Shown here: positions 1-64,000 of the stretch, in pieces
Numbering within the stretch: the first letter of the stretch is position 1
Layout: every line of letters starts with the position of its first letter
Source: Morchella semilibera
Taxonomy: Eukaryota; Ascomycota; Pezizomycetes; Pezizales; Morchellaceae
Direction: 5' to 3'
Length of the DNA: 64,000 nucleotides
Assembly (NCBI GenBank): GCA_009192285.1
Contig: CM018607.1
Span: forward strand, 1,487,736-1,551,735
Notes under the pieces: model-generated
Seen by the model: the letters and a program-made list of their open reading frames with translations, nothing else
Database searches by the model: none
What the model was told of the DNA's origin: nothing
Made by a program: the position numbers and the translations under genes

Positions 1-208
1 CAAATCACATCTTATTAGCCGACCTACCTGCCTGCAATCGCAGGTAGCGGGGAAGAGGGGGAACAATACCAAGGCCAAAGAGGATGACGTAGCAGCCAAT
101 GATGATACTCTGCAGGCCGAGCGGGAAGAACTGGGAGATTCCGCCAAAGACCATGACGCCGCCGACGCCGAGGTTGACGAGGCGGAAGATGTTAGACATG
201 TTCTCCAT
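1..208 (-). CDS. TVP15: TVP15-like COPI-associated Golgi membrane protein, first exon only
   Basis: This is the 5' exon of a small multi-membrane-spanning protein that runs off the left edge. The exon reads MENMSNIFRLVNLGVGGVMV and then a second hydrophobic stretch around FGLG, matching the start of the fungal TVP15 / COPI-associated family, which sits in late Golgi vesicles. The coding exon spans about 70 to 208; a donor GGCCTTG|GTATTG lies at 69/70, and bases 1-69 are intron. Translation past the donor gives a non-membrane tail, which supports the splice. Two in-frame ATGs exist (206-208 and 197-199). Family members usually begin at MSxIF, so the second is the more likely start. The upstream region faces RIB7 divergently. 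The family call is from memory of the sequence pattern. Confidence 0.7.
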
Positions 209-831
209 CGCAGCTGTTGTGTATATATGTATATATACGTATGTGTTTATGTGTGTTTGATGCGGTGAAGGTGAGTAGAGTAGCTGAGGAGAGCAGAGGT
301 AAGGAGAGTTGAGGGAATCAGAGAGGTAAGGTGTTAGGTTGACGGAGGACTGGCCGTTTGGCTTGGTTTGGTTGGCGCCGTATGTGGCTTGCGTGTGCGT
401 GGCGGAGCTGGTGGGGGGTGTGTGATGGGTGGGGATATGGCTTATTCAGCGTGTGTAACCATATTAACATTACGTCTGCCAATATTACGGGGGGAGGGAA
501 AGGGGAATTAAGATCTACATGTTCGTGGGGTCCAGACCCACAGTCATTGCCTTTCTTTTTCTTATATACGCGGCCTGTGGGTGTCAATGATTGAGACACC
601 ATGATATGTAACGCGGGTGATAGTGGTGGGGGGTGCCAATGTTCACAAGGCCGAAAACTATAACCGGAAATGATATCTACACCCACAACAACCACACCAT
701 CATAACAATAACAAATAATCTTCTACCTGCACCACCAGTACCATCTCCAAACCTCCCGGTGGGCCTCGTAAATATATATCACCCCGCCCATCTCATAACA
801 ACCATAACTCCACCCACCACTCCCAACAACC
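209..831. promoter_or_regulatory. Divergent promoter region between TVP15-like gene and RIB7
   Basis: About 620 bases separate two divergent starts. A TATA-like run (TAAATATATATC, about 769-780) lies 52 to 63 bases upstream of the RIB7 ATG. TATATATGTATATATACG at about 219-239 lies close to the other start. The middle (about 350-600) is mixed sequence with no convincing gene. Confidence 0.5.
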
Positions 832-1599
832 ATGTCCGCCCCCACCCCCCCCTCCCCCACAACCACCATCTTCCTCGCCCCCTACCTCCCACACCCCACC
901 GCCGGCCACTACCCCTTCACAACCCTCACCTACGCCACCTCCCTCGACGCACACCTCTCCTCCGCCCCTGGCACACAAACCCACCTCTCCGGCCCGCTCT
1001 CCAAATCCCTCACGCACCACCTCCGCACATGCCACTCCGCCATCCTCGTCGGCGTCACAACAGCACTCACCGACGACCCCGGCCTCAACTCCCGCATCCC
1101 TTCAACCCCTCTCACCTCCCAGCCCCGCCCCATCATCCTCGACCCCCACTTCCGGTGGTCCCCGCTGCCCAGCACACGGGTGCTCCGCACCGCTGCCGCC
1201 GGCGAGGGACACCCGCCGTTCGTGCTTGTCCGTCAGGACTACGCCGACGAGAACAAGGCCAAGACGCTGGACGGCGTTGGCGGGCGCGTGTTTTATCTGC
1301 CGCCGCCCACCCCCAGCGGCGACGGGAGGTGGGAGTGGGATATGGTGCTGAGGTTCTTGAGGAGGGAGTGTGGCGTGGAAAGTGTGATGGTGGAGGGCGG
1401 CGGGGAGGTGATCAATGCGTTGCTGGAGCCGAGGAACCAGAAGCTGGTGGACTCGGTGGTGGTCACGGTGGCGCCGGTGTATCTGGGACGGGGAGGGGTA
1501 GGGGTGAGGCCTGTGCCGAGGGCCAGGTTTAAGGATGTGGGGTGGTTGGTGTTGGGGGATGATGTGGTGATGGCGGCAAGGCCGGATATGGGTGTTTAA
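832..1599 (+). CDS. RIB7: 2,5-diamino-6-ribosylamino-4(3H)-pyrimidinone 5'-phosphate reductase
   Basis: This intronless 255-residue protein is the fungal RIB7 reductase of riboflavin biosynthesis. It uses NADPH to reduce the ribosyl side chain of the diaminopyrimidinone made after GTP cyclohydrolase II. The RibD C-terminal / dihydrofolate-reductase-like fold is visible: the N-terminal substrate motif around TYATSLDAHLS (about residues 37-47), the ILVGVTTALTDDPGLNSR region (about 70-88), and the cofactor-side VMVEGGGEVINALLEP segment near residues 185-200. Length matches fungal homologues of about 240 to 270 residues. The first ATG follows a TATA-like element, and a polyadenylation-like AATAAA lies shortly after the stop (about 1640). 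The first 340 coding bases are very C-rich and the rest G-rich, a base skew within the gene. Confidence 0.93.
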   Translation: MSAPTPPSPTTTIFLAPYLPHPTAGHYPFTTLTYATSLDAHLSSAPGTQTHLSGPLSKSLTHHLRTCHSAILVGVTTALTDDPGLNSRIPSTPLTSQPRPIILDPHFRWSPLPSTRVLRTAAAGEGHPPFVLVRQDYADENKAKTLDGVGGRVFYLPPPTPSGDGRWEWDMVLRFLRRECGVESVMVEGGGEVINALLEPRNQKLVDSVVVTVAPVYLGRGGVGVRPVPRARFKDVGWLVLGDDVVMAARPDMGV

Positions 1600-2270
1600 T
1601 GGGGGACTAGATATCTTTAAGGTAGACTTGTAGATAGATTAAATAAAAGGGCCGGCTTCTGCGAATTGCTTCAATTGGAATATTGGTACCAATCCCCTCC
1701 ACTCTTTTTAAGGTGGGTTTGGGGTCTTGCCATAAAGTCACACTCAATTTTAGTTGTTCATTATAAGTGAGGGCATTGATGGAATGGGTATCCCTTGAGC
1801 TGCCAATGCTGACCCCCTATAACAGAGAGTCTAAATTTGTATGGAGAATCAATTATTTGATAAGGGGGATAACAAGATCTGTTAGTAACAACCTTTTCCT
1901 TTTACTGACAGCTTAAGGGATAAAGTGGTATGAACGATCATTGATACGAATCGGGAAAACAAATGTAAACCACTGTAATTCACACGGCGGCCAGTATCAT
2001 TCACGGCCCCACAAGTTCACGAAAGGCACCTTTGCATCGTCCAAAATTCTTGAACCTGCCTACAAATAAGACCTTCAATTTCATTCCACGGGAAATCATA
2101 CACCGTTCATAATAAAGCTATACACAAAAAAAAAACGGCCAAGAACACAAAGAATCCATGAAAAATAAAAGAAAGGAAGAACCCACGCCCAGCCCAGTTA
2201 ACACACAAAAAGGGACACCATTTTGCTTGCAAGTTTTTGAGTTACATACAAAGCCTCGGACGGAACCCAC
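1600..2270. other. Intergenic 3' ends of RIB7 and aldehyde dehydrogenase
   Basis: This gap separates two convergent genes. It is AT-rich with short A runs and AATAAA-like signals for both genes (about 1640 on the plus strand; TTTATT-type signals on the minus strand about 2100-2170). I see no coding sequence. Confidence 0.5.
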
Positions 2271-4002
2271 TTAATCCAATCCACCTGACAAGTTAATGCA
2301 GACAGTCTTAGTCTGGGTGTAGTTGGCGAGGGCGGCCTTTCCAAGCTCACGGCCAATACCCGACTCCTTGTACCCACCGAAAGGCAGGGCGTGGTGAAGG
2401 GCGTTGTAGGTATTGATCCAAACAGTTCCGGCCTTGAGGCGGTTGGAGACCTCAATGGCGGTGGCCAAGTTCGTGGTGTGGACAGCAGAGGCCAGACCGT
2501 AGTTGGTGTTGTTTCCAATCCTGATAGCGTCGTCCAGAGTCTTGAACTTAGCAATGGAAGCAACAGGACCAAAGATCTCCTCCTGCATAATCTTCATGTC
2601 CTCAGTGACGTTTGAGAAGATGGTAGGCTGGATGAAGTAACCGTCGGTACCGTGGCGGCCACCACCGCACTCGATCTTAGCGCCCTCCTGCTTTCCGTGC
2701 TCGATGTAGCCCATGACACGGTCGAATTGGAGCTGCGAGACCTGGGGGCCCTGGAAGGTTTCTGGATGGAAGGGGTCGCCGACGACATTCTTAGAGATTC
2801 GAGCCTTGAAGGCCTCAATGAACTTATCGTAAATGCCCTCCTGAACGTAGATACGGGAACCGGCACAGCAGACCTGGCCGTGGTTGAAGAAGATACCGAA
2901 ATTGACCCAGCTAATGGCGTCATCAATATCGGCATCGTCAAAGACAATGTTGGGTGACTTCCCACCAAGCTCGAGAGTGACCTTCTTGAGGTTGGAGTTG
3001 GCGGCGGCCTTCATGATCATGCGGCCGACGGGAGTGGAACCGGTGAAGGCGACCTTGTCGATGTCCATGTGCGAGGAGATGGCGGCACCGGCAACTCTTC
3101 CGATACCGGAGATGACGTTGACAACTCCGGGGGGGAATCCGGCCTCCTTGATAAGGTTGGCAGCAACAAGGGCGGAAAGAGGAGTCTGCTCGGCGGTCTT
3201 GATGATGACGACGTTACCAGTGGCAATTGCAGGTCCAATCTTCCATGACCACATGAGGATGGGGAAGTTCCATCTAGAAATCCTCCGTCAGAAATCACTC
3301 TTCTCAAACCTCATATCAAACGGGGTAGGAAGGAAGAAGGGCATACGGAATGATCTGTCCGCAAACACCGACGGGCTCCTGCTTGGTGTAGTTGAACTTT
3401 CTATGGGCGGTGTCAATGACCTTTCCGTGGACCTTGTCGGCCCAACCACCATAGTATCTGAAGACGTTGGCGGCAGCCTGGACGTCACCCTCAGCGTGGG
3501 AAAGGGCCTTTCCGTTGTCGAGGGACTCGACGGAGGCAAGAAGGGTCTTGTGCTTCTCGAAGAGGTCCGCAAGCCTGTTCAAACATCTTCCACGCTCCTG
3601 GGGGTCGAGTTTGGCCCACTCGCCCTCGAAGGCGGCACGGGCAGCCTTAACGGCAATGTCGACATCCTGTTTGATTGATTTGTTAGGAATGATGGGTGGT
3701 AATAGGAGAGTTTGCTTCTGGTTACCTTGTCGGATGCCTCATATACGGAGGTGATAACCTTCTCGTTGGTGGGGTTGATGACTTCGAAAGTGCCTCCATC
3801 AACAGACTTGACCCACTCGTTGTTGATGAACCTATCCAGCGCCCAGTCAGTCCCAATTCCATCATTAGGTGCCAATGATATATAGGAAGAGGAAGAGGAA
3901 GAGGAGGGGGAGGGGAAGGGGAAGGGGAAGGGAAGCTTACAATCCAATAGGCTGCTCGTATTTGACGCCGTTGGGCAACTCAATAGTCTGTGTAAGGCTC
4001 AT
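2271..4002 (-). CDS. aldA: NAD(P)+-dependent aldehyde dehydrogenase
   Basis: Four exons (3941-4002, 3726-3831, 3347-3666, 2271-3273) join in frame to 1491 bases, giving 496 residues, the normal size of a cytosolic fungal class-1/2 aldehyde dehydrogenase. It oxidises aldehydes such as acetaldehyde to carboxylic acids. Catalytic residues are present: the general-base glutamate in VTLELGGKSPN (about residue 264), the nucleophile in GQVCCAGSR (Cys298, the first of the pair), the GSTPVG cofactor loop (about 241-246) and the IIPWNFP motif (about 161-167), which is rebuilt only by splicing exons 3 and 4. Donors GTAAGC, GTAACC and GTATGC and acceptors ending in AG are visible. Intron 1 contains a pyrimidine-rich simple repeat. 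Lysine is absent from the C-terminal end, so no SKL-type peroxisomal signal. The symbol follows the Aspergillus ethanol-utilisation enzyme; the exact substrate is inferred. Confidence 0.95.
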
Positions 4003-7000
4003 GATTTCGGATGTAGATGGTAGATAGAAATTGCGGGTGCGAAGATACTCTGTGATACTGGATAGGAAGGATAGGAATTAGAAGGAGGGGGGATCTCAAG
4101 GCTATATATGGCGAGAGGAGGGGATGGGGCCTAGGGTAACCGAGGGAGGATTTGTAGTACCAACTGTGGGGTTAAGGATTTAAGGGACGGAACACACCCC
4201 AGAAAGGTGATGTTGCACATGCACACCGCCGCCGGCGGCCTACTCTACAGATCGAATATAAGCTAGCTTCGTTGATATTAAACAATTGGGCTTGAAGCAT
4301 CTGGACCCTCCTCCCCATCGCCCGCCGGAGCCATGTGCTTACATGTAGTTAGGGCGAGCACCCATGAAGCATCTAGTGTTTCATCAACCCCAAAATGCGA
4401 TACATCTACTGCAATTCCTTCCAGAAACATATCTCCCGGCCACCCTTGTGGTTGAAGTTATTCCACCAGGGGTCCCTCGATACAATGACAATTCGCGACC
4501 CTTTGCACCGAATGGCGGGGTGGAGGGTGGAGGGTGGATCTGGGTATCAGCCAGTCAGTAGCTGATGACGACAACGGTATCTGTTTTTTTTTTTTTGTTT
4601 CAATCCCAGAGATGAAGGGTGTCCAGGGTCTCTTGCAACTACTCCACTTAGGCCCTAGCGTATCCGATGATTGCCCCGCACAACCGCCCCTCCCCCTCCA
4701 CTAGCCGATAACGGGATTTTCCGTTACGCGAGTTTACGAACTTTGCCTTCCTGTGATGCCTATGGGCCATCGTGAAGGAAATTGGATTGAAGATCATTAA
4801 TCTTTTACTCTACCTTCCTTTTTTTTTCCAATCCAAGAGGTGATGCTGCAAATCGATTACTAAATCCAGTCGCGTTGCGTCAAGTTTAGAGTTTGGGGAC
4901 AGTAAGTAGATACATGTATGTGAGCTTTTTCAACCTTCGTCCGTCCCTCTATGGTCCATTTTGACGGCATGCATACGCACTGGCCTTCGATTGGCCATCA
5001 AGGCCGAAAATTACAAATCAGCAGTGATCCGGAATCATCACGAACTGCATCGACTCTTTTTTGGGGGGGGTGGGGAAAGGGAGGAGGCGCTCTAACGGAG
5101 ATACTGCATGGGATAGACGTATTCCCGACGATGACAATTGGCCTAAGCCTGACTCCTTTCTTGTAAACTCGGACGACCGGGGTTCTCGCTGTCAATATTG
5201 AAATAGATTCCCTAGAGCGACTGGGGCCAAACTCAACACTTTCCTTCTCAATTCAAGCACCTCAACCTTGGGAGCTAGTTAGCTAGCAAGAGCTCTTCCT
5301 CTCCTCATAGGTTCCTGGGCAAGCTCTCGGGGAATTCTCCAGAGGGCGGCCAAACAAATAAACAAAACAAAAGGAAGCAGCCACCTCATTAATCCAAGCA
5401 GCCGCTAAGTAAAGATACTAAATTCTACTGATAATCTCCGAGATGCCCAGCTCAGCCAAGCTACAGCGACACAACAGAATACCAGAACGTGTATGGAAGG
5501 AATCATTGACCCTTCTGAATTCACATCAAGGTGTAACAGCAACCATGGAAAAAAAGGGTTTCAGAGGCAGCAGCAAAGCATAATCCTCCATCCGTATGCC
5601 CTTCCGCGGTTATATGGTGGGGGCTCCTTTTATCCGTACTTTCTCCGCTGCGCCGTATGGTCCTTTGTAAGACGCCTTCTACTCATCATATCCCATCCAG
5701 AATTCGCCCCCCGGCTGTTACACACAGTAGGTATAACACAGGTATGAGATCCCAACGCATCGGCAGAGGCAGATTACTCTTCTATCCCTTTATCAAGCCG
5801 TAACACTTGACTATATCCCAGTTTTCTAGGCGGTCGCGGTTAAGGGAAAAAAAAAACCATAACCCTACAAGGCCACACTTGTGGATCTGGCTTCCCATGT
5901 AAAGTATACGTGCCTGGAAACACGCTCTAGCACGCTACCCGTCCTGCTTTGATATCAGTCTGGACAATTGGTGGCCGGGCCGCGGCCGGACTTCCCTGCC
6001 CGCCGCTATCGCAGGCTGCTCCGTGCGCTCACTCAGACAATGGACGTGCACCGTGACTGTCACGTTTTCGTTCTCACTGGAGGTGGGGATGAGGTGACTG
6101 ATGGTCGTTGTTCCAGCTAAGTCTTGACTAATAGAGCTTCACACCCGGGAGAGGTTGGGTTGGTTTCCCTGGAGGGGATAGTCTTTCGTCCGAACATAAA
6201 ACAGTCGACGCCTCACGGTACGATGTCCTCAAGAGCTCCACAAGTATCCACAGCGTGGGCGTAGATACCTCCTGCTCGCCATGTTCTTATATAGAAAATC
6301 CTTCGGGCACCCCCCGACTAGCTCCAAGCCTTTTCCCCTTCGTCACCTGCATGCCCATATTTGTTTTGCCAAATAAATGTGGGGTACGCACCAATAATCT
6401 TGTGGCATTGCCCAGCGCACCAATAAACAGCGACGGCCGTCAGACTTTTGAATCGAAACCGGGGATGACTGTGTCACGAGGGGAGAGTGGCTTTTTTACA
6501 GGGCGCAAAAATAAGCTTTTGATATTGGATTGCTTTTTTTTTTTTTTTTTTTTGCGCTTCGCTTATCGGGCTACACGTAGCGATGAGAGGGGCGATATTA
6601 CAAAATATGCTTTTACGTGGTGATTGGTGAGGGGGTATGAGTAGCAATTAAAATTCAGCTAGATATCTTAACCCTACTAGATAGTAATTGATATAACTAG
6701 TTCTTCTACGCCATGACGGTGTCTTCAAATTTAAGCATCAACCCTATCATCACCAGGTATCTACATGTACATACATGTAGTTAGTCACTCTGGCTACAAA
6801 AATCACGATTCCATAAAGCCTATATAAACCTTTAACTGACCCAAGCAATATCCCCCCAGCGCTACGCATACCATCAAGCCCACCACTCTCTCCCCCACAA
6901 ATGTATGCCGTCAAGATAGCCTCAGTTGAACCGCGACCTAACCAATATCCCTAGCTTTGTTTTCCCCGGAACCCATTTTCCCACGTTTTTGATCCCCTGC

Positions 7001-7439
7001 ACCAGCAAGGGTCCTTTCTCCAGTCTACATGTAACTAAGCAGAGTACCTACATAACCGGCGCTGCCGACCAAAACACACGATACGGTAGTCTAGTCTAAG
7101 TAAATCAGCTCGCTTATTCGGGCTATCTTTTAGTTTGTGTATGGCTTTGGCTAGTAGCGTAGGTCGGTGGTTCGGGTGAGTGGCGGCCGAGAGGGATGAA
7201 GTCGGGTGATAGTTGGTGAGTATTGTAACAACACATTTCTTTTCTTTACGACGAATATGAATCGGTGGGTTTCAACTTGGGATTTGAATGAGGTATATTT
7301 CTATTTGCTTGATTCTCCGGGACTCCGATATTTCCCGAATATAGTTTTTCTGTCTCAGAACTATGAATAAAGTAGCTCTATATATACATAACCTACCCCC
7401 CCCCCCTTCTGCCCTAACCCATCTCCGCCCCTCCACCAC
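4003..7439. other. Long intergenic region without a supported gene
   Basis: No reading frame here shows a recognisable domain or a plausible spliced structure. Visible content includes a 20-base T run (about 6534-6553), a T run near 4581-4595, and TACATGTACATACATGTA at about 6762-6779. The part next to 4002 is the aldehyde dehydrogenase promoter. Confidence 0.5.
4095..4112 (-). promoter_or_regulatory. TATA-like element of the aldehyde dehydrogenase gene
   Basis: CATATATAGC on the minus strand at 4101-4110 lies about 100 bases upstream of the ATG at 4002, a usual distance for a fungal TATA box when a 5' leader is present. Confidence 0.4.
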
Positions 7440-8352
7440 CTACCTACTCGCCGCCATCACCGCCCTCATCCCCACCGCCCCCACCACCACTCCGACCGCC
7501 ATCCCCACTGCTATTGCATCCCACTCCGCCAGCACCCTCCTCGCCCTCGCCCTTGCATCTCCGACCCATAACCACCGCTCACCACCGCGCCTCCTCGCCG
7601 ACCGCAACCCTGGCAGCCCGTCCAGCGAGTCAGAGTTCCACTGTACCTCGTACGTGCCCATCCTTCCCTGATCAATCATCTTTGCGCTCCACTTGGCCAT
7701 GGTCTCGCGCTCACTGAAGACGGCTTTGACTTCGCCATCTTGCTCAGAAGTGCCGACGATGGGGACGCCAAAGCCGCAGGAAGTTTGGACCTGTGAGAAT
7801 ATGGATATTAGTATGACTGCACCTACACACCAACACCGCCGGCGCCCACCTGGCCCGCCCCTACTCCGCCCCCGCTACAAACAGCACTCACCTTAAATAT
7901 ATCCAACACAATCACCGCCCTTACCACCTCAATACCCTTCCCCCCACCCAAGCCCATCCTCTCCATGACACTCTCAAACCCCTTCTCCCCCTTCTCCACC
8001 ACGCGCCCTCTACAGAAAAGTCTTAGAATCCGTGGGCTGGTCGCGAAGGACGTGAACATGACCGTCAGGCGGCCATTCTCATACATGTGCGAGATGGTCT
8101 CGTTGCCGGAGCCGGGGGCATCTAGGTATGCGGCCTCGTTGGGGCCAAGCACAGCGAAGGATGCGCGAGGATGGCCTTTGGGGGATACGTTAATCTAGTG
8201 GGTGTTAATTGGGTGTTGAGACTCAGAGAAGGGGGAAAGGGAAGGGGAGGTACGTGTTCCCCGCGCAGGGGGGCGCTGGCGACAAAGAAGACGCTTTGTT
8301 GCTGGAGCCAGTCCGTCAGATCGGGGGTGAGGGAATCGTAGAAGACGGGCAT
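7440..8352 (-). CDS. Pyridoxamine 5'-phosphate oxidase-like FMN-binding protein
   Basis: Three exons (8254-8352, 7892-8194, 7440-7790) join to 250 residues from MPVFYDSL. The N-terminal half has the split-barrel flavin fold of the fungal YPR172W/YLR456W-type family: VFFVASAPL (about residues 21-29), INVSPKG right after the first splice, GSGNETISHMYENGRLTVMF, and PRILRLFCRGRV. These match the FMN-binding core of pyridoxamine-phosphate-oxidase-like proteins, which are not all true PNP oxidases; the reaction is unknown. Donors GTACCT and GTGAGT and both acceptors are clear. The last 30 residues hold a small hydrophobic, Gly/Ala/Val-rich segment (AIAVGMAVGVVVGAVGM) that could be a tail anchor. 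An in-frame ATG at 8377-8379 would add nine residues; I prefer the inner ATG because the family starts close to MPxFY. Confidence 0.85.
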
Positions 8353-8821
8353 TTTTGTCCTTCCTGCTTGCTTTCCCACTTTCCTTCCTGTCTTCTTCCT
8401 TTTTGTTTACTGCTCGCGGTGAGGTAGCAATTCGGGTGGGAGCTATGTAAACAGGGCAGGCGGACGGAGGTGAGTCAAAGGTAGACTTTACTAATTCTCC
8501 CCCCCCCCCACTATTTGATAAGTGCTTGCCGTATGCAGGCAGGGTCTACTGGCGTGACCGATCATTGACCGGGGTGGGCGGTGCCAAGAGATGTCCTTAT
8601 TGGCTGGCATTGGTACTGGAATCCGGGTGCCTTAGAATTTCAAATAGGGCCTTTAAAAACGGGTTGTAAGCAATAGCAACAACGACAGCTGTCAATGCAC
8701 GATATCCGACGGTACCCGGGGCACATATTGGCAACACGGGTGCGGCACAAGATCAGGGCCGACTGGACTCTGTTTACAAAGTTCCGATAATGTATGTTCA
8801 TCGCATGGATAAGGGGACTAC

Positions 8822-8873
8822 ATGCATATAGCTCAATGGATTAAAACCGTACGCATCAGACTTCGGGATCAGA
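8822..8873 (+). other. tRNA-Arg(TCG)-like 5' half, degenerate
   Basis: TAGCTCAATGG (8829-8839) is a perfect D-arm / box A sequence. It is followed by ATTA and then TCAGACTTCGGGATCAGA (8856-8873), which resembles the anticodon arm of tRNA-Arg(TCG) with an extra base. No T-arm or 3' acceptor strand follows, so this is not a working tRNA; it may be a tRNA pseudogene or the head of a short interspersed element. Confidence 0.35.
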
Positions 8874-10544
8874 GCTTTGTCCGGCATAGCTACTAGAAAC
8901 GGCTACGAAGGTTAAGTAGACCGGAGCCTGCAGGTGCTTTGCTAATGTGGGTGCACATATTTATCCCCTAAAATAAAACATTAGTGTTTACAGACCCCGA
9001 GTGAAAGAAAGGTTTCGAGCACCTGTAGTAGACGCAATTCACAAACCATACCGCTTGGCGTATACTTCATGATCACCAGCTGCAGTCCATATATATATTA
9101 CCGGGCGTACATACCTATACATATATTGGCAAACTTCTTAGCTTTAAGTAGTGAACTGATCCGTGAATTACATATTTAATACTCCCTTGTTTACCCCCAA
9201 ACACCAAACCAGAATGTTCATGACCGAGCCAACCCTCGGTCCCGGGCCCAGGGGGCATCGCAGGCCCATAGCTCACACTTACCGCTATTGCTATTTGCCA
9301 TCTTCTCTGTAGAACTGTAGCTGGACTACCTACTAAACCACTGGCCCCGGACTGGCCGGGCGCCCCGACCAAAAAAAACATGTCAAACCGATGATTTCCG
9401 CTTCTAACGCTAACTGGAATTGTAACTACAGCTTTCCCGCTCTCCTTTGCCAGACCACTCAAAAGGGCTGACTCCGCTTTGGGTGTGGCCGGACCTTGGT
9501 GGCCACTGATAGATAAAGAAACCGTTCACCTGGTAATCCGAATGTCCAATGTCCGAGGGGGCGCCGGACCACGCAGTGCGGCCCGAGCCTGGACATATGT
9601 CATAGCGGGGAGGTCTAGGAGAAGTAACGAGGCAGGAAGGTCCCGATGGTTTGCTACAAGCGCATGCGTGGGTTTCTGGGCTATTGTAATTGGCGCGCGG
9701 TTATAGAATGTACCTGTGTATTATGTAGTTATATGTGGTCTTACAAGAAACAAGTAAAGTACTGATTGTAACCCACGAGCGCCGGGGCGGTACATATAGA
9801 TACAGTGCGCCGGGACTGCCCGCAAATCAGAGGGTTTAGCAAACACTAAGATATGCTGCAGATAGGTTCTCTTCCTCGACCAGAGCCCATCAATCTTGCG
9901 GTGACTGCAGCTGGCTGCAGTGCTTGTGTACATATAATGGCAACGGGGGTTTGTAGAAGTAGTGCAGTGACGGCGGCTGGGTTTCACACCACACAAACAT
10001 GAACCCAATACGAGGCATCGGGTTCTCCACGGGTAGGGCCTGTTCGTAATGTAGGCAGGAGCCTCCAGCCAGCCAGCCCCTGGAGAAGTATCGTATTTCT
10101 CCAATAACAGTAACCATAGCTCAAACTTTCCAATGGCCTGTTAGATCTGGTGACATATACCAGTTTGGCTTGCCACTGTTGTAGATCTAGGTTCGCCCCA
10201 TATTATTGCACGTGTCCCGGAGCCGGTAGTGGGGACCAAGCAAGTACCACAGTGACACTGGTATTTCCATTACTGCCTTTGCGCAAAACAAAACAAAGCA
10301 CCTCGGGGTGCACACAATGCTTTGAAATCACATATCTATATATCACGTTATTATCATTGATTAGAATTAAAGAGGGGGGGGGTATCTCAGCTCAGCTCAG
10401 CTGAAGCCAAAGCGCCGATTCCTGTTTTTGTTGTTTGTTTGTTTGTTTGTTTACTCCTGCTAACAGGCTCACAAACCCTCCCGTAATAAGTAGAACCAAG
10501 CTTTTGGAGGTTGGAGTTGGAACTGCAAGCTCCCGGCTAGCACT

Positions 10545-10578
10545 GATGATCGGAGGTTCAGGATGATCGGAGGTTCAG
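10545..10578. repeat. 17-base tandem duplication
   Basis: GATGATCGGAGGTTCAG occurs twice head to tail at 10545-10561 and 10562-10578 with no mismatch. No gene overlaps it. Confidence 0.8.
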
Positions 10579-11762
10579 CCTTATCGGGGACAGTGCTCGA
10601 TTCGGGTATCTGCAGCCTGGCTGTGGGTGCACGGTCTCTGGGTGTTGGTATGGAGGGAGGTTGGTATTCCAGAGTGGGTAGAATACCTCTTATCTCAAGG
10701 GCTCAGATGTGTTGGGGGTGCATGAGACAGCTCACAGACAATTGTTGAATCCCATTGATCCGTAGATAAGAATAACTCGATAATAGAGCACATATAGTCG
10801 CGACTAGATATGGCGAATCTCTCAATACGCCGGATCCCTTGCTGTCCTGTACCAAGAAATCCTTAGAATCTTGGCAATCCGGCATATCGAGTTGCGACTG
10901 TATTCCTCTACTCTAGAGGCATTTAGTGATATGGTGATATGGATATCTGCTGGGCCCCATGTATGTCACGTCATCCGGAACTTGGCGGAATAAGCTTTCC
11001 ATCCCCGAGAAGCGACTAAGTGGCGTTTAGATTGGTGCCTGACTGGGGTGTTTTTCCTAATTGGGCGGAAGAGGAGGCCCGGAGACTATCGTGAGATTCA
11101 CCGTGTGGGTGTGAGCAGGTAACTCTTCTTTACCAAAGGATTCTTTCCAGAATCTCAGGAAAAGTTTAATTCGTCCGGTAGACCTAACCCTTAGTATATG
11201 TTCTCTGTTAGGTCGTGCGAATGCATCATTAAGCATCACTCGGGCATAAATAAACCTAACCCTAGCTGTCAGTTTAATCGATTAAATTACAAAATAAATG
11301 CATACATGGTATAAAAAACATATTTCATTCGCACAGGTATTTTTTACAGTTCAATTTGCAAGCACAGAACAGGAACATATGAAGAGACTCAATGATTATA
11401 AGCAGTAGCCGCGCAAGTACTAACAAAACCATCCATACCAAAACCAGGTGGGGGAAAAAAAACACAACCATGATACATAACGCATGGATGAGGGTAGCAA
11501 GAACATAAACCGATATGTATAATAATGCCCTGAGCTTGCCCTCTAGAAGATTTCAAAAAAGAAAAAAGAGACGAGAATGCAAGCCCAATGGCTTTCATGC
11601 AATAAAACATAAAATCAATCCGTAGCACCGATTCTTTCCAATCCTTCAACTTCGCCAAGTTGAAAAGAAGCCCGCAATGCACCAATGAAAGAAAATTTCA
11701 ATGAAACGAAGAAGAAAAAAAACCTCAAACACCCTCCCTGAAACCCGACCTCATAATCGTGC

Positions 11763-14700
11763 TCATGTAGATACCTCCCCTAAATCTTCCATCATATCCC
11801 AACCTGAGCTTATTTCGTATCGCTGGTGTCCTCCACCATGCCCTTCCTCTCCCCTTTCAACCCATTCTTCACCCCTTGCATCTCTCCAAATACTTTGGAT
11901 GTATCTTTGTAAAGTTCTCAACCCTCTTAAATAGCCTCTATCAATGCCAGCACGATCCTTTGGTGGACAGGTCGCGAGTGGTGATAAAGGATCTTCCGCT
12001 GTGACGCAATTTGCAAAATCCACGATTTTAAGGTCAATTTGTCGGTCGTGGTCCATACCATCGTACAGCATGAGCAAGCTACTCGCGTAAAATCTATACC
12101 CAGGCAAGCATTTGATCATGACTTCCAGAGCATGTAGCTTTTCTAGAATTGTCGGAATATGTCTCAGGACGGATTGTTCGGCTTTCCCATCGTGCAAGAA
12201 CCGGGTAAGTGCGCTTTGAAATTCACGCCCAGCCTTGAGATCTCGCCCAAAGTACTTATCCTCGAAGGTGTAAGTACTGCTCTTGGCATTCCAGACTTGC
12301 ATCCCACAAAGCCTCACTCCAAGGTCGCGAGATGTAGTGAGGGCACATTTATTGGCTTGAGACTGACGTTTCTTTTCGTTCGCTTCGACCCCATACTGTC
12401 GGGTCCCCATCTTAAGATCAAGAACACATGGCCGTCTCATACCTGCTGTGAGGTCTTCGAGGAGAAGGAAGTGCTCAACGCGTTCTGTCGGCTGCTCTGT
12501 CGGCTGCTCTACCGGGGGTGGTGGCGGCGGCGAAGGTGGCGGCGGTGGCGATTGGCTATCTGGTGTAGGATCTAACGATATTGCAGGTGGGGGGAGGGAC
12601 GTTGTTGGCAGTAACCCATCTGGAGGGACTTGGACCTCGGTAGTTGGTGAAGGTCTTCGTGACATGCATTTCTCAGCCCATGATTTTTTCCCTGGAACAA
12701 TATCATCCTCATCCATCTTAAAAACCTCGTCTTCCCGATCACCCCCATAACCATCGTCCTCAACTCCAAAGGTATGTGGACTCAGAGACACCCTTTTCCG
12801 TGTCCGTCTGCGCATACTCCCGCTCGATTGCCTTCTAGCCAACTTAGTCTTCGGCCCACTAAAAGTAGGAATATCTGGGGATGCAGTTGCCGGTCGTTCC
12901 AGCAAGTTGCCATGCTCAATAGCCCCGCTCTTCGAAATTTCTTTAGGCTTGGCGCTAGAGGAGTGCTTTCTGTCAACATCATCTCGAAGAAATTTGATAC
13001 GTCGATCCTCGGGTGTATTCCCGTAAGAATGAGAAAGGTCGGTGCTACTTCTTCTGAAGCCTCTGCTACAGTTTGAAGATTCGCCTGCGGCACATTTTTC
13101 ATCATGCTGATGTCGATGGTGATGATTAATGTGGTGGGATCGAGAACGCGATCGGGAATGTGGGCGGTGGTGATGTACTGGCGGTGGTGCAAACACCTCT
13201 CTTAATACTTGTTCCTGTAATTTGCGATTCACAGAGGTGGCTCCCCAACTAGGGCTTTTAGGAGTGATTTTTGGACTAGCATCGCTTCCTGTAACTGTCC
13301 CATTGATCTCAGTCCTACCAGTTTCATTGCCGATGCTACCAAGCTCTACTCCATTCCCAATACCAGAATCTTTCTCGCTATTTACAGATGATTTGGAAGA
13401 ATGGGAGGAAGCACTGGTAGAAAGTCTGAACAAGTTCTCAGGAATGATATGCCTGTTATTCTCAAAAACTACTTGTGGTAAGGGAAATAACGGATTTCCT
13501 TGCCCACTTTCTGTTGCTGCCGCGAAGTTCGGTTGTTTAGAATCAGCAGGTGTAGCCTTTGCGTTAGTAGTGCCACTAGAAACGGGAGTAAGGGTGGTCG
13601 CTTCGGCCCCAGTGGAGGTCTCGCCTGAAGTATTCTCAATTTCCTTCTTCTTTTTCTTCTTAGGTGCTTTCCGGAAAGTCACATTCAACACCCCAATATA
13701 TCTTGGATTCAGAGATAAATCAGCTCATGTGCAACCGGGGAATTTCAAATGAATCGGGTAGAAATGGTAGCTTACTTTGGCAAAAAGCCCAACAACTCTG
13801 GGTGTCTTTTCTCTACAGCCTCGTAGAACTCGTTCTCTTTGTTACTTAAACTCTTGCAAACCGCCCTGCGGGAGAACCGAAACAGTGCAGTATGACCCCC
13901 AACCTGGTGATTGTAAGGCTTGAGTTCCACAGCACCGAGCGGTACCTGGGGGTTGTCTGAGATAAAGTGTTGGAATGTGACTTATTCGTAGACTGGCCAT
14001 GGGGACGATCGAGTTTTCGGGCGACAGGAGTGGCAGTCGGGGTGGTGTCAATTTCGGACCCATCTTGACCATTTTCGTTGCCCGACGAATCTTCATTGCT
14101 ATCTGAAAGTTCAGAAAAACCGGATGCTGCTGACGAATAACCTTCATTATTAGAGTGGTAGCTGCTGTAGTCATCGTCGGTATTTACACGATTCCGTCGC
14201 TCTGCATGATAGTGGAATTCGTCATCTCCGGACTGGATAGATAAATCAAATTCCGGCCCTGTTTTACACGGAGGTGGGAGTATATCCTCTCGTGTAACAT
14301 CGGTAATAGACGGATCTTTCCGCATCGGTTGGCTAGGCAGGCCCACTACCGAGGCTGATCTATTTTGGATAGTTGCAGGATCTGGAATGACAGACGGCGT
14401 TGGATGTGGAAAGTAAAGCGCCGAGGAGATCTCGTCTTTATCGGATTCCTCATCCTCATCATCTTCATCCTCCACCTGATCAACTCTATCATTTCCTGTT
14501 TGGTTTCTGGAAACATCAACAGATAGTTCGTGACAGTCTGACTGTCCCTCAGCTAAGAGCGAGGCTGAAAACTCTGAAGGGCTAACGACAATGTTTGTTG
14601 GGTTATGAATATTGGAAATAGCCCTGTAGTTTGGTTGAGATGAAGATTCAAGCTCTGGTTTATTATCAACTGAAGCCACTGAGGTAAAATCTGCTGGGGA

Positions 14701-15876
14701 GCGGGACACAAAATGAGATGCCGAAGAAGGCGTATCACCAGGGACGGCTTTAAGAACGGAGAGCTCATCACAAGATGATGGAGAATATCTATCGTCTTTC
14801 GTATGTGTAACGCAGAGAGAATTAGGGAGAGAATCTTGCAGTAATTTACTTGCATTTTCTTCAGTCTCTAGAACCAAAGCAGCGCAAGGATTTTTCTCTT
14901 TTCCTTCGGCTACCGCTACCGCTGCTTTCTTTCTTTCCTCTCTTTCGGCCTCTTTGACTCGCTGTTTCTCTTGTCGTTCCTTTTCCTTCTCTCGCTCCTT
15001 CTCCTCTCGGCGCTGCTTCTCTCTCCCCCGCTCCTCAACAGCCTGCTCGTTTTCTCTGAATAATCCAAGTCTTTGTGTGGCTTTCCTACTGCGGGAATTG
15101 CTCTCAGTGGCCATGACAGCAGATATAGAGGAGGATCTTTCGACTGATCCTTTTGTAATGTCATCATCACAGCTGATATGTAGTTCAGAATCTATCGAGA
15201 CCTGGCCCTCCTTGATAGGAGATGTGGCTCTCAGATAGTTTTCGGGACTCGAAGTTCTTAGTTTTTCGTCCCAGTTAATCGTATTATCAACGGTTGAATT
15301 AGCTCTTAGAACAGCTCTCAAGTCACTGGTACCAGAGAGGGGGGTGGATGGACGGTCTGGACTGTCCGCGGGACTTATGTATGGTGGAAGTATTGTTGTT
15401 TTTGGCACATCACTATTTGAGTCGTTTGTGTATCCGGTGCCGTCGGGACGATGGTTAGGAATACTAGAATGCAGAATACCAGCAAGTGTAAATTTATCTA
15501 CCGGGGGGAACGCAGCTGTAGAGTGAGGCCTCCAATGACGGAATTGTGGACGGGGAGTATTATCATCGACAGGGGGTTCACCGGGTCGGGAACCATTGTT
15601 ATTATTGGGTGAAGTATTTGGAGAAATTGAATTTAGGAGCGTTTGAAAGGATGCTGTAGATGCTGATGGGTATAAAGATGAGGTGTACTGGTGTGATTGT
15701 GATTGTGGTGTAGATGGAAGCGGTAGTGTTCCGTTGAGCCCTCCTAGATCTTCAACGCCACCTGCAGTGTTTGTCGACGATAGTCCAAGGATTGGCAAAG
15801 TTTTTGAGCGAACAGGAGGATGGAATGGAGGGCGGGAGTCCTTCAAAGGCAATGGGTCATGGAACGGGACTGGCAT
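11763..15876 (-). CDS. KCS1: Inositol hexakisphosphate kinase (KCS1 family)
   Basis: This is the fungal IP6 kinase that makes inositol pyrophosphates controlling phosphate signalling and vacuole function. The catalytic part has [25 protein letters not shown] (the P-x3-D-x-K-x-G inositol-phosphate-binding signature, about residue 1130) and DLKIVDFAN near residue 1259 (Mg-ATP site). The N-terminal 650 residues are long, Ser/Pro-rich and disordered with a charged ERQEKQR-type stretch, as usual for this family. A clear intron (13702-13775) joins FLPK to YIGVLNVTF. Exon 1 and the kinase start are in different frames: adding one base to the five-base run at 13948-13952 gives an uninterrupted 1346-residue protein with a total exactly divisible by three. 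Either a base is missing or an undetected short intron lies there. Confidence 0.92.
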
Positions 15877-18800
15877 GGGGAGTCATTGAAGCCTGCTGGA
15901 AGCCAGGTGTACGATGGGAGAAGTACGGGGACTGATGACGTTATCGCTTGATGAGATAACCGGAGCTGGTTGAAGCAGTACTAAAACGGAAGTACGAAAT
16001 AAGAAAGAAGGAGAAGGAAGAAGGAAGAGAGAGAGAGGGGGGGGGGGGGGGGGGGTGATGAAGGGGAAGGGGAAGGGGAAGGGGAAGGGGAGGGGGGGGG
16101 GAGGTCTTTGAAGGAAGGGGAGCTGTGGATCCTGGCTAGCCGTGAATGCTGGAAGAGCGGCTGGGAGTATGAACAGGCGTAGGCAGGAACAGGAGGGACC
16201 TTGTGATGTGATCTCGGGGTAGAGACGCAGTGTCTGTCTGTACTCTTCTTCTTATCCAGTAGTGTGCAAGGTGTGTTGAAGCGGACAAAGCAACGCAGAT
16301 GATGCCAACTGCGCTCAACCAGGATCGAGAGTGAAGGAAGGGGAAAAATCCACTCCCTCCCCAGCTCCTCCCCCCCCCCCCCCTACGTACATACATCGCC
16401 ATTGGCCCTTCGTAGGACCAGCTATCCAGCCAAGTTACACCAACACGTACCCAAACTAAGGGACCCAGTGCCTGTATGTACCCTAACATAGGCTACCGTT
16501 CCAAGATACAGCAAGAGGTGAGCACTCGATCTAGCGCGGCCACATTTCAATATGTACAACTCAACCTCCTACACAGTGCCTAACATGGGAACTCAGGACC
16601 GATCGGCCAAGGGTTTGATAGGATTATGGATAAAAACAAAACACCCTTATCAAAAGAAAATGCGGCGCCAAGTCCTAGATTTTTTTAATTTCCGTCATCT
16701 GGAGTAGTTCGATTTTGAAACATTCCCGGTTGTAGGGCAAACCACAATGCCCTGATCAATTAATCTCCCCCATTATCGGGGAACTACGTCAGTTATATAG
16801 TAGCAGCTGGGCTACTTTCGGCATCTTCATGTGCATCATGGTACGTTAAAAGGATGTTCTTCAAAGAAACAGAACTGTTTGCGCTCAACGGGACATACTG
16901 TTGAAATGGGAGGTGCTTTTCAACCTTTTAAAGTGTGGGAATTGGATTTGAATGGGTAAAAATACCATTTATACGAAATTTCGGTTTACCACAGCCATCG
17001 CTTTCTAATTTATCATCAATCTCAGTAGCGAAGAACTATCTGCCCACTAGAAGTCCTCCCCGTCGTTTGCCTGGGTCAAGACTATTTAGCCATAGAAGGC
17101 GAACCGGAAATGTGAAACGTTCTTTGCAGTTTCTCAGTAATGTCTACCTGGTAGGCGCTGATCAGTAGATCATATATCCTTGACCCAGGGGGCTAAGGAT
17201 AACCGGCCGGAAGTTTGCACTGCAGAGCCTATTATTCTGTGTGGTTATATCACATTACTTCACTACCTTGGACACAGACATGTCTTCTTCATTGGTGGCC
17301 GCAGTACATGTGAAGGCCTGGCTGGGGGTTTATCCGGGTGGTGAAAAGCACGATGTATATGTATAGTGCGGAGTAAACGCAGCGGGTAAACTGGGCGAGT
17401 TTACCGGTGGGTATGTAAACCGCAATGGACTGATGATTGTGCTTCATATGCCGAGTGGATAAGACAAGTGTCTGAGAATATATATTGGGAGGCATGGGAA
17501 GATAAGGGAAATCGTAGGTACCAAAGCCCTGAGAGCTAAGATACCCGAATGGTTCCTGGAGAGTTTACTCACACATGATGTGATAAAGCCTAGAGCACAA
17601 CGGCAGAGGGGCGGCTCTTGACATGATGCAGCCAGATCGTTGCCAAGGAAACTTTATCTTACCGGAACATCCCGGCGGAGAGTTACTATTACTGCTAGGA
17701 ATATTGTTCGTATATTTATGTACTGGTGGCGCCAGGGCTAAGGCCTATCAACCAGTCCTACGGCAAACATCGGCCACACTGGATTGTAAATTTACAAGTA
17801 TTCCGGGGATTTCGGCGCTCCACTGACAAAATATGGAGCTGAGCTGGTGATCTACCACACACTCTCTAAACGAACGCAACTGGTTGTGATACCAAGTTCA
17901 ACGGGGACTGAACCCGTCCACATAATTACACAAGATCACACAAACACTCAATGATCAGGTATGTACTCAAGATGCCCCTCTCAAGTATAAATTACCTATG
18001 CGGCTATCCATTACCGATACTCTTTAAGTTTTTTGGTCTTTCATTGGTCTTTCACCTGGTCCGATCATCGAGGGAACACAACATCCCCTGCAACAGGTTC
18101 AAATTCTTCTAACTCGCTTAATACTCCGGTAGTTCAAGAGATCTATAGTCGCCTTGACGCAAAAAGGTTATATGGGGTCACGAACACGAGGAATTAACCC
18201 ACAAGATCCGTGGAATAGCCTTTTGCTACTAACCTTTCATAAGATGCAGCTACTCAAACGAGCCAATCATTGGACTAGCATCGAAGGCATGCCAGCGCAA
18301 TTGGGAGTCGTTCGGTGCCGACTCCGCGGGGCCCACGGGTTAAGGTCGCCCGCCATGGCCAGCAAACTCTAGAAGTTATAAATTTCAGCTCGATTGTTGG
18401 GTAAATCATGCCTGTAATGTGGTCAACTCCGGTGCGGGATTTATGGGCTTGTCTTGGGTGCCTGGAGTAAACATATCGAGGGTTCTAATTTTTCGATATG
18501 GACCTCGAAAGCCGCCGGCAAGTGATTAGTATATCAAGCGTCATCACTACGGCAAAAGTTCACAGGCATGCTTGCTTCGTATACAGAGTCCAAGTTGGGA
18601 AATTTAGCTACTTCATGCCTTTGGCACAAGCGCGATATTTCCCAAGTGCCGGTCTCAAGGGCGATTTTGTGGGGGACCACGTTCATTGATCCCCAAAACT
18701 AAACTGAAAACCAGGGGGTGTCAGATTCTGGGGGAGAAGTAAGAAATTACTCTGCACAATCGGCTTGTTGATGCCGTAGATGCGAAAAACAAAATGGAGG

Positions 18801-19844
18801 CTCATGTGATTTGAGTAATGTATGTGCTCATCCATGTACGCTCATACATGTCGTACGTACAATCGCGAAGGCTCACTTGCATTGCCATCGGTCACGGGCC
18901 GTGGGCATCGGAGGTTTCACTTCATACGCGACTTAACGGGGAATAGTGGCCAAAGGTTTTTTTTGCACGCCCATACAATTCGAGGTGTTTTCTTTTTACG
19001 GGCGCATCGTAGCTCATCCATCTGCGCTAATGTGCCTACATTCGCTATGAAACTCTGTCTTTGAGATCTCTGCCATCAATTGCGATCGTAGCACATATAG
19101 TACATATAGTACATACGTGCCTCGGTTTAGCTACTTTGGTCGTGCCTAGAATGAGTGATCATTCATGATTGAATCAACACGGGCGACATTCTTTTCTCGA
19201 ATCACAGAAGGACAAGGGCGTGTGCTCTTTGAAATATGCATCTAATAGAGTGCAAAGAATGGTGCACGTGCTCTTGCACATGTATGTACTTCAGCTAGAA
19301 ATAATCGCCAGCTTACATATGTTACTGTGGAAGATTATGATTGGTACATATATTCTGCGACTACTTAGCTGCTGATCTCTAGCCAATACCTCGTTGAAAA
19401 TTTTCAAGCAAGCTGGAGATGGGTATATTATGGCGGACCATTATCTCAACTACAAAGCTCAAATGATCGCTGTCTCTACCTGTAACAGTCGTCGTGGCAG
19501 AATATATGCGACTGAACTCGTATGATTTTCTCGTTTGATGCTAGTCTTGTCTGCCATGTGTTTTAGATGTTTAGAGATATGGAGATAAAAGAACCAATTG
19601 GTCTCATATATAATTCCACATGGGAAAATGAGTGTAAGGTACTCGAAATATTATAAAAAAAAACATAAATAAAATAAAAGGTAGGAAAATAAAAAACTTG
19701 GATTGTATGGGTCATGCCTCATCACTCGCACTTGGATCTCACGATCAGGACTAACCAGGTTTTTTAATTCATTACATAAGACTAACCAGATACTTCATAC
19801 AAGGACTAGCCAGGCCTAAACTGCCGCGAAAAAAAAAACCCCAC
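15877..19844. other. KCS1 promoter and long intergenic region
   Basis: Apart from the G-rich tract near KCS1, I see no coding region. A second G/C homopolymer lies near 16373-16383. 18820-18860 and 19095-19125 carry TACATGT / ATAGTACATA-type short repeats. The last 200 bases are the 3' side of the decarboxylase gene. Confidence 0.45.
16037..16102 (+). repeat. Poly(G) and GGGGAA repeat upstream of KCS1
   Basis: A run of 19 G (16037-16055) is followed by AAGGGG units and another G run (to about 16102). On the coding strand of KCS1 this is a C/T-rich tract about 160 to 230 bases before the ATG, a place where fungal promoters often carry pyrimidine tracts. G-quadruplex formation is possible on the plus strand. 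Confidence 0.7.
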
Positions 19845-22800
19845 TCACGGGAACTCTTGATCAATCTTGGTCTTCCACGCCTCAAGGCCTGCATTCACCT
19901 CTTTGATTGCAAGAGGGTCGGAGTTAACCCAATCTTTGTCGACATAGACATTATCAGTGAGGGTCATTTTTGCCGAAATTAGCTCTGAATCAACCACTGA
20001 TAGCCCCGGACCATTAGCATCGGTGCCGTGCTTATCTTTATAGATAGACACATTGAAGCTCCTCCCCTGGCGGAAGAAGAAACTGGATTCGTTCAACTCC
20101 GCAGCAGTGGGGATCTGGTCGAACGGCTGCATCGAAACCTCGGACACTTCCTTCATATATAAGATCGCTCCACTCTCGAGCTCCTCCTTTAAATCTGTGA
20201 GTGGAGGGTAAAAGGTGACCTTTTCGGCCGAGAGCTGGGTATTGGGCGCACGGAGAAGCATATGATCGATATGAGTCTCCTCGGGTGTACCATAGACATA
20301 GAAAGGCATGTAGTTCTCGGGGTAACTGTGGTCGCGATACTTCGCGGAAAGGTCGCGCTGCTTCAAAATACGTACTTTAGTGACTTGGACGTTCTTGATA
20401 AGGCTTGTTCTGAAACAAAAAGCGTTAGCAATATTCATGAAGAAATTGGGAAAATAATGTAGTGGGATGTATACCCATCACTAAAGTTTATGTCAGCCTT
20501 GAAGGTTCCTGCTGCCAAAATCTCTGGGAGTTTAACCAGCGGAGTTCTCAAAACAAATGGGGTTTTTGGATTATATTTTCTTGCTTCAACATATGTGTTC
20601 ATTGCATCATCTGGGATCTCGGCCTCAAGAATAAGCTGTGTGCGGTTGTCTGCCTCATAAAACAAGGGCCTGTAGGCAAGAAACAGCCTTGTAGTGCCTT
20701 GCATAGTAAAGCTATGGTTGGTGGCATCGATTGAAACACGCAGCCGGCAAGCCTAATACAGGAGAGGAACGACAAAATCAGAGCCAAACTTTTATCGGGT
20801 CATTCAAGGGATATAGACATACCTCGACTTCTTCTAAGGCAACTTTTTCAAAAATTGATGCTAGCTTAGCAACAAAGTTTCTCTCTGTCGGGAATGGTGA
20901 CATTGTGACATTCCTGAGAACGAATAGGTCTGTTTCTCCCTTCAGCCCGAGTCGTTTCTTGAAGTTGTCCGCACAGGCGCCGTATTCGTGCTGTAAGAAC
21001 TCCGTAGATGTAAGGAAAAAAGGAACTTCGGCAGGAAGTTTGTCAGGCGATGTGACTGATAGTCTATTAACAATGCGCCGGTTGAGGTTATTTGCTTCCT
21101 CCACGTCATCATTCAAGGTCCCGTCCTCAAGGCGGAAATTGCATGCAAATGCATTGACGATCAGATCTGATCCCAGAGATCCAAGCAGCTCCATGGCTCT
21201 ATGATCTTGGGATACTTCCCAGTTGGTCTTATTGAGAATACAGTCCCGGATTTCTTGCTTTTCCTTTTTGACAGAATCAGATGCAGCTGTTCCTCCGGCC
21301 TCCTCTGATGGGAGCATATTTAAAGGGACGACAATGAATTTCTCGTTTTCCATCGTGGCCCAATGTGCAGATAGCTTTAAACGGATGAAATAATGTTAGA
21401 TAAAGTATCAGCGGGGATTTTAGCTCAAGGCTTATGGGTTTGCATATATATACATACCCGGCTGCAAGTAAAAACAGTCTCACTAAGTAATCCACCGTAT
21501 CCATGTTCGTTCAAGCCGATGACCTTATGTGATAGGAAGGTTGCACCTGCAGCAGCACCAGGTTTACTGTTTTTTTTTTACATGAATATCAGTTCCATAA
21601 AGTCCATTTAGTTTAAATAAAGAATAAATACCAACTAACCTCCCCTCAACGCCGTAGATACCAATACTCTCAGTAGAAGGATCCCTAGTGATATATGGTG
21701 TTGTCCAGGTCACTAAGTACTTCATTCTGTTGTCACGGTAGCATAATGCACCGGCTGGGTATGGGATATATCCAGTCTTATGTGGGTCGATGGTTATTGA
21801 ATCCGCTTCGTGCATATGAAGAAGCTGGTCTGTTGTGTTTTTTCGCAGAGGAACTATGGCCACATAATCACCCGGAGAGTCATGGAACATGTTTTTGTGT
21901 TTTGGCGGAAGTGTAGATGCGAAGTAACCCCCCCAAGCAGCATCAGCATGAACGATGAAAGACATGCCGAGCTTTTGGTATTTTTTGCGGAGATTAAGAA
22001 CCTCGACGAGTGGATCAACGGCTCCCTCCTCTGTTGTGCCAATAATCGCCACCACCGCAAAAACACCTTGCTTTCTTTCAAGACGTTCTTTTAGTAGTTC
22101 GTCGAGTTTATGCGAGTCAAGGCGTGCATCCTTATCAACAGGAACGTTGATCACGTTTTTAGAACCAATACCCGTGATAGCTAGTGTGGTTACAATACCT
22201 GTTAGTCTTTTCATTCATTGAAAGTGGCTTGATATAAGTATGTAGAGTACATATAATATACGGAACTCACCAGCAGCTTTTGGCCACGAGTAGTGCTTAG
22301 TGGCAGATACCATATATTGGATTGGATAACTGATTTCAAATTCTTTTTCGAGGGTATCCTTTCCAATTGTTTGAATGCTGTACTTTCCGAACGAATCTTG
22401 TAAAAACTTTGACGAGATACCGTACTCCTGTTGTAGTCTATCAGGGATATCTAGAATTGTTGAAACATTGAGATTGAGTAATTCCCAGGTGGAAAGCTGG
22501 CTGAATAACTTTGGGTCACCGCCTTCGCAAGTCTCGACTTTGAAAGTTTGCGCGATAAATGAAAGTTCTTTTTCCATGGCTTTTTTGAGAGAAAGGGGAT
22601 AGAACTTGATATTTCGAGCTGGAGGAGTACGTAGTTCAGTATACATTTTATGTGTATATTCCGAGCTCATGAATGGATTTTTATCTTACCAACCCTATAT
22701 CATATAATCTCATATAATTAGCATTAGTTTAATTATATCTGTATAGACGAATAGGGATGGTGTGAGAGCTCACCACATAGACTCAAGATTAGCTACAGTA

Positions 22801-23406
22801 CCGTCGCAGGTTATATGCCCCCATGCTATTGGTAGGTTTTCCGGGTTTTCAGCACCCTTTGGTTTAAGATTGTATCTAAGCATTGAACAGAGCTGTTCAC
22901 CGACCATCATCTCTAGCAAAGTTGTGATCGGGCTGGCCTCAAGAGCAACATTATTGGGATTGAATAACATTGTCATCAAGTACCCTAGAATGGCAGGCAT
23001 ACTAGTGTCGCATGTCATATGTGCGCTGTAGCGGGCCGACCAGAAGGGAATCGAGTGCTTGTTTAGAAGATGAGACAGCCTCTCAGCATAGTTTTCAAGC
23101 TTTGCTACTTGACCTAAGTATGTCGGCGAGTCTTTCATAGCAGCAGTAATGAATTTCTGGAAGAAGATCGAAACAGTTAATATTGCTTATAGGGGTGGGA
23201 GAGGGTGGGGGAGTAGGCACCCCATCAGTAGGATAGTACGATGTTCTAGCACGTCTCTGTTGATCAATGACCGAATTTATGCATGATTTGAACCAGTCAA
23301 AGTTCTCAGCCTGAGGGCCGAGAAACCATGCTCCAACAGCCTGATGTTGAGCATTGTCTTCATCAGAGGAGGCTTTTGGATAGACACTTTCGAGGACAAA
23401 GGACAT
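19845..23406 (-). CDS. Group II PLP-dependent decarboxylase (tyrosine/glutamate decarboxylase-like), large form
   Basis: Nine exons join in frame to 2985 bases (994 residues): 23221-23406, 22774-23156, 22690-22694, 22271-22618, 21640-22198, 21458-21566, 20823-21374, 20475-20752, 19845-20409. The PLP fold is clear: CDGTVANLESMW (substrate/cofactor entry), SATKHYSWPKAAG, IGTTEEGAVDP, HADAAWGG (PLP-binding Asp, about residue 390) and DPHKTGYIPYPAG, whose lysine (about residue 448) should bind PLP. These motifs resemble bacterial tyrosine decarboxylase and related fungal proteins. After about residue 700 there is a further domain of about 300 residues (TRLFLAYRPLF... to FRQGRSFNVS) that I do not recognise. 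It likely decarboxylates an aromatic or acidic amino acid in the cytosol; the substrate is inferred. No transporter or pathway partner is adjacent. Confidence 0.9.
22690..22694 (-). other. Five-nucleotide microexon of the PLP decarboxylase
   Basis: The bases GGTTG sit between acceptor ATATAG and donor GTAAGA. Joining ATGTG + GGTTG + CTCGAAAT reads ESMW-V-ARNIKFYPL, the expected continuous conserved segment, while skipping it breaks the frame. The flanking introns (22695-22773, 79 bases; 22619-22689, 71 bases) are of normal size and each has a plausible branch site. Confidence 0.85.
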
Positions 23407-24377
23407 CTTAGGTACGTAGCTTTGATTGAGTATGTCGTGATTTTGGTTTTTCGTTAAATTTATAAAAGGTAGGAATGGTGGACTTTATATGTCAAGGCCC
23501 CTTGATACTACTGGTAGTAATCAATGTCTACAATATGTATCCCTCGCTCCCCGGGCCCCACCATTGATGCATGTGGTGTACATACGTAATTTCTCCTGGT
23601 TGGCTGCCGCAAGTCAAGCGAAATGAACCGAAAGGGGTAAGGAAAATCGTGTGGTGAGGGGCTCTTATAATTACATCCAAAACGTAGACATTTTTAACAT
23701 CCATTAACAGCTGTTGACAATCATGTAGCAGATGTAGAAGATCTGCTCTGAATCGAGACGTATAGACAGTATCCGCTGCGTCTACCGCGCCAGGTAATGC
23801 ATCGCAAATGGATCATGGGATGCACCCTTCGTACTACTTGATTATGAATCGGCAAATCAATCCTAAATGCATCTCAAATGCATCGGCATATGCGTCCCAC
23901 TCCTGTTGGACGTCCTCCCAATCAGTTGATAATAGCTATCATTTAGCGGTCTATAACTATTCGGTAACTTTCCCGGCACCTTTCCTAATACCTTTCCTGA
24001 TACATTTCCTAGGGGGTACGTATAGATAAACAGGTTACAAGATGTAATATTCTGACAGAATTGTGCTCCAATCCATTGTCAACCTGTATCAGGTGCATGT
24101 AGTGACCTTAAATTAGAAAGAAGTATTTACTTCCAATATTTCTTTTGCTAAAATTTCTAAATTTTGAATTTGTCTGCTTCTGGTGCATGCGCATATATAT
24201 AAGTATACATAAGGTTGAAGTACCACTTGTAGTACTGCATAGAAATTAAGGCAGCCTGGAAACTCTCTCGCTATGATAAGATGTCCGGGAGCTTATTGGC
24301 TTGGTATTTAAACTATATGTTTCAAAGAAATGGGACCGGCTAGTAGATGCATACAGACTACACATACATACTCGAAA

Positions 24378-24446
24378 AATTCGCTAGCGTCGTTTGCACC
24401 AAAAAGTACTTTTTTTGGTGTGCCAAAGCAACAACGCTAGCGAATT
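24378..24446. repeat. 69-base palindromic hairpin element
   Basis: AATTCGCTAGCG at the left matches its reverse complement CGCTAGCGAATT at the right, and the inner GCACCAAAAAGTAC / TTTTTTTGGTGTGC continues the palindrome. It is probably a tiny miniature inverted-repeat element or a hairpin. Confidence 0.75.
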
Positions 24447-24463
24447 AATCAAATACATGCCCC

Positions 24464-24674
24464 GTTCGAAAAGTCCTGGCGCCCCCGGGTCAAAAGTACG
24501 AGGGTGTTTCTTCTATTTTCTAATTCTCCCATTACTGTGACTATATATAACAGAGAGCTACAATATCTTCATTACGGCCATACCTAACAATTTTTGAGTA
24601 TGCACAGGAGAGATGGTGGGTTAGGACCCATAAGCTGCAGACACAATATAGTAGGGTGCCAGGACTTTTCAAAC
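24464..24674. mobile_element. MITE-like element with 17-base inverted repeats
   Basis: GTTCGAAAAGTCCTGGC (24464-24480) is repeated inverted at 24658-24674 with one mismatch; similarity continues a few bases outwards (GCCCC / AGGGC). The 211-base length and lack of coding content suit a non-autonomous DNA element. Confidence 0.65.
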
Positions 24675-24773
24675 AGGGCTGTAGTGCACGGGCTATGGCC
24701 TAGATCTACAAGGCTTGGATCACGTAGCGTGCATGGACTATGTATGTACAGCGGTGGGTAAATATACTCGTAC

Positions 24774-24863
24774 TTGGAAAAATGACCGCTATTGCATGCC
24801 ATACAATTAATATGCGCCAAGTCCAAAATTTAGTATGGTATGCAATTGTGGTCCATTTTCCAA
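24774..24863. mobile_element. MITE-like element, ATTGCATACCATAC family, copy 1
   Basis: The two 31-base arms (24774-24804 and 24833-24863) are inverted copies beginning TTGGAAAAATG / TTGGAAAATGG and ending near TTGCATGCCATAC. The inner sequence matches a second element at 25431-25532. Confidence 0.65.
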
Positions 24864-24964
24864 ACGTCAGGAAACTACTAGTAAGTCGCCGCCCGTTTGC
24901 AGGAAAAATTGTGCTAGGATTTACTACTCACTACTGTACGTACCTTATTTAGGTTTAAGGAGGT

Positions 24965-25152
24965 CTATCCCCTGGGCTGGTGAGACTCGCGGAATCCAGG
25001 ACTTCCTGTTCGGGCTGTGGCAAAGTCACTGAGCCCGTCACTTTCTGTGGGTGTTTGCCAGAGATTGTTGGCGTTTGTTAGCAAAAAGTGGGACAATTAT
25101 TACTGAAATAGGAAGTCCTGGATTCTGCAAGTTTCAACAGACCAGGGGATAG
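24965..25152. mobile_element. MITE-like element with 43-base inverted repeats
   Basis: Arms at 24965-25007 and 25110-25152 start CTATCCCCTGG and end GAATCCAGGACTTCCT, with about seven mismatches between them. The total length is 188 bases with no coding capacity. Confidence 0.75.
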
Positions 25153-25430
25153 TTGTCACACAGGAGCAAATATTTTCAGATCTTTGGCTCCACTTTGTTC
25201 AGAACTACGTTACGCCGGCAAATTCAGCCTGGGTAAAGATTCTTGATGCTTCCCTTAATCCAGTTTCGGTTTGAGGGCGTATCAGCTGGTGATATAAGTG
25301 ACGAGTAGATAAATACATGTACCCCACATATTACATGTACATGTACATATGATCTACTGATCTACCCTACATGGCCCGCTGCATGCAGTTAGAGATGGTC
25401 TAACATATCGAACCAGTATACTCATCCCTC

Positions 25431-25532
25431 CATGACGCTTCCGAACACGACCAATATTGCATACCATACAAATAGGGAGACTTGGCACTTTTTTGTGTGT
25501 ATGCAATAACAGTCGTGTTCGGAAACGTCATG
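25431..25532. mobile_element. MITE-like element, ATTGCATACCATAC family, copy 2
   Basis: Arms CATGACGCTTCCGAACACG (from 25431) and its inverted copy ending GTCATG at 25532 flank an ATTGCATACCATAC core and its inverted GTATGCAAT. The core is shared with copy 1, and a right-half relative lies at 59709-59757. Confidence 0.7.
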
Positions 25533-25920
25533 GAATTAGTAGTATATGATACCACATGAGTGCGGGGTCTGCATTAATTGTTCTAGCTAGATTTAGACCT
25601 AACAAGAGCTTGAGCATCTATATGTCCTAATAGCCATATATATTTTCTACATGTACTTACTATAACTTTGTAATTTGTTAAAGACGAATGAAATAAAGTA
25701 CCGCTCATAGCGCGGGTATATAGCTAGGTACTTATATATATGTAGCTGTATTTGCGTCGATATATAGCGGTTATATAGAACGGAGACATCAGTTCTGGTT
25801 GGTCTACTATATGCATCTCCAAATTCAAACAGCTCAGGAGCGCCTCCAAACTTGCTGAGATATATAGAGATGTTCTACACGAATAAACTTACATACATAC
25901 ATGTCTAACCTACTCATATG

Positions 25921-26164
25921 CATGTACCCCGGGGGTCCTTAAAGTGATGCAACGAGCTCAATATTCTGGTGTCGCGACCACCATCAAAGCTGGACTCAGT
26001 CAATTTTTTCCATTAGTATTTCCATTTACTATTATTATATAGCTCCGCCTGATGCAATTCGACATGTAAAAATTACTTCCCAACTTTTGGGCATGGTGGC
26101 CAGTAGCTGCGAAATTAGTGGTTTCGTCGCCGTTGCATCGCTTTGAGGACCCCTGGGGTACATG
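25921..26164. mobile_element. MITE-like element with 34-base inverted repeats
   Basis: Both ends read inwards CATGTACCCC(G/A)GGGGTCCT and continue AAAG(T/C)GATGCAACG; arms are 25921-25954 and 26131-26164. The arms begin with the CATGTAC palindrome that is common in this window. Confidence 0.75.
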
Positions 26165-26790
26165 TAAGTAGGTATGTATATGTAGCTACGTAGATCTATA
26201 GAGTAGCTACTCTAGTGTGACAGTGATAATCCAGCCATTGACCCCGCATTTCTAGGCACCCAATTGTTACAGAAGCAACCTAATCAATGCATAGTGCTGC
26301 GCATTATATAGTTATAGTTTCGGGTCTTAACAACACTGATAGTGCTGCTGATTGGCCGGGGTTCTAGAAGACATTGGAGTATTTCCCTAGCTGTGGAATT
26401 TTAGATTCCAGAATCTGAATCAGGACAGAGGGGGAGGGGTCGGTTCAAGTTTCTAAACTTCAGAAACCTGGAAACCAGTAATATGATTAGTTCGTGAGCA
26501 TGCATGAGCCCTTGCCAGAAAATCTAGGTTCTACGGGAAGTCGTCCATTAAATCTGATCCTTTGTTCAATAACCAGCTGGAATATCAGATCCATAAGATT
26601 TCCAATAATGGGTAGGCGAGAGGAGCAAAAAAGCCTCATCTAATATTCCGGGCCGGGGATTATACATATTTATGGCGACATTTCCCATGGTATGCACCAG
26701 GACCAGAGTAGCACCAGGGGGTCTGCATGTAGCTGCACCCATACCCCACAGAAAGACCTAAGGTATATAAATTTTACTAGTTAGTATAGT

Positions 26791-26830
26791 TAGTTAGGGT
26801 TAGTTAGGGTTAGTTAGGGTTAGTTAGGGC
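26791..26830 (+). repeat. Telomere-like array, four copies of TAGTTAGGGT
   Basis: Four 10-base units, the last ending in C, contain TTAGGGTTAG. The array is interstitial, as gene-bearing sequence lies on both sides. Confidence 0.85.
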
Positions 26831-26995
26831 ATACATATATACTAATTATAGTATTGCGTACTAGGATAATGTATTATATATATTACTTATATGGTTTTTA
26901 CACTATTCAAGCTTAAGGATTCGGCCGACTGATCTCACATGTTGTAATCTGGATTAGATAGCTGTTTTAGGTCTGTAAGTGAAAATAATAAGAAT

Positions 26996-27233
26996 GTATT
27001 GTGGGGTGACATGACGTGACAAAAGTTCTCGTGATTTCTGCACAGCAACCAGCTGCAGCAGGAACCTGATCCGGGAACCAGCAATAGAGACTTAAGCCTA
27101 GGTACTACATGTATGTTCTAGTAGCTTTCATCTCTAATCACTCTCGTATCTCTAGTTAGTAGTCGCCAAGCTATAGTCGTTTCGTGACCTATCCTTGTAT
27201 AAAATCACGAGAACTTTTGTCACCCTACAATAA
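26996..27233. mobile_element. MITE-like element with inverted repeats of about 30 bases
   Basis: The left arm TATTGTGGGGTGAC...AAAAGTTCTCGTGATTT (to 27037) has a 10-base internal duplication (ATGACGTGAC) not present in the right arm AAATCACGAGAACTTTTGTC...ACAATA (27202-27233). Confidence 0.65.
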
Positions 27234-27790
27234 TATTATCATTTGTGGGTGTTGCAGATTAGCTCGTAACATACAGTTATTGTCTCTTGTTGTAGATTAC
27301 TCGATAAATGAGTATTTTATGCCTTTCCCTAATGGAAATCGGTAAATAAACAATTGCAAAATGGTGGATTTACGTCATGCAATGTCTGATATAAGCAGGA
27401 AAAAAGTGGAGGAACAGCGGGTGCAACCCGTCCGAACCCCAATGCAAAATTGAAAATAAAAATGAAAAGAATTCGAAGTAATATAACTAAACAACAAAAT
27501 ACAGAATAGATACTATGGCCTCTAAACTATATTCACCACTTTAATTTTTATAATCTCCCTAGTTCTCTACTACTGCTGCAATTCTCTTTAATTGGCATGC
27601 TGTGAATGATTTTATATACATTTCCCCCCAATCCAGCCTTTCCTACTCTTCCCTAGCTTGGGCTTCAATAACCTTTATGTTTCATTTAGAGTAGCCTCTA
27701 TCCACTTTCCAGACTTGTCAAAAGGCATGGCTATGCAGGTCTGGGATGTCAGGTTGGAGGCACCCGTTGTCACGCTTCTCGCGCGCGCAT

Positions 27791-27820
27791 TAACCCTAAC
27801 CAACCCTAACTAACCCTAAC
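27791..27820 (-). repeat. Telomere-like array facing the array at 26.8 kb
   Basis: TAACCCTAACCAACCCTAAC followed by TAACCCTAAC is the reverse-strand form of the array at 26791-26830, one kilobase away, and is preceded by a GCGCGCGC run. Confidence 0.8.
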
Positions 27821-29890
27821 ATGCTGTTTCCTCACTTTTTTCTGCGGGTGTACATCAACAGATGGGTTTAACTACAATTTACTAGTGAGCTTTTCAGTCT
27901 ACAACTTTACAGACACCTTTGCCTACACTTTTGCCAATGTGATATTGAACCTTTGCAGACGGCTTTACCTGTAAAATCGTTTGGTAAATTGTCGTAAAAA
28001 GTTGTGCTTTTTCCCGGAAATATGTCTAGGGTTAATCATTATCAAAATAATGGTATAGTGATTATAGACAGTCTCTAAATGTTAGGTTCAGTTCCTGATG
28101 CAGTAGATTTTTGGGTGTCTTTCCTTCCTTCCAGGGCTAGGGTTTTTTTATACTTGGGAAATGTGTATGCATGATTCATATACCGACGATTTTACATGAT
28201 TCATTTACCGGGCTATTAGAGTGTCCCTTGTAAAGTTCTTAGGGGTTGTATGTGGGATTTTCTGCGTTTTTTCTATGCCACAGAACCTTGCAGGCAGAAG
28301 TGCCCTAACGCTGAATAATTTAAGTACACAGAAGCTCCGAGAGCAACGCCGTTGAATCTGGGTGGCGGAGATTACAAAACATCAAGTTCCCCGCCAGCTC
28401 CTATGGCTTTCAACGTTATTGATACCTCAGATTTACCTAATATCCTTATTGTAGCAATTGCTCTACTATCACCGAATGCTTACCTGACGAGCTATATACG
28501 AGAAGCTTAGGTGGGATCCAACTACTTGGGGGTTGGGGCAATTCTCTATGGGGTGTCTTTGCCTCTTGGTGTAGCCCCTACTGTATATCTAGCTAGAACG
28601 TCTTCAAACTCTTCTTTTCAGGGGGTATATTTCAACAGCCCCAATACGAGATTCCGGCCTTCCTGTAAGGTTAGGGTTGGAATCTTGGAATACTAGAAAA
28701 ACCCATACCGAGTTACTGAGGTTGGTTAATAATTAGGCGGATAGAGACTGGCCCTGTTCCTTGGGAAGTCGGGGTTAGTGGGGTTTAAACTCCATGATCA
28801 GGGGTTCAAGGAAACAACCGGGTTGCAATTAGGTATATGCATATTTGGGTACTTAGACAAATGTGGCAATCTGATGTTTATGATAGTGGGATGGCTTCGT
28901 TATATCCGTTCCCTGGGATACCCAGGTTCTTTATCAAAGAACAGGCCAATCAAAAGTTCGGTGATTTGGAGTCTCAATACCATTGTTGAGACCTACCAGC
29001 AAAGCAAGTTCTGGATTTTCAAGACTAAATACTAAGCCCCTAGTAATTTGTTTGATGCAGCGGATAAACCGGGTGCTGGACACCGGCAAGAACCAGCATC
29101 AAAAACCAGCATCAAGAACCAGGGTGGTTTAACCACCGCCTCTTCCGCATGTTCCAAAAGAGGGTACCCGGCCCACCGAGAAAGCAATAGTAACGCATAG
29201 TCAAAAAGTCTCGCCTCGGTATCTCTCTAAACAGGCTTGATTTATCGCACCCAGAGAAAATCTTCTGGACCTTGGATCTCGTACAGTAACCACCGATGCC
29301 CACATTCTTCCACTGTCAAATTCCGTTAAGCCCTCCGGGGGGATGGCTCTGCACACTATTATGACAAAAGCATACGCCCGTTGTTGGTGGAGAAATAAAA
29401 CGCTGGTTGTAAGCTAGGCAAGGAATTCGCCAGTATGCTCATATTGCGGCGTAGGAACACGAATTCAGTACTCAGTTAGGGGTGGAGACATTTTGGGAAA
29501 TATTGGACAAGAGCAGCCATAGTACCGTTGTTTGATTCCCATACATGTTGCTTGGCTCCGCCAAGAGATCCCCGACTTCGCGGAATCAGATTTTGGTTGA
29601 TGCAAAGATTGCTAGTGGTAAAACTAGGTTATTGGGGGAGGCTTGATGCTTGAAGTGTGGATGCCGGAATGGTGTTTGTAACAGATGTAAGGTGGGGGCT
29701 ACATACATGTATAGTCTAATAGTGTTAAGGTGTTGTTAAAATTTATGAACACGTGATCGAGACGCGTAAATTAAAATCAGATAATCAGGCCACACAACAA
29801 TCAGATAAGCTCCCGTCTTCCCGCGCGTACAGTCCCGTCTCCATAGTAACGACGGAATCGATCATTCATCAATCATCATAGTTCCTCATC

Positions 29891-32800
29891 ATGCCACCCA
29901 GACGCCCCCCGCCTCCTTTGTTTCCACCTCTTCCTCTCGATCCTATATCTGACAATCTTCCCTCCGACATAATCTCACGAGACTCATCCTCCTCGGACTC
30001 AGATACCGAGACCATTGCGAAACGGGGCCGTATGTTGAAATACGCAGAGAGCTATTTGCGGGGGGAGCCGCTTTACCTACACTCCGCGGGATTGCGAGGT
30101 CCAGTGGTGAAAAATCCATGGGCAAAGGGGAGGAGACAAGCCAAAAGAAAAGCTAAAGAAATTGAGGAGGAGATTTGGGGGGAGGACTTGAGCAAGAGGT
30201 TAAACCGCGGACAGGAGGATATAGGGAAGGGGATTGAGCTAGCTCCCCCACTGATTGGGGGAAACGCGATGAATATGTGGAGGAGAGGGATAAATACTAC
30301 CTGGGACGGATCGACCCCCTCAACTCCGACCCCATTACGTATAAGGCCACCTGAAGCAACAAATTTACCGGATCGGTCTCATTCTCGATCTCATTCACCG
30401 TTCGATAAAGATTCATTGGAGTATAGAACACCAACCAAAAAGAAGCTCAAAGCTCCCATTGAAGTAGCACCAGTATTCTCCCCGGGAACCTTTTATAAAC
30501 CTAAAGATAAACCTCAACAGATATCGATTGAAGACACCTCCGGGCGGCGGGGGTCCTCGAGCGCAAAAAAATCATCACCACCGTTAGAATCAGATTGTTT
30601 GCCTTCAAAATCTAGTTCTTTGCGGAAGACAAGAGATCCCTTAGAGGTACGAGACCCAACGCCACGACTTAGACCTAGGAAAAATTCCCCTACAGAGATT
30701 ACGCCAGATACACCAACGCAGTCTCGAAACGTAACTACAAGACTCAAGCCTGGACAAAAACCCACCACCGAGCCTATACTAGAAGCACCAGTACAGTCGC
30801 AAGGTTCAGGTTCGAGGCCTAGATCCACTCGCAGCTCAACCAGAGCCTCTGAACTAGAATTAGAGCTGCTCAGGGAATCTCGGTCTGCTTCTAAACAAAT
30901 AAACACACGAGCTAAAACTAAATCGACTGAATCGTCTGAAGAAGCACAACCAAATCCAAAACACAGATACACACGAAATAGCTCCAAATCAATGGAGACA
31001 TTGGAGACTCAGTCGCCAAGGCAAGAGCAAGAGCAAGTTTTAGATACAATAGAGGTGATGCCTCCACCTAAGGTACAGGATATAGATATGAAAAAGAAAA
31101 GGCCTAAGATTGATTTTGAAGCGGTATCACCGTTCGGGGTAGCGCCTGAACGGCCAAAAGCGAGGAGGAGGCAAAAAGTTGGGGGTCCTGGGAAGAAAGG
31201 AAAAAGGGGGGGTCCTCAAACGGAGGAGCAGGAAGTTCCAGGGTACATGGATATAAGGAAGTCCGCAGAGCTAAAGGTTTTTCGACCAGATGAAGATGCA
31301 AATGCTATCACTTATGTACCGGGGCCTGAAAATGGACCGGAAATGGTTGAGATCATGAACAAAGAAATAAACCCAGGGCTGGTGGATACGGGAGTTGCAG
31401 CTATTACAGAACCAAACCATCCTTGCGGGAATGTAGAGGCCACAAGTGAAGAGTCTTCCGTTGTTTTGGCTGTATCGGAGCCGGGACCGGAACAAGTCAC
31501 AGGAGCAGAAGCATCCCCCTCAGGCAGAGACTCCATAAAAGAAGCAGTCTTAGAATCTTGGGTTAATCGTCATGTAGCTGCTTCTCAAAAGTTTACTGCG
31601 GATCATAATAGAATCTCCATTGCGAACCTTCTATCGCCGGCGGAGGAAAGTCCAGTTGCGCGCAGGTATGTAGGAATTTGTGATAACAGATTTCACGATA
31701 CTGATTTGTGTAGGAATGTACACAGGCGACTCGAGAACTTTGTCCCTGACACCCCAATTAATGGGGGTGAAGTCGCGATGCCACGTTATGGCCCTATTCA
31801 TTTAAGGCCGCTTGGGGCCTCCCCCGACATCCCCGTGCTGCTTCCTCCAATTTCACAAGCTGAAAAGGCTAAATCACCAATCACATCCCATGCCCCCACG
31901 ATTGATGTACCTCGGTCCCCTGATCAATTGTCGCGATCTGCGCAAAGGGATATCCACCAAAGGTCTTCAACAAAGTTCGATGCTACCAACCTTATATCAG
32001 AGACAGAGCCAGCAAACCAACATGAATCCTGGCAAAATACACAATACGCTGTTACTGCTGCCCAGAAGGGCTTCTTTGAAGCCATTCAAGAGTCACCTGA
32101 CCCGCTAGGACGCTACCCATCAACCATCACACCTAGGAGAGATTTGTTGAGGCCAATTGGCTTTTTCGAGGATGAAAACCAATCCGAAACACCAGTAAAT
32201 GCGGGTCAGTTTGGGAGTAACTACACGCTCGGGGGGAGTAGTCCATTTAAGACCCCTGGAATGGAGAATGCTCAATGGACAGTTGAGCCCGATGAGTCGC
32301 TATTGAAGACTCCTGGGGTCGAAAACTTTCAGTGGACAGCTAAACCACGTGGTGGGGAGGGTAAGGGGGAGACTCTATTGGAGACTCCAAATCTTCGATG
32401 GAATGATGAGCCATACGAAGCAGAGGAGGGGACTGTTCTCAAGACAACAGGCCAATGGACAGCCGAATCGAGGCCAGAAGATAAGGAAGAGTCGCCACCG
32501 GGGACACCACCAAGCCGCCAGTTATCACCATTTAGGCTCTCGTTCGGCAGTGAAGAATCTGAGTCAGCGTTTACTCCATTCCACGCCTTTGCTACACCCG
32601 AATCATCACCAAAAATTAATAGGCGGGAGAGATCTCCGCCTCATGACTTCTCCGCACTTGGTGCTCCTTCAACATCTAAAAAATCAGTCAAATTTGTGCA
32701 AGGCCTCTTCGGGAATGATGAAAATGGTGAAAGAGGGCAAAACGATGATACAATAAGTTTTAACAACGATTTCTCACCTGTGCTTGGGGTGGAACCACAA

Positions 32801-32980
32801 GGTCATGACAGTTTGTTGGAGCAAGTGAGGGATTTTATGGGAGAAGGTGTGTGGGATACAGTGGCAGAGGCGCAGAAGATTGCGGGTATCGGTTCTGAGT
32901 CGACCCCAAATGAGAAGAACGAGAAAAAGGAGTATATGAGTGCTAGAAAAAGGAGGTCGCTATTGAAGAAAAAAATCTAA
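29891..32980 (+). CDS. Long, mostly disordered hypothetical protein
   Basis: This single-exon gene encodes 1029 residues rich in Pro, Ser, Arg and Glu. Residues about 45-85 carry the most conserved-looking stretch, RMLKYAESYLRGEPLYL then SAGLRGPVVKNPW, a pattern I have seen in fungal proteins loosely annotated as protamine P1-like; that label is weak and does not imply DNA packaging. Residues about 783-865 hold four imperfect repeats built on (L/F)(K/E)TPG...QW(T/N)xEP. Several basic patches (RRQKVGGPGKKGKRGG near 423-438; ARKRRSLLKKK at the extreme C-terminus) look like nuclear localisation signals. The ATG sits after a short leader and no better start exists upstream. Function unknown; a nuclear role is my inference. 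Confidence 0.75.
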   Translation: MPPRRPPPPLFPPLPLDPISDNLPSDIISRDSSSSDSDTETIAKRGRMLKYAESYLRGEPLYLHSAGLRGPVVKNPWAKGRRQAKRKAKEIEEEIWGEDLSKRLNRGQEDIGKGIELAPPLIGGNAMNMWRRGINTTWDGSTPSTPTPLRIRPPEATNLPDRSHSRSHSPFDKDSLEYRTPTKKKLKAPIEVAPVFSPGTFYKPKDKPQQISIEDTSGRRGSSSAKKSSPPLESDCLPSKSSSLRKTRDPLEVRDPTPRLRPRKNSPTEITPDTPTQSRNVTTRLKPGQKPTTEPILEAPVQSQGSGSRPRSTRSSTRASELELELLRESRSASKQINTRAKTKSTESSEEAQPNPKHRYTRNSSKSMETLETQSPRQEQEQVLDTIEVMPPPKVQDIDMKKKRPKIDFEAVSPFGVAPERPKARRRQKVGGPGKKGKRGGPQTEEQEVPGYMDIRKSAELKVFRPDEDANAITYVPGPENGPEMVEIMNKEINPGLVDTGVAAITEPNHPCGNVEATSEESSVVLAVSEPGPEQVTGAEASPSGRDSIKEAVLESWVNRHVAASQKFTADHNRISIANLLSPAEESPVARRYVGICDNRFHDTDLCRNVHRRLENFVPDTPINGGEVAMPRYGPIHLRPLGASPDIPVLLPPISQAEKAKSPITSHAPTIDVPRSPDQLSRSAQRDIHQRSSTKFDATNLISETEPANQHESWQNTQYAVTAAQKGFFEAIQESPDPLGRYPSTITPRRDLLRPIGFFEDENQSETPVNAGQFGSNYTLGGSSPFKTPGMENAQWTVEPDESLLKTPGVENFQWTAKPRGGEGKGETLLETPNLRWNDEPYEAEEGTVLKTTGQWTAESRPEDKEESPPGTPPSRQLSPFRLSFGSEESESAFTPFHAFATPESSPKINRRERSPPHDFSALGAPSTSKKSVKFVQGLFGNDENGERGQNDDTISFNNDFSPVLGVEPQGHDSLLEQVRDFMGEGVWDTVAEAQKIAGIGSESTPNEKNEKKEYMSARKRRSLLKKKI

Positions 32981-33732
32981 GCTTATGGTATAGAAGGGTT
33001 TACCATGTCGTTTCTTTTCTCTTTTCCTTTTTTAAACTACCAAAATATCTTTAAGGGATAGATATAGACGCTGTATTGGAGTTTGGTGTTTTTTTGGCGG
33101 ACATAAGGAGTGCATGAGGGAAGACCATGCGGGGGATAATGCTTATGGTAAACTTTGAAGTGTTCGTACGATGCATGTATTTTATGTATTTTTTAACAGA
33201 CACATTCTGAAGGATATTGAGATCATGATTTTAGGTGTGAATCATGCAATATCACTTGGTATATGTTCAAAATCACATGCTGGAGTTATCCTCCGAGCCT
33301 GGTAAAATTTCATATTTTGTTATAGTCAAATGTTGATTAGTTTTTGAAACGTGGGTATTATGTCTATACCACATCAAAGGCGGTTACCACGGAGGAAACG
33401 TTTATTAAATGTTTCTAGTGTCTACTATGCCAAGATAGGTGCCAATATAATAGGGCTTTCAATCCCCACTCATAGTTAGGGAAGTCAGCTAAGAAATTAA
33501 GGTCTTCCGCATATTATATAATAAGTATATACATGTAATTATAACCCGCATATTCCCCGAACGAAGCGAAGGCCTAGGGGTACGGGGACGAGAGTTTATC
33601 TCGCTCTGATTGGCTGTTCCATATAGCATGTAAAGTATATATAAAATCAACAGACCTGGCCACCAGGAAAAATATCTATTGATAACTATTTAAGAGTCAA
33701 ATGTAATCGGTGAATCAATATAGATGGCCATG

Positions 33733-33824
33733 TACAAGGCTCTGGGATAAAGTGAGTGAACTAGATGTGGTGTTGATAGGTGAGGATCCGTTCACTCACT
33801 TTATCTCGATCCCAGAGCCTTGTA
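33733..33824. repeat. 92-base inverted repeat
   Basis: TACAAGGCTCTGGGAT then AAAGTGAGTGAAC (33733-33761) is repeated inverted at 33790-33824, where the right arm has six additional bases (ATCGAG region). Confidence 0.75.
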
Positions 33825-35487
33825 TAGTCCCTTCTTATGGGATCAAGCGTTGCACCAGCAATGTAAGCCTTAGACTACGTACGATATTGCTGGGATGGCC
33901 TAGGCGGGGTATGAACTATAGGAATAAATGCCAAAACAGACTTCAAGAGGTACTGGAAGGGCGGCCGCTAGGGCGGCACAGGGCGTTCCCTGTAGATTTA
34001 GGGGAGGTAGGTAATGTTAGAAGAAGATTTTGAGAAGTCCAGACGAATGTGCTGCACGCTGTTGGACTGTACGGCTTGTTGTCCGTTTGCTGGTGGAAGT
34101 ACACCTCGAAATCTAGCTATCCCTCAGTAAGGTCGTAAGAGGCGAACAGTGCTACGGCGCCTTGGTTACCTATGGGAGCGTGGAAAAATTACCATTTTAT
34201 AATACTTTCAAGGGTGTTCAAGTTAGGGCATTGGGTGGGTGTAGGTAATGGGGATCCTTTACGGCATTGCACATCAGCTAATAACTGCAGAGAACTACAC
34301 GTCTACCGTGGAATTTTGCCAGGGTCCGTGCAGATAAATTGGCCCTCATGGTTTCAGTAACAATGAGGCTACCCCTCCCCCGCTTTGCTGGGTTGGGGGA
34401 GCTGACTTTGGCACAAACCCGAACACTAAGTGCTCTAGCGTTGTATTTATCACTATTATACCAGGCCTTCGCCCATGGCATCGCATTCCCCATCTTTGAC
34501 CTAATGAGTTATTCTTCGCAACACATACTACATGTCGGCTGCAAATCGTTCAACAGGACGCAATGTCCGCACTTACGACGCTCACGACGCCCGGGATAAA
34601 CTGCTGGGGGTGTAACGAGCACCAATTTCTATTCAATGGCAGAGCTAGATTACCCGCTTCTTTTTACGAGACGAAGGTGGACTGGTTCAGAGGGGTGAGC
34701 AGGCACCCCATCCGGGTTATCGTATCTAGACTGACTTCGAGGATATAAGTGTACATCTTCCACGAAGAACACCGGACCTGAAATAGCTACTGTTGCTGGA
34801 TCACTACTCGGCCCCGATACCGAGGGCCCGTTGACTAAGTTTCGAATGGGACGTTCCTAGAGACCATACCATCCACACAGCCTGCAATAACTACGATATA
34901 TCGGTCAACCCGTGTATGACTGACTTCTTCAGCGCCGTCGGCTGATACTTAATTGTTTAAGGTAAACACAACATCGTCTGCTTTGTATCTGACAGAAAGG
35001 GAATCGCCGGAAGGCATCTTGATCAGAGGCTTCTAGCCGTCGCCCAGTTGATCGTGTTAAGAACGATAAAGCTTTTTATTAGTTTTATCGTACTTGATAC
35101 AGAAGTGAGAGCGAAGGAAAGACAGAAGAGAGGTCGTTGACCACCACCCTTGAAGTACCACCCGTGCCCACCCCCCCTAGCGCAGCCCTCCTGCCCTAGT
35201 CCACCCGTTCGTACCTGATACCAATAAACAGCATAGGATGCTCAATTCTCACAGATCGGCTTTTGCAGTGGTATTTCCGACAGTCTGTGTGAGCTAATAT
35301 GAGGGGAGCGGGTGAGCCTACCTCTGGAATTGATCCCCAACTGGTTCGGACATGCATGGTGGATGAGATAATGAGTGGCCCTAAGGCCTCAGAGAAGATT
35401 GAGTTTAAGCTGTTAGCCGTCTGGTATGGCGTGACCCACAATGCCACTCAGGGCGAGCAGATATAGGTTTCTCGAGGAGCCTCCGCT

Positions 35488-35544
35488 TTGTGGGGGTCTT
35501 CAGACCTTGTGGGGGTCTTCAGACCTTGTGGGGGTCTTCAGACC
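35488..35544 (+). repeat. Three perfect copies of a 19-base repeat
   Basis: TTGTGGGGGTCTTCAGACC occurs three times head to tail (35488-35506, 35507-35525, 35526-35544) without mismatch. No gene overlaps. Confidence 0.9.
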
Positions 35545-36094
35545 TTATCCTCTACTATCGGTCAGAAGTAATACTTCGAGGTGGCTCGTGGTGTTCGGGG
35601 CATATAGCTGCTATATTTACATGTAGCTTTAGGTTACCTATAATCGGCTACCCCGCCCCGTTGGCCCCGGCCCCATATTTTGAGCCGTCTCGAGATAAAA
35701 AACTTCGGGGTAGGGCTTGTGCGGGGAATATATCGTGGACTACACTAGTCTAGTATAAATGTATTCCTAATCTATAATTCGATGGAGCTGTTAAGTTTAG
35801 TTCCACAATGCTATATCGCGGGGCGATAGCAGCAACGAATGGGAGGTTGGGTTCATTCCACTATAGTACTAAGGACGGGAGAAGTACCTACCCTTTTATA
35901 TTTCCCTGCGCCCCACGAAGTGTGGGAATAGCCCTGTAGCGGGGCATAGGCGAAAGCTAGTATTTTGGGGGACACAAATGGGTGTTCTAGGGCTAGGGTA
36001 GGATGTGGCGGGGCATCTTCATGACTTTCTCTGCCCCGCCTGGGGCACTGGGGCGGTGGCTAAAATCCTTAGCTCCTCAGCGTATCTCTGGTCT

Positions 36095-36172
36095 AGTGAT
36101 GGGTACGAGACGAGGGACTTTGGAAAGGTGGGGTGAGATTAATTTTCGAGGTCTCGTCTCGTGCCCATTACT
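36095..36172. repeat. 78-base inverted-repeat element
   Basis: AGTGATGGGTACGAGACGAG (36095-36114) matches inverted CTCGTCTCGTGCCCATTACT (36153-36172) with two mismatches. Confidence 0.7.
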
Positions 36173-36638
36173 ACTCTGGTCTGCGTGGCCTCCATCCTCC
36201 TTACCCGAAGCCCTAACCCGGCAACCCCCCAGACAAAGGGGACAACGGGTCTGGCATAATCTGGGTGGTTAGGACATTGGAACGTCCCAATGTTGTCCCA
36301 CATATTTTTGTACATATCAAATGTCACGACTTTATCAGGCGGAATCAGCAATCTGAACAGTGTATTGCCCGGTGCAAAGGGTCGTTGGCCTACAGGCCGC
36401 TAGCCGTTTAGTTTGACTGAGGTAAGCGGGCTAATCCAAACAGGCTTAGAGTCCTGTAGTCGACTGTAGTCGCCAAGATAGTCCGTCCAAAATCTGGACA
36501 GACTAAAAGGATTATGGAAGTCTACATGGCTTACGTTACAGGTCGTCAAATAATGGCTTGGCGCACAATGAATCACTCGGTCATTTAGTTCGTACGCCTC
36601 GAACTTCCTAAATAGGCTACTGTATTTTTCACGTCATT

Positions 36639-36960
36639 AGAGCGTATTTACCAAGTGTCAAAACCCACAATTTACACTTTGCCATATTAAAAAGTGGGTT
36701 GCCGAAACTGTCAATTCTGACTAGGCCCACAGGTGGGGGATGTAGTATACGCCTGGATATGTTTACTATACTGTGTGTAGTTCATATCCATCCAGCGTGT
36801 TTTACAGTAAGCGTGAAGAATTATTTATCTATGGGGTTTTTCCTATCATCCTTCTTGATGTAGTTAATTAGGTAACTGAGGGGAAGTGTCAATTTTGCCT
36901 CTCGCAACCGTCATTCTTAAAGTGTCAATTGTCGAATTTGACACTTGGTAAATACGCTCT
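36639..36960. mobile_element. MITE-like element with perfect 24-base terminal inverted repeats
   Basis: AGAGCGTATTTACCAAGTGT plus CAAA at the left end is matched perfectly, inverted, at 36937-36960. A direct ATT lies immediately outside both ends (36636-36638 and 36961-36963), which could be a 3-base target duplication as made by PIF/Harbinger-type transposases. The 322-base body is non-coding. Confidence 0.8.
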
Positions 36961-38021
36961 ATTGACAGGGGTGGTGGTGGTCTCAAAACTACTGCTATAT
37001 AGACCAGATTTACGCTTGGTGCTGATAGGCGGAGTCTCGCAATATCAGCGGCTTTCGGGAGTGCAAGCAGGTCGTATTACAGGGTCGAGGGTTTGCCTGC
37101 CTACCCACATCCAAGACCGTGACATTGTATACGTACCGCGCGCTACTTCTCGACAAACCCTCTATCCCCACTCCACTAGATCTGAGTTCTGGGTGAGGAG
37201 GGGTGTGTGTACCTGCACGAATAAGCGAGGTTTTGTTCGCGGGTCCGCCTTGGTTCGTACCTACTACATACAAATACGGGGGTGGTGGGTTCGGGGTTCA
37301 GTGGTAGTTTAATGAATCAAACGATCTCTGTGACACATGTGGCATCCATGTACCCCACCGCCCGTAAGTATACCGACCCAATGGATTTCCTACAGCTATC
37401 TTCTCAAGCGGAAACATCAAGTATGTGCTGCCCCAAACGATACCAAAATATCTTATCGTAGCCATCCACCACCGTGGTTGACTCTCGAGAGGTACCCCAC
37501 ACTAGGATGGATTTCATCAATAGCCAGGTCACGATCAGAACCATATGGTCCCCCAGACCGAGACGGGTAGTACCAGTTGTGGAGTAGATCCTCTCTCTAC
37601 ATACATGTATCCTCCCGATAGATACGGGAGCCGACTAGAGGGACCTAGAATTAGGAAGGGTCGTGCCGTGCTGCTAGTTAGGGCCGGCCTCATAACTACC
37701 GCTAGCAGGACTAGTTCTGCGCAAGAGCGGTAGACCACAGCGTACATCTGGTCACGGAGGTAGCTTTGAGGCCAACCCTGTCCCACTTGGGAAGTAACCT
37801 ATTTAGGAAGTTCAAAGCGTACCAACCAAGGGACCGAGTGATTTACTGTGCGCCAAGCTAATACTTGACGACACGATATATACAATATAATCTCTTACTG
37901 CGCTTGATTGTATCAGCGTCTTAGTGAGATAGCTAAGTAGGCAGCATACATACACTGTGCTAAGATGAATCGTCATTCTAAGCATCTTCCGTGTCTAACG
38001 TTTGGGGGAGTCAAGATGGGT

Positions 38022-40557
38022 TTAAACGTCGTCGATGTTTGCAATCGATCGCCGGGTTGTTTTTGTTTTTGTTTTTTGTTTTTTTGTCAGCTCGAGCCCT
38101 GCACGGGCTCTTTGATCCCTTATCCTCCTACTCCTCCTCCTCTTCACCTCCATCATGTTCCGCCGGGGGTCTTCTGTTCCATTCCCATCTGTTCCGCCCT
38201 CACCCTCATCCTCAGTTGCCCCGCCCTCTACTCTATAGCTATCATCATCTACTAAGAGCATCTCCGCTCCCGTTTCGGGCCGTTCAACCTCTAACTCGGA
38301 CGCATACCCTTCTACTCTACAACCTTCCGCCCCAGACGCCTGTATTTTTCCCGCCGGCTGCATCTGAACCATGCACGGTTCGTCCTCTCGTGAATTATGG
38401 TCCCGATATCTGCCCCCTTGGGCCTCAGGTCCTTGCATCCTATCCTTTTGTTTTTCGGGCTGCCCACTTCCCTCCTGTTTATCTTGCGTCTTCTCGGTCC
38501 CTGGGCCCCCCCTCCCTGCCGAGAGATCAAGCATATGGAACCAAGGGTCGCAAAAGGCTCCGCCCTGCGACCGAGTGCCCTTGCCGGCCCTCTCACTAGG
38601 CTCTTCACCCCGTTCTTGCACTACTGTAGGCTCTTGCGTCTCGGGGCCCCGGCTCCCCCTCCCCGCTTGCAGATCAAGCATGTGGAACCACGGGTCGAGG
38701 AACAGCCTCCCCTGCCTCCCAGGCGCCCCGAGGCTGTCCCCCAAAGGTTCTTGATTCTCTCCGCCTTGCGCTAAAGGCTCCTGGCTCATTTCCTGTGGTA
38801 GCTCGTGCATGAGGGATTGTGCACAGGGCGACTGTCTCCCCTGTAAATGAAGCTCCTCCTTGTCCCTTCTACCTCGCTGAAGGTTCCTTACCTCTCGGAG
38901 CCGAGGCTCCCGGCCTATTTCCGCTTGCATTTGTCTCTGTCCCTGCTGTCCTCCGGGTGCCTGGCTCTTTTCCAGATCAATTTCGGGTGCCTGGCTCTGT
39001 CCCAGATCAATTTCGGGTACCTGGCTCAGTCCCTCTTCTTCCTCAGGCTCCTGGCCTAGTCCCTCTTCCTCAGGCTCCTGGCTCTGACCCTGCTGTTCCT
39101 CGAGTGCCTGGCTCTGCCCTGGCTGGATATATGGTGCATGACTCTGTCTCTGCTGACTCCCCCCACCTGGGCTAGTCGACTCTCTCTCCTGTAAGTGACC
39201 CTCACCTCGCTGCTGGGGCCTTACCTCCCGAAGCCGCGACTCGCGACTTCTATCCGCCGGCATTTGGCTCTGCCCGGTCCTTCCCCCGCGCGCATAGGAT
39301 GATAGACGGACCCGCTGTCTCCCCTGTAAGCGAAGCTCCACACCCCTCCCTACTGGGGACTTACCTCCCGAGGCTGAGGCCCCCACTCTCTTCCCACCAC
39401 TGGCACCCCGGCGCTCTCTAGGCCGCACGTAGGGCGGCGGGCGGGGCGGTCGCACGTAGGCTGGTGGGCGGGGCGGCTGTATTGCCTGTGAGTAAAACTT
39501 TTGCTTGTCACCCTCTACCTCGTTGAAGGGGCCTTACATCTGGAAGCTGAGGCCCCTGATAGCTTTCCATAAACATTTGTCTCCGTCTGTGTTGTAGCTC
39601 AGATGCCTGCCTCCGCCCCGGTTGGGCCTTTTTCGGTGCCTGGCTCTGTTCATCCTCCTGTTCCCCGGGACGTACCTGGTCCGCCTGCAGCAACGGAGAG
39701 GGTTGCGGTCTCTCTTGTACTGGTGGATCCCGAGTCCCAACTTCTCGCGCTACATGTTCTTCTTCTTGCGGCTGGGGGTTTGGGGTCCCTTCACTTTGCG
39801 CTTCTGGCACCCGGGCGCCCTGTTCCTGTACTTGTGTCCTTTGCCATGGCGCCCGGGCGCTCTGTTCCTGTACTTGAGCTCTTTGCCCTGGCTCCCGGGT
39901 TATGTGCAGCCAGGGAAAGAGAAACTGCCTGACTTGCAACAGGGAGAGCCGTCTCCCAGATACATTTACTATGCTATCTCGGGGTCCCAACCGCTGTGGC
40001 TGGCCCCTCTGACTTTGGTTGAACCTCACCACCCGTGGATCTATGGGGATCCTGCAGAGTCTTTGCAGCTGCCGCTGCTCTCGGCGGCGGCGCTCCTCCC
40101 GTCCGTGAGCCACAAGAAGCTGCATCACCCTCTCACCGACCTCCGGCAACCGCGGCGCTTCCGCCGGCACGCCAACGACATCGAAGCTCACCTGTAACTT
40201 GCACACCGGATTATTCCCATCCAGTATCTCGTTCTGCTCGTACGTCGCCTCCAGGACCTGTCTCCTCCACCACCTCATGTCGAGCGGCTTCGCCGCGGGC
40301 GCGACTAGAATGTCGTAGTCCACCTTTAGCTGCGCCCTCTGCCCGGGTGCTGCCCTCGACATCTTGAAGTTTACCAGTAGGTGCGGCATCCGGCTCCTTC
40401 TTCCTTGTAAGCTGTGGCTGGCTCTGCGCGGCGGTGTGTTCCTCCATGAGCTCTTTGCGGATCCGCCAGGTCTCTTGCGGCCCGGACGTGGGGCGTGCCC
40501 CGCGGTGCTGGTGCTCTCGGTGCTGACAGTGAGTAGGGTGTTCGGACGGCCTGCCAT
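38022..40557 (-). CDS. Low-complexity repeat protein B (Gln/Glu/Arg-rich, unknown)
   Basis: Exon 39538-40557 (from MAGRPNTLL) and exon 38022-39485 are joined in frame by a 52-base intron with donor GTAAGG and acceptor CTCACAG, giving about 827 residues. Residues about 55-190 look ordered (MPHLLVNFKMSRAAPG, KVDYDILVAP, MRWWRRQVLEATYEQNEILDG) but I do not recognise the domain. The rest is repetitive: SQAPE/GQSQ motifs, two DPWFHMLDLxAGRG blocks, and several LREVRPQQRG units whose DNA resembles the intron. The C-terminus is basic (KRRRSRRIRDQRARAG) and may target the nucleus. Further introns are possible. The true start could lie upstream near 40649 (MGDEAPEIPELES) if another intron exists. Base composition is much more GC-rich than the flanks. 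Confidence 0.55.
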
Positions 40558-40655
40558 TTTAGGGTTCGTCCGTTTTGCACCTGGTGGGGACGTTGCCCCT
40601 CTCCCTCTTGTGATTCTAGTTCTGGTATTTCTGGAGCCTCGTCTCCCATCTATAA

Positions 40656-43275
40656 TTAAGGTGTCTCGAGGTCAGCGATTTGCTCCTGTAGTCCTATGGA
40701 CTTTTTATTTTGTACCTCATGTAGCTCCTCCTCTTGCACCCCAGACAGCTCCAGCTGGTCCTCTTCATCAGTCTCGGAGTCTTCGTCCCATAGATCCCAC
40801 TGTATTTTGTCTTGCTCATCCTGCCCCCCAAAAGGCCATGTCCACTCTGGCACCTCAGGCAATTGAGTCCCAGATTCCTCCCCCCACTCTATCTGGTCGT
40901 CCTGCTCCCCCGAAAGCCATCCCCACAATCCCACTTTAGCCAATTGATCATGAGGCGGTCCCTGGACCTCGTCGGTGTCTTGGTCCCATAGGTCCCACCG
41001 TATGTGGTCTTGTCCGTCCTGTTCCCCAAATGGCCATATCCACTCTGGTACTTCGGGCAGTTGGGTCCCAAATTCCTCTCCCCACCGCACCTGGCCATCC
41101 TGTCCCAAAAGCCATCCCCGCAATTCCACTTCGGGCGATTGGGCATGAGGCGGTCCCCGGGTCCTGTCAGTGTCCGCTTGTAAGTGGGAGCCGGGCCGCT
41201 TTCGTCTTGAGCCCGGTTTTGTTCGTCGGGTTGTCTTCCCCCCTGCGGTTCGGGCGTCCGAGGCGCTGCTCCCATCATATCGGGGCCCACCTGCGGCTGA
41301 AACTGCAGCGCTGGACTGCTCCCCCCTTGTGCCTGGCCCTCCTCATCGTGTTCCCCAGAAGATTGTCCCCGCTCTTGAACCCACGGCGCCCCAGGTGTCT
41401 GTACAGCCCCTCCCAGAGTCTCCTCTTCCCCTGCATAGTTGTCGTGTTCCAGTACCTGTCCTTGGGGCGTCTGCCAACGCTCATCCTGTGCCTGGTCCTC
41501 TCCGTCCTGCATCTCGGGAGTCTGTACCCCCGGCGATTGGGGCGCAGGAGAAACCCCCCGGGCCCCCTGTACTAGTTGCTGCACCCGGTGACTTTCTCCC
41601 TGTCTCTGGTTCTGCTCGTTGGGCTGCCATCTCTCTTGTGCGTCAAGGAAGCGAGACGCTAGATCTGATATTCCTAGAGGCTCGACGTCCAGCATCCCAG
41701 CTTGTATCGGGCCCCCATCTGATGCCCCATATATCCGCCCTACCCGCCGTTGTAGTCCAGGTAGCTGCAACTCTCGCCCCGGTGCTTCTGGGGCCTCGTG
41801 GGCTATCTGTAATTGCGGCGCCGGGACACTTCCGCGGGGTTGGCCTCCTCTCTGCGTCCCCATGGAGATAGTCGGGTGTCCTCCTAGGCCCCCAGATGGT
41901 CTCGAGCTCGAGGTGCTCAAAGTCCATGTGTAGACAGGGTGCCTGGCGCCCCTGACTTTGCACACGATCTCCTCCGTCCCACGCTTCATACATGCGCCCG
42001 CTCCTCTCCGCAGGGCATCTGAGGTGCTAGCCCCTGCCCGCCCAGCTCTTCCTCTGCCAGAGCATCGTAGACTGCCAGCGCCCGGGACAACCGCCCTTGT
42101 TTCTGATTGTGTGTTTGGCCTTCCACCCCAGGTATATGCATGTACGCCCCGGCCGGGATGTTGATGCCGGTCTGTATGCAACTGGGGCGTCCGTTCCCGG
42201 ATCCAGTCATATCCATTGCGCCCAGTCCCGTGCACCCACCCCCCCTCCGGGAGAGCTATCTGCGGCCAAGGCGCTCCGTCCGTATCCGTACCCCACTCCT
42301 CCTCCTCCTCCTCCTCCGGCAGAGCTATCTGCAGCCAAGGCGCTCCGTCAGTATCCCCGCCCCACCCCGCCCCCATCGTAGCGTATAACGGGCCGCCTAG
42401 CTGCCAGTCTTCAGCCGGGGCCGGGGCTGGGGGCCGCTTGGGTATTTGTTCGTGTTCTTCGTACCAGCCTTGATCTGCGTATTCTTCGTCTTGATATTCG
42501 TATTCTTCCTCTTCGTCTTGATATTCGTATTCTTCCTCCTCGCCTTGATCTTCGTACCCGTCTTGAGCTTCGTATCTAGCTTCATCTTCGTATTCTTCAT
42601 ACCCGCCTTGATCTTCGTATTCTTCCTCTCCGTCTTGACCCTCGTATTCTTCATACCCCCCTTGACCCTCGTATTCTTCGTACCCGCCTTGGTCCGCGTA
42701 CTCTTCGTATCCGTCTTGATCTCCGTATTCTCCATACCCCCCTTGATCTCCGTATTCTCCATACCCCGCCTTGATCTTCGTATTCTTCGTATCCCGTCTT
42801 GACCCCCGTATTCCTCCTCTTCGTCTTGACCCTCGTATTCTTCGTATCCATCTCCGTCTTCATACTCTCCCTCTTCGTCTTGATCTTCGTACTCCTCGTA
42901 TCCGTTTTTCATCTCCCGTACTCTTTATACCCGCCTTGATCTGCGTATTCTTCATATCCGTCTTGACCCTGGTATTCTTCCTCTCCCTCTTCATCTTGAC
43001 CCTCGTATTCTTCCTCGTCGTCTTCATACCCCCCCTCTCCGTCTTGACCCTCGTACCCTTTCGTACCCACCTTCATCTCCACCTCCGTATCCATCTCCAT
43101 CTCCATCTCCATCTTCATACTCTCCCTCTCCGTCTTGACCCTCGTACCCTCCCTCCCCGCCTTGACCCCCGTATTCTTCGTACCCACCCCCACCCTCGTA
43201 CCCACCTCTACCTCCACCCCACCCACCCCGCGCCACGACGCCCGCGCTCGACACAACGCAGCAGGAACATTGCAT
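40656..43275 (-). CDS. Low-complexity repeat protein A (acidic Tyr-Glu repeats, unknown), frame interrupted
   Basis: The minus strand encodes an acidic Gly/Tyr/Glu repeat tract (YEEYEDQ, YEGQDGE units) from about 43275 to 42440. A Pro/Gln-rich middle follows (open frame ending at 40889). At the 3' end, in another frame (40656-41129), lie two copies of a 66-residue WGEExGTQLPEVPEW...WDLWD block. The parts lie in different frames, so introns, sequence errors or decay must be assumed; I could not find one consistent set of splice sites. The likely start MQCSCCVV (43273-43275) is uncertain. The stop at 40656 lies 100 bases before gene B, so the two could also be one longer gene. No known domain. 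GC-rich like gene B. Confidence 0.4.
40770..41165 (-). repeat. 198-base tandem repeat, two copies
   Basis: The sequence around CCACTGTATTTTGTCTTGCTC (from about 40798) recurs about 198 bases later as CCACCGTATGTGGTCTTGTCC (from about 40996). The period is a multiple of three (66 codons), so the duplication preserves reading frame and encodes the WPFG-QD-Q-WDLWD block twice. Confidence 0.75.
42440..43260 (-). repeat. Degenerate short tandem repeat encoding Tyr-Glu-Glu-Tyr units
   Basis: On the minus strand, units like GAAGAATACGAAGATCAAGG repeat about thirty times with varied spacing over 800 bases. All three minus-strand frames lack stops over most of the tract. Length variation in short G runs (GGCGGG, GGCGGGG, GGGGGG) moves the reading frame. 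Confidence 0.8.
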
Positions 43276-44780
43276 CAGGACCAGGTCCGTGTGTGTATAT
43301 ATACACTGTACTTTCTATCTAAAGTGGGTGGGTGTCTGTGTACATACACGTACATACACACCCTTCTGCCTCCGCTGGTATACATTCCTATAGTTGTAGT
43401 TGGTGGCCTTTAAATTCGCTGGCGCGGTGTAACAGGCCACATATTGATCCCCGTGGCGAACCGCGGGGCGAGCCGCGGGGCCCTCCACAAGCACAAGCAC
43501 AACGCCCTCACAAGCACCCACGCCAGACTGTAATGGAGAAGAGAATTTGTATTGGTATAGTTTTCTTTTTTTTTTTTTGGGGGGGGGGGGGGGTCCGAGT
43601 CAAAGATAACTTATTATGTAGCTATAGAGGATGGAAATCTCGGGCCCTTTTCTATCTAAAACCAAGGATACTTTACACCTCCAGTTTCCGTAACCCGTGC
43701 ACTTTCGGATAAGGTTATTTTGATAGGGGGGTATGTTATCTTGTAGGTGGCAGGGCGGCAGGGCGGCGGGATAGCAAGACGGCGGGACGGCAGGGCGGCA
43801 GGGTGGCAGGGTGGCAGGACAGCAGGACAGCAAGCTAACCTGAAACCACCACCACCACCAGCCCCCCATAAACACCAACCACCAAGACCAGACCACTAGA
43901 ACAGAACAGCAGTCGACAACCCCAACCTGTTTCCCCAGACCCATGTCCAAACCCCCCAACTCCAGCCAATGATGGAAGCGATACCCCGAAAGTGGGCGGT
44001 GATGCATACATATACATAGTAGTCTAGTGACGAAGCTGAAAAGGTGCTAGGGACAACCCCGCCTATCAGGATAATCCATGCCCCCGAGAATTAAACACCT
44101 ATCCCGACAGGACGATACATATCGCGATCGGTCTTTTTCGAGCCCAAAACATCACTTCTTATCCCCGTGCCCGGGATGGATTGCCGTGTCGCCATACAGA
44201 TACCCCAGGGGTGCTAGTTGCCCGGTGAATGGTGGGGCTCGTACCAGTGGTGAGGAGGATCGTAGATGTTTGATTGTTTGATTGTTAGGATCCCGAGGAA
44301 AGGGTTTGCCATGGTCTATATACGGGCTGCATGCATGTGTGAGGTATATCAACCCTCACGTTTTCGGGCAGAGAGTGAGTCACAGTGACGCACTCGCCCG
44401 CCTTGGCACCGCGTGACAGGCCATGACCGACCGGACTGTCGTCTACCTGGCCCAACCAACTAGCTCTCGGGCTGGAGTTTATAGAAAAGTTGAAAAGGTC
44501 TTGCCATATACTCTTTGGAGGGGGGGGGGGTACAATTCCAGTGCCGCCGGCTGCTCTGTTTCTAGATCTACTATATCACAGCCAGGACTCCAAGGCTCCG
44601 ACCTACGCGCTGTAAAGAGGGCTCCTTAGTAGATAGTAGATAGTAGATAGATAGTAGATACACATATCTATCTACACGTATCCGTAGCTAGTTACACCAC
44701 CAATCCACCATCAATCCACCACCAATCCACCATCAATCCACCATCAATCCACCACCCACCCACACCCCACCCACCCCGCC
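43276..44780. other. Intergenic region between repeat gene A and MRE11
   Basis: Simple repeats dominate: a T/G homopolymer at about 43568-43592, GGCAGGGCGGCAGGG-type units at 43748-43830, TAGTAGATAG units at 44627-44660 and CAATCCACCA units at 44700-44750. I find no coding sequence. Confidence 0.5.
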
Positions 44781-47269
44781 CTACCTCCTCCTCAACACAA
44801 TCTCGTCCGCATCCTCGATATCCTCATCATCACTACTAGGGATGCGCACGGCCGCGCGGTGAAACAGCGCATTACTCGCCTGGCTGTCGGTCTGCGTGAA
44901 CGTGAGGCGTGTCTGGCGCGTCGTTGGCGCCGGCGCGCGGACAGTGCGGCGGGCAGCGGGCGCGGGGGCGGCCCTCTTGGGTGCTGGGGCCTTCTTGGGT
45001 GCGGGGGCCTTCTTGGGTGCTGGTGCGGCTTTGCGCGTACGGCTGAGGAGGGGGTTAGTTTTTGGTTGTTAAAGGGAGGGGGGGGGGGGTTACGTTGATC
45101 TTGGGGGTGGGATGATTTCTTCTTCCTCTTCCTCTTCTTCTTCTTCGTCGTCGTCGTCGTCGTCGAGGATCATGATGTCGCTGTCGTCGTCTTCCTCTTC
45201 CTCGCTGACGACCTTCGCGCGGCCCCTGCCCTTGGCCGGTGCCCTTGCAGCGGGGGCCCTCCTTGTCGTTGTGGCGGCGGCCCTTGACCCGCGCCCGCGT
45301 CCCCTCGTTGCCGCCCCCCTCCTCGCCGGCTGGGGCGGAGGCGCTTCCTCCTCGTCCTCGACGTCCTCATCGTCGCTTCTCTCCGCGCCACGCACCACCG
45401 CCGCGGGCTGATCCTCCCACGGCCCGTCCAGGTCCTCGTCCCACCCGGGGGGCATAGGCTTAATCGGCGCGCGCCTCCGCGGCTTCGCAAGCCCCTTTGC
45501 AAACACCTCCTCGAGGTAGCTCTTCTGCGCGTCCACAACCTCCTGGATCTTGTCCTCGTTGAGCTCGTCGTACTCGCGCAGCTTTGCCAGGCAGCTCCTG
45601 AGCGAGTCGTCGACGAACGTCTCAACGGCGTGCCGGTCGTCCTTGTCGATGAAGCGGCCGATGGCGTCGCTGAGCCCGTTTCCCGGGAGGATCTCGAGCG
45701 TGGAGCCCGACAGGAACTCGGACACTAGGTTCTCGACCCTGACGTTGTCGATGCTGCCGCCGTAGTCCTCGAGCAGCGAGGATGCGTTGAGGGGCGTGGA
45801 GGTGGCGCCCGCCTTGGCGCGCCGTGTGCCCGTGGCCTTGCGCCGGTAGAACTGGACCACGTCCTCCACGTTTGCGACCTTTCCGACGAACCGGTTCGAG
45901 AAGCGTTGCGGGTTCTCGGTCTCGAAGCGGCCGCCGTCGGGCGCAGAGTACTCGACGCGCAGGCGGATGAGCGGGAGGGGCGCGTCCTCGGCGGTGGTGT
46001 TGGGGTCGTCCTGCGCCGAGAGCCATGAGGCCACGGCCTCCCCGATGAGCGTGTCGACGAGGCCGCAGAGGTAGGCGGTGACGGCGGTGCGGTTGGAGTT
46101 TCTGGTCGCGAGGCGCTTGAGGGCGGGTTCGTCTGCGAGGACGAGCTCGCGCATGATGAAGGGACGCACGGTCTTGAGGCGGATGGGCTCGAGGTGAAAG
46201 TCGCGGCCTGTGATGGTGAGGATTCCAACGTGCTTGGTGACGGCCTCACCTTCGCAGAGGGAGGTGGCAATGGACGAGCCTGGCTGGATCACGTGGAAGT
46301 TCATTTCGGGGTTGAGGCGCGGGGTGATGAGGCATTCGTGCTCGTGGCCCCAGACGACGAGGTCGAGGAAGTCTTGGAGGAACTTTTCGGGGAGATAGCC
46401 GGTTTCTGTATGGCCGTGACTGGGGTTTGCATCAGTAGTAGTAGCTGGAATAGAGAGACTATGGGTAATGGACGTACTGGTTCTGATGCACACACATCAA
46501 GTTGAACCACTCGTCCTGCTGCACGTCCGGACGGAGGAACTTGACCTTTCCGTCGCGGAACGTTCTAAAGAGCCGCTCGTCACGAACATTAGAGAGCCCA
46601 TAGAGCGCAAGCTTCGTGGACCCCTTCTGGAGCAACACCGGCGTCACCGTGATATTATCATTCTCGGGGGTGCGTCCAAAGTAATTCACCAATCCCGCCA
46701 CGGACAGCAAATCCAGGGCACACAACCTACCCTCCTAACCCCGACATCAGCGCACCAAACAGCGAGAGAGAGAGGAAGGACAAAAAACACAAACCCCACT
46801 CGGATCATCATGGTTCCCATGGATGGAGAAGACGGGTATGGCGACATTGATATCGGGGTCCTCGTAGTTGACGTGTCCGCCGGCGCTCTGGAACTCCTGG
46901 CTCGTGTCGCTGAGGACCTCGATCTCGCAGGGCTTCTCGCCGTAGCAGGTCTCGCGCAGGATGCGCATCGCGTGGTACATGCTCTTGCGCGAGGGCTTGT
47001 TCTCGTGGAATAGGTCGCCGCTCAGCAGCACCATGTCCACGTCGTGTGTCTTGGCCAGCGACATGACCTCGGCGAAGGTCTGCCAGCTGTCGTCGCTGCG
47101 GATGGGGTCGCGCTCGGCATAGCCCAGGTGCGTGTCTGTGGCGAGGAGGATGCGGAGGGTGTCTGTGGGGTTAGATATGGGGTATTAGTTATGGGGGGGG
47201 TATTAGTTATGGGGGGGGGGAGGGGAGGGGAGGGGAGGGGGAGGGAGGGGACTTACTAGGGCCAGACAT
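44781..47269 (-). CDS. MRE11: Double-strand break repair nuclease MRE11
   Basis: Five exons (47257-47269, 46795-47162, 46478-46734, 45094-46419, 44781-45042) join in frame to 2226 bases, 741 residues. This is the nuclease of the MRE11-RAD50-NBS1/XRS2 complex, which resects broken DNA ends and supports telomeres and meiosis. The calcineurin-like phosphoesterase motifs are present: DTHLG (D14, H16), SGDLFHEN (D54), HGNHDDPSG (N121, H122), CVHQNHHGHTE (spliced) and VVWGHEHE (about 234-241). The MRE11 DNA-binding cap region follows ([10 protein letters not shown], YPxR-like RVEYS). The tail has RGA/RGRG repeats (glycine-arginine-rich motif), an acidic stretch and [12 protein letters not shown] repeats. 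Exon 1 is only 13 bases. Intron 1 holds two TATTAGTTATGGGGGGGG copies and GAGGGG repeats. Donor GTTTGT of intron 2 is weak but gives the exact conserved junction [12 protein letters not shown]. Confidence 0.96.
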
Positions 47270-47855
47270 GCTGTGGGTGATGGTGGGGGCAGAACAGAGA
47301 GTGTGAGGGGCAGAACAGACGCGAACAAGGGAAACGCGACGAGACAACACACGACAGGGATTATATGGTCTGTGCGTTGATAAGGTCACGGGGGGGGTAT
47401 TTTCTATCCTCATGAACGATCACTCGGGACTTGAGATCATTGACAGCCGGTGGTGTCGGACAAGAGTGAGAAGTGGTGATTGAGGGGGAGAGAGAGTGTG
47501 TGCTGTTGTGTTGTGTTGGTTGTGTTGTGTGTTGGGTCCACTGGATCATGGGACGGATGGACTGGACTGATTGGATGGATGGGCCGGGTGGGTGGGTGGC
47601 CTGGGGTTGGGGTTGTTGGGTGGACCGGTGGACCGTTGGGGGTTGAGAGTGAATGAACGGGTCGAATGCCGGGCCCGGGCAAGGGGGACGACGTTGGCGT
47701 CTGTGTTACACACAAACTGGGTTCAAGGCCGGGTAAGCCCCGTCAGGCAAACCACACCACATGACGTCTTCATACATGAGAGCGAGCACCTATGACGTTA
47801 TACATATAAGACACCAAATCACAACCTTTTCAACACCAAACACCGCACCGCAACA
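47270..47855. promoter_or_regulatory. Divergent promoter between MRE11 and a hypothetical gene
   Basis: The two genes start 586 bases apart and face away from each other, so they likely share regulatory sequence. TTATACATATAAGAC at about 47797-47811 is a TATA-like element 45 to 59 bases before the plus-strand ATG. A TGTTGTGT-type simple repeat lies at about 47500-47535. Confidence 0.5.
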
Positions 47856-48891
47856 ATGCCGCTCGACACCGCCAACACCTTCACCGACACCGACGACACC
47901 ACCTCCCCCGAACCCACCTACCCCCCCGCGCCCCCCCTCGCCCCGCTCTCCTTCCTCCTCGGCTACACCGAACCCGGCCGCGCCCGCTACACCACGCAGA
48001 ACCAGGCCACCACCGCGCGCCACCTCTCGCTCACGCTGACGCCCGCCGAGTCCGCAGCCCTCACCCACTACGACAGCATCTTCTACGCCTACGAGTCGTA
48101 CGGCGACGTCCTCGGGAGCGGGGCCGGCGCGCTCCTCGGCCTCGCCCTGCAGTCGCGCAAGCCCGGCCGCGTGCCAACAGCACTGGCACGCCTGTTTGGG
48201 GCCAGCCCGCGCGTGGTGGCCGTGGCGCTGCGCATCGGCGGTGTTTGGCACGCTGGGGAGGCTCTACGGGATGTCCTCGGCGGGCGTGCAGGCGCTCAAC
48301 CGCATGCGCGGGGAGCAGCGGGCCGATCCGGCGATGGCGCGTGTTGTGGCCGCTAGGGCGAGGCGGCTCGACGTCCTGGCGAGGGAGGTGCGGATGCGCG
48401 TGGAGGGGGGACGCCGGGAGGAGGGGGGGGACAGGGACGAGCAGAGCCTTGGTGGGGTCGAGGCCTTCCGTGGCGCGGATGACCCCTTCCCGGATGGCCG
48501 GCCGAGCGAGCTTGCGCAGCAGCAGCAGGTGGTGGAGCGCCAGACGGACGACCCCTTCCAGCTTACGGACGAGCGCGGGCCGCAGCAGCAGCAGCAGCAG
48601 GGCGCGTGGAAGAACAACCACTCGGCGACCGGCGAGAGCGCGTGGGAGCGCCTACGCAAGGGGCAGCAACCACCACAACCACCACCGCCCGAGGACTCGC
48701 CCCAGTCGCAGTCGCCGTGGCCGCGGAGACCGCCAATGAAGGGGTTTGGCTCCCCCGAGCCAAAGACCGACTCGTTCTCGTTCAGCGGCACGGCCGAGGA
48801 CCGCGCGCAGGCGCAGAAGGAGTTTGACGAGGGCTTGGAGCGCGAGCGGAGGAGTGGCGGGGAGGGGGAGGGGGAGGGGGGGAGGTGGTAG
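47856..48891 (+). CDS. Conserved-looking hypothetical protein, one frame break
   Basis: The first frame (47856 to about 48240) reads MPLDTANTFTD... through SFLLGYTEPGRARYTTQ, DSIFYAYESYGDVLGSGAGALLGLA, and PRVVAVALRIGG. The second (about 48235 to 48891) continues VFGTLGRLYGMSSAG, ALNRMRGEQ, then a Gln-rich, Pro-rich and finally Gly/Glu tail. The two halves differ by one base, and removing one base gives a continuous 344-residue protein. The junction lies in a GC-rich run (CGCATCGGCGGTG, about 48230-48243); I see no intron that would solve it. The Gly/Ala-rich part (about residues 80-155) could include membrane-associated helices. I do not know the family. Shares a promoter region with MRE11. 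Confidence 0.65.
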
Positions 48892-51676
48892 GGGCGGTGT
48901 TGTAGATAGGGTAGCTACATGTAGTTAGCTATCAATATAGAGTGGCTTTGTTGTGTATGTTCCTGACTGTCTTGAGTTGTAGACCAGATCGTAACCCCCA
49001 CGGGAGCCAAACCCACTCTCCACCAAAACCCCAGTTCCAAGCCCATCTAGTAGTAGAGCTATATATATATATGCACTGTACATAGATATATCCCATATAA
49101 ACACCGCACCAGACAATCTACTACTACCACACCCATCACGTCACAAACCCAAGCGCTGAGATTATCACTGCGAGCCGGGGAAAATACATCCTCGATCCCA
49201 TGTAATAATTGTGGCAAGGTCCAGACCACTCTTGTTATGTCATTACTGTTGTTTGCCTGCTATTAAATTCCCAAGAAGATAGGACAAGAAATATTCGCTG
49301 CCAGAGTCAATATTTCAAACCCAAGGACGACTGTTGCCGCGAGTATGGACCCCACCCGGTACCCGGCGATCATTCCCACCCGGGATAGCGCCTGCAACCG
49401 CCCAACCGCGGACCCGCCAAGAAGTGTCCCTTCTGTCGTTGTGATACAACCATAAAGTGTGGCTAAGTGTAAAGCCACCGGTGCAGAGATCCCTGCACGA
49501 CACCCCCCAGTTAGCCAACTACACCCGTCGTTGCTGACACCCCTCATGCGAGACCCACACCAACAAGTATTACCGTAGAATTACTAGCACTAGCCACTCG
49601 TCAGCATTGTCTCGACGGCTTATGGGATAGCTACTGTGTACGCCCCAGGCAAATCTACCCATAGCTACGAGGGCGAGCGGGACCTCCCACCCCCAAACGC
49701 TATTGGCTGATGGTAACCCGTGGTTCCTTAGATACAAGTAGGATTACACTATCACAGGCCCCCAGCCAATGGTGCATACATTATGTACTCTATGAGTATA
49801 TGAGTATATGTATATGTAGATGAATGTGGCCGCAACACGCCCGCCCGGTTGGAACAGACCCAGCGCATCTTCTCATGTACTACCCGCGGCCGCGAGTAGT
49901 GTAAGTTTCAATCCCCCTCTATGGTAGGTACATACATACACATGTACTCTAGTTACCTCCCCCCCAATTGACCATTCATTACCCTGTGATGCAGCCAAGA
50001 AATAGAGGACCCATAAACCCCAACGCCACAACCAAAAGCACCGTGGCGTAACACACTGGGTCTCGTCATATGACCACATACCGGTTCAAACCCGGGTGGG
50101 AGCAGGCCCAACATGGTAGCGACGCTCTTGAGGGATGATTACTCATTCACATAAGTCTTTTGTTGCCGGCTTTTTTTTTTAGCCTTGGGTGCTCTGTATG
50201 ACCGCAAGTTGTGTAAGTTTTAATTTAATCCTCTCTCTACGGTACGTACTACTACCTCGCGACCGCCCCTCGTTTCTTAAACATGTAACCACCCCACCCT
50301 CCATAAGCCACAAGCACAAGCACTACCCCAGTGATGTCGACGCCTGGGTACCAACGGCAGTGCGTCCGATCAAGCCACAAACACAAGCCATTGTTTTACA
50401 ACGGAAGACATTGGCCCCCCAGTGCTGCCCCGTCCCGCCTAAGAGGTAACCCACCAACGCCCCACCAACGCCGGATTCCAGCAACTCCGGCTCCGCAATC
50501 CACCACCACAACCCCAGGATGTTTTTCCTCTTGTGGTGTTCTGACAAACACATGCCTAGCACGTCTTGCTGCTGAAAGAAAGAAGACTCCGCAGTTCGAT
50601 CATGTCCGATCATGTCCTTTACAATCCATGTAAGCCCGTCAAAAGCCGCTAGACAACAGCCAAAACACCAAACCCACCACCACCAATCGGTAGACCCTGG
50701 TATATACGACATAGCCCCAGAAGGCCCCAAAGTACCGCCTGTAAACATCACGTATCCTGCAATTGAGATGGTGCAGCAAGCCCCACAAAAATGATTATTG
50801 ATTTCATTTTGGGTTTGGAATCTAGTGATTCAGTAGACTCTGGTTCACTAAAATGCGTTGTTGCGGTCTGGATAGGTTTCAAAGGTGTCCGTTTTTGGGG
50901 TGTGGGTTGGGCTGCTGTCCCAGGACGTTTTTTGAATAGGAACTATAGCTAGCTAAGCTATGGTGGTGGCGGCGGCCAGGATCTGGTCTAGTGGGGGGTG
51001 CTCCTCGAGGTCTACACATAGAGTATATATACCAGGAGTAACGTATCAGCATGTGCAATATGTGCGTGAAGGCTACAAAAATTCGTAAATATGGACAGGC
51101 TTGCTTTCGCCTCCGGCCTCGATATCATATCATTGCCCGTCAGCTAATTGTATCGGCCTCTTGATATTGGTACCTGAATGTTTGTGCCGCTTACTCGGCA
51201 CCGTCTAGCTCCGTCCAACCGGTGTCTAAATGGGCTTTCAGATTCTCTGGGGGTCTACTCGCCCTATACTGTTGAATATGTGGCCCTCCAATCCCGGTCC
51301 GCGCCCTCCTAGTCTCGGGAGTGGGCACGTCTCAGTTGTTTTTGTCCTACGAGGCTCACACACCGCAGTACTTCTATGTTCTATAATCTGCCTTGATGGC
51401 TGGTCAAGAGTAATCTTGGCAAACCCAACGAAATTGTTTCAGGCCATTTCAACCCACAAACTAGTCCGGACATAATAAGCAGCGACTGTGTAAAGAACTA
51501 CACTATTACCGCGAGGTGACCCCTCAGAAATCAGGTCCTGTGCCATTCCCACCAGACTACGTAACAAAAGCAACTTCTCAAACATGAAAATTATGCAAAG
51601 CTTCCTCCATCCATCTAGCACCCCGAGCGAATTTAACCTCCCCCCCCCCATTTTTAAACAGTACCTAGCCCGATAG
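48892..51676. other. Intergenic region with tRNA-like sequences
   Basis: No supported protein gene. A tRNA-Met-like sequence is at 50038-50104 (separate entry). Two short related stretches share GTGTAAGTTT(C/T)AAT (about 49898 and 50209). Several reading frames of 80 to 140 codons exist but show no domain and no codon pattern I trust. Confidence 0.45.
50038..50104 (+). tRNA. Degenerate tRNA-Met(CAT)-like pseudogene
   Basis: A box A-like GTGGCGTAAC...CTGG (about 50043-50059) and a box B match GGTTCAAACCC (50083-50093) are spaced as in a tRNA. The 3' end GGGTGGGAGCA resembles an acceptor strand. The anticodon loop would read CTCATAT if two inserted bases (GT) are ignored, implying CAT. The 5' strand (GCACCGT) pairs poorly with the 3' strand, so it is probably a pseudogene or an element derived from a tRNA. 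Confidence 0.35.
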
Positions 51677-52910
51677 CTACCGGGCATGTCCACCAATCAC
51701 CCCTTCAACGTAAAGGTCATCCAGGGCCTTAAAGCGGTCGGGCTCCTCGAAATCATCATCAACGCTGGCCCCAAGAGGCTCCTTGATCTGTGGGGCCGAT
51801 CGACTGGCGGACATGACGGGCCGGGTCAGCATGTACTGTAGAGGAGAATGTGTGTTAGTAAATAGATTCTTGTATTCATGAGGTGTATATTTTTGGGATT
51901 CACATCGATCCAAGCACGCTGCTCATCCCCACTGGGCCTCTCGCTGTTTGATCTCGTGAGTAAGATATCACGGTGTGGAGTGAAGGGTGACATACTTCAT
52001 GAGATTCCTGGGAGTGGGGAGAAAGGTCCCTTTGGGAAGATTTGCCTTGGGTTTGACGGCATTTTCGGCCGCTACAGCTACCGCCGGCTGAGCTCTGGCG
52101 TTCTCCTTTCCACGGTCTGCAGGTGGTCTCCTATTGGTAGGGGTTCTAGGGAGACTGGATGCTCCCGGGGTAACTGCTACATTAACATTCGCCCTCTTCA
52201 ACCCAAGCCCATCAGCGAGACTAAGCGTATTCATCTTATAATCAACTGGGGTGTTTCCCGTCTCCCAATTGCTCAGATTAGCCGCGTTAATAGCGATGAT
52301 GGGAGGGGTCTTGAGCGTCCCGCCGGGAACAAATGCGTGCATACTAGTCGTCAGCCCAACGTTATTTGCCTGGCCACTCCCAACTTCTATCTTCTTCCCA
52401 TAGCCTCCAGAGAGCCCATAATCTAGAGGGACTACCGGTGCTTTGGTAGTGGTGATAGACTTCGGTGTTGGCACCTCGGGGATTGTAGCCAGCATCCGTG
52501 ACTCCGGACCGGTTCCACGTACGGAGACCTTTCTTTTCTTGGAGAGGGTCCCTCCTACTTCTTGTCCGCGGGGTTTGAGGTTACTCGGGCGGTGGGTGCC
52601 GAGCTTGGCAGCAATCATTTTGGCTTTGAGCTTCTCGTTGGGGTTGCTAGACTTGATCTTGAAAGGAAGTCGAGACGAATCAGCTACTTATGAAACGATT
52701 GGTGGAACTGCGGATTATAGCAGAGATAGAGAGTGTCCATACCGTAGTGACGAGGATATTCTCCGTCCACGCCACGGACTTGAAACTTTCTACAGGGCAG
52801 CACACGAATGGCAGTGTTTTGCCCATCCACAGAAGCTCAGCAACGCTGTACCTTCTGCGCTGGTAGAGCGAGCTTCTATTGCCCTTGGAAGCAGAATAGA
52901 TAGATGCCAT
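51677..52910 (-). CDS. Hypothetical protein with KEN box
   Basis: Three exons (52743-52910, 51996-52657, 51677-51803) join in frame to 957 bases, 318 residues. The first junction (donor GTATGG, acceptor TTTCAAG) reads ENILVTT-IKSSNPNEKLK; the second uses GTATGT and CCGCCAG (192-base intron, or two introns). The protein is basic and low in order after residue 80, with PTPKSI, RTPTNRR and a clear KEN tripeptide (ADRGKENAR, about residue 245), then an acidic end (ASVDDDFEEPDRFKALDDLY). A KEN box is a recognition motif of the anaphase-promoting complex and would suit a cell-cycle protein, but one tripeptide is weak evidence. Family unknown. The first exon (SVAELLWMGKTLPFVCC) is the least certain part. 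Confidence 0.5.
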
Positions 52911-55202
52911 TTCTTATTGTGGATATGAATGATGGTTGACTTGTTGGATTGTGTTGCGTGGTGGACGATGGGACTTGTGCAGCTACATAGTATTGTCCTG
53001 TAACTCAGGCTGAATCACCAACAAGCACTCGGCTAGTTACATCATCCGTGTAACGTACCCCATCCAGCTCATAATCACAACATAGATATCTCAACTGCGG
53101 ATATGGCCCATGGATAATCAAAAAGGGTGATTGTGCCGACCCTTTGTGCGGTACTAACCCAGACTGAGAATACTCACAAACTAGCATCCAGGCAGCTTCC
53201 CCTAGGAAAACGTTTGTTTGCGAGGCAAGTGCGAAAAAGCTTTCCGTGCATCGGGCTTTTTGGTTGATGCATACGGGAATTAGACCATCTTCACTTGGAT
53301 TACCGCCAACCCATCTTGATACTACTTCGACCCCGGCCTCGATCGAACCCACGAACCTCTAGTTCGAGTAGCGCGTGTGGACGAGCAGAGAACACACGTG
53401 TGTACACACCACCGGCCACTATTTCGCGGCGTCCAAACCAGTATAAATTTCGTTATATTATACAATGATGCTACAGACGACGACAGTTTCATAGGGGGTA
53501 CGTTCCCAAAATTGATTGTACACGCGTATTGAATGGTTGCCTGTTAATCTCCAAGACTCCCGAGAAACAGCGGCAAGAAGCTCTCTACTAAATTCGATCC
53601 ATAGATCTAATATCTCCTAGATCTACTCGCGTCACAAAAATATTCGCAAAGTATTACCTGCTAGTCATAACACAGCTATCCATCATAAACAAGGGCTTCA
53701 ATGCGCCGGGATCTAAGACGGGCTGCCCAGGCTTTTTTTAAACGGGCCGAGCCAGGCCAAGGGTCTTTTTGATGAGCCGGGCGGGCGAGGGTCAAAAGCC
53801 CGGGCTCTAAAGAGTTCATGCAATATTATATTTTTGGCTGGGGAAACTGGGGATTGACTGACATTATTTGCAATTGGATGAGATCAACAAACACTTTACT
53901 CCAGGCAGGCGAACACCCAGTTCTTATTGACGGGCGCCCCTAGCCCTGTCAGCCCGGGATATTTACCCTGGACCAGGCCCTGAGTCTGGTACCATGGGCC
54001 GAGCCAGGCCGACCCTCACTCTCAGCCCGAGCTGGCCCATCGAGACCCCGGGCCCATCACGTCGGGGGTATTGCACCCGGAAGCCTCCAAAGGTCTTATG
54101 AACAAGAGCACGCGAGCCTTATCCTAGGACGTCTGAGGGTGGGGGCCAAAATCCTCCGCCACATAACAGGTTCCTAATTGATGAAGTATACGTAGACGCT
54201 ATCTTCTATACCCTGCGACTTTACTAGCTGCCCGTGAGTGCCGGAGGGCTATATAGGGCGTGCTTCAAAATATGACGCTGCACCAGGGTAAATATTAGCA
54301 AAGAGAGCGTTGGGATACAGTAGCTACTGTATCTATATCTACCGAAATTGATGCGAACCAAGCTCACCTTAAGCATTATCGTCATGCATGAACTTTGACT
54401 TCATGACTGATCTGACTAGAGATAGGATTATTCTAAGGCTCTGCACCCGGTCTGCCGCGTGCCAGTCATATCCACTGGAAGCAACATATTATCACCAATA
54501 CACCTACCTGGGGATACGCCGAATCGGCCCAGGGAATGTAAGTAGACCTAGGGTCAGCCAATGCCACTGTTGTGACTGCTTCCTGGCCCCACGCATATGT
54601 ACCTGCACTTATTCGCTCGTTCATCGTGGGTGCAGTCCCTGGTATAACAGACGACCCGATCAGGAACGAAGAGAGCTCTATTTGGCCTTAGACTCTGATT
54701 TAAATCTTTTTCACAGAGGGTTAGGTTTCATTCTTTCAAGCCCGTGCCAAGCCCTACTGGGAAAACGATCGGCTACATGTACCTATCTCAGGCACTATGC
54801 TCAATCTTTGCTAGTGAAGCATCCTTTGGCGGTAATTTCTATTGATAAGAGCTTATCGATCTGTGGAAGATCTATATGGCCGGGGTTATGTAGGAAGGGC
54901 GTTCTCCGCTCGACTTATTCCCGAGGAGAAACACTACTCTAGGACAATACAACTTTCATAACAGGAAACTTTAAATTCACGTTGCAAGTTGAGACCAAGT
55001 AACAAGAAAACCACTTCACTTCCAATCTTAATTCTCTTATAAACAGTCCCAAACCGCAAAAATACCACATCATAAAAAACCAGTATATACAATACTAGAA
55101 TGAAAGTTCGAAAGGAAAAAACGACCCTTGTTAATTGCAAGCCAAAACCGGAAGGTGGGGGAGAGGAGGGGGCAACGAGCTTATCCACTACTCTACTAAA
55201 TT
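52911..55202. other. Intergenic region with GGGCC-rich repeat blocks
   Basis: A minus-strand open stretch at 53005-53352 encodes about 115 residues (SRWVGGNPSEDGLIPVCINQ... DELDGVRY-like) but has no ATG and begins after a stop; it may be an exon of a decayed gene. 53715-54060 has repeated GGGCCGAGCCAGGCC blocks. A plus-strand frame at 54388-54942 has no domain. The rest is featureless. Confidence 0.4.
53715..54060. mobile_element. Possible non-autonomous hAT-type element remnant
   Basis: GGGCCGAGCCAGGCC occurs at about 53744 and again at about 53997, with further GAGCCGGGCGGGC and CCCGGGCTC stretches. Dense GGGCC-type motifs near both ends, about 250 bases apart, resemble the subterminal repeats of hAT elements. 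I could not define exact ends or a target duplication. Confidence 0.35.
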
Positions 55203-56736
55203 TTAAACCTTGCTGCGTTCCGACTCGGAGTCGTCCGTTACGGGTTTCTGGGCCCCGCCTGATACAGCTACACCCGCGTCGCGCTTTCTCGATACGAATC
55301 TCAACCCACAACCGATCATTGCAATCGCAAAAATAAGACCCACAGTGGCCAATGCGACAAGTGCACCGATAACACCCGCCACAGCCTTTGAAATCCCGCC
55401 AGACTTATTGTCTGCGGCATCAACAGGCTCGTCAGATGTAGTGGGGCAGATTGACTCGTCCGAACCGCACATCGTGCACCATTCTGATACTGAATTGACT
55501 GCAACGTTTGACATGTACTGGTTGAAATCATCCCACGAGATGACGGCTTCGGTGTTTCCAAAAAGTGGGTATTCTTCGATGTCGCTGCTGGTGCCGTTAC
55601 GGAAAAGGAAACGTACATAGAGATCTTTTGTGTCGGTGGGGAAGTTGGTGTTGTCCTCGTAGGAGAGAAGCTCAAACGCCAGTGTTGAGGCATAATCAGG
55701 GAGACCAGTAAAGTTCTCGTAAGCAGTGGACAGGCCTGTGAGTGCGAAGAAAGAAAGAAATGTATCATAAGATCCAACGAGCAAGGAAAGCTTATTATTA
55801 ACGCCTTTGGAGTCAATAGTCGTGGATAGCTGTGTCACAATCTTGTTGGCAAGGGTACGCCCGGAGACAAGAGCAACGGCAGAAGTGCTTGATGCGTTTC
55901 CGTTAAGCCCTAGCTCGTGAGAGTCGGCTAAAGTCCGCAATTGAAAGAGCTGTTCTGAGGATACGACATCTGCGATGGTGCTATTGTGGATTGTGCCAAC
56001 ATTGATATAGTCATAGATGGCATATGCGTTCTTGTAACTCCACTGGCTTGACGAAAAGACACCCTCCAGAATATCCGAAAAGGATTCATAAAAGTCTTTT
56101 GTAGTGGCTTCAAGGTGAGAGTATTGCTCAGAGAGATAAAATCTTTCACTTTCTTCCGTAAACTTAGGGCATCCATCATCGGCCTTGAGCCAAATTGTGG
56201 ATGGATCAGTTACAGAGATTGTATGGATAGTTGTGTACTGATAACCAGCAATAGGTAAAGAGATGACAGAGCCATTCGTGAGAATTTCGGTGGTGACAGC
56301 TTCGGATGAGCCGGTGATGGGAGGGTAAAGACCCTGGAGGAATGCTTGACCGGAAGTTACCAAGAGGTTCTGGTCACCGGTAAGTTGTTAGCAAGGCACT
56401 CCAGCCCGAGTGCGAGTCCATATTGTCTGGCTGACTTACCTGGTCAGGCGCCTCTGCGTAAAGCTGTGCGTTTTTGAATTCTTGGTAACTGATACCCGAT
56501 ATCGCAGTCGACGAATTGCCAATGTACCGCGAACGGTAGAACTCCCCAGAGTCGTATAGCTGGTTCTTACCGAGTGTTGTGAGTTTTGTGGGCGGAAAAA
56601 CTTTTGCGGAACGGTCACCATGACGGGAGAAGATAACGGCACCGTGGACTGTCTCCGTTGCTGCTTGCACACCCAATGGGAGCAGCAAGAGTGACAATGA
56701 AAGAGTGGGCGGGTAAAGCATTTTTGGTAGTTCCAA
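55203..56736 (-). CDS. Histidine acid phosphatase, membrane-anchored
   Basis: Two exons (56440-56736, 55203-56369) join in frame (donor GTAAGT, acceptor GTGACCAG) to 487 residues. The N-terminus is a signal peptide (LSLSLLLLPLGVQA), so the enzyme is secreted; mature start near ATETVHG. The branch-2 histidine phosphatase signature RHGDR is at residues 38-42, with the catalytic His39. Several Asn-X-Ser/Thr glycosylation sites follow. The C-terminus has a Gly/Ala-rich transmembrane helix (about residues 429-455) and a basic tail, so the enzyme should stay on the plasma membrane or in the secretory pathway facing outside. The second catalytic motif, usually HD, is present as GSYDTFLSFF: the His is replaced by Tyr while the Asp remains. 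It probably hydrolyses phosphate monoesters; the natural substrate is unknown. Confidence 0.9.
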
Positions 56737-58070
56737 GAAATTTCTTTGTAAAGAATTGAGTGTTTGAGGAATGGAATCAGCAGGCAGCTAGTGTGGGAGA
56801 AGAGGCTACATTTATACTTGACGAAGTGGCAGAGTACGGCTGGAGACTGCCTCCAACATCTTTTTCCTCCTAGACTACTATAGTTTTGTGACAAGTCATA
56901 TGATAACTACATGTATATACTTAGTTATATGGTTATCTCGATCGTGACTACATTTATCCGTCACTCGACTCCTTTTACAGTCCCACCTCGTTATGTCGTT
57001 AGCGTATTCTGGGGGTCAAACCCCTACGGGATAGCAAATATACGAGACAGCAAATAGTTTTTGGTGGAGAAGAGCAGTACCTGTCCCTCAAATCGAGATA
57101 TCGAGATACGAGATAGCGAGGTGCGACTGTAGTTGGCAGCCACATTTATACTGATAGGCGAAAAGGGAAGGTGGTTTGTGTAATGCCAAGCGCAACTTTT
57201 GTCACTGAATTCGATAATTGAGTCCTTTAGTACCGACCGCATCACACAAGCTTTTAGAAGTCTAAGACAACTGTACCTATGTATGTCCTAGGGGGACTTG
57301 GCCTGCATATTATCGAAAATACCTTTGGAGGGAATGGCTCAGAGTAGTCTCGTTCCCAGACCCCAGCGGTATTTTCAATACCGGAAGGGTCTGGTGTGCT
57401 TGCCCAAAAACTTTGTACCAGTCCTTTTTTTGCCAAAAGTCCATTCTCTACCAAAAAAGGTCCGGCAGGGTTATTTAGAAACCCGGGTTTTTTCCGAAAA
57501 GTTATTGCTCCAGACCCTACTACGATGAACCTAAGTTACATGTATCTATCGGTCACAACCACCACCACCACTAACACCACACCGTATGGGCTGGGAACGA
57601 GACTAGGCTCAGAGGGTATGAGGGTAAACTCGGCGTTTTCAAGGAATCAACCAATCAATTTTGCAGAAATTATTAATTGGGGGATCTACTCCCATAATGG
57701 TACTAGCGCCTAGGCTAATCTAATGATGAAGTTTTCTCGGATTTCCATTCTTCTGGACGCCCGCTAGGCCCTTTCACGCCATAGTACTTAGGACTACCCT
57801 TGAATTCTCAGATACTGTACTTAATAGTCTGTGAAAATATATGAAGTATCAATCAATCAATCAGTCTGTGAAAATAAATTTTGTAACATAGAAAAACATA
57901 GGAAAACATCGATATATATCGCTACATGCATAACTTAGAAAGAGACACTTATAATTATTACAAAAGGAATCAACGCCGGCGAAAATCATAGGAATAGCTA
58001 GAAGTAGCCAGGAAGAAGCAATAAAGCACCGGGCAGTATTGGGCACACAAAGAAAACAATTTGAAGTTAC
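56737..58070. other. Intergenic region
   Basis: Contains the phosphatase promoter (next to 56736). Repeated GAGATA / CGAGAT strings occur at about 57088-57118. I find no gene. Confidence 0.5.
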
Positions 58071-58817
58071 TCAACCGCGACTTGAAGCCGCCCTGCTCTT
58101 TCGACGCCTGTCTTCCCTCTCCCGTCGAATCCTCACCATTGCTTCCGATATATGTTCTGCCTTTTTGAAGTGCACATGAAGATGTTTCAACTGAATGTTT
58201 GTCACATTATCGGTCGTATATGAACACTCAGAGCATCTGAAGTGGTTCACATTTGGATGAAGTTCCCGCCAATGTTCGTCTAAAGCCTCCATTGTCGGGA
58301 AGCTGCTGTATGTATACATCCATGGGCATTCCGGGCAACTGCAGAAAAAGAGGTTCTTATGTGCTTTGCGAGCGTGTACTAGGCGTGATCTCCAGTTTGT
58401 GAAGCCTGAGCGCTTTCGGCAGTCAGGAACACTACAATGGTATTTTGGACTGATATGAGAGATTTCGGGTAGAGCATGAGCCATAGGAGGAGAGGAGAGA
58501 TTGGACGTAGAGTTCTCAAATGTTGGAGGCGATGCTTCAATCAAGGTATTGTCTAAGCCCATAAGCGAAGACATCCCGTTATCAGGTGAGGGAACAGATG
58601 ATGAGCCGGGAGAGTGATCGTAGAACTGAGAATCGAATGAAGAGCCGCTTGATTGTATTGGAGAGTTATTTGATATTAGGTGGTCGGTCTCATCTATTCC
58701 CGCGAATTGATCGAGAATGGGTCCCGGGCTTTGAGTATACATGTATCCATCAAAGATAGGTGTTTCGTCGCCAAGAAGACCGGTCCAAGTGTTTTGCATA
58801 TTAAATGATTCCGACAT
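58071..58817 (-). CDS. C2H2-type zinc-finger-like protein, putative transcription factor
   Basis: This single-exon gene encodes 248 residues. The first half is Ser/Pro-rich and acidic, as in activation regions. The second half (about 125-225) has three Cys/His clusters: CSVPDCRKRSGF...HARKAH, CSCPECPWMY...HWRELH and CSECSYTTDN...HLHVHFKKAEH. Each has Cys-x(2-4)-Cys followed by a His pair, as in fungal C2H2 fingers. A basic tail (RRIREREDRRRKSR-type) may bind DNA or act as a nuclear signal. The ATG at 58815-58817 has no competing upstream start. Target genes are unknown. Confidence 0.75.
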   Translation of the reverse strand: MSESFNMQNTWTGLLGDETPIFDGYMYTQSPGPILDQFAGIDETDHLISNNSPIQSSGSSFDSQFYDHSPGSSSVPSPDNGMSSLMGLDNTLIEASPPTFENSTSNLSSPPMAHALPEISHISPKYHCSVPDCRKRSGFTNWRSRLVHARKAHKNLFFCSCPECPWMYTYSSFPTMEALDEHWRELHPNVNHFRCSECSYTTDNVTNIQLKHLHVHFKKAEHISEAMVRIRREREDRRRKSRAASSRG

Positions 58818-59708
58818 GTTTCTGTGCAGTTTGTATATGAGTTAAGTCTCATTGGCCGTGACGAGATGCTCCTTACATTTATGGTAAAGTACTAGATTTT
58901 CTAGTCGCTGGCTACTTGGAGCTGAGGGTTATCAAGGACCGCTAAGTTGTTGAGAGCCGCAGAAACAGATGCTAGGATTCAGATGAAACAGGTTCTCCGG
59001 GGATACAGATGTTGTGAATAGGAGGCAGTGGTGGTTGCGTTATATTCAAGAAAGAGAGCTCAAGAGTGATGGGAAACGATGAATATTCTGAAGGGGATAT
59101 GGATCAGGATGGTCAGATAGAGGCGTTGTGAAGCGATTTACATACTATATATATGTATAAGCACCGAGCGAGGGAGCATGAGTGAAGTTACAAGAGAACT
59201 CTCTCATTGGCAACCGTTTCCTTGGACGAAAGTACCGTGCATGCAAGGGATGAGGTTCCCGCACAATATGTATGCAAAGAACTTTCGGCGGGCAAATATT
59301 ATTCAGCACAAAATCATATAATATAGCAAGGCTACACCAGTGATCTGGTTTAGATGGTTCAAATAATCAAGTGTTCCAAACGGGGGTTTCGGGTATGTAA
59401 CCCCTCCCGAGGACTTCATGCAAGCGACTTTTGCTCGACCAATCCTCGACGGCTATTGTAGCCTTTTCATGCAGGAAACGGCCCCCCCACACCCCCCAGA
59501 CGACAGACATGTATGCAAGAAACCTTTGTCAAGCCAATTGGGATGTTTCTCGAAGAACTTTCGTCTGCCTGACAGGGAGCAACACCTCGATCCTGCTGCG
59601 CGCACATGCACAGCCGCTCAGTTCGCACAACGAAGCATCCAGCTGTCTGCTCCGCGAGCCTTCACATACATACCCGTAATTTCACAGAAAAACCCCGCCA
59701 AGGCTACC

Positions 59709-59757
59709 TTTTTGTGTGGCATGCAATAGTGGTCGGGTCTGGGAACGTCATGAATTG
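59709..59757 (+). mobile_element. Half-copy of the ATTGCATACCATAC MITE family
   Basis: TTTTTGTGTGGCATGCAATA followed by GTGGTCGGGTCTGGGAACGTCATG aligns with the right part of the element ending at 25532 (TTTTTTGTGTGTATGCAATA, GTCGTGTTCGGAAACGTCATG). The left arm is missing or too diverged. Confidence 0.55.
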
Positions 59758-60024
59758 ACGAGTACAAATATTGCTTCGCTACATTGTACCCGTGCATGCG
59801 GACTCCGCACAGTATGTTTATTCTACATGTAAGGTCAATTTGGGGGCAGCGACGAAAACACAGGCTTCAGTCGATCAAGCGATTAGATACCAGCCTGAGC
59901 GCCTGCCAAATATCCTTGTTACGCCACTCCTCGGTCCCAAAGACTCGTGGATGGAGTTGGATCAATAATCACCGAAATATGACTTCGCAAATTAAAGATG
60001 TAAATTGATGATCGTCTCAGGTGT

Positions 60025-60057
60025 CTTGGGATCACGCTTTTTGGGCGTGATGCCAAG
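60025..60057. repeat. Short hairpin
   Basis: CTTGGGATCACGC (60025-60037) and GCGTGATGCCAAG (60045-60057) form a 13-base stem with one mismatch around a 7-base loop. No gene is adjacent that it would obviously terminate. Confidence 0.5.
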
Positions 60058-60325
60058 ACTATACGTGTTACATAATAAAAGAGATCGTAGATTCGTAGTG
60101 TAACAACCCCGTTCGTCGTTAAACGCTGCAGCCCCTGTGGGTTAGCGTGCCAAGCACATTCACAGATTGGGATGTACATAAGCTGGAAATATCACACACA
60201 ATTGAGAAGCTGGGTCCCCGAGTGAATTGCATTTAAGGAGCGTTTCTTTCTGTTGAACATATCCCTAGCTACTGCTACCTATCAAGCTGACCAAAAGAAG
60301 CAAATACCAGTCAAAAAATAACCCC

Positions 60326-62486
60326 ATGGCTTCAAGGCACCGAATATCGAGATTAGCCAGTTGGGAAGCTAATCATAAAGCTCGCGTATTTTCATCAAAG
60401 GAATGGGATGAGCAGCTCCCAGCAATCAAGGAGCTCTACCTTCATCGTGATCTAAGTCTCGCAGACACAAGGAGGATTATGGCGGAAGAACATAGTTTTT
60501 ATGCCAAGTAAGTGCCTTTAAAGGGATTGTCCGGAGGTAGAGAATACTACTAACTGTGGTCACACAACAAATTAGCGAAGCACAATATAAGAAGAGGGTC
60601 AAAAAGTGGGGTCTTGAAAAGAATCTCAGTACCAAGACAGTTTCGACATTATTGGCCATTAGGAAAAAGCGAAGGCTGCAGGGCAAAAAGACTGTTTTCA
60701 GGCACAATGGTCGCATAATTGAAGAGAAAAGGCTGGAGCGCTCACGAAAAACGATCGGAGATATCCCTACGCAAGCTAGTAAGACTTTTGTCAAAATCCC
60801 AGTGTTTTTCGGTATGTTTATATAAATGGAATTGACCCCTTTTACTTCCAGAGACTCCACCCGGTGTGGTCTATTTCACACCAAGCCCCAATATTTGCGC
60901 TGAAAACCTCAATACAGACGTCATTCTTGAAGACGGCCATCTAGAGACAATACATATGGTGGAAGACATTGCCACCCATCAGCAAGTTGTCTCACGAGAA
61001 TATTCAGACCACCTCAAAGCGCCGAACCAGATCTCTCCTACAATATACAAGCCTTCGAAAGAGTTTCACTACGATACAGTTCCCGCCTACAGCCTATGGG
61101 AGCGCCCCGACGAACCTATAAAAATACGTAATAGTGATGATTGCGGTGTCTCGCCCGTGTTTGGGGAAATCTGGGTAAGCCCAGGGGTGACAGATATTGT
61201 TGGAAATTGGATAAAGGATGAGTAAGTAACTATTTTTACTATTTCTGTTGTAGATCGATCGAGCCCCCCCCCCCCCCCATCTGCTCTCTTTTAATGATAC
61301 CAAAACTATAAAAACAATAATAAATTAACATCAAAATTCCTTTATCTAGTGTTGTGATGTCAGGACTCCCTCCGTTTGCGTTTACACCAGATATTGGATA
61401 TACATCATCGGTGACAATATCAAGAGACAAGTGGTTCTCGACCTCCTGCTGTAGTATTGTGTTTGATACTGTGTTTGAAATGTTGGTCCACTACGGGGAA
61501 GATCACAGAGATCTTAACGACGCGATGGTGACAGACTTTCCACGAAGGTCGAACACTCTCTATATTAGAACAAGGCGGTAACCGGCCAGAGTGGAGTATC
61601 GTATTGCGTTGGGCCGCATATAAGGGCTATAAGACCTTTGTTACTGCGTTGCTTGAGAAAAACGTGCATCTATTATCTTCATGCGATCAGTATGGAAATA
61701 CTGCCCTCCATCTTGCTGCGGCCCGGGGTCACCAATCGATTGTTGCCTTGCTACTTGAGAAAGGTGCCGATATTTTGGGGCTGAACTACCGTCAAAGGCT
61801 TGGAGTACATTGGGCGGCGCATCGTGGACGCCTAGCAGTGGTCAAGCTCCTACTTAGATTTTTGGGAACCTGGCAGATCTAGAAAAAACGGACACCGGTC
61901 ATTGCATCTGGCAGCATATAAGGGTCATCACGAGGTCGTCGCTTTTCTACTTGAGAAGGATGTATATGTATTATCACAAGATTCCAAGTATAGACGTACG
62001 GCATTACATTGGGCAGCACAGGGTGGGCATCCTGCGGTAGCGAATCTACTTCTCGAAAGAGGCCAGAATATAGGTCTTTTGTCATGCGTTGACAAACACC
62101 GCCAAACAGCACTACACATAGCGGCGTATCATGGAAATATAGAATTAATCGGTTTGTTACTCGAACATGGAGCCGATATTCCTGTGTTGGACGATGAGGG
62201 ACGTACGGCACTCCATTGCGCGGTATGTGGCGGTCATGAGGGAGCAGTAGGCGCACTACTCGAGAGAATCGTAAACTTCGATGTTTTAACACTAAAAGAT
62301 AAAAGCGGGCACACGGCGTTAAAACTTGCAGCATATCGGAATAGAGGGCGGATAGTAAATTTATTACTTCAGAAAAGTGTCGATATCTCGTTATTAGAAG
62401 GGCATGGGTATCTTTCAGGGCTCCACATCCTTGCGGCAATTTGCTATTCGGAAGCAGGGCAGAGATCTGGGGGTAATTTAAAGTAA
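60326..62486 (+). CDS. Clr5-domain ankyrin-repeat protein, two frame breaks
   Basis: Exons 60326-60507, 60576-60811, 60852-61221 and 61350-62486 are supported by good donors (GTAAGT, GTATGT, GTAAGT) and acceptors. The N-terminus is a Clr5 domain, a fungal DNA-binding module: WDEQLPAIKELYLHRDLSLADTRRIM then FYA-NEAQYKKRVKKWGLEKN after splicing. The C-terminal half has at least seven ankyrin repeats (TALHLAAARGHQSIVALLLEKGA, ALHWAAQGGH, TALHIAAYHGN and so on). Two one-base slips interrupt exon 4: between 61532 and 61579, and at the T5 run 61859-61863. Removing one base at each gives a single frame of 640 residues, total divisible by three. Intron 3 contains a C15 run. It may be a pseudogene or carry sequence errors. 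Clr5-ankyrin proteins are common and variable in filamentous fungi; the role here is unknown. Confidence 0.75.
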
Positions 62487-64000
62487 ACATCTATATATTG
62501 CGGTATCACACCATGACCCAACATGTAAGTTTTCCCTGGAATTTGGTAAAGCAATTTGTCTTGAGAGGTTGTCGACGTTTTATGTCGGTACCGAAATAGT
62601 GTACATACATGAAGTTCTGCACAAGGTCGCCTATGTACATTTATTCTGTCGTGTGGGTTTCAAGTTCGGGGTTGATAGATGGCAAACTACATGTACCACC
62701 CGCGCCGTTTGAAAAGGGATATGTACAATTTAGGTTTGGGTGTTTATATATGTAAGTATATATATACTTGGATATGTACTTAATGTGGCTTGCAAACTCA
62801 TACTCAATATTGTATACCTGTATATAGGCCTAGGAAATATGAATGAGTTCAGTAAAGTACCGGCATCCCGCATGTACCTAAAGTCAAATTGGCCTTATAT
62901 ATCCCGCTAAATTTAATTAAACCACAAGCTATACTAACTCCGTCGAAAGATGATCATGAACCGAAGACCGTTCATAGGATGTAATCATGTATTCAGCACT
63001 TATGACTATTGGACTTGTAGGGCGCACGTGGTGGTCGAGCCTGCTATTTCCTATTTAATAGACTTATATATATAATTTAATTACATTACTAAGACCCGAC
63101 CCTACCCAACCCATTGCAGTCAGCCAGACACAAATCAGGGGTTGGAATGAGTTAATACTTAGTTATTTAGGTGCGGTCCTAACTGAATGGACAACCAGAA
63201 CTTACAATTGACGTCACAATTGGTCTAACTGAGCTTAGGTAAGTATTAAGTTAAGTCGAAGGGCTATCATAAGTACTCGAGTGTAAGGGTAAGTGGTCAG
63301 AACTGCCTCTGACCGGGTAGAACCGCCGAGAGAACCTTCTGGCTGATCTGGAGTTTACAATTGACCCACCTTGTATTTATATCAACTGTACATGCGTGTC
63401 CTATTGGAGCTACATGTAGACGCACTCCTAGGGGTATAGTTATCCTGGGGGTACGATTAACTCCTCATAAATCTGAAAACCAATTCCTAGGAATTTCGTT
63501 TAATCCATTACTGAATTTGGGTGACATTAGCCATACCCCCCGTTGCGGCTGGTCAAGTGTGATCAGGGGTTTGATTTGATGTAAACTAGAGATGGGGGTC
63601 CTGATGATTCACTTGTTCACTGTGCTCGAACTGAACGATCCGAACTGATGAACTGTGAACCTGATTGATATTGATGATGGTGATGAACAAAAGAAAATGA
63701 GCCAATAAGAAGCTAGCTAAGAACACGTAATCGTGGCACTAAGCGCTAAGCGTCGTGCTTACTTGTCATGCCAAGACCTCGCTTAGCCTTTAATATGCAA
63801 AGTATCCCACCCCCACGATTGAACACCTGGGAGCGACTTTGAAGAAAACAAAAGGGAGCGAGGAATATTCTTACACCACCCAATGGTGAAAGGCCCCATT
63901 AACTCAGAATGGCCGAAATTAAGGGCCTTATCAATCGAGAGGATGGTGCGTGATTAAGTAGGGTTGTAACAAGTCGCAGCCGCGTGACAGGCCACCTACC
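62487..64000. other. Intergenic region to the right edge
   Basis: AT-rich, with TACATGTA-type strings (about 62686-62694, 62870) and ATATATAT runs near 62745-62765. 63600-63690 is rich in GATGA/ACTGA simple strings. I find no supported gene. Confidence 0.45.

Follow-up and report, generated by a model that had tools for sequence, protein, structure and literature searches.

A probable five-nucleotide coding microexon in a PLP-decarboxylase gene

Can five bases lying between two short introns be a coding exon of an enzyme gene? The question is raised by a locus on the minus strand of the window (the whole stretch of DNA analysed, 64,000 nt), where a first-pass annotation had picked out the bases GGTTG at 22694-22690 between an ATATAG acceptor and a GTAAGA donor, with neighbouring introns of 70 to 80 bases. 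Coordinates, bases and splice sites were verified, and the two introns were measured at 79 nt and 71 nt, so that the observation is confirmed as read from the genomic sequence. Taking the evidence below together, we put at about 0.93 the probability that GGTTG is truly a coding microexon, the third of nine exons in a probably fungal gene resembling the decarboxylase 6EBN.

The microexon and its reading

The elements around the five bases are these:

22695..22773, minus strand: intron 2, 79 nt, GTGAGC...ATATAG, phase 2
22690..22694, minus strand: exon 3, the 5-nt microexon GGTTG, holding the third base of the W190 codon, the V191 codon and the first base of the A192 codon
22619..22689, minus strand: intron 3, 71 nt, GTAAGA...CTCCAG, phase 1

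The candidate is thus a 5-nt internal exon with a canonical acceptor and donor. Exon 2 ends with NLESM plus TG, the microexon reads G GTT G, and exon 4 starts with CT CGA AAT, which together give WVARN. The microexon joins the TG of exon 2 to the CT of exon 4; the W190-V191-A192 that results belongs to a near-invariant motif and lines up with homologs free of insertions or deletions. Exons 2, 3 and 4, once spliced, translate as NLESMWVARNIKFYPL, and the predicted mRNA would read TCTATGTG-GGTTG-CTCGAAAT across the three. Intron 2 has two CTAAT branch-point-like sites close to its 3' end. A scan of intron 3 for CTRAY found no exact site, the closest by eye being CTGAA, and intron 1 is likewise without an exact CTRAY.

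Gene model and enzyme identity

The accepted gene model runs from 23406 to 19845 on the minus strand, with nine exons, 988 residues and no internal stop. Apart from the microexon, its exons are:

23221..23406, minus strand: exon 1, with the start codon
22774..23156, minus strand: exon 2, ending in NLESM plus TG
22271..22618, minus strand: exon 4, whose first bases, CT, finish the A192 codon and are followed by RNIKFYPL
21640..22180, minus strand: exon 5, encoding both DPHK, the motif of the PLP lysine, and the counterpart of the catalytic tyrosine
21458..21566, minus strand: exon 6
20823..21374, minus strand: exon 7
20475..20752, minus strand: exon 8
19845..20409, minus strand: exon 9, with the stop codon

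The six introns that do not adjoin the microexon measure 64, 90, 73, 83, 70 and 65 nt, and all eight introns of the model end in CAG, TAG or AAG. Intron 4 (22270-22181) contains a decoy AG at 22199 directly after CTAAC, which makes its acceptor easily misannotated as well, while the downstream CTAG at 22181 matches the homologs gaplessly. Acceptor 22199, which gave a 994-aa model with a 6-residue insertion relative to 6EBN, was rejected and replaced by 22181 (988 aa). The Pfam, PDB and own-genome protein searches used the 994-aa version, and the splice models were scored with the corrected acceptor.

That the gene encodes a PLP decarboxylase, as had been proposed, is backed by a Pfam Pyridoxal_deC match (65.4 bits, cut-off 27) and by the best PDB match, 6ebn_A, a 'non canonical aromatic amino acid decarboxylase' of 1013 residues (E 9.6e-263; the aligned part of the 994-aa model is 19-974). 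A match to the Pfam tyrosine-decarboxylase C-terminal family stays below threshold (24 bits, cut-off 27.2; 994-aa model). Across the microexon the local alignment to 6EBN is gapless, the translation given above being paired with NLEAMWAARNLKFYPL. In our reading 6EBN is PcncAAAD from Psilocybe cubensis, as both names occur in the available part of PMC13062060, which gives the same protein length. The decarboxylase core is represented by the PLP lysine, whose DPHK aligns with DPHK of 6EBN, and the catalytic-loop tyrosine (Tyr471 of PcncAAAD) is present, with TTPY aligned to SAPY (residues counted by hand). The appended C-terminal domain (PcncAAAD residues 718-1013) is also represented, as the 6EBN alignment extends to residue 970 of 1013. 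For the calcium site A ligands of PcncAAAD, again counted by hand, Ser632 is kept, Gln629 (a backbone ligand) aligns with Asn, and Glu638 aligns with Lys with an Asp adjacent; the fourth ligand, Asp971, lies outside the aligned part.

A protein search of the gene's own genome (56.8 Mb) gave 8 matches among the best candidates scored, all of them inside this gene. For the Pfam family of the gene, 10 of 11 matches among the best candidates scored were at other places in the genome. The interval of the intron pair, searched as a repeated element, had itself as its sole match among the best candidates scored.

Conservation in prokaryotic homologs

An alignment-based scan of genome contigs found 232 prokaryotic relatives, of which the best 80, all intronless, were used. 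A single-protein scan of genome contigs found no relative, unlike the alignment-based scan, and a scan of viral contigs for relatives found none. Each of the 80 relatives used (the best of 232) gave an open frame with the match, and all 80 aligned. Over the 20 residues surrounding the microexon, none of these best 80 of 232 shows a gap; all 80 have W at the position of the tryptophan completed by the microexon, and 75/80 have A at the position equivalent to A192. The position between them varies in the same 80 (Y 28, S 25, A 15, V 6, M 5, I 1). In one prokaryotic homolog the segment reads GTIANLESMWVARNLKFYPL.

Comparison of splice models

One- and two-intron GT-AG models were enumerated, intron length being limited to 40-250 nt and splice sites to the stretch from 22860 to 22540. 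This gave 481 models, 51 of them without stops (10 single-intron, 41 double-intron), and these 51 were scored with an HMM built solely from the 80 prokaryotic sequences. The microexon model came out on top at 687.7 bits. The same microexon with donor 22776, by which the tryptophan is lost, reached 673.5 bits, 14 below, and the best single-intron model (22773-22666) reached 658.5 bits, 29 below.

The first-pass annotation had also claimed that only inclusion of the five bases restores both the frame and the conserved segment. Among the models tried, the claim holds for the two jointly; for the frame alone it fails, as 17 single-intron GT/GC-AG joins (40-250 nt) keep the frame free of stops, although 0/17 keep the conserved segment. 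It is in this joint sense, judged by the homologs and the ranking of splice models, that the five bases appear to be needed. The comparison supports the microexon reading as the right interpretation of the locus.

Chance expectation

How readily such an exon arises by chance was gauged on dinucleotide shuffles of the 155-nt interval between exons 2 and 4. A 5-nt exon restoring W-x-A exactly (AG/GNNNG/GT, neither intron being shorter than 40 nt) was present in 61 of 20,000 shuffles, and in 2 of 20,000 when YAG and GTRAG sites were also demanded. In a broader control on 400 shuffled intervals, the one- and two-intron models without stops were scored with the prokaryotic-homolog HMM, and none of the 400 attained the observed 343.9 bits (a value for the local fragment). 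The highest shuffle, at 342.6, fell short of the observed model by no more than 1.3 bits, and in 266/400 shuffles some two-intron model outscored the best single-intron one; because of these two results, the HMM score by itself is not overwhelming. Nor is the bare 13-base string YAGGGTTGGTAAG special genome-wide: it occurs at 2 places, the second on contig C23, versus 4 for a reversed control pattern. The case is carried by the exact length together with the splice-site match, and not merely by a better score.

Proposed splicing mechanism

By computation, skipping the microexon leads to a stop after 223 residues, retention of intron 2 to a stop after 190 and retention of intron 3 to a stop after 198. 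All three premature stops come ahead of exon 5's PLP lysine (position counted by hand), so microexon inclusion should be required for active enzyme. Inclusion is probably constitutive, since five is not a multiple of three and either skipping or retention of a flanking intron would truncate the protein before the catalytic lysine; this expectation derives from the reading frame.

At 79 and 71 nt, the flanking introns fall within the size range of the gene's other introns (64-90 nt), and, both being short and of the usual size for the gene, they may undergo intron definition, with recognition across the intron. We infer this route for the gene from findings in the available part of PMC8378409, where a C. 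elegans microexon was no longer PRP-40-dependent once a flanking intron had been made very short, and where yeast introns are described as recognised across the intron. The two introns would then be removed sequentially, presumably one and then the other, because 5 nt would leave too little room for factors to sit on either side at once.

Alternative readings

The single-intron model that scored best turns on one alternative acceptor:

22666..22667, minus strand: AG of the acceptor TTCATGAG/CTC, which ends an in-frame 108-nt intron (22773-22666) and changes W-V to CSEYTHKMYTELRTPP

If this acceptor were used there would be no microexon, exon 4 would start 47 nt earlier, and CSEYTHKMYTELRTPP would replace W-V. 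Such an intron keeps the frame without a stop, it is the top single-intron model at 658.5 bits, and gene-finding programs that set a lower limit on exon size might pick it. Yet it drops a tryptophan that is invariant in 80/80 homologs and inserts residues seen in 0/80 (both the best 80 of 232), and scores 29 bits worse than the microexon model. Its acceptor is also a GAG, whereas the gene's eight accepted introns end in CAG, TAG or AAG; on the way from the CTAAT sites to 22666 there are three other AGs, and 108 nt would exceed every other intron of the gene. We regard this reading as very unlikely. Another way to do without the microexon is to suppose that the gene has decayed, the whole 155-nt interval being one intron of an enzyme no longer intact, and joining 22774 directly to 22618 does shift the frame, with the stop after 223 residues noted above. 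Against this, the remaining 988-aa frame is intact over 9 exons, the protein matches 6EBN at 9.6e-263 (994-aa model), and the five missing bases sit between canonical sites, which chance produced in 61/20,000 shuffles; decay seems extremely improbable.

A different kind of alternative accepts the microexon and overlaps with our preferred explanation, from which it differs in regulation alone: skipping, retention or use of acceptor 22666 would be modulated so as to tune the amount of active enzyme. The choice among inclusion, skipping (a truncated product) and 22666 (an enzyme that lacks the conserved tryptophan) would then set decarboxylase output. The mis-spliced forms inspected, which are either truncated or lack the conserved W, would suit such a switch, and the available part of PMC11121469 offers a precedent in the glucose-dependent microexon of Trichoderma Xlr2. 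However, no sequence sign of regulation was seen: Rfam at gathering score gave no match in 19500-24000, and the RNA fold around the microexon is unexceptional (z -1.62, with 16/200 shuffles at least as stable). Skipping of 5 nt, not a multiple of 3, would moreover yield no in-frame isoform. Both the modulation and its effect on output are rated as very unlikely, and constitutive inclusion of a coding microexon stays our preferred reading.

An exon of this size is easily overlooked by gene-finding software. A wrong database gene model at the locus, as the first-pass annotation expected, is plausible, since plant microexons (PMC8831610) and the Fusarium 1-nt exon (PMC12940212) are documented as misannotated in the available parts of those papers.

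Surroundings of the gene

Upstream of the gene lies a MITE-like short inverted repeat at window positions 24372-24456 (arms 24369-24394 and 24430-24455), found at at least 30 places in its own genome at E <= 3e-8; this number counts the copy in the window, and some of the places are on paired contigs. Four more inverted repeats upstream (24965-25152, 25417-25546, 25908-26177 and 24459-24679), whose arms are 26-48 nt long and 81-88% complementary, are possibly MITE-like too. The contig pairs C12/C13, C9/C10 and C21/C22 carry matches at nearly identical positions, as if some chromosomes had been assembled as two haplotypes or duplicated. For the window's contig, C5, no such partner was seen for the decarboxylase gene in the own-genome protein search.

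Elsewhere in the window, open frames match Mre11 (45093-46496, minus strand; best PDB matches 7zr1 and 4yke, which we take to be Chaetomium structures), inositol polyphosphate kinase (11766-13724, minus strand), aldehyde dehydrogenase (2274-3287, minus strand), histidine phosphatase (55206-56387, minus strand) and ankyrin repeats (61836-62483, plus strand). Taken with the short introns and the 6EBN match, the Mre11 match suggests a fungal source, probably a filamentous ascomycete; a search with two rDNA primer sequences, allowing up to 1 mismatch, gave no hit. A stop-to-stop open frame of 1032 aa at 29882-32977 on the plus strand has no Pfam match at E 0.01.

Comparison with known short exons

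A limited literature search, little of it on this enzyme, found no published report of this 5-nt exon. Ultra-short fungal exons, down to 1 nt, are already known (PMC12940212), and the comparisons here refer to the available parts of the papers cited. The closest solved homolog of the protein is PcncAAAD (6EBN, PMC13062060), with the same domain order; it is compared as a protein only.

The evidence for a 1-nt exon in Fusarium CYP621A P450 genes comprises 18 SRA reads and orthologs in 20 Fusarium species, and the transcripts listed there were all wrong but one (PMC12940212). As at our locus, a fungal ultra-short exon whose length is not a multiple of 3 lies within a conserved motif, with sites AG/G and G/GT, and the clues that led to it were a mismatch in phase and a relative that lacks introns. 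The Fusarium exon belongs to a P450 and is known from reads and orthologs, whereas the present one has 5 nt, belongs to a PLP decarboxylase and is known from genomic sequence. The P450 genes of Phanerochaete chrysosporium also have microexons, the shortest exon reported being 6 bp (PMC1184071), and resemble our case in being fungal enzyme genes with small introns; there, many genes of the P450 family are concerned, here one case in one gene of another family.

Trichoderma virens Xlr2 has a 20-nt microexon that encodes part of a conserved domain and is absent from the JGI gene model (PMC11121469). The present exon, probably also of a filamentous fungus, likewise lies in a conserved stretch, but that of Xlr2 is longer, belongs to a transcription factor, and its inclusion is glucose-regulated in RNA-seq. 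Codon-sized microexons are reported for Tuber melanosporum NACHT genes (PMC4986451, citing Iotti 2012). In plants, small microexons of 1-15 nt include a rice 5-nt exon validated by RT-PCR (PMC8831610); the present exon shares their size class and coding nature, while theirs are backed by RNA-seq and RT-PCR and form clusters conserved across species.

Set beside these systems, the locus is not a new kind of system. What it adds is an ultra-short exon whose length is not divisible by 3, placed in a conserved motif of an enzyme that is probably fungal and, unlike the two closest fungal cases found, not a P450; it also offers a concrete prediction for gene-model repair and a compact test of how the spliceosome handles two introns 5 nt apart.
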